This document shows, piece by piece, positions 1 through 44,765 of a stretch of DNA of 44,765 nt (positions are counted from its first letter, which is position 1; each line of letters begins with the position of its first letter). Source of the DNA: Halomonas alkalisoli (GTDB taxonomy: Bacteria > Pseudomonadota > Gammaproteobacteria > Pseudomonadales > Halomonadaceae); contig NZ_JAKCMI010000008.1 in the NCBI RefSeq assembly GCF_021412585.1, positions 1-44,765 on the forward strand, given 5' to 3'. The notes under the pieces were generated by a model. The model made no database searches and had not been told where the DNA came from. It saw nothing but the letters and a program-made list of their open reading frames with translations. The translations under genes were made by a program, and so were the position numbers.

Positions 1-596
1 ATGGGCTTCTTCTTGGCCTTCATGATGTCGGGCAGCTTGGCGTAGCGCGGCTCGTTGAGGCGCAGGTCGGTGGTGACGATAGCCGGCAGGGTCAGCTCGA
101 CGGTCTGCAGGCCGCCGTCAATCTCACGGGTCACCTGCAGCTTGTCTCCGTCGACCACGACTTCCGAGGCGAAGGTGGCCTGGGGCAGGCCGGCGAGTGC
201 GGCCAGCATCTGGCCGGTCTGGTTGTTATCGGTGTCGATGGCCTGCTTGCCGAGGATCGTGAGACCCGGCTGCTCCTCCTCGACCACCTTGGCCAGCAGC
301 TTGGCCACGGCCAGCGACTCGACGCGCTCATCGGTTTCGACATGAATGGCACGGTCGGCGCCCAACGCCAGGGCGGTACGCAGCTGCTCCTGGGCGGCCT
401 TGGGGCCGATGGTTACTGCCACGACCTCAGTGGCCACGCCATTTCCCTTCAGCCGCACCGCCTCTTCCACGGCGATCTCGCAGAAGGGGTTCATGGCCAT
501 CTTGACGTTGGTGAGGTCAACGTCGGAATGATCCGCCTTGACGCGGATCTTGACGTTGTAGTCGATGACGCGTTTGACCGCGACGAGGATCTTCAT
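1..596 (-). CDS. etfB: Electron transfer flavoprotein beta subunit, partial at window edge
   Basis: The reading frame starts at an ATG at 596 with an AGGAGAGAA-type ribosome site and runs off the left edge, giving 198 residues of a protein that is normally about 250. It opens [14 protein letters not shown] and contains [15 protein letters not shown] and the ETF-beta-like stretch around [23 protein letters not shown], all typical of EtfB. In this family the beta subunit holds AMP, pairs with EtfA around an FAD, and carries electrons from flavin dehydrogenases to the quinone pool. EtfA would be expected just outside the window. The gene lies 20 bp downstream of fpr on the same strand, at the end of the flavoprotein/ferredoxin array. 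It may serve that array, or it may be the housekeeping ETF. Confidence 0.93.
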
Positions 597-616
597 GGTT
601 CTCTCCTGGCTGTCAC

Positions 617-1396
617 TCACTTTTCGACGAAGGCCCGCTCGATCACGTAATCCCCCGGCTCGCCCTGCTGTGGGCTGGCCTCGAAGCCCAGGTCGTCGAG
701 CATGGCGGTAAGGTCGTCGAGCATGCCGGGGCTGCCGCACAGCATCACCCGGTCGCTCTCGCGGTTGAGCTGGGGCAGGCCGATGTCGGCGCACAGCTTG
801 CCGCTCTCGATCAGCGACGTGATGCGTCCCTGGTGGCGGAACGGCTCGCGGGTCACCGTGGGGTAGTAGATCAGCTTGTCGCGGATCGCCTCGCCGAGAA
901 ATTCATGCTCGGGAAGCTCCCGTGTGATGTGGTCGTGATAGGCCAGCTCGCTGGCGTAACGCACGCAATGCACCAGCACGACCTTGTCGAAGCGCTCGTA
1001 GACCTCCGGGTCCTTGATGATGCTCATGAAGGGCGCCAGGCCAGTGCCCGTGCTGAGCAGGTAGAGATGCTTGGCCGGGGTCAGGTCATGGACCACCAGG
1101 GTACCCACCGGCTTGCGGCTCACCATGATCTGGTCGCCCTCCTTGAGGTGCTGCAGGCGCGAGGTGAGCGGGCCGTCGGGCACCTTGATGCTCAGGAACT
1201 CGAGGTAGTCGTCGTGGTTGGCGCTGACGATGCTGTAGGCACGCATCAGCGGCTTGCCCGCAACCTCGAGGCCGATCATCACGAAGTGACCGTTCTCGAA
1301 GCGCAGCGCCTGGTCGCGGGTGGTGCGGAAGCTGAACAGGGTGTCGTTCCAGTGGTGGACGCTCAGTACGTCGGCGGTTCCGATAGCAGCAGCCAT
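617..1396 (-). CDS. fpr: Ferredoxin--NADP+ reductase (Fpr type)
   Basis: A 259-residue FAD-dependent reductase that moves electrons between NADPH and ferredoxin or flavodoxin in the cytoplasm. The FAD-binding RAYSIVSA motif (RxYS), the [12 protein letters not shown] nucleotide-binding turn, the LCGSPGM motif and the ending VIERAFVEK are those of bacterial subclass-I Fpr, whose usual length is 257-260. An upstream in-frame ATG at 1417 exists, but the ATG at 1396 has GGAGGAAAG seven bases before it, so I use 1396. It sits 60 bp after the YeiH-like exporter and 20 bp before etfB. Two ferredoxin genes lie in the same array, so a role in reducing or oxidising them is an obvious inference. Confidence 0.95.
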
Positions 1397-1456
1397 GGGC
1401 TTTCCTCCAGTCGTCATGCATCGAAGCGATGCGGGGGTAAAGGCTTGTCGTTGAAT

Positions 1457-2467
1457 TCAGGCCACCGGCAGCAGCGCCAGTAGACCCACTACCGTCAGTG
1501 CCAGCCCGGCGCTCAGGGCACAGAGCAGCGACAGCGGGCGCCAACCCTGGCCCAGCAGGTCGCGCACCGAGGTACGCATGCCCAGCGCCGCCATGGTCAC
1601 CAGCAGGCACCACTGGGAGGCACTGATCATTAGCTCCCTCAGCCCCGGCGTCAGTAGCCCCAGGCTGTTGGCAGCGAACAACGCCACGAAGCCGAGCAGG
1701 AACCAGGGGAATTCGCCGGTGCCGCTCTCGCCGCGCCGCAGCAGCACGCCGAGCAGCAGCACCAGCGGGACGAGCAGAGCCACGCGCAGCAGCTTGGTCA
1801 GCGTCGCCACGTCGCCGGCGGCATCCGAGACGAGATAGCCCGCCCCCGCCGCCTGGGCCACGTCGTGAATGGTGGCGCCGAGGAACAGGCCGCTGGCGAC
1901 ATCGCCATAGCCGAGCAGCGCGGTCAGTGGCGGCAGGCCAAGCATGGCGGCGGTGCCCAGCGCCGTGACGCACACCACCACGCCGAGCAGGCGGCGCTCC
2001 TCGAGGCGCCCGGCGGGCAGCACGGCAGCCACCGCTACCGCCGCCGATACGCCGCAGATCGCCACCGCTGCGCCGGCCACCAGGCTGTGCAACGTCGGCA
2101 ACCCTAGCCAGCGGCCCAGCCACAGCGCCGCGCCGATGGTCAGCGGTACGCTGGTAAGCACCACCGCCAGCGGCAGCCAGCCGACTTCCTGCAACTGGGC
2201 GAGGCCGATGCGAGCCCCGAGCAGGGCGACACCCAGGCGCAGCACACGCCGCGCGCAGAAGCCGATCCCGGGCTGCAGGCGTGCCTCTCCGGCCTGGCCA
2301 GAGAAGCCGAAGCCCAGAAGCAGGGCGAGCAGCAGCGCCGGGGCGCCGTAATGCTCGGCCAGGAAACTCCCGGCCAGCGCCAGCACGCCACACAAGGCCA
2401 CCCCGGGATAGAGGTGCTTGAGCGCGGCCCAGGACGGCGCCAATGCGAGCGGAACGGGGGCGCTCAT
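1457..2467 (-). CDS. YeiH/UPF0324 family putative sulfate exporter
   Basis: A 336-residue, strongly hydrophobic inner-membrane protein with about ten membrane segments. It carries the family signatures RVLRLGVALLGARI, AICGVSAAVA and GATIHDVAQAAGAGY. The family (PF03601) is annotated as putative sulfate exporters because some members sit beside sulfonate-degradation genes, but direct transport data are scarce. The start ATG at 2467 shares one base with the TAA of the upstream DUF971 gene (TAATG), so the two are translationally coupled. In this locus it follows an Apr-like flavoprotein set and a sulfonate/nitrate-type ABC importer. Export of an oxidised sulfur product is a reasonable hypothesis, not shown by the sequence. 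Confidence 0.88.
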   Translation of the reverse strand: MSAPVPLALAPSWAALKHLYPGVALCGVLALAGSFLAEHYGAPALLLALLLGFGFSGQAGEARLQPGIGFCARRVLRLGVALLGARIGLAQLQEVGWLPLAVVLTSVPLTIGAALWLGRWLGLPTLHSLVAGAAVAICGVSAAVAVAAVLPAGRLEERRLLGVVVCVTALGTAAMLGLPPLTALLGYGDVASGLFLGATIHDVAQAAGAGYLVSDAAGDVATLTKLLRVALLVPLVLLLGVLLRRGESGTGEFPWFLLGFVALFAANSLGLLTPGLRELMISASQWCLLVTMAALGMRTSVRDLLGQGWRPLSLLCALSAGLALTVVGLLALLPVA

Positions 2468-2799
2468 TACACCGTCTCGCCCAGTTCGCGCAGGTAGGCC
2501 CAGGGAAAGACGCCGCGGCTGTGGCCGTCGGAGAAGAACAGCTGCAGGCCGCTGACACCGAAGGGCTTGGCGTCGACCACGGTGATGTCGGCGTCGTACA
2601 GCGCCAGGCGGCCGCTGCGCTTGGCATGCAGGCAGCTGGAGCAGGCACAGGCGGCCCGCAGCGCCAGGCAGGAGAGCCTGTCCGTGCGGCCATCCGGCCA
2701 GCGGATCTCCACCTCCCGCGTGCGACGGTTCAGGTGAAGGCCGTCGGGCGGGGCGATGGTGTGACGAGAATCTTCCGGTGAGTTGGCAATGGCAGTCAT
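2467..2799 (-). CDS. DUF971 (GBBH-like N-terminal domain) protein
   Basis: A 110-residue protein made almost entirely of the DUF971 domain. That domain is also the N-terminal zinc-binding domain of gamma-butyrobetaine hydroxylase. Visible hallmarks are LHLNRRTREVEIRWPDG near the start, the Cys/His cluster CACSSCLH (about residues 50-57), and the ending GVFPWAYLREL. In stand-alone form the function is unsettled; some relatives are linked to Fe-S assembly. AGGAGGT lies just upstream of the ATG. Its stop overlaps the start of the YeiH-like gene. Placement between a ferredoxin and the exporter suggests an accessory role in the Apr-like redox module. Confidence 0.85.
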   Translation of the reverse strand: MTAIANSPEDSRHTIAPPDGLHLNRRTREVEIRWPDGRTDRLSCLALRAACACSSCLHAKRSGRLALYDADITVVDAKPFGVSGLQLFFSDGHSRGVFPWAYLRELGETV

Positions 2800-2818
2800 G
2801 GCGACCTCCTGGTGTCAG

Positions 2819-2863
2819 ATCCGTGAGACTTATATCCGTGAAACTTATATTCGTGAAACAAGG
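2819..2863. repeat. Three tandem 15-bp units
   Basis: Three head-to-tail copies of a 15-bp unit of the form ATCCGTGARACTTAT lie at 2819-2833, 2834-2848 and 2849-2863. The first two differ at one base and the third is degenerate. The array sits directly upstream of the DUF971 ribosome site and spans the stop of the possible small gene at 2845-3021. It could be slippage-generated spacing or a repeated operator; nothing in the sequence decides between these. Confidence 0.75.
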
Positions 2864-3021
2864 GGCAGCCGGTCGCGCAGGCACAGCATCGGCACCTCCG
2901 CGAGCGGGGCGGGAACGGTCACGTCGACCATCGGCCGGGCGCTGTCATTGACGCTGGCGCCCAGCACGACGACCAGCAGCGCGAAACGTACGCGGCAACT
3001 CGTCATGACAAGTTGGCGCAT
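2845..3021 (-). CDS. Possible small secreted or membrane-anchored protein (58 aa)
   Basis: A 58-codon frame begins three bases after the fdxA stop and ends in TAA inside the 15-bp repeats. The N-terminus is basic and then hydrophobic (RVRFALLVVVLGASVNDSA), like a signal peptide or single membrane anchor. It is followed by a short proline- and valine-rich tail with one cysteine. I do not recognise a family. In its favour are the close spacing in a uniform minus-strand operon and the signal-like start. Against it are its shortness, the lack of a strong ribosome site, and an alternative internal ATG. It fills what would otherwise be a 225-bp gap between fdxA and the DUF971 gene. Confidence 0.35.
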   Translation of the reverse strand: MRQLVMTSCRVRFALLVVVLGASVNDSARPMVDVTVPAPLAEVPMLCLRDRLPLVSRI

Positions 3022-3024
3022 GCC

Positions 3025-3348
3025 TCAACGCTCCAGGTACTGCAGCTTCTCCCCCCGATCGACCCAGACGTCGGCCTCCCCCAGCGGCAGGCGGGTCTCA
3101 CGGATCACCGGCCACACCTGGGCGAGTTCGGCGTTGATCTCGAGGAAGTGCGCCTGATCTGGCGGCAGTTGGTCGTCGGCATAGATCGCATCCGCCGGAC
3201 ACTCCGGCACGCACAGGGAGCAGTCGATGCACTCCACCGGGTCGATGACGAGGAAGTTGGGCCCTTCGTGGAAGCAGTCCACCGGGCATACCTCGACGCA
3301 GTCGGTGTATTTGCAGCGGATGCAGTTTTCTGTGACGACGTAAGTCAT
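3025..3348 (-). CDS. fdxA: 7Fe ferredoxin FdxA
   Basis: A 107-residue soluble electron carrier of the [3Fe-4S][4Fe-4S] type. The N-terminal cysteine pattern [17 protein letters not shown] is followed by the second cluster motif [12 protein letters not shown] near residues 40-51. The C-terminal tail containing WPVIRETR and the ending GEKLQYLER match FdxA of proteobacteria, whose length is 107. The ATG at 3348 is preceded by GGAGATAAG. It lies 98 bp after the HEAT-repeat gene on the same strand. Together with the AprB-like ferredoxin and Fpr it offers a plausible route between the flavoprotein and NADP(H), although FdxA is also a common housekeeping carrier. Confidence 0.95.
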
Positions 3349-3446
3349 GGTCTTATCTCCTCAAGCACGCAGCGGGGTCCGGCCAGGCAGCGTGCCACCT
3401 GGCCATCATGCGAAGCGTTTCATGCCAATTCCGGGCGAAAGCTGGT

Positions 3447-4406
3447 TCAGGCAGCGTTGTCGAGCTGCGACTGCGCCCAGCGCGCCAGCTTGCGCACGTC
3501 CGGATCCGGATCGTCGAGAGCCAGCTCGATGAACGGGCGGCACTCCGGCTCGGCGATGGCGCCGAGCGCGCCGATGGCCGCCTTGCGCAAATTGCTCATG
3601 GGGTCCCGGGCGCACTCACCCAGCGCCGGTACGGCTGCCACTACGCGCAGCTTGCCCATGGCCTCGGCGGCTTTCTCACGCACCTGCCAGGTAGCGTCGC
3701 GGCTGGCAACGATCAGCGACTCGAGCCCGGCCTGGTAGTCGAGCTTGCCGATGCCGATGGCAGCCTCGCAGCGCACCTGCCAGTGCGGATCGCCAAGGAT
3801 CGTCACCAGCGGTGGCCCCACCCGCTCACGCGCCGCATAGACCAGGGAGCCGGCCGCGGCGCGGCGCACCTCGGGGTCGGCATCGCACTTGGCGCGGTCG
3901 ATCAGTGCCGGCAGGTTTTCCTCGGCCTTGAGCCAGCCGAGCACGCCCACCGCCTCGCGGCGAACGCGGGCATCCTCATCGCTCAGGCGCTGCAGCGCCG
4001 GGGTCTGGGCTGCCACAACGCGCAGCGGCTTGAGCGCCCGCAGGATGCCGGCCACCACGAAGGGATCGTCGCTGCGCTCCAGTGCGGCGAGCAGCGGCGG
4101 TGCGACGTTGGGGTCCTTGAGGTCGGCCAGGGCGTGGGCGGCGGCGTTGCGCACCACCTCGTCGCCATCGCTCAATGCCGCCAGCAGCGAGTCGGCGATA
4201 TCTTCGGCATCGAACTCATCGACCACCTTGGCCGCTTCCTGGCGCACCGCGGCGTCATCGTCCTTGAGTGCCTGGATCAACAGCTCGGCGGCCTCGGGCT
4301 CGCCCGAATCGACCAGCGCCAGCACCGCGACGCGGCGAATGCCGGGGTCCGGGTCGGTGAGCTTGTCGGCGATGTCCTGCAGCTCGGGATCGTCGTAGCG
4401 TTTCAT
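3447..4406 (-). CDS. HEAT-repeat protein (PBS-lyase-type repeats)
   Basis: A 319-residue cytoplasmic protein built from about ten consecutive helical repeats of roughly 31 residues with a DPDPxVRxxAAxALG-like consensus. Clear units are DPDPGIRRVAVLALVD, DDDAAVRQEAAKVV, DGDEVVRNAAAHALA, DADPEVRRAAAGSL and DPDPDVRKLARWA. HEAT solenoids are protein-binding scaffolds, and the PBS-lyase subclass often sits next to Fe-S or flavin enzymes. Nothing marks it as an enzyme. GAGGTGA, overlapping the stop of the upstream ferredoxin, serves the ATG at 4406, so it is coupled to that gene. I infer an assembly or scaffold role for the Apr-like flavoprotein/ferredoxin pair; its partner is not known. Confidence 0.88.
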   Translation of the reverse strand: MKRYDDPELQDIADKLTDPDPGIRRVAVLALVDSGEPEAAELLIQALKDDDAAVRQEAAKVVDEFDAEDIADSLLAALSDGDEVVRNAAAHALADLKDPNVAPPLLAALERSDDPFVVAGILRALKPLRVVAAQTPALQRLSDEDARVRREAVGVLGWLKAEENLPALIDRAKCDADPEVRRAAAGSLVYAARERVGPPLVTILGDPHWQVRCEAAIGIGKLDYQAGLESLIVASRDATWQVREKAAEAMGKLRVVAAVPALGECARDPMSNLRKAAIGALGAIAEPECRPFIELALDDPDPDVRKLARWAQSQLDNAA

Positions 4407-4409
4407 GGC

Positions 4410-4643
4410 TCACCTCAGCAGATAGGGGATTTCGACCTTGACGGCATCGGTCGGACAGTCGGCCTCGCAGGGCATGCAGTACCAGCATTCGTCGTAGCGC
4501 ATATGCGCCTTGCCGGTGGCCGGATTGATCCACAGCACGTCGAGCGGGCAGACGTCGATGCACACGGTGCAGCCCTTGTCGGCGATGCACTTGTCCTCGT
4601 CGACGATCACCGGGACGCTGGTGCGTTGCGTTGCAGTCGGCAT
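4410..4643 (-). CDS. AprB-like 2[4Fe-4S] ferredoxin
   Basis: A 77-residue ferredoxin with two four-cysteine motifs: CIADKGCTVCIDVCP (about residues 19-33) and CWYCMPCEADCP (about residues 53-64). The first motif has an enlarged loop after its first cysteine, and a tryptophan lies inside the second. Both recall the beta subunit of adenylylsulfate reductase, but the long C-terminal tail by which AprB wraps AprA is missing (AprB is about 150 residues). It is 41 bp downstream of the flavoprotein gene and three bases upstream of the HEAT gene. The likely role is the electron-transfer subunit of that flavoprotein. An independent ferredoxin is the alternative. Confidence 0.88.
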   Translation of the reverse strand: MPTATQRTSVPVIVDEDKCIADKGCTVCIDVCPLDVLWINPATGKAHMRYDECWYCMPCEADCPTDAVKVEIPYLLR

Positions 4644-4684
4644 GGTTTCCTCTCCTCGAATTCGGTTGTTCGCGCCTTGGGGTC

Positions 4685-6418
4685 TCAGGCGTTGGCGGCC
4701 TTCTGCACACGCAGCTTCTGGTAGGCGTCCTTCTCCTCGCCGAGCTCGACGATGTAGGGCGCCACCGGGCGCTTGCCGTGGGCCATGTTGCCGTTCTCGT
4801 CCTTGTACAGACGGGTATGGCAGAACCAGTCGGCATCGTTCTGCTCCGGGCAGTCGACGCGATAGTGGTAGAGCCCCCAGCGCGACTCGGTGCGATAGAG
4901 CGAGGCGCGGGCGGCCATCTCGGCGCAGTCGATGATCGAGTGCACTTCCAGCGCACGCAGCAGCTCGTGGGGGTCGGTGGCCTGCAGGAGGTGCAGGTCA
5001 TCACGCACGGCGAGAATGCGCTGCAGGCCAATCTCCATCTTCTTGGTCACCTTGGGCGGCTGCAGGTAGTCGTTGACCAGGCGGCGCACCTTGTACTCCA
5101 TCTGCGACGGAGGGATGCCATCGGCCACCTTGAGCGGCGCCTGGATGCGTTCGAGCTCCGCGGCGATGAAAGCCTCGTCGAGGGCCGGCAGGTCGCGCTC
5201 CTTGGCGAAGGCAGCCGCACTCTCACCGCAGATCTGGCCGTAGACGAAGGCGCCGAGCATGTAGGCATGGGCCACCGAGGCCATGTCGCCAGCCCCGAAA
5301 AGGCCCGGCACGGTAGTGGCTCCGGTCTCGTCGACCCACACGCCCGAAGCGGAGTGTCCCGAGCAAAAGCCGACCTCGGAGATGTGCATCTCCACCATGT
5401 TCTGGCGGTAGTTGGTCTCACGGCCGTCGTGAAAACGACCGCGCGAGGGCCGCTCATTGGTGTGCAGGACGGTCTCGATCTCCTGGATCGTTTCCTCGGC
5501 CAGGTGATCGAGCTTGAGGAACACCGGGCCATTGCCACCCTCCAGCTCCTTGAAGAACTCCAGCATCATCTGGCCCGACCAGTAGTCGCACTCGATGAAA
5601 CGCTCGCCCTGGGAATTGGCGGTGAAACCGCCGAGCGGGCCTGTCACGTAGGCACAGGCCGGGCCGTTGTAGTCCTTGAGCAGCGGATTGATCTGGAAGC
5701 ACTCGAGGTTCGCCAGGTCCGCTCCGACGTGATAGGCCATGGCGTGGCCATCGCCGTTGTTGGCGGGGTTCTCGTAGGTACCGAACAGGTAGCCCGAGGT
5801 CGGCAGGCCGATGCGTCCGGCGGCCCCGGTGGCCATGATCACCGCCTTGGCGCGGATGATGATCGGCTCCGCGGTGCGGGTATTGACGCCGACCATTCCG
5901 GCGATGCGGCCATCGGCGTCCTTGAGCAGGCGGGTGGCCTGGTAGCGGTTCTCTATCTGCACCCGGTTGCGACGCAGGCGACGGTAGAGGATCTTCTTGA
6001 CGTTGTGGCCCTCCGGCATCGGCAGCACGTAGGTGCCGAGGTGGTGGACCTTCTTCATGTCGTAGTCGCCGGTCTCATCCTTCTGGAAGTGCACCCCCCA
6101 GGAGTCGAGCTTCTCGATCATCGGGAAGGAGCGCTGGGCATAGGCCATCAGTGCCGGCTGGTGGACGATACCGTCGTTGGCGATAGTGATCTCCTTGACG
6201 TACTGCTCAGGCGTCGAATGGCCGGGGACGATGGCGTTGTTGAGCCCGTCCATGCCCATGGAGATGGCGCCGCTGCGCTTGACGTTGGCCTTCTCCAGCA
6301 GCATGACCTTGAGGCTCGGGTCCTGCTCCTTGGCGGTGACGGCCGCCATGGGGCCGGCGGTTCCGCCGCCAATGACCAGCACGTCGGTGTCGATGACGGG
6401 AATGTTGCTTACGTTCAT
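4685..6418 (-). CDS. FAD-dependent oxidoreductase, AprA-like member of the FrdA/SdhA superfamily
   Basis: A 577-residue flavoprotein. The dinucleotide fold is VIGGGTAGPMAA (residues 15-26). Next comes LEKANVKRSGAISMGMDGLN (42-60), which mirrors the AprA segment after the FAD fold and lacks the histidine that holds FAD covalently in SdhA/FrdA. CSGHSASGVWV near residue 352 resembles the AprA active-site segment with its histidine. TVPGLFGAGDMA (369-380) is the second FAD contact. It is somewhat shorter than AprA (about 620-660). The start ATG overlaps the gntR stop (ATGA), with GGAGGAATC inside gntR. Database labels for such proteins are often fumarate reductase/succinate dehydrogenase, but the neighbours are transport, ferredoxin and ETF genes and there is no membrane anchor. 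The substrate is unknown; sulfur-compound oxidation or reduction is an inference. Confidence 0.87.
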   Translation of the reverse strand: MNVSNIPVIDTDVLVIGGGTAGPMAAVTAKEQDPSLKVMLLEKANVKRSGAISMGMDGLNNAIVPGHSTPEQYVKEITIANDGIVHQPALMAYAQRSFPMIEKLDSWGVHFQKDETGDYDMKKVHHLGTYVLPMPEGHNVKKILYRRLRRNRVQIENRYQATRLLKDADGRIAGMVGVNTRTAEPIIIRAKAVIMATGAAGRIGLPTSGYLFGTYENPANNGDGHAMAYHVGADLANLECFQINPLLKDYNGPACAYVTGPLGGFTANSQGERFIECDYWSGQMMLEFFKELEGGNGPVFLKLDHLAEETIQEIETVLHTNERPSRGRFHDGRETNYRQNMVEMHISEVGFCSGHSASGVWVDETGATTVPGLFGAGDMASVAHAYMLGAFVYGQICGESAAAFAKERDLPALDEAFIAAELERIQAPLKVADGIPPSQMEYKVRRLVNDYLQPPKVTKKMEIGLQRILAVRDDLHLLQATDPHELLRALEVHSIIDCAEMAARASLYRTESRWGLYHYRVDCPEQNDADWFCHTRLYKDENGNMAHGKRPVAPYIVELGEEKDAYQKLRVQKAANA

Positions 6419-7173
6419 GATTCCTCCGATTTCCGATCCACTCGGAATTGGTATTTGAAGGCGTCCCCGCGAAAGCAGAGGTACTCGAAGTCGACCGGCC
6501 GACCGGCCCGGTCATAGGTCAGCCGCTCGACGCGCAGAACGGGCTCACCCATCCTGAGGTAGAGATGCTGCTGGGTTTCCTCGTCGCAGAGGGTGGAGTC
6601 GATGGCGATATCCGCCGCGCCCAAGAGAATGGCAAAACGGTTCTCCAACATCGGGAAGATGTCGCCGGAGAGATCCTGACCGAACAGCCGCCGGCCGATG
6701 TCCATGGGGAAGTAGCTGCTCTCCAGCGAGACCGGCTCGCGGTTGAGGTAGCGCACCCGCTTCACCTCCACCACGGCGTCCCCGGAGCGCAGCCCGAGTG
6801 CGGCGGCCACCGCCTTGCCCGGCTTGCACTCCTGGATCGACAGCAGCCGAGCGGTGGCTTCATAGCCTTGCGCCGCCATCGCCTCGCCGAAGCCCTGCAG
6901 GCGCTGCACGTTCTGCACTGCCTTGGGCTTGCTGACGAAGGTGCCCTTGCCCTGGGCAGAAAACACCAGCCCCTCGTTGTGCAGGTCGCGCAGGGCCTGG
7001 CGAATGGTGATGCGGCTCACGCCAAAGCTCTTCATCAGCGCGTTTTCCGACGGCAGCCGCTCATGGGGCGAGTAGCCGCCCTCGAGGATGTTGCGACGCA
7101 GGGTGTCGCGGATCTGCACGTAGAGCGGCTGTGGCGAGTCGCCCGGTTGTAGCTTGAGTTCCTGGCTCTTCAT
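6415..7173 (-). CDS. GntR/UTRA (HutC-subfamily) transcriptional regulator
   Basis: A 252-residue regulator. Residues about 15-80 form the GntR winged helix (PLYVQIRDTLRRNI, ERLPSENALMKSFGVSRITIRQALRDL, GKGTFVS). The rest is a UTRA effector domain (ARLLSIQECKPG, VVEVKRVRY, VSLESSYFP, VLRVERLTYDRAGRPVDFEY). HutC-type members usually repress the linked transport and catabolic genes and release DNA on binding a small pathway ligand. The gene lies between the ABC transporter genes and the flavoprotein, with a 4-bp overlap to the latter. A perfect 14-bp palindrome is 17 bp upstream of its start. It is therefore the likely local sensor of the compound handled by this locus. Confidence 0.93.
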   Translation of the reverse strand: MKSQELKLQPGDSPQPLYVQIRDTLRRNILEGGYSPHERLPSENALMKSFGVSRITIRQALRDLHNEGLVFSAQGKGTFVSKPKAVQNVQRLQGFGEAMAAQGYEATARLLSIQECKPGKAVAAALGLRSGDAVVEVKRVRYLNREPVSLESSYFPMDIGRRLFGQDLSGDIFPMLENRFAILLGAADIAIDSTLCDEETQQHLYLRMGEPVLRVERLTYDRAGRPVDFEYLCFRGDAFKYQFRVDRKSEES

Positions 7174-7189
7174 GGTCGTTGCCTCTTGT

Positions 7190-7203
7190 CATGACATGTC
7201 ATG
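7190..7203. promoter_or_regulatory. 14-bp perfect palindrome upstream of gntR, candidate operator
   Basis: CATGACATGTCATG is a perfect palindrome in the 64-bp gap between the ATPase stop and the gntR start. It fits a dimeric regulator site placed to block gntR and flavoprotein transcription. The 8-mer GTCATGTC that overlaps it also occurs at 9130-9137 in front of the permease gene, supporting a shared regulator. The sequence does not match the usual HutC core GTnTAnAC, so assignment to this GntR protein is by position only. Confidence 0.5.
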
Positions 7204-7237
7204 TCGTGTGAACGACAAGGGCATGCCGAACTCCGGT

Positions 7238-8107
7238 TTAGCTCGCCTGGTTCTGCTGCTCGAAGGCGCGCAGCGTCTGCTCGCGGATCAATGCCAAACA
7301 CTCGCGCTTGACCACCATGAACGCTGCCGTGGTCAGCAGTTCCTGAGTACGCGGGCGCGGCAACCGCACGGGTATGTCGGCGATGATTCGCCCCGGGCTC
7401 GCGCTCATGACCACGATGCGGTCGGAGAGGAACACCGCTTCGTCGATGTCATGGGTGACGAACAGCACCGTGTTCTTGAACTCGCTCCAGATCTCGAGCA
7501 GGTTCTCCTGCATCATGCTGCGGGTCTGGGCATCCAGCGCCCCGAAGGGTTCATCCATCAGCAGAACGCTGGGATAGTTGGCCAGTGCCCGGGCGATCCC
7601 CACACGCTGCTGCATGCCACCGGAGAGCGTGGAGGGATAGGCGTTGGCATAGCGCGACAGCCCTACCAGTGAGAGAAAGGTGCTCGCCACGCTGTCGGCC
7701 TCCCGCGAACTCACACCCGCCATCAGCGGGCCGAAGGCGACGTTCTGTTTCACCGTCTTCCACGGAAACAGCGAATGCTGCTGAAAGACCATGCCGCGGT
7801 CGGGCCCTGGCTTGGCAACCGCCTGACCATCGAGCAACACTTCGCCCCGGGCCGGTTTGACGAAGCCGGCCACGCTGTTCATCAGGGTCGACTTGCCGCA
7901 GCCGGAGGGGCCCAGCAGCGAGACGAACTCGCCCGGCTGGATTTCGAGGCTGGCGTCTTCCACCGCGAGGTGGGGGCCATTGGTGGTGGCAAAGACGATA
8001 TCCATGTCGCGCACGCTGATCCTGCCCTTCCCCCCCACCGTGCGCGGACGGTAGCTGTGAGGGTGCTCGACGACAGCGGCGCGGTTGAGTCGGGTCGTGG
8101 TCATCAT
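7238..8107 (-). CDS. ABC transporter ATPase, nitrate/sulfonate/taurine class
   Basis: A 289-residue ATP-binding subunit of the SsuB/TauB/NrtD type. Walker A is GPSGCGKST, the signature is LSGGMQQRVGIARAL, and Walker B is SVLLMDEPFGALD followed by the D-loop; the switch histidine is in FVTHDIDEA. An N-terminal extension of about 35 residues precedes the domain. The start at 8107 forms ATGATG overlapping the TGA of the permease gene, so the two are translationally coupled. It powers import of the solute delivered by the binding protein at 9481-10863. Its class covers nitrate, sulfonates, taurine, cyanate and pyrimidine precursors, so the class does not fix the substrate. Confidence 0.93.
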   Translation of the reverse strand: MMTTTRLNRAAVVEHPHSYRPRTVGGKGRISVRDMDIVFATTNGPHLAVEDASLEIQPGEFVSLLGPSGCGKSTLMNSVAGFVKPARGEVLLDGQAVAKPGPDRGMVFQQHSLFPWKTVKQNVAFGPLMAGVSSREADSVASTFLSLVGLSRYANAYPSTLSGGMQQRVGIARALANYPSVLLMDEPFGALDAQTRSMMQENLLEIWSEFKNTVLFVTHDIDEAVFLSDRIVVMSASPGRIIADIPVRLPRPRTQELLTTAAFMVVKRECLALIREQTLRAFEQQNQAS

Positions 8108-9027
8108 GACTTGGCCCCCTCGGTCTGCCAGCGCAGCAGCGGCGAACATGCCTTGCGGACCAGCAGGGTGCACAGCGAACCCAGCCCGCCGATGACCAGC
8201 ATGCCAATGATGATCTTGGGGTATTCGACCAGGGTGTAGGCCGACCAGGTGAAGTAGCCGATGCCGTACTGGCCGCTGATGATCTCGCCAGCCAATAGTG
8301 AGAACCATGCCACGCCCATGCCGATGGCGAGCCCCGCGACAATGCTCGGCAGCGCGCCGGGAAGCACCACGTGCCAGAGAATGGCGGCGTTGCTCGCCCC
8401 CAGGCTACGGGCTGCGCGGACCAGCATCTTGGGGGTCTGGTCGACACCGTGCACGGTGTTGATCACGATGGGGAACAGCGCGCCGAGAAAGGTGATGAAG
8501 ACGATGCTCGACTGTTCGCTGGGCATCATCAGGATCGCCAGCGGAATCCAGGCCACCGCCGGGATCGGCCTCAGGATCTCGATGTAGGGCAGGATGACGT
8601 CCTCGGCGAAGCGCGAGCGCCCCATCATTACCCCCAGTACCACACCGATCACCACGGCAAGACCGTACGCCATGGCGATACGCTGCATGCTATGGAGAAT
8701 ATGAACGTAGAACTCCTGGCTCGAAGCCTGGGCCAGGAACTCTGCCCCCACTATCAGCGGCCCCGGCACGTTCTCGAAGCGCACGAAGAAGTCGAAGCCG
8801 TAGGTCGAGGCGAGATGCCAGCCGAGGGCCGCCACCAACAGCGCGCCGATACGCACCAGGTAGCGATCCCAGTTCGTGGGCAGGTAACTCCGGGATTCAC
8901 CGAGCTGCGTGCCGGCAGGCGTCGCTGTAACAGGGCTGGCCTCGATCGAGGGTCGCTCGGAAGATTCCAGCGGGCCAGACAATACAGCCTCTGAGAGTGG
9001 TGGGTGGGGCTTAGGGTTCAAGCTCAT
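8104..9027 (-). CDS. ABC transporter permease, nitrate/sulfonate/taurine class
   Basis: A 307-residue inner-membrane permease with about six membrane segments after a 60-residue polar N-terminal tail. The cytoplasmic EAA-type loop RAARSLGASNAAILWHVVLP contacts the ATPase. The motifs EILRPIPAVAWIPLAI and FPIVINTVHGV are typical of the SsuC/TauC family. A GTG at 9045 would extend it by six residues, but AGGTGA stands correctly before the ATG at 9027. It is separated from the binding-protein gene by a terminator and a 450-bp spacer with its own candidate operator, so it probably has its own promoter. Confidence 0.93.
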   Translation of the reverse strand: MSLNPKPHPPLSEAVLSGPLESSERPSIEASPVTATPAGTQLGESRSYLPTNWDRYLVRIGALLVAALGWHLASTYGFDFFVRFENVPGPLIVGAEFLAQASSQEFYVHILHSMQRIAMAYGLAVVIGVVLGVMMGRSRFAEDVILPYIEILRPIPAVAWIPLAILMMPSEQSSIVFITFLGALFPIVINTVHGVDQTPKMLVRAARSLGASNAAILWHVVLPGALPSIVAGLAIGMGVAWFSLLAGEIISGQYGIGYFTWSAYTLVEYPKIIIGMLVIGGLGSLCTLLVRKACSPLLRWQTEGAKS

Positions 9028-9412
9028 GGGGTCACCTTTCGTCACGGGAGCGTGTCAACGCTACGCTGTGGGTAGTGAATCCGGCTCTTATTCTGTGGCC
9101 GTTGCCGGGAGTGAAGCTTGTACTAACAAGTCATGTCATCTACCCAGTAAGTTGCATCAGCCGTGCCAATATCCCCCAAAGCCTTTCCAAGGATTTAATC
9201 CAAAAGGAATTTTTACTTTACCGCCATATTGGAAACGAACTCTTGGCGGATTCATCAGCGCGCCCGCATGGTGCATATCGTCATTGAGTGGCGCCAGCTT
9301 GAAGCGATCTTCGCCTCATGAAGACGAAGAACTTATAACAAGTAGTACAAGTCGCTCCGAAAAATCGATAGCCGACTTGAAGATCCAAGGCAGGAATCGG
9401 AAAATGAAAAAG
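9028..9412. other. Intergenic spacer before the permease gene
   Basis: About 385 bp without a convincing gene. It is more AT-rich than its neighbours (for example the stretch 9185-9240) and holds the inverted repeat at 9117-9130. It presumably contains the promoter of the permease-ATPase-gntR-flavoprotein transcript. No clear sigma70 hexamers could be assigned. The short reading frames here start poorly and resemble no family. Confidence 0.5.
9117..9137. promoter_or_regulatory. Inverted repeat in the permease leader, candidate regulator site
   Basis: CTTGT-ACTA-ACAAG (9117-9130) is an inverted repeat with 5-bp arms, immediately followed by GTCATGTC, which recurs in the gntR-proximal palindrome. 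The 9-mer CTTGTACTA also occurs upstream of the binding-protein gene at 10895-10903. The arms resemble the TTGT...ACAA arms of HutC-subfamily operators. It is about 90 bp upstream of the permease start, where an operator would be expected. Confidence 0.4.
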
Positions 9413-9444
9413 AAAAAAACGGGGCACGGTAGAAACCGTGCCCC
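9413..9444 (-). terminator. Rho-independent terminator after the solute-binding-protein gene
   Basis: A perfect 9-bp GC-rich stem (GGGGCACGG at 9421-9429 paired with CCGTGCCCC at 9436-9444) and a 6-base loop are followed, in the minus-strand direction, by GTTTTTTTC. It starts 36 bases after the stop at 9481. It would uncouple abundant binding protein from the membrane components. Confidence 0.92.
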
Positions 9445-9480
9445 TGGAACTCATAAACCAGATATCTGAAGGTCTTTGAG

Positions 9481-10863
9481 TCAATTCGTCATGGCAAGAG
9501 CTTCCTCACCGGAAGCGGACAAGGCAATCATCCTGCCGCCATTATCGGCCATATATGCTTCAGAATCGGCACGCTTCATGAATGCCACGACTTCGCCATC
9601 GGGCGTTTCAGAAAGAAAGGCTGCCTTGCCGAACATCTTGATCCCGCTGTGATGATCATAGACATAGGTGGCATATACTTCCTGGCCTTCGCCACTGGCG
9701 TCACGAAAAGCCGTTACCATATCAGCGATGCTGTCATACTCGACGACCCCATCATCGGCGAACCATATCTGTGCAGGCTTGAGCTCGGGATTGCCGGCAA
9801 CAGGTGTGACCATGCGCTCAAGATCGGCGGCATAATCCAATCCAGACGCCTCATAGGCACGGCGTATGTAACTGTCATCGACCCAGGCGTCGAAGTTGAG
9901 GTCGGGAATATCGCGCTCGTCCTGCAGCAAAGCATGGTCGTACTGCAACGCATCGACCCACTCCGACTTGATGGTGGCATCCATGGTGCTGATACCGCCG
10001 TCGCTGAGGTAGAGATAGAGCACCTCCTTGGCCACACCGGTCCACTCGCTAAGCTGGACTGCGGCGCGCATCGGATCCTCCTCGATCCACTGCTGTGCCT
10101 CCAACGTAGCTTCCAGCACGGCGTCGACCACCTCGGGATAACGGTCGGCGAAGTCCTTGCGCACCACGATGCCATGGAACGTCGGCACGCCCGCCTCGCT
10201 ACCGTCGAAGATCTTGCGCCCGGTGCCGCGGAACTCCATCACCTCCGACCAGGGCCCGAAGTCGGCATGCGCATCGATGCGGTTGCCGGCAATGTTGGCC
10301 ACGCCCACCGGCGGACTCTGGTCAACGATGGCGATCTCACCGTCCAACCCCGCGTCGCGCAGTGCCTTGAGCGTCATGCCCCAAGCAGCGCTGCCCACCG
10401 GCGTGGAGATGCGCTTGCCGGCCAGCTCCTCCAGTGAGTAGACGTCGGAGGCCACCGGCACCACGATGCCGTTGCCGGTCCCCTGCCGGTTATAGCCGGT
10501 CACGGCGATGAAGCGGGTCTCGTTGCGCCCGGTGGCCTGGAAACTGGCCCCGTTGACGATCAGCGGATAGTCGCCCATCACGCCGAACTCCAGGTTGCCG
10601 GCCATCATCTGATTGGTGATGGGTGGGCCCGAATCATAGTCGCGAAAGATGCTCTCGTATTCGGCGTCGGCGTAGTCGCCATCCGTTGGTAGATATTTCT
10701 CGATAAGGCCAAGCTTCTCCAGCACGATACCGCCCGCCACGGTATTGGTAACCATGCTTTGGTGGCCAATGCCGATGGAAATTCGCTCCGCCAGGGCGTG
10801 GCCACTGGCAAGGAGCAGTGAGCCCAATAAACAGCCGCCAACAAGTCGGTTCCAGTTCTTCAT
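9481..10863 (-). CDS. ABC solute-binding protein with NosL-like C-terminal domain
   Basis: A 460-residue periplasmic protein. Residues 1-25 are a signal peptide ending ALA. Residues about 28-340 are an NMT1/SsuA-type binding domain (GDYPLIVNGASF, LAGKRISTPVGSAAWGMTLKAL, VVDAVLEATLEAQQWI). This class binds nitrate, sulfonates, taurine and similar anions. The protein is about 120 residues longer than usual. The extra part, about 355-450, reads AQIWFADDGVVEYDSIADMV, then YDHHSGIKMFGKAAFL and VAFMKRADSEAYMADNGG, a pattern I recognise as NosL, the copper chaperone family of nitrous oxide reductase. The CxxCGM metal motif of NosL is absent and no cysteine remains after the signal peptide. The gene begins the locus and has its own terminator. 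Confidence 0.88.
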   Translation of the reverse strand: MKNWNRLVGGCLLGSLLLASGHALAERISIGIGHQSMVTNTVAGGIVLEKLGLIEKYLPTDGDYADAEYESIFRDYDSGPPITNQMMAGNLEFGVMGDYPLIVNGASFQATGRNETRFIAVTGYNRQGTGNGIVVPVASDVYSLEELAGKRISTPVGSAAWGMTLKALRDAGLDGEIAIVDQSPPVGVANIAGNRIDAHADFGPWSEVMEFRGTGRKIFDGSEAGVPTFHGIVVRKDFADRYPEVVDAVLEATLEAQQWIEEDPMRAAVQLSEWTGVAKEVLYLYLSDGGISTMDATIKSEWVDALQYDHALLQDERDIPDLNFDAWVDDSYIRRAYEASGLDYAADLERMVTPVAGNPELKPAQIWFADDGVVEYDSIADMVTAFRDASGEGQEVYATYVYDHHSGIKMFGKAAFLSETPDGEVVAFMKRADSEAYMADNGGRMIALSASGEEALAMTN

Positions 10864-11139
10864 GTCCAGGCACCTCCGATCAGGGTGGGTTGTACTTGTA
10901 CTATCCGGTCATTACCTTCACCCTTTGATCTGCAGAGCGCGTGCCATCCTGCACGGCTTTGCACTTATCTGCATGATTCGAATAAGGGAAACATTGCCCT
11001 GCACCAGGTTAAACGCTTATGCAACAACCCCCATGTTGCGCACTATGCGTGCGCAACATGGGAGTTTCGGCATCATCATGGCGCAACCAATTGAGCGCCG
11101 AATAAGACAACTAGAACAAATGGATTCAAGGCTAAGAGT
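10864..11139. other. Intergenic region with promoter of the binding-protein gene
   Basis: This gap lies between the peptidase stop and the binding-protein start, both genes on the minus strand. It contains CTTGTACTA (10895-10903), which is shared with the permease leader, and the long inverted repeat at 11030-11062. No gene is visible; the short frames here have no family resemblance. Confidence 0.5.
11030..11062. promoter_or_regulatory. Perfect 14-bp inverted repeat with 5-base loop
   Basis: CCCATGTTGCGCAC (11030-11043) is perfectly repeated in inverse as GTGCGCAACATGGG (11049-11062). It lies 78 bp downstream of the peptidase stop and about 165 bp upstream of the binding-protein start. No T-run follows on either strand. 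It may be an operator or upstream activator site for the binding-protein promoter, or an RNA hairpin that ends or protects the peptidase transcript. Confidence 0.6.
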
Positions 11140-13197
11140 TCAGCCTTCATCCATCAATTGCTGCCCGAGAAAGCTGAATGCCAGCGCCTGCATGTGGGCG
11201 CGCTGACGGTTGTCCGCCGCACCGCCGTGGCCGCCCTCGATATTCTCGTAATAGAGCACTTGGTGCCCCTGCTCGTGCATGCGCGCCATCATCTTGCGTG
11301 CGTGGCCCGGGTGGACGCGGTCGTCGCGGGTGCTGGTCATCAGCAATAGCGGCGGGTAGTCGGCCGCGGGGTCGAGGTTGTGGTAGGGCGAGACATCGCG
11401 CAGGAAGGCATCCCAGTCGTCGCCGTCGGGGTCGCCGTACTCCGCCATCCACGAGGCGCCGGCCAGCAGCAAGTGATAGCGGCGCATGTCGAGCAGCGGC
11501 ACCTGGCATACCACGGCGCCCAGCAGCTGCGGGTAGCGTGTCAGCATGTTACCCACCAGCAGGCCGCCGTTGGAGCCACCCTGGATGCCCATCCGCTGCG
11601 GCGAGGTGACGCCGCGCTCGATCAGATCTTCTGCCACGGCAGCGAAATCCTCGAAGGCCTTGTGGCGCTTCTCGCGCAGCGCCGCCTGGTGCCAGCGCGG
11701 GCCGTACTCGCCGCCGCCGCGGATGTTGGCCACCACGTAGACGCCGCCCCGGCTGAGCCAGGCGCGCCCCACGCCGGGGCTGTAGCCGGGCAGCAGCGGC
11801 ACCTCGAAACCGCCGTAGCCGTAGAGCAGGGTCGGATGATCGCCGCTCGGCTCGAGATCACGCCGCGCCACCTGGAAATAGGGCACCGGCGTGCCGTCCT
11901 GGCTGGTGACGAAGTGCTGGGTCACCTCGAGGCCCTCGGCATCGAACAGCGCCGGGGCCTGCTTGAGGACTTCCAGTGACTCGCCGACCCGGCCGTGCAG
12001 CAGCGTGGTCGGGGTCAGGTAGTCGCTGACGATGAGAAAGACATCGTCGCTCTCCTCGTCGTCTACCGCGCTCACGCTGACGCTACCCAGCGCCGGCGCG
12101 CCCGCCAGCGGCTCGGGCTGCCACCGCCCCGCTTCCGGCGTCATGACGTAGAGCCGATGCTTGACGTCGTCGAGCACGTTGAGGATCAGGTGATGACGGG
12201 TCCAGGTGGCGTCCGAGAGCGAGGTGCGCTCGGTGGGGGTGAACAGCACGCGAAAGTCGCGCTCGCCTGCCATGAAGGCGTCGAAGTCGGCGATCAGCAG
12301 GGCGCCGGCGGGATGGGTGATGTCGTCGAGCGCCCAAGGCTCGCGGAGCTCCACCAGCAGCCACTCCCGATGCACCTGCTTGTGGGCCGAGTTGGGCACC
12401 TCGATGCGGCGCAGGGTGTCGTCGGCCTCGCGCAGGTAGAGCTCGTTGTCGTAGAAGGCCCGGGCGCGGCTGACGAAGTCGCGCTCGAAGCCCGGCGTGG
12501 AATCGTGGGCGGCACCCACCGCCATGTCGTCGGGCTCGGCCTCGAAGATCGTCTCGGCCTCGGCCAGCGGCGTGCCGCGCCGCCACTGCTTGACGATGCG
12601 CGGGTAGCCGGAGCGGGTCATCGAGCCTTCGCCGAAGTCGGTCTGGACGTAGACCGTGTCGCGGTCGATCCAGCCCAGGCTGCCCTTGGCCTCGGGGCGA
12701 TAAAAGCCATTCTGGACCCAGCATTTTTCCACCAGGTCGAACTCGCGGCTGACATCGGCGTCGGCGCCGCCGCGGGAGAGCGATACCAGGCAGTAGCGCC
12801 AGGGTTCGTCGGGCGAGGTGGGGCGCAGACAGTGGGCACCGTGCCACACCCAGTTCTCGCCCTCCTCGGCGTTGAGCGCGTCGAGGTCGATCAGCACCTC
12901 CCACTCGGGTCGCGCCTTGCGGTACTCCTCGGGGGTGGTGCGCCGCCACAGCCCGCGGGGGTGGTCGCGGTCCTGCCAGAAGTTGTAGAAGTGCTCGCCA
13001 CGCTTGACCACGAAGGGGATGCGGTCGTCGGCCTCGAGGATCGCCTGAAGGTCGGCGCGCAGCTCAGCGAAGCCGGGCGAATCGGCGAGCCTTGCCTGGC
13101 TATCGGTGTTGCGCTGCTCGACCCAGGCCAGGGGGCGCTCGCCCTCGACTTCCTCGAGCCACAGGTGGGGGTCATGCTCGTCGTGCGGGTCGGCCAT
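11140..13197 (-). CDS. Prolyl oligopeptidase family serine peptidase (S9A)
   Basis: A 685-residue peptidase. The N-terminal two thirds form the seven-bladed propeller and the C-terminal third the alpha/beta hydrolase. The catalytic serine is in GIQGGSNGGLLVGNML, the aspartate in TSTRDDRVHPGHARKM and the histidine in IEGGHGGAADN. The opening DPHLWLEEVEGERPLAWVEQRN is typical of the family. Such enzymes cut short proline-containing peptides. No signal peptide is seen, so it is probably cytoplasmic. An ATG at 13221 would add eight residues, but AGGAGA sits before the ATG at 13197. It stands alone between the Apr-like locus and moaA and has no evident tie to either. Confidence 0.93.
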   Translation of the reverse strand: MADPHDEHDPHLWLEEVEGERPLAWVEQRNTDSQARLADSPGFAELRADLQAILEADDRIPFVVKRGEHFYNFWQDRDHPRGLWRRTTPEEYRKARPEWEVLIDLDALNAEEGENWVWHGAHCLRPTSPDEPWRYCLVSLSRGGADADVSREFDLVEKCWVQNGFYRPEAKGSLGWIDRDTVYVQTDFGEGSMTRSGYPRIVKQWRRGTPLAEAETIFEAEPDDMAVGAAHDSTPGFERDFVSRARAFYDNELYLREADDTLRRIEVPNSAHKQVHREWLLVELREPWALDDITHPAGALLIADFDAFMAGERDFRVLFTPTERTSLSDATWTRHHLILNVLDDVKHRLYVMTPEAGRWQPEPLAGAPALGSVSVSAVDDEESDDVFLIVSDYLTPTTLLHGRVGESLEVLKQAPALFDAEGLEVTQHFVTSQDGTPVPYFQVARRDLEPSGDHPTLLYGYGGFEVPLLPGYSPGVGRAWLSRGGVYVVANIRGGGEYGPRWHQAALREKRHKAFEDFAAVAEDLIERGVTSPQRMGIQGGSNGGLLVGNMLTRYPQLLGAVVCQVPLLDMRRYHLLLAGASWMAEYGDPDGDDWDAFLRDVSPYHNLDPAADYPPLLLMTSTRDDRVHPGHARKMMARMHEQGHQVLYYENIEGGHGGAADNRQRAHMQALAFSFLGQQLMDEG

Positions 13198-13207
13198 GGG
13201 AGTCTCC

Positions 13208-13230
13208 TGGTGGGCGATCATTGCCCACCA
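13208..13230. other. Hairpin in the peptidase leader
   Basis: TGGTGGGC (13208-13215) and GCCCACCA (13223-13230) form a perfect 8-bp stem around a 7-base loop. On the minus strand the 3' arm ends directly at the AGGAG ribosome site of the peptidase gene. It could modulate translation or stability, or mark the end of the moaA transcript, but it lacks a T-run. Confidence 0.45.
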
Positions 13231-13282
13231 AGCTAGCCCGCCACGGCCGCAGGCTCAATGGCTTGCGATCGGGTTCAGCGCT

Positions 13283-14269
13283 TTACCCTCCCGTCATGTT
13301 CATGAAGCGAACCACCTGCACTTCGCCGTCGGTGGTGAAGTGGTGCCGCTCGGGCTTTTTTTGCATGGCGGCGACGATGGCGGCCTTGAGCCGTTCGAGG
13401 TCGCCGGGGTGGCGGCGCATCACCGCGCGCAGGTCCACCGAGTGCTCGTTGCCCAGGCACAGCAGCAGGCGGCCCTCGGCGGTGACTCGCACGCGGTTGC
13501 AGGCAGCGCAGAAGTTATGGCTGTGAGGTGAGATGAAGCCGATGCGCGAGTCGCTGTCGGCCATGCGGAAGTAGCGCGACGGCCCCAGGGTGTTCTCGGT
13601 GGTGGGCACCAGGGCATGGCGCGACTCGATACGCGCACGCACCTCGTCGCTGGAACAGAAGGTCTCGGCACGGTCGTGGCCGATGCTCTGGCCCAGGGGC
13701 ATCTCCTCGATGAAACTGATATCCACGCCTTCGGCACGGGCAAACGCGACCAGGTCGAGCACTTCGTCGTCGTTGCGCCCCTTGAGGATCACGGCGTTGA
13801 GCTTGATGCGTTCGAAACCGGCATCGCGGACGGCACGAATGCCATCGATGACCTTGTCCAGGCTGCCGGTGCGGGTCAGTTCACGGAAGCGGTCGGAATC
13901 CAGGGTGTCGAGGCTGATATTGAGACGCTTCAGGCCGCCTTGCCGCAGGGCCGGGGCGTGTTTGACCAGGCCGGCACCGTTGGTGGTCATGGCGAAGTCA
14001 CGCAGACCCTCGAGGGCACCGATCTCGGCCACCAGCCCTGCCAGGCCGCGACGCACCAGCGGTTCGCCGCCGGTCAGGCGGATCTTCTCCACGCCGAGCT
14101 CGACGAAGGCCCTGGACAAGGTGGCCATCTCTTCCAGGGTCAGCACCTGGGCGCGAGGCAGGAAGGTCATGTCCTCGGCCATGCAGTAGACGCAGCGGAA
14201 GTCGCAGCGGTCGGTGACCGACAGGCGAACGTAGCGAACGGTGCGACCGAAGCCGTCAGTCAGGCTCAT
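13283..14269 (-). CDS. moaA: GTP 3',8-cyclase MoaA
   Basis: A 328-residue radical-SAM enzyme that starts molybdenum-cofactor synthesis by converting GTP to the cyclised precursor with MoaC. The N-terminal cluster is CDFRCVYC with the usual DRC lead. [13 protein letters not shown] follows, and the C-terminal cluster is [18 protein letters not shown]. The protein ends in the double glycine needed for activity. The ATG at 14269 overlaps the stop of the DGC-domain gene (ATGA). It is the last gene of the nar-linked array and supplies the cofactor for NarG. No terminator is obvious after it. Confidence 0.97.
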
Positions 14270-14721
14270 GGGTTTTCCTCGGCTATTGCCCCGGCTCTTG
14301 TCTCGGCTCTTGTCTCGGCTCTTGCCTCGACATGGGCCGCGGCATCCATCGGCAGCCGGGCGATCAGCTCGCCGACCTGCTCGGCCACTTCGACGACGGT
14401 TTCGTCGTCGAAGCTCTGGCCGCGGCGCTTGCGAAAGCCCTGCTCGTAGAGCTTGACGTGTTGGGTGGCGACTACGCCCGCCCTGTCCAGGCAGTGGGTA
14501 ACACAGTGCATCTGACAGCCGTCGATGGCGACGATGGGGCGCCCGGAGCGGGCGGTCTTCACCAGGCCGGGCACGCCGCCGCCCACGCCGGCGATGCAGG
14601 ACATCTCCGCCACCCCGGTGTGGTCGAGCGCCAGGGCGACGTCGTTGGCCAGCTGCGCCACGTCGGAGCAGCCGGAACAGGAGTAGACCAGGGTGCGAGG
14701 TTTTCTAGCGGTTCGGGACAT
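14266..14721 (-). CDS. DGC-domain putative zinc-binding protein
   Basis: A 151-residue cysteine-rich protein. It has [15 protein letters not shown] near residue 13, SCIAGVGGG, and the name-giving [12 protein letters not shown] near residue 67. Members of the DGC family (PF08859) are small putative metal-binding proteins often found beside anaerobic respiration genes; their biochemical role is not established. The C-terminus carries a short RAET repeat encoded by 12-bp tandem units. The stop overlaps moaA, and 44 bp separate it from the upstream regulator gene. A role in metal or cofactor handling for nitrate reductase is inferred from position only. Confidence 0.85.
14281..14328. repeat. Four 12-bp tandem units at the 3' end of the DGC gene
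   Basis: The units are GGCTATTGCCCC, then GGCTCTTGTCTC twice, then GGCTCTTGCCTC. They encode the degenerate RAET tail of the DGC-domain protein. The repeat is in frame, so copy-number change would lengthen or shorten the tail without breaking the gene. Confidence 0.8.
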
Positions 14722-14765
14722 GGTTCCCCCCCCTCATTGCAACACGCCGCCCCGCGCCGGCGACG

Positions 14766-15509
14766 TCAGTCGTCGGCCAGCATGGCGTCGCGCAGCTTCT
14801 GCTCGTCGAGCACCACCAGGCGCTGGCGGTCGATGCTGATGACATCGCCATCGCGCAGCTTGGCCAGCAGCCGCGAGAGGGTCTCCGGCGTCATGGCGAG
14901 CTGGGCGGCGAGCCAGCGCTTGGGAATGGAGAGACGCACCACCCGCGGCGACCTCGAGCGACCGGCGGGCAGCTGGCGCAGGATATAGCTGACCAGCCGC
15001 GACATGGCATCGGCCTGGGTCAACAGGGCCAGGTCCTCGAGGCGCTCGGTGAGTTCCAGGGCCAGACGGCTCATGAATTCGGCGCGGCAGGCGGGCTGGC
15101 GATCCATGATGTCGCGACAGCGCTGGGCCGGTATGGCCAGCACATGGGTGCGACGCAGCGCTTCCGCCGAGTAGAGATAGACGCCGGCACTGGAGACCAT
15201 GCTCAGCTCGCCCAGTGTGCCGCCGCGCTCCACGCAGCGGATGGTAGCCAGGCGGCCGTCGCCGGCGGAACGCGCCAGGCGCACGGCGCCATTGATGACG
15301 ATATAGAGCCAGTGGGCCGGGGCATCCTGCCGAAACAGCCATTCACGGGTCTTCAACGCGTGGAGCTCAGAGTCCTCCAGCAGCGAGGTCACTTCGTCTT
15401 CGTCGAGCTCACCCAGCCAGGGCACACCATTCACCAGCTCGCGAAGCTGCTTGGGCTTGAACAGCAGGTCAGTCGACGAACTGTCCGGCAGGCAGATAGG
15501 GGTATTCAT
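14766..15509 (-). CDS. dnr: Crp/Fnr family regulator, DNR type
   Basis: A 247-residue regulator with a cyclic-nucleotide-like sensor domain (LYIVINGAVRLAR, GGTLGELSMVS), a dimer helix and a C-terminal winged helix whose recognition helix MTPETLSRLLAKL has the E-xx-SR residues that read TTGA boxes. It lacks the N-terminal cysteine set that holds the FNR iron-sulfur cluster; only one cysteine occurs in the first 80 residues. That places it with DNR/NNR proteins, which sense NO through haem and switch on denitrification genes. It starts 41 bases inside the end of moeA with a strong GGAGGAAGG. It is the obvious candidate to act on the norC, nnrS and norEF-unit boxes in this window. The symbol is by similarity. 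Confidence 0.88.
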   Translation of the reverse strand: MNTPICLPDSSSTDLLFKPKQLRELVNGVPWLGELDEDEVTSLLEDSELHALKTREWLFRQDAPAHWLYIVINGAVRLARSAGDGRLATIRCVERGGTLGELSMVSSAGVYLYSAEALRRTHVLAIPAQRCRDIMDRQPACRAEFMSRLALELTERLEDLALLTQADAMSRLVSYILRQLPAGRSRSPRVVRLSIPKRWLAAQLAMTPETLSRLLAKLRDGDVISIDRQRLVVLDEQKLRDAMLADD

Positions 15510-16734
15510 GACCTTCCTCCACGTCGGTATCGGCGGCCATCATCAGATAGCCGTGTGCCTGGCTGGCTGCGCGCAGCATGTGCGACCCCTGCCCGCCTGC
15601 AAGAAAGGCTACCGGAAGGCCACCTTGCCAGTCGAGCACTACCCGCAGCAGCTCACGCCGGCCCTGGTTGCCGCACCGCGAGAAGCCGGCACGAACATTG
15701 AATTGCTGCAATGGCCCGATGGTGCGCCCCTGGCGCCCCTGGACGAAGGGCCTGGCCAGGAGCTGCCACCCCACCAGGGAGGCCACCGGATTTCCCGGCA
15801 GCGCGATGAGCGGCACCCCTGCCGGCGACCCATCGTCCAGGAAGCCGAAGGCGAAGGGCTTGCCCGGCTTGATCGCCACGCCGTGGAACAGCAGCCCGCC
15901 CAGCGCCTCGAGCACCGGGCGAACATGATCCTCCTCCCCCACCGACACGCCGCCGGTGCAGATCACCAGGTCGGCGCTGTCGCGACTTACCACGAAGGCC
16001 TCGTGCAGCGCCTCTGCCGTATCGCCGATGATGCCCAGGTCGAGCACCTCGCAGCCCTGCTGCTCGAGCAACGCTTGAAGCATCACCCGATTGCTGTTGT
16101 AGACCTGCCCCGCCAGGCAAGGCTCGCCGGGCTCGATCAGCTCGTCGCCGGTGGAAATCAGCGCCACCGTCAGGCGCGGCAGTACCGGCACCTCGGCTAT
16201 GCCTTGACTCGCCAGCATGGCCAGGGCCGCTGGGTTCAGGGTTGCGCCCGACGGCAGCAGCGCATCGCCGGCACGGTACTCCTCGCCCCGGCGGCGAATG
16301 TTGGCCCCCGGTTTCGCCTCGCCGCTGATATGCATGCGGCCCTCGCCATCCAGCGTGACCCGCTCCTGGGGAATCACGCAGTCTGCACCTTCCGGCACCG
16401 GCGCACCGGTAAAGATACGCGCGCAACCCCCTTCGGGCAGGGCCGAGACCGCGGCCCCCGCCGGCACCCGCAGGACGACGGGCAGGCCCCGCTCGCCGAG
16501 TTCCGCCAGGCCCCGTTCACCGAGTTCCGCCAGGCACAGGGCATAGCCGTCCATCGCGCTGTTGTCGATGCTCGGCATGTCCAGGCGGGCGGCCAGATCG
16601 CGCGACAGCACCCTGCCGACGGCCTGGTCGAGCGCCACGAACGCTTCGCCGCGGATCGGCTCGGCGGCGGCGATCATTCGCGCCCTGGCGACCTCCAGGT
16701 CGAGCAGGCCCTTGGCAAGAGTGGCACAGCTCAT
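15469..16734 (-). CDS. moeA: Molybdopterin molybdenumtransferase MoeA
   Basis: A 421-residue enzyme that inserts molybdenum into adenylylated molybdopterin. Characteristic segments are PSIDNSAMDGYAL, ARIFTGAPVPEGADCVI, ISTGDELIEPGE, YNSNRVML, TGGVSVGEEDHV and the ending part LPGNPVASLVGW. Near residue 70 an eight-residue unit, LAELGERG, is repeated back to back, from a 24-bp tandem duplication. The start overlaps the moaB stop by four bases, and the last 41 bases overlap the dnr gene. It is part of the cofactor supply in the nar array. Confidence 0.96.
   Translation of the reverse strand: MSCATLAKGLLDLEVARARMIAAAEPIRGEAFVALDQAVGRVLSRDLAARLDMPSIDNSAMDGYALCLAELGERGLAELGERGLPVVLRVPAGAAVSALPEGGCARIFTGAPVPEGADCVIPQERVTLDGEGRMHISGEAKPGANIRRRGEEYRAGDALLPSGATLNPAALAMLASQGIAEVPVLPRLTVALISTGDELIEPGEPCLAGQVYNSNRVMLQALLEQQGCEVLDLGIIGDTAEALHEAFVVSRDSADLVICTGGVSVGEEDHVRPVLEALGGLLFHGVAIKPGKPFAFGFLDDGSPAGVPLIALPGNPVASLVGWQLLARPFVQGRQGRTIGPLQQFNVRAGFSRCGNQGRRELLRVVLDWQGGLPVAFLAGGQGSHMLRAASQAHGYLMMAADTDVEEGHEYPYLPAGQFVD
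16486..16533. repeat. 24-bp in-frame tandem duplication in moeA
   Basis: Two adjacent 24-bp units (16486-16509 and 16510-16533) differ at two bases and encode LAELGERG twice. Both lie where MoeA proteins have a loop after the DNSAMDGYA motif, so the extra copy is probably tolerated. The two differences show the duplication is not brand new. Confidence 0.85.
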
Positions 16735-17315
16735 ACACGCGCTCCTTGACCATGGTCAGGCACTTTCGGTAACGCCCGAGAGCCACACGCCTGCTGCTCG
16801 GGCATGACCATGGCGACGAAATTGCACGGCCGGGTGCGCGCATCGAGCTGGCTTTCGAGAATGCCGTCCCAGGCGGTGGCACAGGCCTTGGGCGAGCCGG
16901 GCATGGCGAAGATCAGCGTGCGGTTGGCCACGCCACCCACCGCCCGCGACTGGACGGTCGAGGTACCGATGCTCTCGAAGGAGAGCTGGCGGAACAGCTC
17001 GCCGTAGCCATCCACCGAGCGGTCGAAGAGCGGCGTCAGCGCTTCCGGCGTGGTATCCCGAGTGGTGAATCCCGTGCCCCCGTTGACCAGGATCACCTGG
17101 ATATCCTCGCGTACCACCCACTTCGAGACGACCGCGCGGATGCGGTAGATATCGTCGGGAACGATGCGCCGCTCCACCAGCGCATGGCCCGCCTCGGACA
17201 AGCGCTCGCTGAGCAGGTCGCCGCTGCCGTCGCGGTCGAAGCCACGGGTATCGGAGACGGTCAGCACGGCGATGCCGAGCGGTGCGAAGGGGGTATCGGC
17301 GTGAACATGGGCCAT
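16731..17315 (-). CDS. moaB: Molybdenum cofactor biosynthesis protein MoaB
   Basis: A 194-residue MoaB/Mog-fold protein. It shows IAVLTVSDTRGFDRDGSGDLL, the pterin-binding VNGGTGFTTRDTTPEAL and IFAMPGSPKACATAWDGIL. In bacteria MoaB/Mog adenylylate molybdopterin before molybdenum insertion by MoeA. The length and motifs fit MoaB of proteobacteria (about 170-190). It lies ten bases downstream of the parvulin gene and overlaps moeA by four bases. The short C-terminal tail after GSRALPK has no known function. Confidence 0.95.
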   Translation of the reverse strand: MAHVHADTPFAPLGIAVLTVSDTRGFDRDGSGDLLSERLSEAGHALVERRIVPDDIYRIRAVVSKWVVREDIQVILVNGGTGFTTRDTTPEALTPLFDRSVDGYGELFRQLSFESIGTSTVQSRAVGGVANRTLIFAMPGSPKACATAWDGILESQLDARTRPCNFVAMVMPEQQACGSRALPKVPDHGQGARV

Positions 17316-17325
17316 GGAATCTCTC

Positions 17326-18147
17326 CTATTGCATCAGGCTGCCGGCGGCATCATCGTCAAGGGTGATCCCCTCGACGCCCACCTCGGCTTCCAGCGCCAG
17401 CAGGTAGTGGCGCAGGGCGCGTCGCGTGGCCTGCTCGCGCAGGTTGTGGCGCACACGGTCGACGACCTGCTCGAAGGGCAGCGGCTGACCCTCGGCACGC
17501 TGATCGATCAGGACCACATGCCAGCCATAGCGCGAGGCCAGCGGCCGCTCGTGGAGCCCTTCGGGGAGGTGCTGCAGGGCACGGTCCAGTTCACCAACGG
17601 TCTGTCCCGGCGCCAGCCAGCCCAGCTCGCCGCCCTCCTCTTTCGACGGACACGCCGAGTTGCGCATGGCGAACTCGGTGAAGCGCTCGGGAATGGTCTC
17701 CAGCTCCGCGATCAGCGACTCGCCCAGGCGGTACTGGGCGTCGCGGGCCGGCGCATCGTCCGGCGCCGCCGCCAGCAGGATGTGGCGAACCGCCAGCCGG
17801 GTCGGTTCGCTGAAGCGCTCCGGCGCGGCATCGAAAAAGCGCCGGCAGTCGGCCTCCGACGGTTCCGGCACCTCCAGCTCCTGCTCCAGCAGGCTGGCGA
17901 TGGCGGCATCGTTGTCACCTTCCTCGGCCTCGTCGGCCGCCACCAGGCCCAGCACGGCGGCGCGCTGGAGCAGCAGCTCGCGTACCACCAGGGCCCGGGC
18001 GGCCTGAAGCTGCGCCTCGCCGGCATTGGCCGCGGGGTGGTACTGCATCTCCCGGGCGATGCTCTCCTCGTCGATGGCCTTGCCGCCCACCCTGATGGGC
18101 GGCGGTGTGACGCGGCCCGGCAGCTGTTCGATCTCGATCATTTGCAT
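17326..18147 (-). CDS. Parvulin-type peptidyl-prolyl isomerase, NifM-like, nar-associated
   Basis: A 273-residue protein with an N-terminal helical region and a parvulin domain: AVRHILLAAAPDD (about residue 135), EFAMRNSACPSKEEGGELGWLAPGQTV, and SRYGWHVVLIDQR. Parvulins catalyse proline isomerisation and assist folding. Members of this NifM-like class are frequently encoded directly after narI, where they are thought to help nitrate reductase mature. No signal peptide is visible, so it should act in the cytoplasm. GAGGTGA precedes the ATG at 18147. A longer upstream frame exists but runs through the intergenic repeat and is rejected. Confidence 0.88.
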   Translation of the reverse strand: MQMIEIEQLPGRVTPPPIRVGGKAIDEESIAREMQYHPAANAGEAQLQAARALVVRELLLQRAAVLGLVAADEAEEGDNDAAIASLLEQELEVPEPSEADCRRFFDAAPERFSEPTRLAVRHILLAAAPDDAPARDAQYRLGESLIAELETIPERFTEFAMRNSACPSKEEGGELGWLAPGQTVGELDRALQHLPEGLHERPLASRYGWHVVLIDQRAEGQPLPFEQVVDRVRHNLREQATRRALRHYLLALEAEVGVEGITLDDDAAGSLMQ

Positions 18148-18179
18148 GTCATTCACCTCAATAATCTTGCCGGAGCAGA

Positions 18180-18400
18180 GCCGGGGACCAGGTTTACGAG
18201 GAGGCGCTGTGAATCCTTCCCTGGACGCTACTTTTTCCATCCCTGGAAAAAGACCTCCTCGTCCACCTGTCCCCGGCCCGCTCGGTGGTGCCATTATTCG
18301 CGAAGCTGAGCGAGCGATGGTCAGCCCGTTCGGAGCAGTGCTCCTCACCCATGGCGAAGGACCTCCTCTTCGGCCTGCCTCCGGCGCCCCTCACGGGAGA
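18180..18400. repeat. Dispersed intergenic repeat, copy A (inside the nar operon)
   Basis: This fills the 290-bp gap between narI and the parvulin gene. Part 1 (18180-18277) is a long imperfect inverted repeat: outer arms of about 24 bp (18180-18204 and 18254-18277, ending in CGAGGAGG and CCTCCTCG) enclose a perfect 9-bp hairpin, CTTTTTCCA/TGGAAAAAG (18231-18252). Part 2 (about 18316-18388) contains the palindrome GGAGCA-G-TGCTCC. Both parts recur at 39341-39373 and 39433-39503 in the same order and orientation. No gene is present. The hairpins may affect transcript processing between narI and the downstream genes. Confidence 0.85.
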
Positions 18401-18437
18401 CTTCGAGATTGCGAAGCCGAGCGCAGCCAGCTTGTGC

Positions 18438-19130
18438 TCAACCCCGGCGGCGGACCAGCTGGTAGCGCCGCGTCACATAGCCGAACGGCACGCTCCAGAC
18501 ATGCACCAGTCGCGAGAACGGGAACAGCAGGATGATGGTCAGGCCGACGAAGATGTGCAGCTTGTAGATCCAGGAGACCTCTTCCATGTAGTAGGCAGCG
18601 CCGCCGCCGAAGAAGACGATCGCCTGGGCCCAGCTGGCCAGGGTGACCATCATCTCGCCGTCCATGTGGCCCAGGGAGAAGAGGATGGTGACCATTCCCA
18701 GCGCCGCCTGGAACACGATCAGGCCGAGGATGGCGGTATCCATGGTGCTCGATGAGGCCCGAACCCGGCCGTTGGTGAGGCGGCGATGCAGCAGCATGGC
18801 GCCGCCCACCACGCACATGGCACCGGCGATGCCGCCCACCACGATGGCGAGAAGCTGCTTGGTGCCGGGGTCCAGGAACCGGTCGTACATCCAGTGCGGC
18901 GTCAGCATGCCGAACAGGTGGCCGAAGAAGATCACGATGATGCCGACATGGAACAGGTTGCTGGCCAGGCGCATGTTCTTCGACGACAGCATCTGGCTGG
19001 AACCGGTCTTCCAGGTGAACTGGCCATGGTCGTAGCGCATCAGGCTGCCGATCAGGAAGACGGTGCCGACGAGGTACGGGTAGTAGCCGTAGATCAGGTG
19101 ATTGAGATAGGTGGAAATGGCGTCAAACAT
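18438..19130 (-). CDS. narI: Respiratory nitrate reductase gamma subunit NarI
   Basis: A 230-residue b-type cytochrome with five membrane segments. It oxidises quinol on the periplasmic side and passes electrons to NarH. YLNHLIYGYYPYLVGTVFLIGSLMRYD opens the protein. Haem-ligand histidines are in NLFHVGIIVIFFGHLFG, and the later pair is in the IYKLHIFVG and RLVHVWSVPF segments. Its length matches the family (about 225-230). It begins 13 bases after the narJ stop and is followed by the intergenic repeat rather than directly by the next gene. Confidence 0.97.
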   Translation of the reverse strand: MFDAISTYLNHLIYGYYPYLVGTVFLIGSLMRYDHGQFTWKTGSSQMLSSKNMRLASNLFHVGIIVIFFGHLFGMLTPHWMYDRFLDPGTKQLLAIVVGGIAGAMCVVGGAMLLHRRLTNGRVRASSSTMDTAILGLIVFQAALGMVTILFSLGHMDGEMMVTLASWAQAIVFFGGGAAYYMEEVSWIYKLHIFVGLTIILLFPFSRLVHVWSVPFGYVTRRYQLVRRRG

Positions 19131-19143
19131 GACAGTTCTCCTG

Positions 19144-19926
19144 TTAACGACCGCTCACGCGAGGCGCATCCGCCCCGGGTGACATGATCCGTACCGGCTG
19201 GCTCTGGGTCTCGCGCTTGCGCTCGGCCAGACGACGCCCCTCGGCGGACTGCAGCGCGCAGTCCTCATCGGACTTGGCGGAAAAGCGCACCGCCTCCTCT
19301 TCCCACACCGCATCCAGCGCCTCGGGGGTGTCATCACGGCTCTCCCCCACCACGGTCTCACGCTGGGCTTCCACCTCCTGCTCGGCGCCGATCATCGCCA
19401 GCAGGGCGCGCATCACCAGGGCGTGGTCGGCGCCACGCTCCTCCAGGCGGGCCGCCAGCAGCGCCAGGATATGGCGGATCTCGCCCAGCCAGCGGCCGAT
19501 CTCGGCCTCGCTGCGGGTGGAGAGGTACTCGAGGAACAGCGGCAGGTAGTCCGGCAGCTCCCGGGCATCCAGCTCGAAGCCGGCTACCTGGTACTCGTTC
19601 ATCAGGTCGACCATGGCCTGGCCACGGTCGCGGGATTCGCCGTGGACATGCTCGAACAGCAGCAGCGAGTGGGCGCGCCCCTTGTCGAACAGCGCCACGT
19701 ACTCGGACTGGAGCTCCAGCAGGTCGCCCTCACTGATGCGCTGGCACCAGCTCATCAGGCTGCTGCGAAGCGCCCCACCCAGGCGACGCTCGGCATCGAT
19801 GACTTCGATCAGCTCCCCCGCGGCGCCCTGGAGCGCCTCGGTGGGATAGTCCAGCAGGCGGGCCAGCACGCGCAGGCTGCGCATGCCAAGCTCGGCCTGG
19901 GGTAACTGGAGTGCGGCATCAGCCAT
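19144..19926 (-). CDS. narJ: Nitrate reductase assembly chaperone NarJ
   Basis: A 260-residue cytoplasmic chaperone of the TorD/NarJ family that holds apo-NarG until molybdenum cofactor and Fe-S clusters are in place. The core is LARLLDYPTEALQ, YVALFDKGRAHSLLLFEHVHGESRDRGQAMVDLM and LPDYLPLFLEYLS. The C-terminal 70 residues are charged and poorly conserved. It starts eight bases inside the end of narH, implying coupled translation, and is not part of the final enzyme. Confidence 0.96.
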   Translation of the reverse strand: MADAALQLPQAELGMRSLRVLARLLDYPTEALQGAAGELIEVIDAERRLGGALRSSLMSWCQRISEGDLLELQSEYVALFDKGRAHSLLLFEHVHGESRDRGQAMVDLMNEYQVAGFELDARELPDYLPLFLEYLSTRSEAEIGRWLGEIRHILALLAARLEERGADHALVMRALLAMIGAEQEVEAQRETVVGESRDDTPEALDAVWEEEAVRFSAKSDEDCALQSAEGRRLAERKRETQSQPVRIMSPGADAPRVSGR

Positions 19927-21502
19927 GTTGCTTCTCCTTGGCCTTGGCAGGCGTCTTCCCGGCCGTGGCCTTGGGATCGAAGACGTCCACCGGCTTGACC
20001 AGCGGGGTGGTCTGGGAACGACCGTTGAACAGGCTCGGCTTGCTCTCGCCGTGGCAGCCGTCGCCGAAGCTGAAGCCGCAGCCGCCGCGCTCGGGGAAGG
20101 CTTCGGTGGCCATCTCGCGATGGCTGGTGGGGATCACGAAGCGATCCTCGTAGTTGGCGATGGCGAGGTAGCGATACATCTCCTCCACCTGCGCCTCGGA
20201 GAGGCCCACGGCGTCGAGCACCTCGGTGTCGTGCTTGCCTTCCACGTGGCGGTTGCGCATGAAGACGCGCATGGCCATCAGCCGCTTGAGCGCCAGTACC
20301 ACGGGCTCTTCCTCACCGGCGGTGAGCATGTTGGCGAGATACCGCACCGGGATGCGCAGCGACTCGATCTTGGGCAGCACGCCGTCGTACTCGATCTGGC
20401 CGGCCTCGGCGGCGGACTGGATCGGCGACAGGGGCGGCACGTACCAGACCATCGGCAGGGTGCGGTATTCCGGGTGCAGCGGCAGCGCCAGCCCCCAGTC
20501 CATGGCCATCTTGTAGACCGGCGACGCCTGGGCGGCCTTGATCACGTTGTCGGTGATGCCGTCCTTTTTTGCCTGGGCGATCACTTCCGGATCGTTGGGG
20601 TCCAGGAAGATCTCGCGCTGGCGGTGGTAGAGGTCGCGCTCGTCCGGCGAGCTCGCCACTTCCTCGATGCGGTCGGCGTCATAGAGCAGCACGCCGAGGT
20701 AGCGGATGCGGCCCACGCAGGTCTCGGAGCAGATGGTCGGCATGCCCGCCTCGATGCGCGGGTAGCAGAAGATGCACTTCTCGGACTTGCCGGTCTTCCA
20801 GTTGTAGTAGATCTTCTTGTACGGGCAGCCGGAGATGCACATCCGCCAGCCGCGGCACTTGTCCTGGTCGATCAGGACGATGCCGTCCTCTTCCCGCTTG
20901 TAGATCGCGCCACTGGGGCACGAGGCCACGCAGGTCGGATTGAGGCAGTGCTCGCACAGGCGCGGCAGGTACATCATGAAGGTGTTTTCGAACTGGCCGT
21001 AGATGTCGGCCTGGATCTTCTCGAAGTTGGAGTCGAGGCGCCGCTTGGCGAACTCGGTGCCGAGGATCTCCTCCCAGTTGGGACCCCATTCGATCTTCTT
21101 CATGCGCTCGCCGGAGACCAGCGAGCGCGGACGCGCTACCGGCTGGTGATCGGCCTGCTTGGCGGTATGCAGGTGCTCGTAGTCGAAGTCGAACGGCTCG
21201 TAGTAGTCGTCGAGCTCGGGCAGGTCGGGGTTGGCGAAGATGTTCGCCAGCACCCGCCACTTGCCGCCGATGCGGGGCTCGATCTTGCCATCGGCACGAC
21301 GCAGCCAGCCACCCTTCCACTTCTTCTGGTTCTCCCACTCCTTCGGATAACCGATGCCGGGCTTGGTCTCGACGTTGTTGAACCAGGCGTATTCCATGCC
21401 TTCACGGCTGGTCCAGACGTTCTTGCAGGTGATCGAGCAGGTGTGACAGCCGATGCACTTGTCGAGGTTGAGGACCATGCCTACCTGGGAACGAATCTTC
21501 AT
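19919..21502 (-). CDS. narH: Respiratory nitrate reductase beta subunit NarH
   Basis: A 527-residue iron-sulfur subunit that relays electrons from NarI haems to NarG through three [4Fe-4S] clusters and one [3Fe-4S]. The four cysteine groups are visible: CIGCHTCSITCK (from residue 16), CEHCLNPTCVASCP, CRGWRMCISGCP and CIFCYPRIEAGMPTIC. In the third group tryptophan replaces a cysteine, which is the normal reason for the [3Fe-4S] centre. The start overlaps the narG stop (ATGA). The C-terminus is extended by a basic, lysine-rich tail. Confidence 0.98.
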   Translation of the reverse strand: MKIRSQVGMVLNLDKCIGCHTCSITCKNVWTSREGMEYAWFNNVETKPGIGYPKEWENQKKWKGGWLRRADGKIEPRIGGKWRVLANIFANPDLPELDDYYEPFDFDYEHLHTAKQADHQPVARPRSLVSGERMKKIEWGPNWEEILGTEFAKRRLDSNFEKIQADIYGQFENTFMMYLPRLCEHCLNPTCVASCPSGAIYKREEDGIVLIDQDKCRGWRMCISGCPYKKIYYNWKTGKSEKCIFCYPRIEAGMPTICSETCVGRIRYLGVLLYDADRIEEVASSPDERDLYHRQREIFLDPNDPEVIAQAKKDGITDNVIKAAQASPVYKMAMDWGLALPLHPEYRTLPMVWYVPPLSPIQSAAEAGQIEYDGVLPKIESLRIPVRYLANMLTAGEEEPVVLALKRLMAMRVFMRNRHVEGKHDTEVLDAVGLSEAQVEEMYRYLAIANYEDRFVIPTSHREMATEAFPERGGCGFSFGDGCHGESKPSLFNGRSQTTPLVKPVDVFDPKATAGKTPAKAKEKQHG

Positions 21503-24500
21503 TTCACGGCCTCCTGAACGCTGTCGTTGCCTTCGCCGTCGAGCCAGTCGATTCTCTTCATCTTGCGTATCAGGACGAATTCATCGCGGTTGGAGCCAAC
21601 GGTTCCGTAGTAGTTGAAGCTGTAAGAGAGCTGGGCGTAGCCGCCGATCATGTGGGTCGGCTTGGGGCAGACCCGGGTCACGGAATTGTGCATGCCGCCG
21701 CGGGTCTTGGTGACCTCGGAGCCCGGCACGTTCACGTTGCGCTCCTGGGCGTGGTACATCATCACCATGCCGGCCTTGACCCGCTGGCTGACGATGGCCC
21801 GCGCGGTGATGGCGCCGTTGGCGTTGTAGAGCTCGATCCAGTCGTTGTCCTCGATGCCGATCTCCTGGGCATCGGTCTCCGACATCCACACCACCGGGCC
21901 GCCGCGGTTCAGCGTCAGCATCAGCAGGTTGTCGCTGTAGGTGGAGTGGATGCCCCACTTCTGGTGCGGGGTGATCCAGTTCAGCGCCTTGGTCGGATAG
22001 CCGTTGTCCTCGGGCAGGTCGAACCCGGTAACCGTCTTGGTGTTGATCGGCGGACGGTAGACCAGCAGGCTCTCGCCGAAGGCGCGCATCCAGGGGTGAT
22101 CCTGGTAGAACTGCTGGCGGCCGCTGACGGTGCGCCACGGAATCATCTCGTGGACGTTGGTGTAGCCGGCGTTGTAGGAGACGTGCTCGTCCTCCAGGCC
22201 GGACCAGGTCGGGCTCGAGATGATCTTGCGCGGCTGGGCGACCACGTCGCGGAAGCGGATCTTCTCTTCCTGCTTGGGCCTCGCCAGGTGGGTGTGGTCG
22301 CGGCCGGTGATCTTGGACAGTGCGTCCCAGGCCTTGACCGCCACCTGGCCGTTGGTCTCCGGCGCCAGGGTCAGAATCATCTCGGCGGCATCGATGGCCG
22401 TCTCGATCAGCGGGCGTCCCTTGTGCGGTCCGTCCAGCTTGCAGTGGTTGAGCTTGCCGAGCAGCTCGACCTCGCTATCGGTGTTCCAGGCGATACCCTT
22501 GCCGCCATTGCCGATGCTCTCCAGCAGCGGCCCCACAGAGGTGAAGCGCTCGTAGGTCTCGGGATAGTTGCGCTTGACCTCGATCAGCGCCGGCATGGTC
22601 TTGCCGGGGATCATCTCGCACTCGCCCTTCTTCCAGTCCCTTACCTCGACCTGGGCCAGCTCGGCGGGGGAGTCGTGCTGGTGCGGCAGGGTGACCAGGT
22701 CGGTCTCCTCGCCCAGGTGTCCCACGCAGACCTTGGAGAAGGCCTTGGCGATGCCCTTGTAGATGTCCCAGTCGCTGCGCGACTCCCACGCCGGGTCGGT
22801 GGCCGCGGTCAGCGGGTGGATGAAGGGGTGCATGTCCGAGGTATTGAGGTCGTCCTTCTCGTACCAGGTGGCCGTGGGCAGCACGATGTCCGAGTAGAGG
22901 CAGGTGGAGGACATGCGGAAGTCCAGCGTGACCACCAGGTCGAGCTTGCCTTCCGGCGCCTCGTCGTGCCACTTCACTTCCTGCGGCTTCTGGCCGCCGA
23001 AGTCGCCCAGGTCCTTGCCCTGGATGCCGTGGCGGGTGCCCAGCAGGTACTTGAGCATGTACTCGTGGCCCTTGCCCGAGCTGCCCAGCAGGTTGGAGCG
23101 CCAGATGAACATGTTGCGCGGGAAGTTCTGGGCGTTGTCCGGATCCTCGGCGGCAAACGCCAGCTCACCGCTCTTGAGCTGCTGTACGGCGTAGTCCTTG
23201 GTGGACATGCCGGCGGCTTCCGCGGCCTTGGCCAGGCGCAGCGGGTTGGTACCGAGCTGCGGCGCGGAGGGCAGCCAGCCCATGCGCTCGGAACGCACGT
23301 TGAAGTCGATCAGGCTGCCGGGGTAGTCCTCGGCCTTGGCCAGCGGCGACAGGATCTCCTTGATCTCGAGCTTCTCGTAGCGCCACTGGGAAGAGTGGTT
23401 GTAGAAGAAGGAGGTGGAGTTCATGTGACGCGGCGGGCGCTGCCAGTCGAGGCCGAAGGCCAGCGGGGTCCAGCCGGTCTGCGGGCGCAGCTTCTCCTGG
23501 CCGACGTAGTGGGCCCAGCCGCCGCCGCTCTGGCCGATACAACCGCACATGACCAGCATGTTGATCAGGCCGCGGTAGTTCATGTCCATGTGGTACCAGT
23601 GGTTCATCGCCGCACCGACGATGATCATGGAACGACCCTGGGTCTTGTTGGCGTTGTCGGCGAACTCACGGGCGATGCGGGCGACCTGCTCGGCGGGCAC
23701 GCCGGTGATCTTCTCCTGCCAGGCCGGGGTGTAGGGGCGGACCTGGTCATAGGAAGTGGCGCCGTCGTCCTCGCCCTCTTTTCCGAAGCCGCGGTCGATG
23801 CCGTAGTTGGCGCACATCAGGTCGAAGACGGTGACGGCGAGAATTTCAGTGCCGTCGGCCTTCTTCAGGCGCTTGGCGGGCAGGCTGTGGAACAGCAGCT
23901 CGTTGCCGGCCACGTGGTCGAAGTGTTCGTGGATGATACCGCCGAAGTAGGGGAAGGCGACCCGGGCCACGTCGTCATGGTGCTCGGCCAGAGTCAGCAG
24001 CGGCTTGATCTCGGTGCCTTCGGCATCGAGCGACTCGAGGTTCCACTTGCCCACTTCATCGCCGGTCTCGCCCCAGCGGAAGCCGATGGAACCGCGCGGC
24101 ACCACCAGCTGGTCGCGGGTCTCGTCCCAGGCCACGGTCTTCCACTCGGGGTTGTTGTCCTGGCCCATGTTGGCGTCGAAGTCGCTCGCGCGCATCTGGC
24201 GGCCAGGCGCGTAGCTGCCGTCCTCGCGCGCTTCCAGCTCGACCAGGAAGGGCATGTCGGAGTACTTGCGCACGTACTCGGTGAAGTAGGCGCTGGGGTT
24301 GTCGAGGTGGAACTCCTTGAGGATCACGTGGCCCATGGCCATGCCCAGGGCGGCGTCGGTGCCCTGCTTGACCGACAGCCATTCGTCGGTGAGCTTGGAG
24401 ACCTCGGCGTAGTCCGGGGTGATGGAGACGGTCTTGGTGCCCTTGTAGCGCACTTCGGTGAAGAAGTGGGCGTCCGGGGTACGGGTCTGGGGCACGTTGG

Positions 24501-25263
24501 AGCCCCAGGCGATGATGTAGCCGGAGTTGTACCAGTCGGCGGACTCGGGCACGTCGGTCTGCTCGCCCCAGGTCTGGGGGCTGGCCGGCGGCAGGTCGCA
24601 GTACCAGTCGTAGAAGCTCATGCAGACGCCGCCGATCAGCGACAGGTAGCGGCTGCCCGCGGCGTAGCTGACCATCGACATGGCGGGAATCGGCGAGAAG
24701 CCGATGATGCGGTCCGGGCCGTACTGCTTGGCGGTGTAGACGTTGGAGGCGGCGATCAGCTCGTTGAGCTCGTCCCAGTTGGCCCGCACGAAGCCGCCCA
24801 TGCCGCGGGCACGCTTGTACAGCTTGGTCTTGGCCGGGTCCTCGACGATGGAGGCCCAGGCGTCGACCGGATCCGGCTTCTCCTTGAGGGCGTCGCGCCA
24901 CAGCTTGAGCAGCGGCTTGCGGACCAGCGGGTACTTGAGGCGGTTGGCGCTGTACATGTACCAGGAGTAGCTGGCGCCACGCGGGCAGCCCCGCGGCTCG
25001 TGGTTGGGCAGGTCCGGGCGGGTGCGCGGGTAATCGGTCTGCTGGGTCTCCCAGGTGACCAGGCCGTTCTTGACGTAGATCTTCCAGCTGCAGGAGCCGG
25101 TGCAGTTCACGCCATGGGTGCTGCGCACGACCTTGTCATGCTGCCAGCGCTGACGGTAGCCGTCCTCCCAGCCCCGGGACTCGTCGCGGGCCTCGCCATG
25201 CTCGTTGGCGAAGGGCTCGCGCGCCTTGCGGAAGAAATTCAGCCGATCTAAGAAGTGACTCAT
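21499..25263 (-). CDS. narG: Respiratory nitrate reductase alpha subunit NarG
   Basis: A 1254-residue catalytic subunit that reduces nitrate to nitrite at a bis-MGD molybdenum site on the cytoplasmic face. The His/Cys set for the FS0 cluster is in STHGVNCTGSCSWKIYVKNG with the last cysteine in NHEPRGCPRGASYSW. The molybdenum-ligand aspartate region is ESADWYNSGYIIAWGSNVPQ. It has no Tat signal, as in membrane-bound NarGHI. A frame open to 25308 exists, but the ATG at 25263 (MSHFLDRLNFF) has GGAG seven bases upstream and matches family N-termini. It is first in narGHJI and lies 208 bp after the NarK-like gene. Confidence 0.98.
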   Translation of the reverse strand: MSHFLDRLNFFRKAREPFANEHGEARDESRGWEDGYRQRWQHDKVVRSTHGVNCTGSCSWKIYVKNGLVTWETQQTDYPRTRPDLPNHEPRGCPRGASYSWYMYSANRLKYPLVRKPLLKLWRDALKEKPDPVDAWASIVEDPAKTKLYKRARGMGGFVRANWDELNELIAASNVYTAKQYGPDRIIGFSPIPAMSMVSYAAGSRYLSLIGGVCMSFYDWYCDLPPASPQTWGEQTDVPESADWYNSGYIIAWGSNVPQTRTPDAHFFTEVRYKGTKTVSITPDYAEVSKLTDEWLSVKQGTDAALGMAMGHVILKEFHLDNPSAYFTEYVRKYSDMPFLVELEAREDGSYAPGRQMRASDFDANMGQDNNPEWKTVAWDETRDQLVVPRGSIGFRWGETGDEVGKWNLESLDAEGTEIKPLLTLAEHHDDVARVAFPYFGGIIHEHFDHVAGNELLFHSLPAKRLKKADGTEILAVTVFDLMCANYGIDRGFGKEGEDDGATSYDQVRPYTPAWQEKITGVPAEQVARIAREFADNANKTQGRSMIIVGAAMNHWYHMDMNYRGLINMLVMCGCIGQSGGGWAHYVGQEKLRPQTGWTPLAFGLDWQRPPRHMNSTSFFYNHSSQWRYEKLEIKEILSPLAKAEDYPGSLIDFNVRSERMGWLPSAPQLGTNPLRLAKAAEAAGMSTKDYAVQQLKSGELAFAAEDPDNAQNFPRNMFIWRSNLLGSSGKGHEYMLKYLLGTRHGIQGKDLGDFGGQKPQEVKWHDEAPEGKLDLVVTLDFRMSSTCLYSDIVLPTATWYEKDDLNTSDMHPFIHPLTAATDPAWESRSDWDIYKGIAKAFSKVCVGHLGEETDLVTLPHQHDSPAELAQVEVRDWKKGECEMIPGKTMPALIEVKRNYPETYERFTSVGPLLESIGNGGKGIAWNTDSEVELLGKLNHCKLDGPHKGRPLIETAIDAAEMILTLAPETNGQVAVKAWDALSKITGRDHTHLARPKQEEKIRFRDVVAQPRKIISSPTWSGLEDEHVSYNAGYTNVHEMIPWRTVSGRQQFYQDHPWMRAFGESLLVYRPPINTKTVTGFDLPEDNGYPTKALNWITPHQKWGIHSTYSDNLLMLTLNRGGPVVWMSETDAQEIGIEDNDWIELYNANGAITARAIVSQRVKAGMVMMYHAQERNVNVPGSEVTKTRGGMHNSVTRVCPKPTHMIGGYAQLSYSFNYYGTVGSNRDEFVLIRKMKRIDWLDGEGNDSVQEAVK

Positions 25264-25471
25264 GGTCGTCTCCAGGCTCCTTGAAGTGATACGTGGCCCC
25301 CGGGCCACCTCGTCTGCCGTGCCGCGCTGTGTGTGTCACAGACCGCCCGACAGGCAAGTTCATGGAGAGGATTCTGGAGGAACGACAAGCGGATTACTGC
25401 CCGGTTACCTCCATATACACCCCAACTACCCACAAGGTGATAGGTGCCCGAAAGAAAGGGGATAAGGCCCG
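25264..25471 (-). promoter_or_regulatory. narG upstream region with degenerate NarL-like heptamers
   Basis: This 208-bp gap between the NarK-like gene and narG should hold the narG promoter. Three TAC-type heptamers close to the NarL consensus TACYYMT stand together between about 25415 and 25435: TACCTCC, TACACCC and TACCCAC, each with one or two mismatches. I found no FNR/DNR box better than half a site. The operon may also be read from the promoter of the upstream transporter gene. Confidence 0.35.
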
Positions 25472-26755
25472 TCAGGAAGGGGCGCCGGCGCGGGAAGCGG
25501 GGTCCCAGAGCATGACCAGCATGCACAGCGCCAGCGCGGCGTAGAGGAACATGAAGCCGGCGGTGCGCAGGCCGATCCACTCGTTGCCGAACACGAACAT
25601 CAGCGGCAGCAGCGCGGCGAAGAGCCCACCCAGGGCCAGCGCCAGGCCACCGGCCCGCGACATGTCATCGCCGTGGTCGCGGTGCAGCAGGCACATCAGG
25701 CTGCCCTTGCCGATGCCCATGGCCAACCCCATCACCGCCAGCAGGCCGATGAATCCCCACAGGGGCATGGAGAAGCGCAGGGCCAGGTCGCCGTGCACGC
25801 CATGGATCTGCATGGTGAAATCGGGGTAGGAGAGCAGGAACAGGCAGGCCATCACGCAGGCGCTGACCCACCAGCGCAGATCGCGGAAGTCGCGCCGGTC
25901 GGCCAGGGCACCTCCCACGATCTGCCCCAGGCCACCCGGCAGGGTGAACAGCAGCGCCCAGAGTGCCGCGCTCTTCAGCGGCAGCTGGTACTGGGCCGCC
26001 AGGTAGGCGGGCAGCCATAGCGCCAGCGCCACGAAGGCGCCGTAGAAGAAGCTGTAGTAGAGGGCCAGGCGACAGACGGCCGGCGCGGGCAAGCCATCGC
26101 GCCAACGCCCCGCAGTCGGTGGTGGCGCCTCGTCGAGGACATCTGCATCGGGCAGCTCGGCGTGCGTCTCGTCCTCGGCGAACAGCCACAGCAGCCCCGC
26201 CACCAGCAGTATCGGCAGCAGGAAGAGCTTGGGCGCCATGGGCCAGCCGTAGGCCTGGCTGATCAGCGGCAACAGGAAATAGGTGAGCCCGGCACCCAGC
26301 ATGCCGGCGCCGTAGAGCCCCAGCGCCAGGCCGGCGTGACGGCGTGGGCAGAGGGCGGAAACGTAGACCAGGCCCGCCGCCAATGAGCCGGCACCCAAAC
26401 CGAGCCCGGCCCCCGCCAGCAGGAAGTCGCCGTACTCCCGGGAGTGGGCGATACCCCACAGGAAGGGGCAGATCAGCAGCAGACAGCCGATCATCACCCG
26501 TCGGCCGCCGACGCGATCCGCCAGGACCGCCAGGGGCAGGGCCGACAGTGCGCCGGTAAGCATCGGCATGGCCAGCAGCACGGCGAACTGCACCTCGCCG
26601 AAATTCAGCGCACTCTTCAACTCGACGCCCAGCACGGCGAAGATGGTCCAGCTGGCGAACACCAGCGCAAAGGCAAGGGGCGACAGCAGCACGACCACCA
26701 GCGAACGATAGTCGCCCTGCAGGCCCATCGCGGGGGCTTTTCCGGCAGGCATCAT
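25472..26755 (-). CDS. MFS transporter, NarK-like (NNP family)
   Basis: A 427-residue transporter with twelve predicted membrane segments. It opens SLVVVLLSPLAFALVFASWTIFAVLGVEL and has LADRVGGRRVMIG after helix 3 and GLGLGAGSLAAGLVYVSALCP in the position of the NNP nitrate signature. The signature is less canonical than in the other three transporters here, so substrate preference (nitrate uptake or nitrite export) is uncertain. It lies upstream of narG on the same strand and is divergent from narX. The start is not decided by a strong ribosome site: ATGs at 26755, 26752 and 26728 are possible. Confidence 0.8.
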   Translation of the reverse strand: MMPAGKAPAMGLQGDYRSLVVVLLSPLAFALVFASWTIFAVLGVELKSALNFGEVQFAVLLAMPMLTGALSALPLAVLADRVGGRRVMIGCLLLICPFLWGIAHSREYGDFLLAGAGLGLGAGSLAAGLVYVSALCPRRHAGLALGLYGAGMLGAGLTYFLLPLISQAYGWPMAPKLFLLPILLVAGLLWLFAEDETHAELPDADVLDEAPPPTAGRWRDGLPAPAVCRLALYYSFFYGAFVALALWLPAYLAAQYQLPLKSAALWALLFTLPGGLGQIVGGALADRRDFRDLRWWVSACVMACLFLLSYPDFTMQIHGVHGDLALRFSMPLWGFIGLLAVMGLAMGIGKGSLMCLLHRDHGDDMSRAGGLALALGGLFAALLPLMFVFGNEWIGLRTAGFMFLYAALALCMLVMLWDPASRAGAPS

Positions 26756-26829
26756 GAACGGTGGGTCCGAGGGAGTGGTCCAACGAATTCTCGGCACCCT
26801 GGCCCACAGCGTCAAAAGGGCAAGCGAGG

Positions 26830-26897
26830 TACCCCTTCAGGGAGAGCCGGCGCTACCTAATAGGGTAAGGTGCAGTGACTACCCTCTGGGTTATAGT
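26830..26897. promoter_or_regulatory. narX/transporter divergent promoter with NarL-type heptamers
   Basis: Four NarL-like heptamers cluster here. TACCCCT at 26830-26836 matches the consensus TACYYMT fully. TACCTAA (26854-26860) has one mismatch and abuts the inverted TAGGGTA (26861-26867), and TACCCTC (26880-26886) is weaker. TATAGT at 26892-26897 is a good -10 for narX, 43 bp before its start. The arrangement suggests that NarL controls its own operon and the divergent transporter. Confidence 0.5.
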
Positions 26898-26939
26898 GAA
26901 TGCCCACCCCCCGCAACGCTCCGGAGACCTCATCTGGCG

Positions 26940-28832
26940 ATGAAACTGCTGCAACGCTCCCTGGTGGCCCGCATCGTGGCCTCGCTGCTGGCGATCAGTG
27001 CGATGGCGCTGATCAGCATCGTGGTGACCATGGCGGTGGCCGGGGGTAGCCGTGGCGACGCCGCGGCCATCAACGTGGCGGGCTCGCTGCGCATGAATAC
27101 CTATCAGATCGTCGCCGCCCTGCAGCGCTACGAGCGGATACCCTCGATGGATCATCAGGCTGCGGTGTACGTGCTCAAGCGTCGCTTCGAGGAGCGCCTC
27201 GCCAGCGACGAACTGACCGGCGCGATTCCCGTCTCCGAGGCCCATGAGCTGCGCCGCCAGTACCGCCTGGTGCTGTCTCGTTGGCACAACGAGCTGGCCC
27301 CCGAGGTGAGCGAAGCCGTAGCCAGCCAGTACGTGCGCATCGACCCGCTCAATCGGGCCCTCGATGGACTGGTGGGCGAGATCGACACCATGGTCAACCA
27401 GCTCGAGCAGAATACCGAAGCCAAGATTCGCCTGCTCAGCGCACTGCAGATCCTGTTCCTGGGATTGACCGCCGTGGTGCTGATCATTGCCCTCTACGAT
27501 ATTCGTCACAATCTGGTGGCGCCGCTGCGCCAGCTGATGGTGCTGGCCCGGGAAGCCGCACGGCGCAATTTTTCCCAGCGCACCCGGCTCAGCGGCAGCG
27601 ACGAACTGGCGATGCTCGGCCGCACCTTCGACAACATGGCGGAGCAACTGGCCTCGAGCTATGCCGAGCTGGAAGAGCGGGTGGCCCACAAGACCCAGGA
27701 GCTGGAGCGCAGCAGCCAGGTCATGCAGGTGCTGCACGATGGCAGCCGCTGGCTCTACGGCGGCGGCAACGACCTCTGCACCAGTGCCGCCCCCATGCTG
27801 CGCCAGGTCGAGCAGTTGCTGGAGATCGGCCCCATCCGGTTGTCGCTCAACGACCCCCATGACAACCGCCAGATCCCGATCCTCGCCACCCGCTCCGCCC
27901 GGCGCCCCGAATATTGCCGCGACCATGACTGCCACGCCTGCCTGATCGACCCTAACCCCATGCGGCTGGGAGATACCGAAGAGGGTGAGTGCCTGCTGCT
28001 GCCGGTGAGCGTGGGCGAGGAGATGCTGGGCACCCTGGAGATCTGGCACCCCAAGGGGCAGCGCCTTTCCCATAGCGTACGCCGCCTGCTCAACGCCCTG
28101 GCCGACCAGCTGGCCACGGCGGTCTACCTGCAGCGCCGCATCGAGGAGGAGCAGCAGATCTCGCTGATGAACGAGCGCACCATCATCGCCCGCGAGCTGC
28201 ACGACTCCCTGGCCCAGTCGCTCTCCTACCTCAAGATGCAGGTGGCCCGGCTGGAGCGAATGCAGAGCAAGGACGCCCCCCGGGAAACCCAGGCGGCGGT
28301 GTTCGACGAGTTGCGTACCGGCCTCAACAGCGCCTATCGCCAGCTGCGCGAGCTGCTCACCACCTTCCGTCTCAAGCTTGAAGGCCCCGGCCTGCAGTCG
28401 GCCCTTCACCAGACCACGGCAGAATTCTCCGACCGCATGGGCGCCTTGGTAGAGCTGCACTACGACGTGCCGCCCCACCTGCTCAATCCCAATGAGGAGA
28501 TCCATGTCCTGCAGATCGCCAGGGAGGCCTTGAGCAATATCCACAAGCACGCCCAGGCACACTGGGCCTGCGTCACGGTACGCTTCCAGGAAGCCCGCAT
28601 CGAGCTGCGCATCGAGGACGACGGCGTGGGTCTGGCGAACGATGAGTCGCCGCCCATGCACTATGGGCTCATCATCATGCGCGACCGGGCCAACACCCTG
28701 GGCGGCGAACTGACGCTGACCAACCGCGCCGAGGGGGGAACCCGGGTCGAGCTCACCTTCACCCCGCAGACGGCGCGCCTGATCACCCGGCAGCCGTTGC
28801 CGACCGCCATCACTCAAGAGAACGGAAACTGA
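26940..28832 (+). CDS. narX: Nitrate/nitrite sensor histidine kinase NarX
   Basis: A 630-residue inner-membrane sensor. The first membrane helix (residues 11-34) leads into a periplasmic domain with the P-box INVAGSLRMNTYQIV (44-58), which binds nitrate in NarX/NarQ. The second helix is at about 168-187, followed by HAMP. A central module has cysteines 326, 331, 334 and 351. The HisKA_3 helix has phospho-acceptor His421 in ARELHDSLAQSLSYLKMQV, and an ATPase domain follows with NIHKHAQ and EDDGVGL. The ATG at 26940 starts directly before the first helix; the frame upstream is non-conserved. It is six bases ahead of narL. Confidence 0.96.
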   Translation: MKLLQRSLVARIVASLLAISAMALISIVVTMAVAGGSRGDAAAINVAGSLRMNTYQIVAALQRYERIPSMDHQAAVYVLKRRFEERLASDELTGAIPVSEAHELRRQYRLVLSRWHNELAPEVSEAVASQYVRIDPLNRALDGLVGEIDTMVNQLEQNTEAKIRLLSALQILFLGLTAVVLIIALYDIRHNLVAPLRQLMVLAREAARRNFSQRTRLSGSDELAMLGRTFDNMAEQLASSYAELEERVAHKTQELERSSQVMQVLHDGSRWLYGGGNDLCTSAAPMLRQVEQLLEIGPIRLSLNDPHDNRQIPILATRSARRPEYCRDHDCHACLIDPNPMRLGDTEEGECLLLPVSVGEEMLGTLEIWHPKGQRLSHSVRRLLNALADQLATAVYLQRRIEEEQQISLMNERTIIARELHDSLAQSLSYLKMQVARLERMQSKDAPRETQAAVFDELRTGLNSAYRQLRELLTTFRLKLEGPGLQSALHQTTAEFSDRMGALVELHYDVPPHLLNPNEEIHVLQIAREALSNIHKHAQAHWACVTVRFQEARIELRIEDDGVGLANDESPPMHYGLIIMRDRANTLGGELTLTNRAEGGTRVELTFTPQTARLITRQPLPTAITQENGN

Positions 28833-28838
28833 ATCGAT

Positions 28839-29504
28839 ATGGGCCAGCCAATCAACGAGACCCCCGCCAGTATCCTGATCATCGACGACCACCCACTGTT
28901 GCGCCGCGGCGTGGCCCAGCTGCTGGAGCTGGAGGATGACCTGGCGCTGGTCGGCGATACCGGCGAGCCCGAGGAGGGCGTACGCCTGGCCATCGAGCTG
29001 GACCCGGACATGGTACTGCTCGACCTCAACATGCCGGGCATGGACGGTATCCAGACGCTCAAGGCGCTACGCGAGGAGGGTTTCACCGGACGGGTGGTGA
29101 TGTTCACCGTTTCCGACCATGAAGAGGACCTGGTCGCCGCCCTGCGCGGCGGTGCCGATGGCTACCTGCTCAAGGACATGGAGCCCGAGGATATGGTGCG
29201 CCAGCTGCGCCAGGTGGCCCTGGGCCGCATGGTGGTGAGCGAAAGCCTCACCGCCCTGCTCGCCGAGGCGCTGCGCAACCAGCGCACCGCGCCGGCCACC
29301 CCCGACATTCATAGCCTGACCCAGCGCGAACGCGAGATCCTGCGCGAACTCGCCGCCGGGCTCTCCAACAAGCTGATCGCCCGCAAGCTCGACATCACCG
29401 AAGGGACCGTCAAGGTCCACGTCAAGCACCTGCTGAAGAAGCTCAACCTGCGTTCGCGGGTCGAAGCGGCGGTGTGGGCCGTGCAGGAAGGCATAGAACG
29501 GTAG
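28839..29504 (+). CDS. narL: Two-component response regulator NarL
   Basis: A 221-residue response regulator. The receiver domain has acidic pair DD (16-17), phosphorylated Asp62 in [12 protein letters not shown] and the lysine in [10 protein letters not shown]. The LuxR/NarL helix-turn-helix is [43 protein letters not shown]. It receives phosphate from NarX and binds TACYYMT heptamers, several of which are visible upstream of narX and narK. The gene is in one operon with narX. Its stop codon lies inside the 5' arm of a long terminator-like stem. Confidence 0.96.
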
Positions 29505-29573
29505 GTTCTGTGTGGATACCTCCAAAGACTTCCAGGCGCCGCCAAGGCGCCATCCCCTTCCCTACCGTTTTTT
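29497..29573 (+). terminator. Terminator-like nested stem after narL
   Basis: AACGGTAGG (29497-29505), which contains the narL stop, pairs perfectly with CCTACCGTT (29561-29569), and the run of six T at 29568-29573 begins within the last arm. An inner GGCGCC-gccaa-GGCGCC hairpin (29535-29551) shortens the loop. The T-run directly after the outer stem argues for intrinsic termination of narXL. Confidence 0.6.
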
Positions 29574-29614
29574 ACAAAGGCTTTCATAACAGCTAGTTAG
29601 ACGCCTACCCCCGC

Positions 29615-29630
29615 TACCCCTCAAGTGGTA
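29615..29630 (+). promoter_or_regulatory. NarL 7-2-7 site upstream of narK
   Basis: TACCCCT-CA-AGTGGTA is an inverted heptamer pair with the 2-bp spacing preferred by phosphorylated NarL. The left heptamer matches TACYYMT fully and the right has one mismatch. Another near match, TACCCCC, starts at 29606. The pair is about 70 bp upstream of a possible -10, TATCTT (29684-29689). Confidence 0.7.
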
Positions 29631-29708
29631 TTCCCCTGATTTTCCAGCATTTTCGGCCAGTTTCGCCGCCCTTACGCGCGGCGTATCTTTGCGCCATACG
29701 AACCTGAA

Positions 29709-29722
29709 TTGATCCCGGTCAG
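29709..29722 (+). promoter_or_regulatory. FNR/DNR-like box near narK, weak
   Basis: TTGAT-cccg-GTCAG matches eight of ten positions of TTGATnnnnATCAA. It is only 50 bp from the narK start, and no -10-like sequence stands at the class II distance. It may act differently from the other boxes or be chance. Confidence 0.35.
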
Positions 29723-29771
29723 GCCAGTGGTCGCAAGCCGGGGTCAGCGGAGCCACCTAGGGGGAATCACC

Positions 29772-31406
29772 ATGGCCAAGACAGATGCCGATATCGGGGG
29801 GGCCGTCACGACGCCCGGCAAGACGAACGGCGATATCGAACACTGGGATATCGAGAACGACGAATTCTGGCAACGCAGCGGCAAGAAGATCGCCAACCGC
29901 AACTTGTGGATCTCCATCCCCAGCCTGCTGATGGGGTTCGCCGTCTGGATGATGTGGGGCATGATCACCACCCAGATGCAGAACCTCGGCTTCCCCTTCA
30001 CCGTGGGGGAACTGTTCACCCTGACCGCCCTGGCCGGGCTCTCGGGCGCGACCCTGCGCATCCCCGCCTCGTTCATGATCCGCATCGCCGGCGGGCGCAA
30101 CACCGTCTTCCTGACCACGGCGCTGCTGATGATACCGGCGCTCGGCACCGGCATGGCGCTGATGAACCCCGACACGCCGCTGTGGGTCTTCCAGGCCCTG
30201 GCGCTGCTCTCGGGTATCGGCGGCGGTAACTTCGCCGCCTCGATGAGCAATATCTCGACCTTCTACCCCAAGAAGCAGCAGGGCTATGCCCTGGGCATGA
30301 ATGCGGGCCTTGGCAACTTCGGCGTCACCACCATGCAGATCCTGATCCCGCTGGTGATGACCGTGGGTATCTTCGGCGCCCTCGCCGGCGGCTCCATGGA
30401 GCTGCAGAGTTCCAGCGGCACCCTGATCGGGCGCATCGAGGCGGGTACCCAGACCTGGATCCAGAACGCCGGCTTCGTCTGGCTGCTGTTCCTGGTTCCG
30501 CTGGCCTTCGCCGGCTGGTTCGGCATGAACAACCTGCGCCCCATCACCCCCAACCCCGGCACGCCGATGCAGGCCTTCGGCAAGATCCTGGGGCTCTACG
30601 CCGTCGGCGCGGTGGCCAGCATCATCGGCATGTTCGCCCTCGGCCTGCTCGGCATGTGGCTCGCCCTGCCGCTGACCATCGCGCTGACCCTGGTGCTGCT
30701 GCGCCTGATTCCCGGTGAGATCAAGCCCAACATCCAGAAGCAGTTCGCCATCTTCTCCAACAAGCACACCTGGTCGATGACGGTCCTCTATATCCTGACC
30801 TTCGGCTCCTTCATCGGCTTCTCCGCCGCCCTGCCGCTCTCGATCAACGTCATCTTCGGCAACATGATGGAAGTGGCCGCCGACGGCAGCGTGACCCGCG
30901 TAGCCAACCCCGACGGCCCCAGTGCCCTGACCTGGGCCTGGATCGGTCCCTTCGTCGGCGCCCTGATTCGCCCCATCGGCGGCTGGGTCTCCGACAAGGT
31001 GGGCGGCTCCATCGTCACCCAGGTGATCTCGGTGGTCATGGTCGTGGCTTCCGCCGTCACCGGCTACGTGATGATGCTGGCCTACAACTCCACCGACCCG
31101 AACAGCTACTTCGCCCTGTTCATGCTGCTGTTCGTGATCCTGTTCGCCGCCAGCGGCATCGGCAACGGCTCCACCTTCCGCACCATCGGCGTGATCTTCG
31201 ATCAGCACCAGAAGGGACCGGTGCTGGGCTGGACCTCCGCCGTGGCCGCCTACGGCGCCTTCATCGCCCCGCGGGTGATGGGCGAGCAGATCCAGGCCGG
31301 CACCCCCGAGCTCGCCATGTACGGCTTCGCGATCTTCTACGCGGTGTGCCTGGTGATCAACTGGTGGTTCTACCTGCGCCCCAACGCCTACGTGAAGAAT
31401 CCCTGA
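29772..31406 (+). CDS. narK: Nitrate/nitrite antiporter NarK (NarK2 type)
   Basis: A 544-residue transporter with twelve membrane segments. A polar N-terminal tail of about 35 residues precedes EFWQRSGKKIANRNLWISIPSLL, which matches the E. coli NarK entry segment. The NNP signature GIGGGNFAASMSNISTFYPKKQQGYALGMNAGLGN, arginines in ALLRIP-like and LIRPIGGWVSD segments, and the second glycine-rich motif GIGNGSTFRTIGVIF are intact. NarK exchanges nitrate for nitrite across the inner membrane during nitrate respiration. The ATG at 29772 has AGGGGGAA upstream. A NarL 7-2-7 site lies in its leader. Confidence 0.95.
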   Translation: MAKTDADIGGAVTTPGKTNGDIEHWDIENDEFWQRSGKKIANRNLWISIPSLLMGFAVWMMWGMITTQMQNLGFPFTVGELFTLTALAGLSGATLRIPASFMIRIAGGRNTVFLTTALLMIPALGTGMALMNPDTPLWVFQALALLSGIGGGNFAASMSNISTFYPKKQQGYALGMNAGLGNFGVTTMQILIPLVMTVGIFGALAGGSMELQSSSGTLIGRIEAGTQTWIQNAGFVWLLFLVPLAFAGWFGMNNLRPITPNPGTPMQAFGKILGLYAVGAVASIIGMFALGLLGMWLALPLTIALTLVLLRLIPGEIKPNIQKQFAIFSNKHTWSMTVLYILTFGSFIGFSAALPLSINVIFGNMMEVAADGSVTRVANPDGPSALTWAWIGPFVGALIRPIGGWVSDKVGGSIVTQVISVVMVVASAVTGYVMMLAYNSTDPNSYFALFMLLFVILFAASGIGNGSTFRTIGVIFDQHQKGPVLGWTSAVAAYGAFIAPRVMGEQIQAGTPELAMYGFAIFYAVCLVINWWFYLRPNAYVKNP

Positions 31407-31474
31407 TTCGAGCATCCGTGCTTCGGTGTCACGCCGGAGCACACCCCCTACCTTGCCTTCTCCGGAGGGATGTC

Positions 31475-31933
31475 ATGAAAGTCATGATCGCCTATGACGG
31501 CTCGCGAAACGCCAAGCTGGCCCTGGCCCAGACCGTCAGCCTGTTTCGCTGCAACGCCCCCACCCTGGTGCTCATCGGGGTGGCGGAAAATCCCCGCGAC
31601 GTCACCGACGCCAACGAGGATCTGTTCCAGGAGGAGTACGAGGAGCTGAAGGCCGCGCTCCAGGAGGGCGCCGATTTCGCCACCCGCGAGGAATTCGATG
31701 TCGACTGGGTCCTGGCCGAAGGCGACCCGCGCAAGATGATCCTGCGCGCCACCCAGAAGCATCGACCCGACGTGCTGGTCATCGCGCGCCACAGCAACAA
31801 GCCCGACGGCGGCATCATCGCCCAGTCGCTGAGCTACTTCGTCGACGAACTCGACTACATGACCTTCGGCAAGGTCAGTTCCTTCCTGGCCCGACGCGTC
31901 GAATGTCCGCTGTTGATACTGCCCAGCCCATGA
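31475..31933 (+). CDS. Universal stress protein (UspA family)
   Basis: A 152-residue single-domain Usp. MKVMIAYDGSRNAKLAL opens the fold. VLAEGDPRKMILRATQKHRPDVLVIARHS carries the helix before the nucleotide loop, and VECPLLILP closes it. The usual ATP-binding GxxGxxxxS loop is not clear, because the loop is lengthened (SNKPDGGIIAQSLSYFVDELDYMTFGKVSSFLARRV). GGAGGG precedes the ATG. Usp genes are common among FNR-controlled anaerobic genes. Here it lies between two nitrate transporters and is probably co-transcribed with narK. Confidence 0.9.
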   Translation: MKVMIAYDGSRNAKLALAQTVSLFRCNAPTLVLIGVAENPRDVTDANEDLFQEEYEELKAALQEGADFATREEFDVDWVLAEGDPRKMILRATQKHRPDVLVIARHSNKPDGGIIAQSLSYFVDELDYMTFGKVSSFLARRVECPLLILPSP

Positions 31934-31940
31934 GCCGGGT

Positions 31941-31972
31941 ACTGCCGTCACTCATCACTGCCGTCACTCATC
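31941..31972. repeat. 16-bp direct tandem repeat after usp
   Basis: ACTGCCGTCACTCATC occurs twice in succession (31941-31956 and 31957-31972), followed by a partial third copy. It begins eight bases after the usp stop and lies in the leader of the next transporter gene. No function can be assigned. Confidence 0.8.
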
Positions 31973-32005
31973 GCTGTCACTTTTCTCTTTCGGGATGATA
32001 CGACC

Positions 32006-33514
32006 ATGAAAGTATCCGCCGTCTTCAAGGTTCGCAGTCCTGAGATCAGGGCCCTTCACCTGACCTGGATCGCTTTCTTCATCACCTTCTACGTCTGGTT
32101 CAACATGGCGCCGCTGGCATCGAGCATGCTGAAGAGCGTCGACTGGCTGACCCGGGACGATATCCGCCTCTTCGCCATCGCCAACGTGGCCCTGACCATA
32201 CCGGCGCGCATCATCGTCGGCATGGCCCTGGACCGCTTCGGCCCGCGCCGGGTGTTCTCGGTGCTGATGGTCAGCATGTCGATCCCGGCGCTGGTGTTCG
32301 CCTTCGGCAACACCATGTCCCAGTTGCTTGTCTCGCGGCTGGTACTCAGCTCCATCGGCGCCAGCTTCGTGGTCGGCATCCACATGACCGCCCTGTGGTT
32401 CAAGCCCAAGGACATCGGCTTCGCCGAAGGCTTCTATGCCGGCTGGGGCAACTTCGGTTCCGCCGCCGCCGCCATGACCCTGCCCACCATCGCCATCACC
32501 CTGTTCGGCGGTGAAGACGGCTGGCGCTGGGCCATCGCCCAGAGCGCCGTCGTCATGGCCGCCTACGGGATCTACTACTGGTTCGCCATCACCGACGGCC
32601 CCGATGCCCGCGCACACCGCAAGCCGCGCAAGGCCATGGCCATGGAAGTCAGCACCTGGGGCGACATGATCAAGCTGATCATCTGGACCATTCCGCTGGT
32701 GGGCTGCCTGGGCATCCTGGTGTGGCGCATCCAGAACATGGGCTACATGTCGGTGACCGCCGCCGTGATCTGCTACCTGGCCATCGTCGCCATCATCATC
32801 TATCAGGTGGTCCAGATCATCCGAGTCAACGTGCCGATCCTGAAGAAGGGGGTGCCGGAAGACGACAAGTACCCGTTCAGCAGCGTTGCCGCACTCAACA
32901 GCACCTACTTCGCCAACTTCGGCGCCGAGCTGGCGGTGGTCTCCATGCTGCCGATGTTCTTCGAGGAGACCTGGGGACTGAATGCCGCCACGGCGGGCAT
33001 GATCGCCGCCTCCTTCGCCTTCGTGAACCTGGTGGCGCGCCCCATGGGGGGCCTGGTATCGGACCGCATGGGCAACCGCCGCTTCGTGATGCTCAGCTAC
33101 ATGTTCGGCATCGGCATCGGCTTCGTGCTGATGGGTATGCTCAACTCCAGCTGGCCGTTGATCATCGCCATTGCCATCACCATCTTCACCTCCTTCTTCG
33201 TCCAGGGGGCAGAGGGCGCCACCTTCGGCATCATCCCCTCGATCAAGCGCCGCATCACCGGCCAGATCTCGGGCATGGCCGGCGCCTACGGCAACGTGGG
33301 GGCGGTGGTCTACCTGACGATCTTCACCTTCGTCACTCCCACCCAGTTCTTCTACATCATCGCCGGCGGCGCCTTCCTCAGCTGGCTGATCTGCCTGATC
33401 TGGCTGAAGGAGCCGGAGGGCGCGTTCGACGAGGAGTACTACGTCTCCTCGGTGGACCGCATGATCGAGGAGCAGGAGCTGGCCAAGGCTCAGGCCAGGC
33501 CGCAGCAGGGCTGA
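32006..33514 (+). CDS. MFS nitrate/nitrite transporter (NNP family, long form)
   Basis: A 502-residue transporter with about twelve membrane segments and a central cytoplasmic loop of about 60 residues. LTIPARIIVGMALDRFGPRRVFSVL is the helix 2-3 loop, VGIHMTALWFKPKDIGFAEGFYAGWGNFGS is the NNP-type signature region, and FVNLVARPMGGLVSDRMGNRRFV and FVQGAEGATFGIIPSIKRR mark the second half. This resembles the NasA/NarK1-like nitrate proteins found as the second transporter of paired narK genes. Whether it imports nitrate or exports nitrite cannot be read from the sequence. A weak GGGATGA precedes the ATG. Confidence 0.88.
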   Translation: MKVSAVFKVRSPEIRALHLTWIAFFITFYVWFNMAPLASSMLKSVDWLTRDDIRLFAIANVALTIPARIIVGMALDRFGPRRVFSVLMVSMSIPALVFAFGNTMSQLLVSRLVLSSIGASFVVGIHMTALWFKPKDIGFAEGFYAGWGNFGSAAAAMTLPTIAITLFGGEDGWRWAIAQSAVVMAAYGIYYWFAITDGPDARAHRKPRKAMAMEVSTWGDMIKLIIWTIPLVGCLGILVWRIQNMGYMSVTAAVICYLAIVAIIIYQVVQIIRVNVPILKKGVPEDDKYPFSSVAALNSTYFANFGAELAVVSMLPMFFEETWGLNAATAGMIAASFAFVNLVARPMGGLVSDRMGNRRFVMLSYMFGIGIGFVLMGMLNSSWPLIIAIAITIFTSFFVQGAEGATFGIIPSIKRRITGQISGMAGAYGNVGAVVYLTIFTFVTPTQFFYIIAGGAFLSWLICLIWLKEPEGAFDEEYYVSSVDRMIEEQELAKAQARPQQG

Positions 33515-33528
33515 CCCGACTGCAGCCG

Positions 33529-33560
33529 GGCAGTGGCCGCCTTGGCGGCCACTGCCTTTT
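33529..33560 (+). terminator. Strong hairpin with T-run between two transporter genes
   Basis: GGCAGTGGCCGCC (33529-33541) and GGCGGCCACTGCC (33544-33556) form a perfect 13-bp stem with a 2-base gap, followed by TTTT. It stands 15 bases after the stop of the 502-residue transporter. The next transporter starts only 60 bp further, so it either needs read-through or has a cryptic promoter. The T-run is short, so termination may be partial. Confidence 0.8.
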
Positions 33561-33619
33561 GGCTTTCCAGCTTCTGGCTGAAGGCAATAACCGAACCGGC
33601 CCTTTCACCGGGAGATTCC

Positions 33620-34903
33620 ATGGCTTCGCCGCGTTTCAAGCAGTACTCGGTACTGACCGCCAACACCTTCGCCTTCACCATGTGCTTCATGGTGTGGACC
33701 ATGTTCGGCGAGATCGGCGTGCCCATTGCCGAGGAGCTGGGACTGAGCGACACCCAGTTCGGCATCCTGGCCGCCGTTCCCATCCTGACCGGCTCGCTGG
33801 TGCGGCTACCGCTGGGTGCCATGACCGACCGCATTGGCGGCCGCCCCGTCTTCATGGCGCTGATGCTGGCCACGGTGCCGGCGATCTGGGCGGTGCAGTT
33901 CGCTACCCAATACTGGCAACTGCTGATGCTTGGTGCCGTGATCGGCCTGGCCGGTGGCGGTTTCTCGGTGGGCATCACCTACACCGCCAAGTGGTTCGAA
34001 CGCGACCGCCAGGGCCTGGCCATGGGTATCTTCGGCGCCGGCAACGCCGGTGCCGCCGTGACCAAGTTCGTGGCCCCCACGGTGATCATCGTGCTCGGCT
34101 GGCAGGCGGTGCCCAACCTGTACGCGGCGATCATGCTGATCACCGCCCTGGTCTTCTGGTTCTTCACCTTCTCGGACCCGAGCCATCGCAATGCCAACCG
34201 CCCCACCCTGAGCGAGCAGGTCGCCGTGCTCAACGACCCGAAGGTGTGGAAGTACTGCCAGTACTACTCGATGGTCTTCGGCGGCTATGTGGGCGTCTCG
34301 CTGTGGCTGACCCGCTACTACATGAACGAATACGGCATGGGCATTCAGCTCGCCGCCCTGATCGCCACCATCTTCGTGCTGCCGTCGGGTGTCATCCGCG
34401 CCTTCGGCGGCTGGCTCTCCGATCGCTTCGGCGCCCATGCCGTGACCTGGTCCTGCATGTGGGCCAGCCTGGTCGCCCTGTTCATCATGTCCTATCCCCA
34501 TACCCAGTACGCCGTGCAGCAGGTCGGCGGCTCACGGCTGGAGTTCAGCTTCGGCATTCCCATCTGGCTGTTCACTCTCGCCCTGTTCGTGGTGGGCATC
34601 GCCTGGGGTATCGGCAAGGCCTCGGTGTTCAAGTACCTGTCGGACGAGTACGACCGCAACCTGGGCCTCGTTTCCGGCATCGTCGGACTGGCCGGCGGCG
34701 TGGGTGGCTTCCTGCTGCCGATCCTGTTCGGCCTGCTGGTGGACTTTACCGGCGTGGCCACCTCGGTGTGGATGCTCTGCTTCGGCGTGACCCTGGTCTC
34801 CATCGTCTGGATGTGGTGGACCGAGCGGCGGGCTCCAGTCTTCACCCGCGATGAGCACCACCAGGCCACGGTCATCGGCAAGCCGGCAGCAGAGGCCGAT
34901 TGA
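33620..34903 (+). CDS. MFS nitrate transporter, NarK1/NasA type
   Basis: A 427-residue transporter of the compact NNP type, a size typical of nitrate/proton symporters. FGEIGVPIAEELGLSDTQFGIL is the first loop, LTGSLVRLPLGAMTDRIGGRPVF the helix 2-3 loop with the substrate arginine, and GLAGGGFSVGITYTAKWFERDRQGLAMGIFGAGNAG a canonical NNP signature. PSGVIRAFGGWLSDRFGAHAV and GIGKASVFKYLSDEY carry the second arginine and glycine motif. GGAG stands nine bases before the ATG at 33620. It probably brings nitrate in at the onset of respiration, with NarK exchanging it for nitrite later. Confidence 0.92.
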   Translation: MASPRFKQYSVLTANTFAFTMCFMVWTMFGEIGVPIAEELGLSDTQFGILAAVPILTGSLVRLPLGAMTDRIGGRPVFMALMLATVPAIWAVQFATQYWQLLMLGAVIGLAGGGFSVGITYTAKWFERDRQGLAMGIFGAGNAGAAVTKFVAPTVIIVLGWQAVPNLYAAIMLITALVFWFFTFSDPSHRNANRPTLSEQVAVLNDPKVWKYCQYYSMVFGGYVGVSLWLTRYYMNEYGMGIQLAALIATIFVLPSGVIRAFGGWLSDRFGAHAVTWSCMWASLVALFIMSYPHTQYAVQQVGGSRLEFSFGIPIWLFTLALFVVGIAWGIGKASVFKYLSDEYDRNLGLVSGIVGLAGGVGGFLLPILFGLLVDFTGVATSVWMLCFGVTLVSIVWMWWTERRAPVFTRDEHHQATVIGKPAAEAD

Positions 34904-34935
34904 CTCACGCGATACCGGCGCAAGGCGGTGGGAGT

Positions 34936-34977
34936 TTGATCCACGACAAGGACGAAACCGGCGCCAGAGGGCATAGT
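34936..34977 (+). promoter_or_regulatory. FNR/DNR-type promoter of the orf149-orf188-norEF unit
   Basis: TTGAT-ccac-GACAA (34936-34949) matches eight of ten positions of the FNR/DNR box. CATAGT (34972-34977) lies where a -10 should be if the box is centred at -41.5, giving a start near 34984 and a 42-base leader. The same geometry is seen at norC and nnrS. Confidence 0.6.
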
Positions 34978-35025
34978 GGCATTCTGGATACTTGTTCAAT
35001 ACATGACTTAACTGGGAGGTGGCCG

Positions 35026-35475
35026 ATGTCCTCCGCGTCGTTCCCCGATACTCGGACAACCGTCGAACAGGCCCCCGTGGCCGACACGCGTGGCAAGGGC
35101 GTGGCGGCCACCGTCTACGTGCTCTTCCTGGGCAGCGTCATGACGGTTTTCACCGCTCCAATCGGTGTGCTGGTAGCGCATCTTCGCCGACGCAATACTG
35201 CCGACTGGGTCAATAGCCACCTGCAGTTCCAGATACGCACCTTCTGGCTGGGCGCCCTGGGCGGTGCCTTGGTACTGGCGGCCTGGAACCTGCTGGGCTG
35301 GCTCGGTGCGCCCTCCTGGATCTCCTGGACCCTGGGCTACGGCTTCTTTACCGCCTGCCTGGGCTGGACCATGGGCCGCTGTGGGGTCGGAATCAACCGG
35401 CTGATGAACAATCGCGCCATCGATGCGCCCCGCAGCCTGCTGTTCGGCGGCGCCACCGTTTCATTGGAAGACTGA
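35026..35475 (+). CDS. Small membrane protein, DUF4870-like
   Basis: A 149-residue protein. After a polar N-terminus of about 25 residues come VAATVYVLFLGSVMTVFTAPIGVLVAHLRR, then ADWVNSHLQFQIRTFWLGALGGALVLAAW, then two more hydrophobic segments. The order helix, basic loop, WVNSHxQFQIRTFW, helix recalls the DUF4870 family of small bacterial membrane proteins, whose function is unknown. GGAGG precedes the ATG at 35026. It is the first gene after the FNR/DNR-type promoter and is followed after six bases or more by the next membrane protein and norEF, so a part in NO respiration is inferred from position only. Confidence 0.75.
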   Translation: MSSASFPDTRTTVEQAPVADTRGKGVAATVYVLFLGSVMTVFTAPIGVLVAHLRRRNTADWVNSHLQFQIRTFWLGALGGALVLAAWNLLGWLGAPSWISWTLGYGFFTACLGWTMGRCGVGINRLMNNRAIDAPRSLLFGGATVSLED

Positions 35476-35493
35476 TTCGTCATGGAGCTGCAC

Positions 35494-36060
35494 ATGCACA
35501 CGGCCACGTATCATTCGCGCTCGGCGCCACCCCGTTCCGCTGCCGTTTCCGGTATCGCCTGGGGCTTCATTGCCTTCTCGGTGCTGATACTGGCCCTGGT
35601 GACCCTGCCACTGCTGCCCGGTGATGCCATGGTGGCCTCGCTGGGCGTCGAGGCCGGCAGCGGCGGGTTGACCGGCGGCGTCGCCTGGCTGGTCGAACGC
35701 AGCGGTGGGCTGGCCATCTTGATGATGATCGGCTCCCTGGCCACCCTGGCACTGGCCGTCGCGCTGCTTCAGCGGCGGGCCTGGGCCCGCTCCGCCTTCG
35801 TCGGCCTGATGGCGGCCGGCTTCGTCGGCGTATTCGGTGCCGCCGCCCTGACACCGATGACCTTCGGCTTTCTGCCCGACGCCGCCACCGCCGATGCGGT
35901 GAACCCCGCCAACCCGGTGGCAGGGCTGGTCGGGGCGCTCAGCCTGCTGATCCTGGCGGCCACCGGGCTGGTGGCGCTGTTCGCCTGGGCGGGGTGGAAG
36001 CTGACCACCCCGGCCGTGCGTGCCGAGTTCGACCGAACGCCCATCGCCCCGGAGGGCTGA
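35494..36060 (+). CDS. Unrecognised membrane protein upstream of norE
   Basis: A 188-residue alanine- and glycine-rich protein with four probable membrane segments (VSGIAWGFIAFSVLILALVTL, LAILMMIGSLATLALAVALL, SAFVGLMAAGFVGVFGAAAL, VGALSLLILAATGLVALFAWAGW) and a periplasmic-sized loop of about 30 residues after the first. I do not recognise a family. GGAG six bases before the ATG at 35494 favours that start; an ATG at 35482 would add four residues. The stop is immediately followed by the GTG of norE, so it belongs to the norEF transcript. It may be an accessory of the NO reductase complex, which cannot be told from sequence. Confidence 0.75.
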   Translation: MHTATYHSRSAPPRSAAVSGIAWGFIAFSVLILALVTLPLLPGDAMVASLGVEAGSGGLTGGVAWLVERSGGLAILMMIGSLATLALAVALLQRRAWARSAFVGLMAAGFVGVFGAAALTPMTFGFLPDAATADAVNPANPVAGLVGALSLLILAATGLVALFAWAGWKLTTPAVRAEFDRTPIAPEG

Positions 36061-36651
36061 GTGGCACAGCAGCACGAGACTACCCAACAGCGGCCGCTGC
36101 CCAACCCGGGCTGGGGGCCGCTTTCGGCCCTGCCCGGCAATCCGCTGATGTGGGTGCTGATCCTGAGCGAGATGGTGGTCTTCGCCGCCTTCTTCGGGCT
36201 CTTCGCCTGGCTCAGGATCGGCGAACGGGAGGTATTCGATGCCTCCCAGCAGTTGCTCGACCCGGTGGCCGGCGGCATCAATACCCTGGTACTGCTGACC
36301 AGCGGGCTGTTCGCCGCCCTGGCCGTCCAGGCCATCACGCATGGCAAGGTGCGTCGTTGTCGCCTGTGGCTGGGCGCCGCCTTCGCACTGGGCGTGGTGT
36401 TCTGCGTGGTCAAGGTGATGGAGTACGCCGACAAGCTCAGCCAGGGGCTCATGCCCGAAACCAACACCTTCTTCACCTTCTACTACCTGCTGACCGGCTT
36501 CCACTTCGCCCACGTGCTGTTCGGCCTGGGGCTGATCGCCCTGGTGGCGTGGCGCATCTCCCACGACAACGTGGAGACCGCCGCCGCCTTCTGGCATATG
36601 GTCGACCTGATCTGGATCCTGCTCTATCCCATCATCTACCTGCTGAGGTGA
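36061..36651 (+). CDS. norE: NorE, haem-copper oxidase subunit III-like protein
   Basis: A 196-residue membrane protein of the cytochrome oxidase subunit III family with five probable segments. PLMWVLILSEMVVFAAFFGLFAWLR, the central FCVVKVMEYADKL and TFFTFYYLLTGFHFAHVLFGL followed by AAFWHMVDLIWILLYPIIYLL are typical of NorE. It starts with GTG directly after the preceding stop. NorE is not needed for catalysis but supports full NO reductase activity in other denitrifiers. Three bases separate it from norF. It faces norCBQD head-on, an arrangement in which norEF are separate from norCB. Confidence 0.93.
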   Translation: MAQQHETTQQRPLPNPGWGPLSALPGNPLMWVLILSEMVVFAAFFGLFAWLRIGEREVFDASQQLLDPVAGGINTLVLLTSGLFAALAVQAITHGKVRRCRLWLGAAFALGVVFCVVKVMEYADKLSQGLMPETNTFFTFYYLLTGFHFAHVLFGLGLIALVAWRISHDNVETAAAFWHMVDLIWILLYPIIYLLR

Positions 36652-36653
36652 CC

Positions 36654-36965
36654 ATGCCGACGCGCCTTGCCACCCTGCCCCCCGCTACCCGCAGGCTGCT
36701 GATCACCTGGGCGGTATTGATGGGACTGACGCTGGTCACCATGTTCTCGGCCCAGCTCGGCGGTGATGCCCGCCTGCAGGCACTGCCACTGTGGTCGGCG
36801 GGCCTGCTGCTGCTCAGCACCGCCTTCAAGGCGCACCAGGTGCTGATGACCTATCTCGGCCTGCGCGATGCCAGTGCCGCCTGGCGGGGCGCCTTTATCG
36901 GCCTGGTACTGTTCACGCTGCTGCTGGTGGCATCAGGCTATCTGCTGGCACAGCTGGGCGGCTGA
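36654..36965 (+). CDS. norF: NorF, small membrane protein of NO reductase cluster
   Basis: A 103-residue protein with three membrane segments (LLITWAVLMGLTLVTMFSAQL, ALPLWSAGLLLLSTAFKAHQVLMTYLGL, AAWRGAFIGLVLFTLLLVASGYLLA). KAHQVLMTYLGLRDA is the signature seen in NorF and the related subunit-IV-like proteins. GAGGTGACC overlaps the end of norE and serves as ribosome site. Its role is to support NorCB activity by an unknown mechanism. It is the last gene of the rightward nor unit. Confidence 0.88.
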   Translation: MPTRLATLPPATRRLLITWAVLMGLTLVTMFSAQLGGDARLQALPLWSAGLLLLSTAFKAHQVLMTYLGLRDASAAWRGAFIGLVLFTLLLVASGYLLAQLGG

Positions 36966-37035
36966 AGCTGGGCAGCCAGTACCCACCGAACCTCTGCCAA
37001 CACGACGACGCCACGAAGACTCCCGATGAACGCAA

Positions 37036-37063
37036 CGACGCCGACCCCTGAGGGCCGGCGTCG
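37036..37063. terminator. Stem-loop between convergent norF and the small orf
   Basis: CGACGCCG (37036-37043) pairs with CGGCGTCG (37056-37063), with a further CCC/GGG pairing inside the loop. It lies in the 124-bp gap where the rightward norF unit meets the leftward norD unit. There is no T-run, so it is a candidate bidirectional terminator or stabilising hairpin only. Confidence 0.4.
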
Positions 37064-37089
37064 GATGTATGCTGCCGTGAATGACGCTA

Positions 37090-37305
37090 TCACTCATCGT
37101 CGGGTGGCGGCGGGAGCGGGTCGACCCACTCCGCCAGCCGACGGCCGGCATGAATCAGGCCATAGATCACGAAGGGCGCCAGCAGCATCAGGAAGATGCC
37201 CCAGTCCCGGGTATTGATCAGCCAGATCAGCGGCGTGAGCACGGCGAAGGCCACGATCACCCCGAACAGCGTGGCCATGACGGGACGACTTATTGTCAGT
37301 GTCAT
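37090..37305 (-). CDS. Small membrane protein after norD (71 aa)
   Basis: A 71-residue protein with two membrane segments (VMATLFGVIVAFAVLTPLIWLI and GIFLMLLAPFVIYGLIHAG) separated by a short charged turn (NTRDW), ending in a proline- and acid-rich tail. GAGG stands seven bases before the ATG at 37305. It is the last gene of the leftward nor unit, 13 bases downstream of the norD stop. I recognise no family. It could assist assembly of NorCB, as other small proteins of nor clusters do. Confidence 0.7.
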   Translation of the reverse strand: MTLTISRPVMATLFGVIVAFAVLTPLIWLINTRDWGIFLMLLAPFVIYGLIHAGRRLAEWVDPLPPPPDDE

Positions 37306-37318
37306 GTGGAGTCCTCTC

Positions 37319-39262
37319 TCAGCTACCGATGATCTGACGATAGATGCCCGGCAAGGCCTGGGCCAGATGCTCGGGCCGGTTGACGATGGCATAGCTGCCG
37401 CGGCCAAACAGGCGCGAGACATACTGATGAGCCTCGCTGTCGACCGTCACGCCGAACACCCTCACCTCCTGTTGGCGCGCCTCGAGCACCGCCTTGCGGG
37501 TGTCCTCGATGCCGTAGCGCCCCTCGTAGTAGTCGGTGTCGTTGGGCTTGCCGTCGGTGATCACCAGCAACAGCCGGTGCCGGTTGGGCCGCTTGGCCAG
37601 CTCCTGGGTCACATGGCGGATCGCCGGCCCCATGCGGGTGTAGTGCCCCGGCTTGAGCGCCGAGATTCGCCGCGCCACCCGCTCGCTCATGCTCTCCTCG
37701 AAGGTCTTGAGGGTATTGACCCAGACCTTCTGGCGCCGATGCGAGGTGAAGCAGTGGATGGCATAGTCATCGCCGCAGCCGGCCAGGCCGTGGCCCAGCA
37801 CCAGCAATGCCTCCTTCTCCACGTCGAGCACCCGGCGGTCCTCCAGCCAGGCATCGGTGGAGAGCGAGACGTCGACCAGGATCGAGACCGCCAGGTCGCG
37901 GGCCTGCTGCCGGGTCGCCTGGTAGAGGCGGTCGCTGGACTCGCCGGTGGCGGCCAGGTCGCAGCGCGAGCGGATCACCGCATCCATGTCCAGTTCGCTG
38001 CCGTCGAGCTGGCCGCGCAGCATCTCGCGCCGCGGGCGCAGTGCCTCGAACTCGCGACGTACCCGACGGATGCGCCGGTGGGTGGCGGCATCGGGCTCCC
38101 ACTGCTCGCCCTCCTCGCTCGCAAGCTCGGTATGCACTAGGCAGTGGTCGGGAAGGTAAATCTGCTTGCGGTAGTTCCACTCGTCGTAGGCGTGCTTGCC
38201 ACGCAGCCGCTCGCCCAGCACCTCGTCCGGCGGCAGGTCGAGGTCGACCTTGATGCGCGTCGCCGCCCGCTGCTTGTGCGGGCTCAGGATGATCTCCTCC
38301 ATCTGCTCGGCGGCGCGCTTGGCTTCCTCGTCCTCGTTGTCCTCGACCAGTCGATTGAGGTTGACCATCTCGGTCCAGGAGAGCATTTTCTCGAAGCGGT
38401 TGGCGACCAGCGGGTCGTCGCGCTCGGTCTGGTCCTGGGTCTTGCGTTCGGCCTTGCGCTTGCCGTCGCTCACCGTCTGGGGACTGTTGGTGGTGCCCTC
38501 TTCCTGGGGGTCGCTCTCTTCGTCGGCGCGGGCGGCGCCGGTGCCCAGCTCCACCACCTGGCCCCATAGCGGTACCGGCAGCGGCGGCCGATAGCCGCGC
38601 GGCGCCTGGAACTCTTTCAGCGAAGCGGTCGGATCGCAGACTGCCCGATGCATGGCGGCGGCCCAGCCTTCCAGCTCGAGCTCTTCACCCAGCAACACGC
38701 GCAGGGTCGATTCCAGCGCCTGCTCCATGGGCGGCAACCGGCTGCGCTGCGGCCTCACGATCAGCAGCGCCATGCAGAGGCGACGATAGCGTTCTGCAAG
38801 CCCCGGGAAGCGGGCCAGCGCCGCATCGCGGGCACGCACGGACTCCCTCAGCCGGGAAAGATCGTCACGCAGCGGGTCGCGCTTGGCCACCGAGCGCCGG
38901 GCCACGGCGAGATAGGCGACCAGCCAGAAGTAGAGATCCCGGTTGAGGGCTGGATCCGGGAAGACGTCCAGCGTGGGGGGCAGCAGCAGGTTCTCTTCGT
39001 CGCGACGCGCCTGGTCGATGGCCTCGTCGTCGAAGCCCAGGCGCTGGCGTAGCGACAGTCGGTGCTGGGAGCTGCGCGCGACGATGGCGGCGACCTCGAC
39101 CCCGGCCTCGCCACCGCTGGCACGGAAGAAGACGCCCAGCACATGGCGCAGGTCTTCCAGGTTCACGGCCGCGTCCGGATAACGCTGATAACTAGCCGCA
39201 CTGGACGCCCAGCGGTGCCAATGGCGGCCGACGAACTCCTCGACTTCGAGAAAGTGCAGCAT
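37319..39262 (-). CDS. norD: NorD, von Willebrand factor A domain protein
   Basis: A 647-residue cytoplasmic protein. The N-terminal half is helical and poorly conserved. An acidic central part leads to a C-terminal VWA domain whose metal site is DVSLS (464-468), with the threonine in HYTRMGPAIRH (about 542) and ITDGKPND near 570. NorD works with the AAA+ ATPase NorQ in activating NO reductase, probably by inserting non-haem iron. The gene is separated from norQ by 259 bp occupied by the dispersed repeat, which is unusual since norQD are generally adjacent. Confidence 0.96.
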   Translation of the reverse strand: MLHFLEVEEFVGRHWHRWASSAASYQRYPDAAVNLEDLRHVLGVFFRASGGEAGVEVAAIVARSSQHRLSLRQRLGFDDEAIDQARRDEENLLLPPTLDVFPDPALNRDLYFWLVAYLAVARRSVAKRDPLRDDLSRLRESVRARDAALARFPGLAERYRRLCMALLIVRPQRSRLPPMEQALESTLRVLLGEELELEGWAAAMHRAVCDPTASLKEFQAPRGYRPPLPVPLWGQVVELGTGAARADEESDPQEEGTTNSPQTVSDGKRKAERKTQDQTERDDPLVANRFEKMLSWTEMVNLNRLVEDNEDEEAKRAAEQMEEIILSPHKQRAATRIKVDLDLPPDEVLGERLRGKHAYDEWNYRKQIYLPDHCLVHTELASEEGEQWEPDAATHRRIRRVRREFEALRPRREMLRGQLDGSELDMDAVIRSRCDLAATGESSDRLYQATRQQARDLAVSILVDVSLSTDAWLEDRRVLDVEKEALLVLGHGLAGCGDDYAIHCFTSHRRQKVWVNTLKTFEESMSERVARRISALKPGHYTRMGPAIRHVTQELAKRPNRHRLLLVITDGKPNDTDYYEGRYGIEDTRKAVLEARQQEVRVFGVTVDSEAHQYVSRLFGRGSYAIVNRPEHLAQALPGIYRQIIGS

Positions 39263-39334
39263 GATCGATCTCCTGATCCAGAAAGCGTTGCCTCGTGCCA
39301 GCGCCTTTTTTGCTCGGGGCTGATTCGGCGACAG

Positions 39335-39510
39335 GCCTGAGAGGAGGCGCTGTGAATACCTCCCTGTACGCTACCGACGCCCTGCTTCGCTCTCGCATCC
39401 TGCTCCGCTTGCAGGGCCGGTGCTGGCCATCCATGGCCAGCCCGTTCGGAGCAGTGCTCCTCACCCATGGCGTAGGACCTCCTCTTCGGCCTGCCCCCGA
39501 CGCCTCGCGC
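39335..39510. repeat. Dispersed intergenic repeat, copy B (inside the nor operon)
   Basis: This occupies the gap between norQ and norD. The segment 39341-39373 (GAGGAGGCGCTGTGAAT onward) and the segment 39433-39503 (CCCGTTCGGAGCAGTGCTCC onward) match copy A at 18200-18231 and 18316-18388 closely, in the same orientation. The material between the two blocks differs, and the long outer inverted repeat of copy A is not preserved. No gene is present. The repeat separates two genes that are normally adjacent. Confidence 0.85.
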
Positions 39511-39521
39511 TGTAGAATGCT

Positions 39522-40343
39522 TCAACCAAAAGTGGCTTGAATCGCTTCCATCAACCCTTCCTGCACATCCAGGTCATCCGAGAGCGGCTCGACCAAGGTG
39601 GCACGGGTCGCCTCCAGGATCGGCATGCCGGCATTGATCAGGGTGGCGCAGTAGACCAGCAGGCGGGTGGAAACGCCCTCTTCCAGATCCTGACCCTTCA
39701 GCTCGCGCAGCCGGGCCGCCAGATTCACCAGGGCGGCGCACCGCTCGTGGGATAAACCGCTCTCGCGGGCAACGATGTCGCACTCCACCCGGGGGGGCGG
39801 GAAGTCGAAGGACATCGCCACGAAGCGCTGCCGGGTACTCGGCTTGAGCGACTTGAGAATGTGCTGGTAGCCGGGGTTGTAGGAGACCACCAGCATGAAA
39901 TCCTTGGGCGCCTCGAGCAGCTCGCCGGTACGCTCCAGGGGCAGCATGCGGCGGTCGTCGGTCAAGGGGTGAAGCACCACGGTGACGTCCTTGCGCGCTT
40001 CCACCACCTCGTCGAGATAGCAGATGCCGCCTTCGCGCACGGCCCGGGTCAGGGGGCCGTCGACCCAGCGGGTCTCGCCACCCTGCAGCAGGTAACGGCC
40101 GGTGAGGTCAGCGGCGGTGAGATCATCGTGACAGGAAACGGTGAACAGCGGGCGGCCCATCTTCGCCGCCATATGGCTGACGAAGCGGGTCTTGCCACAG
40201 CCGGTCGGTCCCTTGAGCAGCAGCGGCAGCCGCTGTTGATACGCCTGCTCGAAAAGCGCGCATTCGTTGCCGACCGGTTCGTAGTAGGGCAGGTCCCGCT
40301 CGAGGTCATGAACGGCTGCCGGTGCGGTAGCAGTATGAGACAT
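39522..40343 (-). CDS. norQ: NorQ, MoxR-type AAA+ ATPase
   Basis: A 273-residue ATPase. Walker A is GPTGCGKT (about 45-52), Walker B is GICYLDEVVEA, sensor 1 is MLVVSYNPGYQ, and the ending DVQEGLMEAI is typical of CbbQ/NorQ proteins. With NorD it remodels apo-NorCB so that the catalytic iron is loaded. The ATG at 40343 has GGAG eight bases upstream; an upstream start at 40385 is unsupported. It follows norB by 57 bp. Confidence 0.96.
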   Translation of the reverse strand: MSHTATAPAAVHDLERDLPYYEPVGNECALFEQAYQQRLPLLLKGPTGCGKTRFVSHMAAKMGRPLFTVSCHDDLTAADLTGRYLLQGGETRWVDGPLTRAVREGGICYLDEVVEARKDVTVVLHPLTDDRRMLPLERTGELLEAPKDFMLVVSYNPGYQHILKSLKPSTRQRFVAMSFDFPPPRVECDIVARESGLSHERCAALVNLAARLRELKGQDLEEGVSTRLLVYCATLINAGMPILEATRATLVEPLSDDLDVQEGLMEAIQATFG

Positions 40344-40400
40344 GGCGTTACTCCAGGGGATGGCTCGGCGGGGCACGAGGCGCACCCCGCCGAGGGTCTA

Positions 40401-41747
40401 TCACTCGTTGGCAGTCAGCGGGCGGCTGGTGGCAGGCACCTGCTCACGGGCCGGTGCGAACACCGCGTAGATGAACATCAGGGCGGCGATACCCACGAAG
40501 ATACCGGTACCGAAGCGCATGATGTAGAACAGCTCGAGCTGCTCCTGAATCTGCATGAAGTTCATGCCGAGCACCCGCTGCAGGTGAGTCTGGACGACGC
40601 CTGCGAAGGTCAGGGTGAAGGTCATGAACCACATGGCCGAGGTCATGATCCAGAACGCCCACATGTTCAGCACCTGGTTGTAGGGCTGCACGCGACGCAG
40701 CTGCGGCATGGCGTAGGTGATGACACCCAGCACCAGCATCACGTAGGCGCCGTAGAAGGCCAGGTGACCGTGGGCCGCGGTGACCTGGGTACCGTGGGTG
40801 TAGTAGTTGATCCACGACAGGGTGTGCATGAAGCCCCAGACGCCGGCGCCGAAGAAGGCCACGGCAGCGCTGCCCAGGGTCCAGAGCATGGCGGCCTTGT
40901 TGGGGTGGTTGCGGCTGCCCTTCCAGAACATGTAGAAGGCGAACACCACCATGGCGAAGAACGGAATCACCTCGAGCGTGGAGAAGATGCTGCCGATCGG
41001 CTGCCAGTAGGCGGGGGTGCCGATCCAGTAGTAGTGGTGGCCGGTGCCCAGCAGGCCGGAGAACAGCGCCAGCCCGACGATGACGTAGAGCCACTTCTCG
41101 ATCACTTCACGGTCGACACCGGTCATCTTGATCAACAGGTAGCCGAGCAGCGAGGCCATGATCAGTTCCCACACGCCTTCCACCCAGATGTGGACGATCC
41201 ACCACCACCACAGCTTGTCCAGCGCCAGGTTGTCGGGGTTGTAGAAGGCGAACAGCCAGAATACCGCCGCCAGCCACAGGCCGAGCATCAGCACCATATT
41301 GATGGCGGTCCTGCGTCCCTTGAGCATGGTCAGGCTGGTATTGAACAGGAACATCAGGAAGGAGACCGTTATCACCAGCTTCGCCCACAGCGGCTGCTCG
41401 AGATAGTGGCGACCTTCATGAATGCCGAACTGGTAGCTGATCAGCGCGCCGGCACCGGCGATGGCGAACAGCGCCAGCTGGAAATAGGCCAGGTTGGGGC
41501 TGTAGATCTCGTTCTCGGCCTCTTCCGGCATCAGGTAGTAGGTACAACCCATGAAGCCGATCAGCAACCAGACGATCAGCAGGTTGGTATGGCTGGTACG
41601 GGTGATGTTGAAGGGCATGGCTTCGGACATGAAGTGCGGCCAGACGTAAGCCGCCGCCGCCGCCAGCCCGAAGACGATCTGGAGCGCAAATAGCGCCATG
41701 GCTACCATGAAGAAGGGTAAGGCCACCTTCTGCGTTTCGTATTTCAT
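40401..41747 (-). CDS. norB: Nitric oxide reductase catalytic subunit NorB
   Basis: A 448-residue haem-copper oxidase relative with twelve membrane segments that reduces two NO to N2O using electrons from NorC. Ligands are visible: His53 (TSHTNL) and His328 (AAHGHLAF) for low-spin haem, His326 in the same motif for haem b3, and His186, His237 and His238 (VHIWVEGVWE, GTGHHYYW) for FeB, with Glu190 beside them. The positions equal those of Pseudomonas NorB minus about 21, except His53. No quinol-oxidase N-terminal extension is present, so it is the cytochrome c-dependent type. It is 33 bp after norC. Confidence 0.98.
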   Translation of the reverse strand: MKYETQKVALPFFMVAMALFALQIVFGLAAAAAYVWPHFMSEAMPFNITRTSHTNLLIVWLLIGFMGCTYYLMPEEAENEIYSPNLAYFQLALFAIAGAGALISYQFGIHEGRHYLEQPLWAKLVITVSFLMFLFNTSLTMLKGRRTAINMVLMLGLWLAAVFWLFAFYNPDNLALDKLWWWWIVHIWVEGVWELIMASLLGYLLIKMTGVDREVIEKWLYVIVGLALFSGLLGTGHHYYWIGTPAYWQPIGSIFSTLEVIPFFAMVVFAFYMFWKGSRNHPNKAAMLWTLGSAAVAFFGAGVWGFMHTLSWINYYTHGTQVTAAHGHLAFYGAYVMLVLGVITYAMPQLRRVQPYNQVLNMWAFWIMTSAMWFMTFTLTFAGVVQTHLQRVLGMNFMQIQEQLELFYIMRFGTGIFVGIAALMFIYAVFAPAREQVPATSRPLTANE

Positions 41748-41780
41748 CGGTTCGACTCTCCTTGGTTCCTGGAATCCGGA

Positions 41781-42227
41781 TCAGCCGGCCGGATGCGGCG
41801 GCCAGCCCTGGGTGTCGATGGAATCGGTCCACTCCAGGAAGTCGATCAGGGCCTGCATTTCTTCATCGTTGATGTCGAAGGCGGGCATCTGACGACGGCC
41901 GGGCGCGCCGGTGGGCTGGGCGTTCATCCACGCCTCGAGGGCCATGCGCGCCCCTTCGGGGTTGTTGTGGCCACCGAAACGGGTCCAGACGTTGCCCACT
42001 TCAGGCGCGAAGTAAGAGCCTTCGCCGAGGATGGTGTGACAGTTGATGCAGTTGTGCTCTTCCCAGACATGCTTCCCCAGCCTGACGGAATCCGACATGG
42101 GCTGGGTCGACGTGTTGACGATGTAGAAGTGACTGTGAGCCGTCAGCGCGGCAAACAGCAGGAAGAAGAATAGCGAGCCGCCGTAGAATATATTCCGGGC
42201 CGCCGCCTTGGTGAGGCCTTCGGTCAT
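41781..42227 (-). CDS. norC: Nitric oxide reductase cytochrome c subunit NorC
   Basis: A 148-residue membrane-anchored cytochrome c. An N-terminal helix (IFYGGSLFFFLLFAALTAHSHFYI) anchors it to the outer face of the inner membrane. The haem c motif is CINCH (60-64) in EEHNCINCHTILGEGSYFAPE, and the axial methionine is in RRQMPAFDI near 113. It passes electrons from soluble cytochromes or azurin to NorB. GGGGGAAAGGCCC precedes the ATG at 42227. Its 140-bp leader carries NsrR-like and DNR sites. Confidence 0.97.
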   Translation of the reverse strand: MTEGLTKAAARNIFYGGSLFFFLLFAALTAHSHFYIVNTSTQPMSDSVRLGKHVWEEHNCINCHTILGEGSYFAPEVGNVWTRFGGHNNPEGARMALEAWMNAQPTGAPGRRQMPAFDINDEEMQALIDFLEWTDSIDTQGWPPHPAG

Positions 42228-42300
42228 GGGCCTTTCCCCCCTCGCTCGTGTGGCTTTTCAAGGGACCTGCGATCATGATCGATCAGTCCCACCCCTTTTA

Positions 42301-42323
42301 AACATGCATTTGTGGTGCATCTT
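42301..42323 (-). promoter_or_regulatory. NsrR-like inverted repeat at the norC promoter
   Basis: AACATGCATTT, one base, then TGGTGCATCTT reproduces the 11-1-11 layout of the NsrR site AAGATGCATTT-n-AAATGCATCTT. Ten of eleven positions match in the left arm and eight of eleven in the right. It overlaps the transcription start predicted from the DNR box (near 42318), an ideal position for an NO-relieved repressor. Confidence 0.7.
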
Positions 42324-42324
42324 T

Positions 42325-42366
42325 AGAGTACAGCCCCGTATTGGGGCCGGCATTGACCTTCGTCAA
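42325..42366 (-). promoter_or_regulatory. DNR/FNR-dependent norCBQD promoter
   Basis: TTGACCTTCGTCAA at 42353-42366 is a perfect palindrome of the DNR/NNR form TTGACnnnnGTCAA. On the minus strand TACTCT (42330-42325) is a weak -10 at the distance expected if the box is centred at -41.5, placing the start near 42318 and leaving a leader of about 90 bases. Confidence 0.8.
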
Positions 42367-42435
42367 ATGCGGGGCAAAGAGCCGTGAAAGTGGCGGTATG
42401 GCGGGGAAAAAAGAGTTGCGGTCTGATGTCGCATG

Positions 42436-42456
42436 GCGGGCGTCGACGACGCCCGC
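42436..42456 (-). terminator. Hairpin after the carboxymuconolactone-decarboxylase-like gene
   Basis: GCGGGCGTC (42436-42444) pairs perfectly with GACGCCCGC (42448-42456) around a 3-base loop, 21 bases after the stop at 42477. On the minus strand a run of six T follows only about 27 bases later, so it is a plausible but not classical terminator of the nnrS unit, ahead of the norC promoter. Confidence 0.45.
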
Positions 42457-42476
42457 TACGGGAGAGCGGGAAGAAA

Positions 42477-42794
42477 TCAGCCCTCGGTGATGTCCTCGAT
42501 CCAGGTCAACGCCGCCACGCCGGCGGGGAGCCCGATGGTGGGAATGGCCAGCATCGCTACCTGCTTGAGCGCCTCGGCCTCGATGCCCTCAGCCATGGCA
42601 CGTCGCATATGCGAATGCACGGCACCTTCGGAGCCGCTCCCCACCGCCAGTGCCAGCTTGACCAGGCGCCGCGTGCGGGCATCCAGCGGACCGGATTCGG
42701 CACACGCCTTGCCCAGCGAGGCGAAGGCTCGCCACACCTCTGGATACTCATCCGCCACCTTGCCGGCGCCGGAAGGAAGATCTTGATTGGCCAT
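42477..42794 (-). CDS. Small carboxymuconolactone decarboxylase/AhpD-like protein
   Basis: A 105-residue helical protein. PEVWRAFASLGKACAESGPLDARTRRLVKLALAVGSGSEGAVHSHMRRAMAEG follows the CMD/AhpD fold pattern, in which the last part normally holds CxxC-x3-H. Here both cysteines of that motif are absent and the glutamate and histidines (EGAVHSH) remain, so a thiol peroxidase activity like that of AhpD is unlikely. AGGA stands eight bases before the ATG at 42794. It is the last gene of the nnrS-sirB2 unit. Its role in NO metabolism is unknown; related small genes are seen near nnrS in other denitrifiers. Confidence 0.8.
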   Translation of the reverse strand: MANQDLPSGAGKVADEYPEVWRAFASLGKACAESGPLDARTRRLVKLALAVGSGSEGAVHSHMRRAMAEGIEAEALKQVAMLAIPTIGLPAGVAALTWIEDITEG

Positions 42795-42865
42795 ATGGTT
42801 TTCCTCGTCTTGTCGTGTGTGTCTCACCAGGCTCTCAGTATAGAAGCCCGGCGTGCTCATCATGG

Positions 42866-43258
42866 CTACATCATGACAAACCAGAGGGGATCCTTGAATA
42901 TGGCCGTGCCGAGCATGTATAGAAAGGTGATGACCGCCGCCATGGCCGCCACGCCCCGGGCCAGCGGCGTGCGCCCGCGCTTGATCGCCACGCTGCCGAG
43001 CACGATATAGACCAGCAGGGCGAGGATCTTCGCGGCAAGCCAGGGGTGGTGCTGCGGCCACATCGACAGCATCACCATCAGCAGGATGCCGAACGTGAGC
43101 AGCAGGGTGTCGTTGACATGGGGCACGACCTTCACCCAGCGCCGCTGCAGGATCGGCGCTTCACGCACCGACCACCAGGCCCGCAGGATGAAGAAGGCGA
43201 GACTCAGTCCCGCCGTGGTCATGTGCAGGTGCTTGATCAGGAAATAGTGCTCGATCAC
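42866..43258 (-). CDS. SirB2-family membrane protein
   Basis: A 130-residue protein with four membrane segments. LIKHLHMTTAGLSLAFFILRAWW at the start, VVPHVNDTLLLTFGILLMVML in the middle and GSVAIKRGRTPLARGVAAMAAVITFLYMLG near the end are the pattern of the SirB2 family. The conserved histidines of the first helix (KHLHM) and of PHVND could bind haem or metal, but no activity is established. It starts 12 bases after the nnrS stop. SirB2-like genes beside nnrS are common in denitrifiers, so a part in NO or nitrosative stress defence is inferred. Confidence 0.85.
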   Translation of the reverse strand: MIEHYFLIKHLHMTTAGLSLAFFILRAWWSVREAPILQRRWVKVVPHVNDTLLLTFGILLMVMLSMWPQHHPWLAAKILALLVYIVLGSVAIKRGRTPLARGVAAMAAVITFLYMLGTAIFKDPLWFVMM

Positions 43259-43270
43259 GGTCCGGCTCCC

Positions 43271-44485
43271 TCAGCCATCCTTCCCGTCCACCCTGGCACT
43301 CAGCAGCGGCAGGGTGTAATGGATCAGGAAGATCAGATAGGCAATACACCAGAACAGGATACTGAGGTTATAGGTCCAGTGGGTGACCTGCGGAAACATC
43401 GCCAGTACCGGCGAGCGCAGCAGGGCGCCGGCGAACATCAGGCCAAGGCCCACGCCGATGCCCGGCAGGGTGCGAATCGTGCGCCCGGTGTGGCCCAGCG
43501 ATACCCGCGACATCATCGCCAGCATCATGGTGGCGATGCCGCCGATGGCCAGGGCATGCAGTGCCAGCTCGACGCGGAAGGCTCCCATCAGCGCCATCGC
43601 CCACATCAACAGCCCGACGGAAACGAAGGCATAGCTGATGTGCAGGCCCCAGAGCAGCGGCTCGTGGAGGGTGCGATACCCCTCCCAACGAGCCAGGCGT
43701 ACGAGATTGGCCGCCGCCGCCACCAGCATGACCAGCGCCAGCAGCCCTGCCGGTACGGGTACGCCGAAGAGGATCAGCAGCTGCAACAGCACCACGCCGA
43801 GCGCGGAGCCCAGGGAGAGCATCTCCAGCCAGGCGATCGGCGCCACCTTGGGCCGGCCCAGCTTGAGCGAGGTGAAGAAGGGGATGACGCGACCACCGAG
43901 CAGAACCATCAGCACGGCGATCAGCAGTACGCCCAGGTAGCCACCCTCGCGAATCAGCGGCAGCTTGCCCTGGATGACGCCCAGGTGCATGGCCAGGTTG
44001 GCCAGCGCCAGCAGCAGCAAGACCGGCACGAACATCAGGTTGCGCCACAGCCGGGCCGCCACCACCAGCCGCCCCATCACCAGGGCCGCCAGCGGCAGGA
44101 AGGCGACGTCGAGCACTATCAGCAGCCAGGCCGGCAGGCCCATCGGATAGGCCAGCAGCACGCGTGCCGCCAGCCAGAGGCCCACCAGCCCCAGCAGCGG
44201 CCCCCCCCTCACGCTGGGCCGGCCGGTCCAGTTCTGTACCGCCGTCAGCAGGAAGCCCACCACCACGGCGGCGCCGAAGCCGAAGATCATCTCGTGCTGG
44301 TGCCACCACATCAGCCCACCGTGAGGCCGCAGCAGGATATCGCCGTGCCAGAAGGCGAACCAGACGATCATGGCCAGCACGCTGAACAGTGACGCCAGGA
44401 GGAAGAAGGGGCGAAAGGCGAGACGCGCCACGGGAAGACGCGTCAGGCCGGATGCAGCTTGCGGTGCAGAAGAAGCAGATTTCAT
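43271..44485 (-). CDS. nnrS: NnrS, haem- and copper-containing membrane protein
   Basis: A 404-residue protein with about twelve membrane segments. AFRPFFLLASLFSVLAMIVWFAFW, WWHQHEMIFGFGAAVVVGFLLTAVQNWTGRP, GGRVIPFFTS and HALAIGGIATMMLAMMSRVSLGHTGR are all hallmark segments of NnrS, with histidines that fit haem or copper ligands. NnrS protects against NO and iron nitrosylation in studied species. The ATG at 44485 is the first gene of a three-gene unit with sirB2 and the CMD-like gene, driven by an FNR/DNR-type promoter. Confidence 0.96.
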   Translation of the reverse strand: MKSASSAPQAASGLTRLPVARLAFRPFFLLASLFSVLAMIVWFAFWHGDILLRPHGGLMWWHQHEMIFGFGAAVVVGFLLTAVQNWTGRPSVRGGPLLGLVGLWLAARVLLAYPMGLPAWLLIVLDVAFLPLAALVMGRLVVAARLWRNLMFVPVLLLLALANLAMHLGVIQGKLPLIREGGYLGVLLIAVLMVLLGGRVIPFFTSLKLGRPKVAPIAWLEMLSLGSALGVVLLQLLILFGVPVPAGLLALVMLVAAAANLVRLARWEGYRTLHEPLLWGLHISYAFVSVGLLMWAMALMGAFRVELALHALAIGGIATMMLAMMSRVSLGHTGRTIRTLPGIGVGLGLMFAGALLRSPVLAMFPQVTHWTYNLSILFWCIAYLIFLIHYTLPLLSARVDGKDG

Positions 44486-44520
44486 GGTGGCATACCCGAC
44501 TCAAACGCTTGGATAAAGCC

Positions 44521-44562
44521 ATTGTCTGCGCTTGAACCGGGCAGCACCATGACCGGTATCAA
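44521..44562 (-). promoter_or_regulatory. FNR/DNR-type promoter of nnrS
   Basis: On the minus strand TTGAT-accg-GTCAT (44562-44549) matches eight of ten positions of the FNR/DNR box. GACAAT (44526-44521) is a -10 with four of six matches at exactly the class II distance, giving a start near 44514 and a 29-base leader. Confidence 0.65.
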
Positions 44563-44619
44563 GAACGCTTCTTTTTACCTGATTACTCACCTTGATCAGC
44601 CATCGGGCCAATCTTTCAG

Positions 44620-44765
44620 CCTCCGCCGAGGCGCCTATCGGCGCCAGTCGCGATGGGAACCAGCGCTCCTACAGCGAATCTCTCCACCAACGTTGCCACG
44701 CCGCTGTAGGAGGAAGCTTCAGCTCACGACTGGAGGCCGCAGGCCTCCCGGCGGTGTTGCCGGTA
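44620..44765. repeat. Extragenic palindromic sequences upstream of nnrS
   Basis: CTCCTACAGCG (44666-44676) and CGCTGTAGGAG (44702-44712) are perfect 11-bp inverted arms 25 bp apart. GGAGGCC-gca-GGCCTCC (44732-44748) is a second palindrome. The TGTAGGAG core is typical of REP-like extragenic elements of gammaproteobacteria. No gene is seen from 44563 to the window end. Confidence 0.65.

Follow-up and report, generated by a model that had tools for sequence, protein, structure and literature searches.

Among the forms of organic sulfur in soil, sulfonates are a major one, and AsfRABC of Pseudomonas putida S-313 is an aromatic desulfonation system with a LysR regulator, according to the excerpted text of PMC4267179. 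AsfA and AsfB are described, there and in the excerpted text of PMC2864759, as a reductase/ferredoxin pair required for aromatic desulfonation. The roles of residues in AprA, among them the sulfate-activating set Asn-A74, Trp-A234, Arg-A265 and His-A398, follow the excerpts of PMC2211403 and PMC10322725, and the latter also gives Lys120/Arg121/Ser122 as the PAPS-binding residues of the PAPS reductase of Methanothermococcus thermolithotrophicus (MtPAPSR; 8a8o). We compared these systems, together with the SsuABC and TauABC importers, with a set of 12 genes, all on the minus strand (positions 3..10863), at the start of the window, by which we mean the whole 44,765-nucleotide stretch of Halomonas alkalisoli DNA that was analysed. 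A first-pass annotation of this DNA had counted thirteen same-strand genes; the count is 12, and every gene family that it named was recovered on the minus strand by profile matches. It had also called the pathway undescribed. Literature searches combining HEAT, Apr and sulfonate returned nothing on this cluster, as judged from titles and abstract starts, but the parallel AsfAB system is already published.

The gene set and its conserved company

The core of the set is a 577-residue Apr-like flavoprotein (4685..6418; this and all further coordinates refer to the minus strand), followed by an 8-Cys [4Fe-4S] ferredoxin of 77 residues (4410..4643) and a HEAT-repeat partner (3447..4406; PF13646, 5.9e-51). 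Upstream lie a GntR-UTRA regulator (6415..7173; PF07702, 2.3e-35, and PF00392, 2e-22), the ATPase (7238..8107; PF00005, 5.3e-34) and BPD-type permease (8104..9045; PF00528, 7.1e-25) of an ABC importer, and a periplasmic binding protein of 460 residues resembling SsuA and TauA (9481..10863). Downstream lie the ferredoxin FdxA, an accessory electron carrier (3025..3348; NF045490, 159.3 bits, cut-off 135), a DUF971/GBBH-like_N protein (2467..2799; PF06155, 1.6e-19), an accessory YeiH-family putative sulfate/sulfite exporter (1457..2467; PF03601, 3.7e-61, with 207.1 bits above the cut-off of 24.5; TIGR00698, 114.8 bits, below 232.6), an accessory Fpr-type FAD/NAD(P) ferredoxin reductase (617..1417; PF00970 and PF00175) and an ETF beta gene truncated by the contig start (3..596; PF01012). 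The gene set adjoins a block of molybdenum-cofactor and narGHJI nitrate reductase genes.

Conservation was assessed in the best 80 loci from a homologue search, of which one was without a called flavoprotein (leaving 79) and 66 were untruncated; genes were called by codon usage, since longest-ORF calling combined with BLAST was misled by shadow ORFs in GC-rich DNA. At all 79 of these loci a ferredoxin gene and a HEAT gene lie no more than 7 kb from the flavoprotein gene. The family was present in 21 of 398 Pseudomonadota species sampled, and in all 20 positive genomes other than this one the ferredoxin, HEAT and DUF971 genes stood near the flavoprotein gene, even where the genes had been rearranged onto divergent strands. 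The neighbours are thus conserved together; the opposite would have spoken against the first-pass annotation. This recurrence rules out a chance neighbourhood. The family also occurs in cyanobacteria, in actinobacteria and in the plasmid collection; a 300-base query from one locus (L134) gave no match in the plasmid search.

The wider company is more variable. All three importer genes were found at 53 of the 66 untruncated loci and the DUF971 gene at 54, FdxA at 27 and Fpr at 18, with an oxidoreductase of about 1,170 residues taking the place of Fpr in ten loci. YeiH was found at 14 of the 66 (within 9.5 kb in 17/80 and 6/20 loci), and in the cyanobacteria Leptolyngbya and Pseudanabaena both YeiH and TauE/SafE genes lie 3' of the core. 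Of the self-contained set originally proposed, importer, regulator, ferredoxin and exporter do recur around the core, but YeiH and Fpr only as accessories. The proposed exit of electrons through ETF fails, because EtfB stands near the flavoprotein gene in only 1/79 loci; the same count removes ETF as a partner of the module, and the ETF beta gene of the window is a neighbour outside it.

The importer proteins were compared with curated models and solved structures. The permease fell below the cut-offs of the NtrB, SaoP, SsuC and TauC models, the ATPase below those of the SaoA, nitrate and taurine ATPase models, and the binding protein below those of TIGR01728 (104 of 163.5 bits) and TIGR01729 (69.6 of 304.25 bits). 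The best sequence and fold matches of the binding protein are nonetheless sulfonate binders, with SsuA and TauA the nearest solved folds to its model (structure comparison by VIA-align, covering residues 25-351, the C-terminal domain lying outside). Its family comprises 69 genes, seven of them outside 430-520 residues (three below 400, one above 520), and was aligned as 44 rows, namely the window protein and 43 of the 62 genes coding for 430-520 residues. In this alignment Gln35 and Gly79, which match the sulfonate ligands Gln36 and Gly68 of X. citri SsuA, are invariant, and the column of SsuA Ser141 holds Ala or Thr. In its fold, and in the Gln and Gly that hold the sulfonate, the binding protein agrees with SsuABC/TauABC, but it carries a C-terminal extension with a NosL-like match (approximately residues 363-446, 9526..9777), which in the window protein lies below the Pfam cut-off (PF05573, E 0.0019) and recurs at E ≤ 0.05 in 29 of the 44 rows (best 5.7e-7). 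The earlier suggestion of an organosulfur anion as substrate draws support from this similarity and from the sulfite/sulfate exporters of some loci, short of proof.

The flavoprotein, its relatives and its partners

The flavoprotein scored 1036.9 bits against NF006131 (PRK08275), above the curated cut-off of 587, and its best PDB match was the alpha subunit of MtPAPSR (8a8o, 1.4e-60), which is also its best fold match. It reached neither the AprA-type model NF005331 (279.5 bits, cut-off 557) nor the AprA model TIGR02061 (160.1 of 641.75 bits needed). Of the two broader families, the AprA-type model NF005331 gave the higher score, with the SdhA/FrdA model TIGR01812 at 158.9 bits, which speaks for an affinity to Apr. 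In the full tree the split joining the flavoprotein family with AprA and PAPSR had a support of 96/92; AprA and PAPSR, the latter represented by only two rows, grouped together at 100/100 with the flavoprotein outside. The flavoprotein also fell outside the SdhA/NadB group (100/99 and 100/100, in trees without FrdA rows) and was separate from six AsfA-like rows (100/100), whose AsfA label comes from context and genus and not from the S-313 sequence. When PAPSR and NadB were omitted the family was still one group (95/94), while the join to AprA dropped to 87/58; when the AsfA-like, NadB and L113 rows were omitted, AprA and PAPSR attached beside cyanobacterial members (81/70, 85/100). A single clade sister to AprA plus PAPSR is the answer of the full tree and is not robust. 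Because of these changes in branching, both our best explanation and the reductive reading of sulfonate cleavage given below are graded somewhat lower.

Residues were compared in an alignment from which NadB and L113 were left out. Asn60 falls in the column of AprA Asn-A74, and His355 in that of an invariant Apr His, presumably His-A398. Arg-A265, Trp-A234 and Gln-A145 are replaced by Leu246, Tyr215 and Val131, respectively, and Cys255 occupies the position of AprA Gly-A274. The sulfate-activating set is therefore incomplete, with the Asn kept, a conserved His, Trp changed to Tyr and Arg to Leu. Lys120/Arg121/Ser122 of MtPAPSR correspond to Thr129/Tyr130/Val131. In this alignment the sulfonyl-side residues are partly kept and the nucleotide-side residues, which contact APS or PAPS, are lost.

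The 77-residue ferredoxin reached 27.7 of the 135.65 bits needed for the AprB model TIGR02060. Its Trp54 falls in the same column as the electron-transfer Trp of AprB (Trp-B48) and PAPSR-beta, which the PAPSR-beta-like ferredoxin of Ilyobacter also has; the two AsfB-like ferredoxins aligned (106 and 112 residues) are without it. The ferredoxin alignment confirmed that the AprB tail is missing. The HEAT protein matches positions 637-895 of the 898-position model NF010374 (PRK13800; 117.8 bits), which describes a flavoprotein-HEAT fusion form, and a protein of the actinobacterium Tsukamurella carries both in one chain of 893 residues, with residues 12-570 corresponding to the flavoprotein (55%) and 619-858 to the HEAT protein (32%, 4e-10). 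A joined flavoprotein and HEAT query found no natural fusion among the best 120 matches listed. The flavoprotein, the 8-Cys ferredoxin and the HEAT protein probably form one complex.

Judged by sequence, the flavoprotein is Apr-like and is neither an APS reductase nor a fumarate reductase. What the window proteins have in common with AprAB is the Asn, an invariant His and, in the ferredoxin, the position of Trp-B48, but Arg-A265, Trp-A234 and the adenine pocket are replaced, both proteins score far below the AprA and AprB cut-offs, and a HEAT protein stands instead of the AprB tail. MtPAPSR, likewise a flavoprotein with a ferredoxin, has the conserved Asn and His columns in common with the window flavoprotein, which differs in falling outside the AprA+PAPSR group and in having the HEAT protein and the importer in its set. 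AsfA-like loci in Azospirillum, Paracoccus, Paenibacillus and Variovorax follow the same plan of flavoprotein, ferredoxin and NrtA/SsuA-type importer, but their flavoproteins are 25-34% identical to that of the window over parts and form their own long branch, three of the regions have no annotated HEAT or DUF971 gene (in an incomplete gene table), and AsfRABC has a LysR regulator where the window set has GntR. The window module is therefore not equated with AsfAB here.

Predicted chemistry and competing readings

We tentatively favour, as possible rather than probable, the reading that the importer-linked flavoprotein/ferredoxin/HEAT set reductively cleaves an imported sulfonate-type anion and releases sulfite, with the substrate, direction and activity of the flavoprotein all inferred. 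The binding protein and ABC importer would bring the anion in under GntR-UTRA control. Electrons from NAD(P)H would pass through Fpr, or the oxidoreductase of about 1,170 residues, to FdxA and the 77-residue ferredoxin and then via Trp54 to the FAD of the flavoprotein, whose reduced N5 would attack the sulfur of the sulfonyl group and form an N5-sulfite adduct that yields sulfite; the leaving group could be a C-, N-, O- or S-sulfonate. Docking, in the absence of an AprB tail, may fall to the HEAT protein and Fe-S assembly to DUF971 or Mrp, and YeiH or TauE would clear surplus sulfite or sulfate. It is more doubtful that the flavoprotein adds a third member to the Apr-type reductases, next to the APS and PAPS enzymes, cleaving sulfonates through N5-sulfite without O2 in aerobes and denitrifiers otherwise dependent on oxygenases, with a HEAT protein for the AprB tail and Cys255 at the place of Gly-A274 of the AprA substrate channel. 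If true, a widespread family named as a fumarate reductase/succinate dehydrogenase flavoprotein would be a sulfur enzyme, reductive oxygen-free release of sulfite would be an added route beside SsuD and TauD, and it would become clear which residues in the Apr fold govern the sulfonyl chemistry and which ones determine the leaving group.

Two competing readings, both unlikely, move the chemistry away from sulfur. The flavoprotein could dehydrogenate or reduce the carbon part of the substrate in the manner of a fumarate reductase, with the sulfur leaving later or never and electrons leaving by the ferredoxins. The dicarboxylate-binding arginines of SdhA, which we take to be R286 and R399, align with Gly282 and Met387, the SdhA/FrdA model TIGR01812 gave 158.9 bits against a cut-off of 567.3, and the trees place the flavoprotein outside the SdhA group; the family name of NF006131 and NF010374, fumarate reductase/succinate dehydrogenase flavoprotein, appears unsupported by trees or residues. 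Placement inside a fumarate reductase or dehydrogenase clade, which would have spoken against the first-pass annotation, was not seen in these trees, which held no FrdA row. Alternatively, the imported anion could be free of sulfur, for instance an oxyanion of nitrogen or carbon, or part of a cofactor, with an Apr-like fold turned to other chemistry. Nitrate or bicarbonate is the ligand of NMT1-type binding proteins whose fold scores are almost the same, PQQ and pyrimidines are ligands of further proteins with this fold, YeiH and TauE are absent from most loci, and the set has the nitrate reductase block beside it; sulfonate binders are however the closest matches of the binding protein, activated sulfate is the substrate of the closest flavoenzymes of solved structure, and in the two cyanobacteria the core is followed by sulfite exporters.

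A role as electron chain to a separate desulfonating oxygenase, as read for AsfAB, is less likely still. The published reductase/ferredoxin description of AsfA and AsfB and the shared plan of the AsfA-like loci speak for it, but the 12 gene families common to at least 10 of the best 80 loci include no oxygenase, the AsfA-like clade is separate, and its aligned ferredoxins are without the Trp. No SsuD over the cut-off was found in this genome, yet SsuD exceeded it in 17 of the 21 positive genomes, a set of positives from which enrichment cannot be inferred. It is hardly credible that the set serves sulfate assimilation as yet another APS or PAPS reductase, even with MtPAPSR as its closest solved relative: the nucleotide-contact residues are replaced, a CysH-model match (E 9.2e-27 or better) already occurs in 21/21 positive genomes, above the cut-off in only 6, and the window's 12 genes include neither cysC nor cysD, in contrast to the PAPSR-like locus of Ilyobacter. 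The first-pass annotation had likewise considered a classical APS reductase unlikely, and the cut-offs, the position outside the AprA+PAPSR group and the replaced contact residues agree. Its remark that sulfate adenylyltransferase is missing holds for the Sat type, with no match to PF01747 in the whole genome, and says nothing of the CysDN type, on which the profile, silent in E. coli too, is uninformative.

Hairpin and transcript layout

Counts of promoter-like and terminator-like sites did not exceed those in shuffled sequence, and a search for RNA elements gave no match at the gathering threshold. A terminator-like hairpin with a 10-bp stem, eight G-C pairs and a T run occupies the gap between the binding-protein and permease genes (9421..9444, minus strand). 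Since the same scan returned five terminator-like sites against 6.0 expected, only the quality of this hairpin, and not the number of sites, supports a terminator; with it in place, a single transcript for the gene set is not required.

Gene content and distribution

The minus strand of window positions 1-10863 carries 12 genes, one fewer than the 13 same-strand genes counted in the first-pass annotation, encoding a binding protein, permease, ATPase, GntR-UTRA protein, flavoprotein, 77-aa ferredoxin, HEAT protein, FdxA, DUF971 protein, YeiH, Fpr and a truncated EtfB; the flavoprotein, ferredoxin and HEAT protein are referred to as the core. The window opens contig C6 of a 4.87 Mb genome, and past the module lie prolyl oligopeptidase, molybdenum-cofactor genes and narIJHG. 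Of these, the MoaA, MoeA and MoCF_biosynth block and the respiratory nitrate reductase narGHJI genes (13283-25308) adjoin the module on its own strand. A 25-nt inverted repeat (11019-11073; 84% complementary), a candidate terminator or operator, is placed upstream of the binding protein gene and downstream of prolyl oligopeptidase.

A genome search gave at least 591 confirmed relatives, of which the best 80 loci were kept; these are the closest ones and hence a biased sample, and among them the closest relative with a name is the Halomonas socia flavoprotein (98% identical). Ferredoxin and HEAT genes occurred ≤ 7 kb from the flavoprotein in 79 of the 79 loci of this set with a called flavoprotein gene, and a flavoprotein-HEAT fusion was also found. 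Accessory genes were counted in the 66 loci of the set with ≥ 7 kb on either side: DUF971 (54), GntR (55), ATPase (57), binding protein (55) and permease (54; all three importer genes in 53), FdxA (27), Fpr (18), YeiH (14) and EtfB (1).

As an independent sample we used 398 Pseudomonadota genomes, of which 21, the H. alkalisoli genome among them, exceeded the family cut-off (NCBIfam NF006131, 587 bits), with positives at ≥ 1036 bits and the rest at ≤ 218 bits. In ~20-kb stretches around the other 20 positives, ferredoxin, HEAT and DUF971 genes were present in all 20, and each of the three importer genes in 18 (exceptions: loci L114 and L132). The importer was on the opposite strand in six (L126-L130 and L133), so its link to the core survives rearrangement. 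Of the neighbors that the first-pass annotation had read as one set, ferredoxin and HEAT are thus conserved with the flavoprotein throughout both samples, and DUF971 and the importer in most loci. Within the window's taxonomic family the module was found in 3 of 81 genomes, H. alkalisoli counted, and 52 records of a plasmid collection, some of them chromosome-sized, held a 60-80% identical copy; the module is therefore patchy. On Nostoc edaphicum plasmid pNe_5 (L148, 8992-15147), two HAD hydrolases, a methyltransferase, one GNAT and one VOC protein are annotated between flavoprotein and ferredoxin.

Placement of the flavoprotein among known systems

A maximum-likelihood tree of 33 rows was built with midpoint rooting for drawing; the software flagged both long branches and uneven composition. 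Twelve family members (proteobacteria, cyanobacteria and one actinobacterium) formed one group (99/99 by two support measures), which joined AprA and PAPSR at 96/92, outside SdhA/NadB, and six AsfA-like rows formed a separate long branch. In a rebuild without PAPSR and NadB the family remained one group (95/94) and its join with AprA fell to 87/58. In a rebuild without the AsfA-like, NadB and L113 rows, AprA/PAPSR branched next to the members from cyanobacteria (81/70, 85/100), and the family therefore no longer formed a single group. In all three trees AprA and PAPSR (AprA alone where PAPSR was omitted) formed their own group at ≥ 99 by both measures, and the window protein fell outside it and not with SdhA. 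The proposed comparison with AprA, FrdA and SdhA was thus carried through for AprA and SdhA, with FrdA left out of the rows. Profile scores lean the same way (NF005331, AprA-type, 279.5 bits versus TIGR01812, SdhA/FrdA, 158.9 bits). The annotated Leptolyngbya flavoprotein (L143, 9058-10701) lacks the FAD-binding N-terminus, and the search match begins before the annotated start, probably a start-site annotation error.

Among published systems, the closest in function is AsfRABC, which according to PMC4267179 combines a flavoprotein and a ferredoxin with an importer and serves to desulfonate aromatic compounds. The same plan with AsfA-like genes is seen on Azospirillum, Paracoccus and Paenibacillus plasmids; no HEAT gene is annotated in those regions. 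The window set is a lineage distinct from the AsfA-like systems. We class it with the Apr-type flavoprotein-ferredoxin enzymes, its distinctive features being the HEAT partner and its own importer. A Paenibacillus cellulositrophicus plasmid (L151, 5974-10944) carries two tandem AsfA-like flavoprotein/ferredoxin pairs around one binding protein.

Active-site residues and predicted chemistry

In the residue alignment, flavoprotein Asn60 aligns with Asn-A74 of AprA, and His355, whose column is His in all AprA and PAPSR rows covering it, is taken to be the equivalent of His-A398. Other positions differ from AprA (Arg-A265 to Leu246, Trp-A234 to Tyr215, Gly-A274 to Cys255, Phe-A277 to Val258, and Leu-A278 to Thr259, Ala in some rows), and of the residues named in PMC10322725 neither Gln-A145 nor, for the PAPS enzyme, Lys120/Arg121/Ser122 is kept. 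By this alignment the sulfonyl side is kept in part and the nucleotide side is lost, a pattern suggesting that the flavin-sulfite chemistry is retained but with a different leaving group. Eight cysteines are conserved in the window ferredoxin, together with the Trp at the AprB cluster-FAD bridging position; two aligned AsfB-like proteins lack this Trp. The AprB tail, previously called absent, is indeed replaced by a short Pro-Tyr/Phe-Leu tail.

We propose that a sulfonate-type anion would be taken up, that electrons would pass from NAD(P)H through Fpr, FdxA and the 77-aa ferredoxin to FAD, and that flavin N5 would attack sulfur, with sulfite released and the surplus exported. The reductive direction is preferred because relatives reduce and ferredoxin reductases recur.

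Transport, electron partners and sulfur genes

The best sequence matches of the binding protein are TauA and SsuA, and its best fold matches SsuA and TauA, with nitrate- and bicarbonate-related chains within about 1.4 to 2.6 Z. Its invariant Gln35 and Gly79 align with Gln36 and Gly68, given as ligands of X. citri SsuA in PMC3839906. A NosL-like C-terminal domain (window 9526-9777) fused to this sulfonate-type protein is a feature of the group, found in 29 of 44 rows (alignment A2); the sole cysteine of the window copy, residue 11, is outside it, so Cys-mediated NosL-type metal binding is not expected.

Ten loci of the best-80 set, including Thiobacillus, Halothiobacillus and Acidithiobacillus records, lack Fpr and encode a FAD/NAD oxidoreductase of ~1,150-1,200 aa (L018, 16805-20332, and nine others; some copies cut by contig ends) with one domain named by Pfam, Pyr_redox_2; A. 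caldus plasmid pTcM1 is likewise annotated. Its presence where Fpr is missing points to NAD(P)H as the electron partner. YeiH lay ≤ 9.5 kb away in 17 of the best 80 loci and 6 of the 20 further positives, and TauE-like genes in 5 and 0, respectively; in Leptolyngbya and Pseudanabaena, Mrp, YeiH and a TauE/SafE sulfite exporter come after the core. The H. alkalisoli genome has no SsuD over cut-off and two PF01507 matches, one of them the best of the CysH model (95.4 bits, under the CysH cut-off). Two cyanobacterial loci (L153, 6673-8673; L143, 6400-8436) carry a divergent regulator gene annotated LysR; in L153, Pfam identifies a LysR protein that weakly matches the NMT1 type close to its terminus, as would fit a regulator sensing the ligand of the binding protein.
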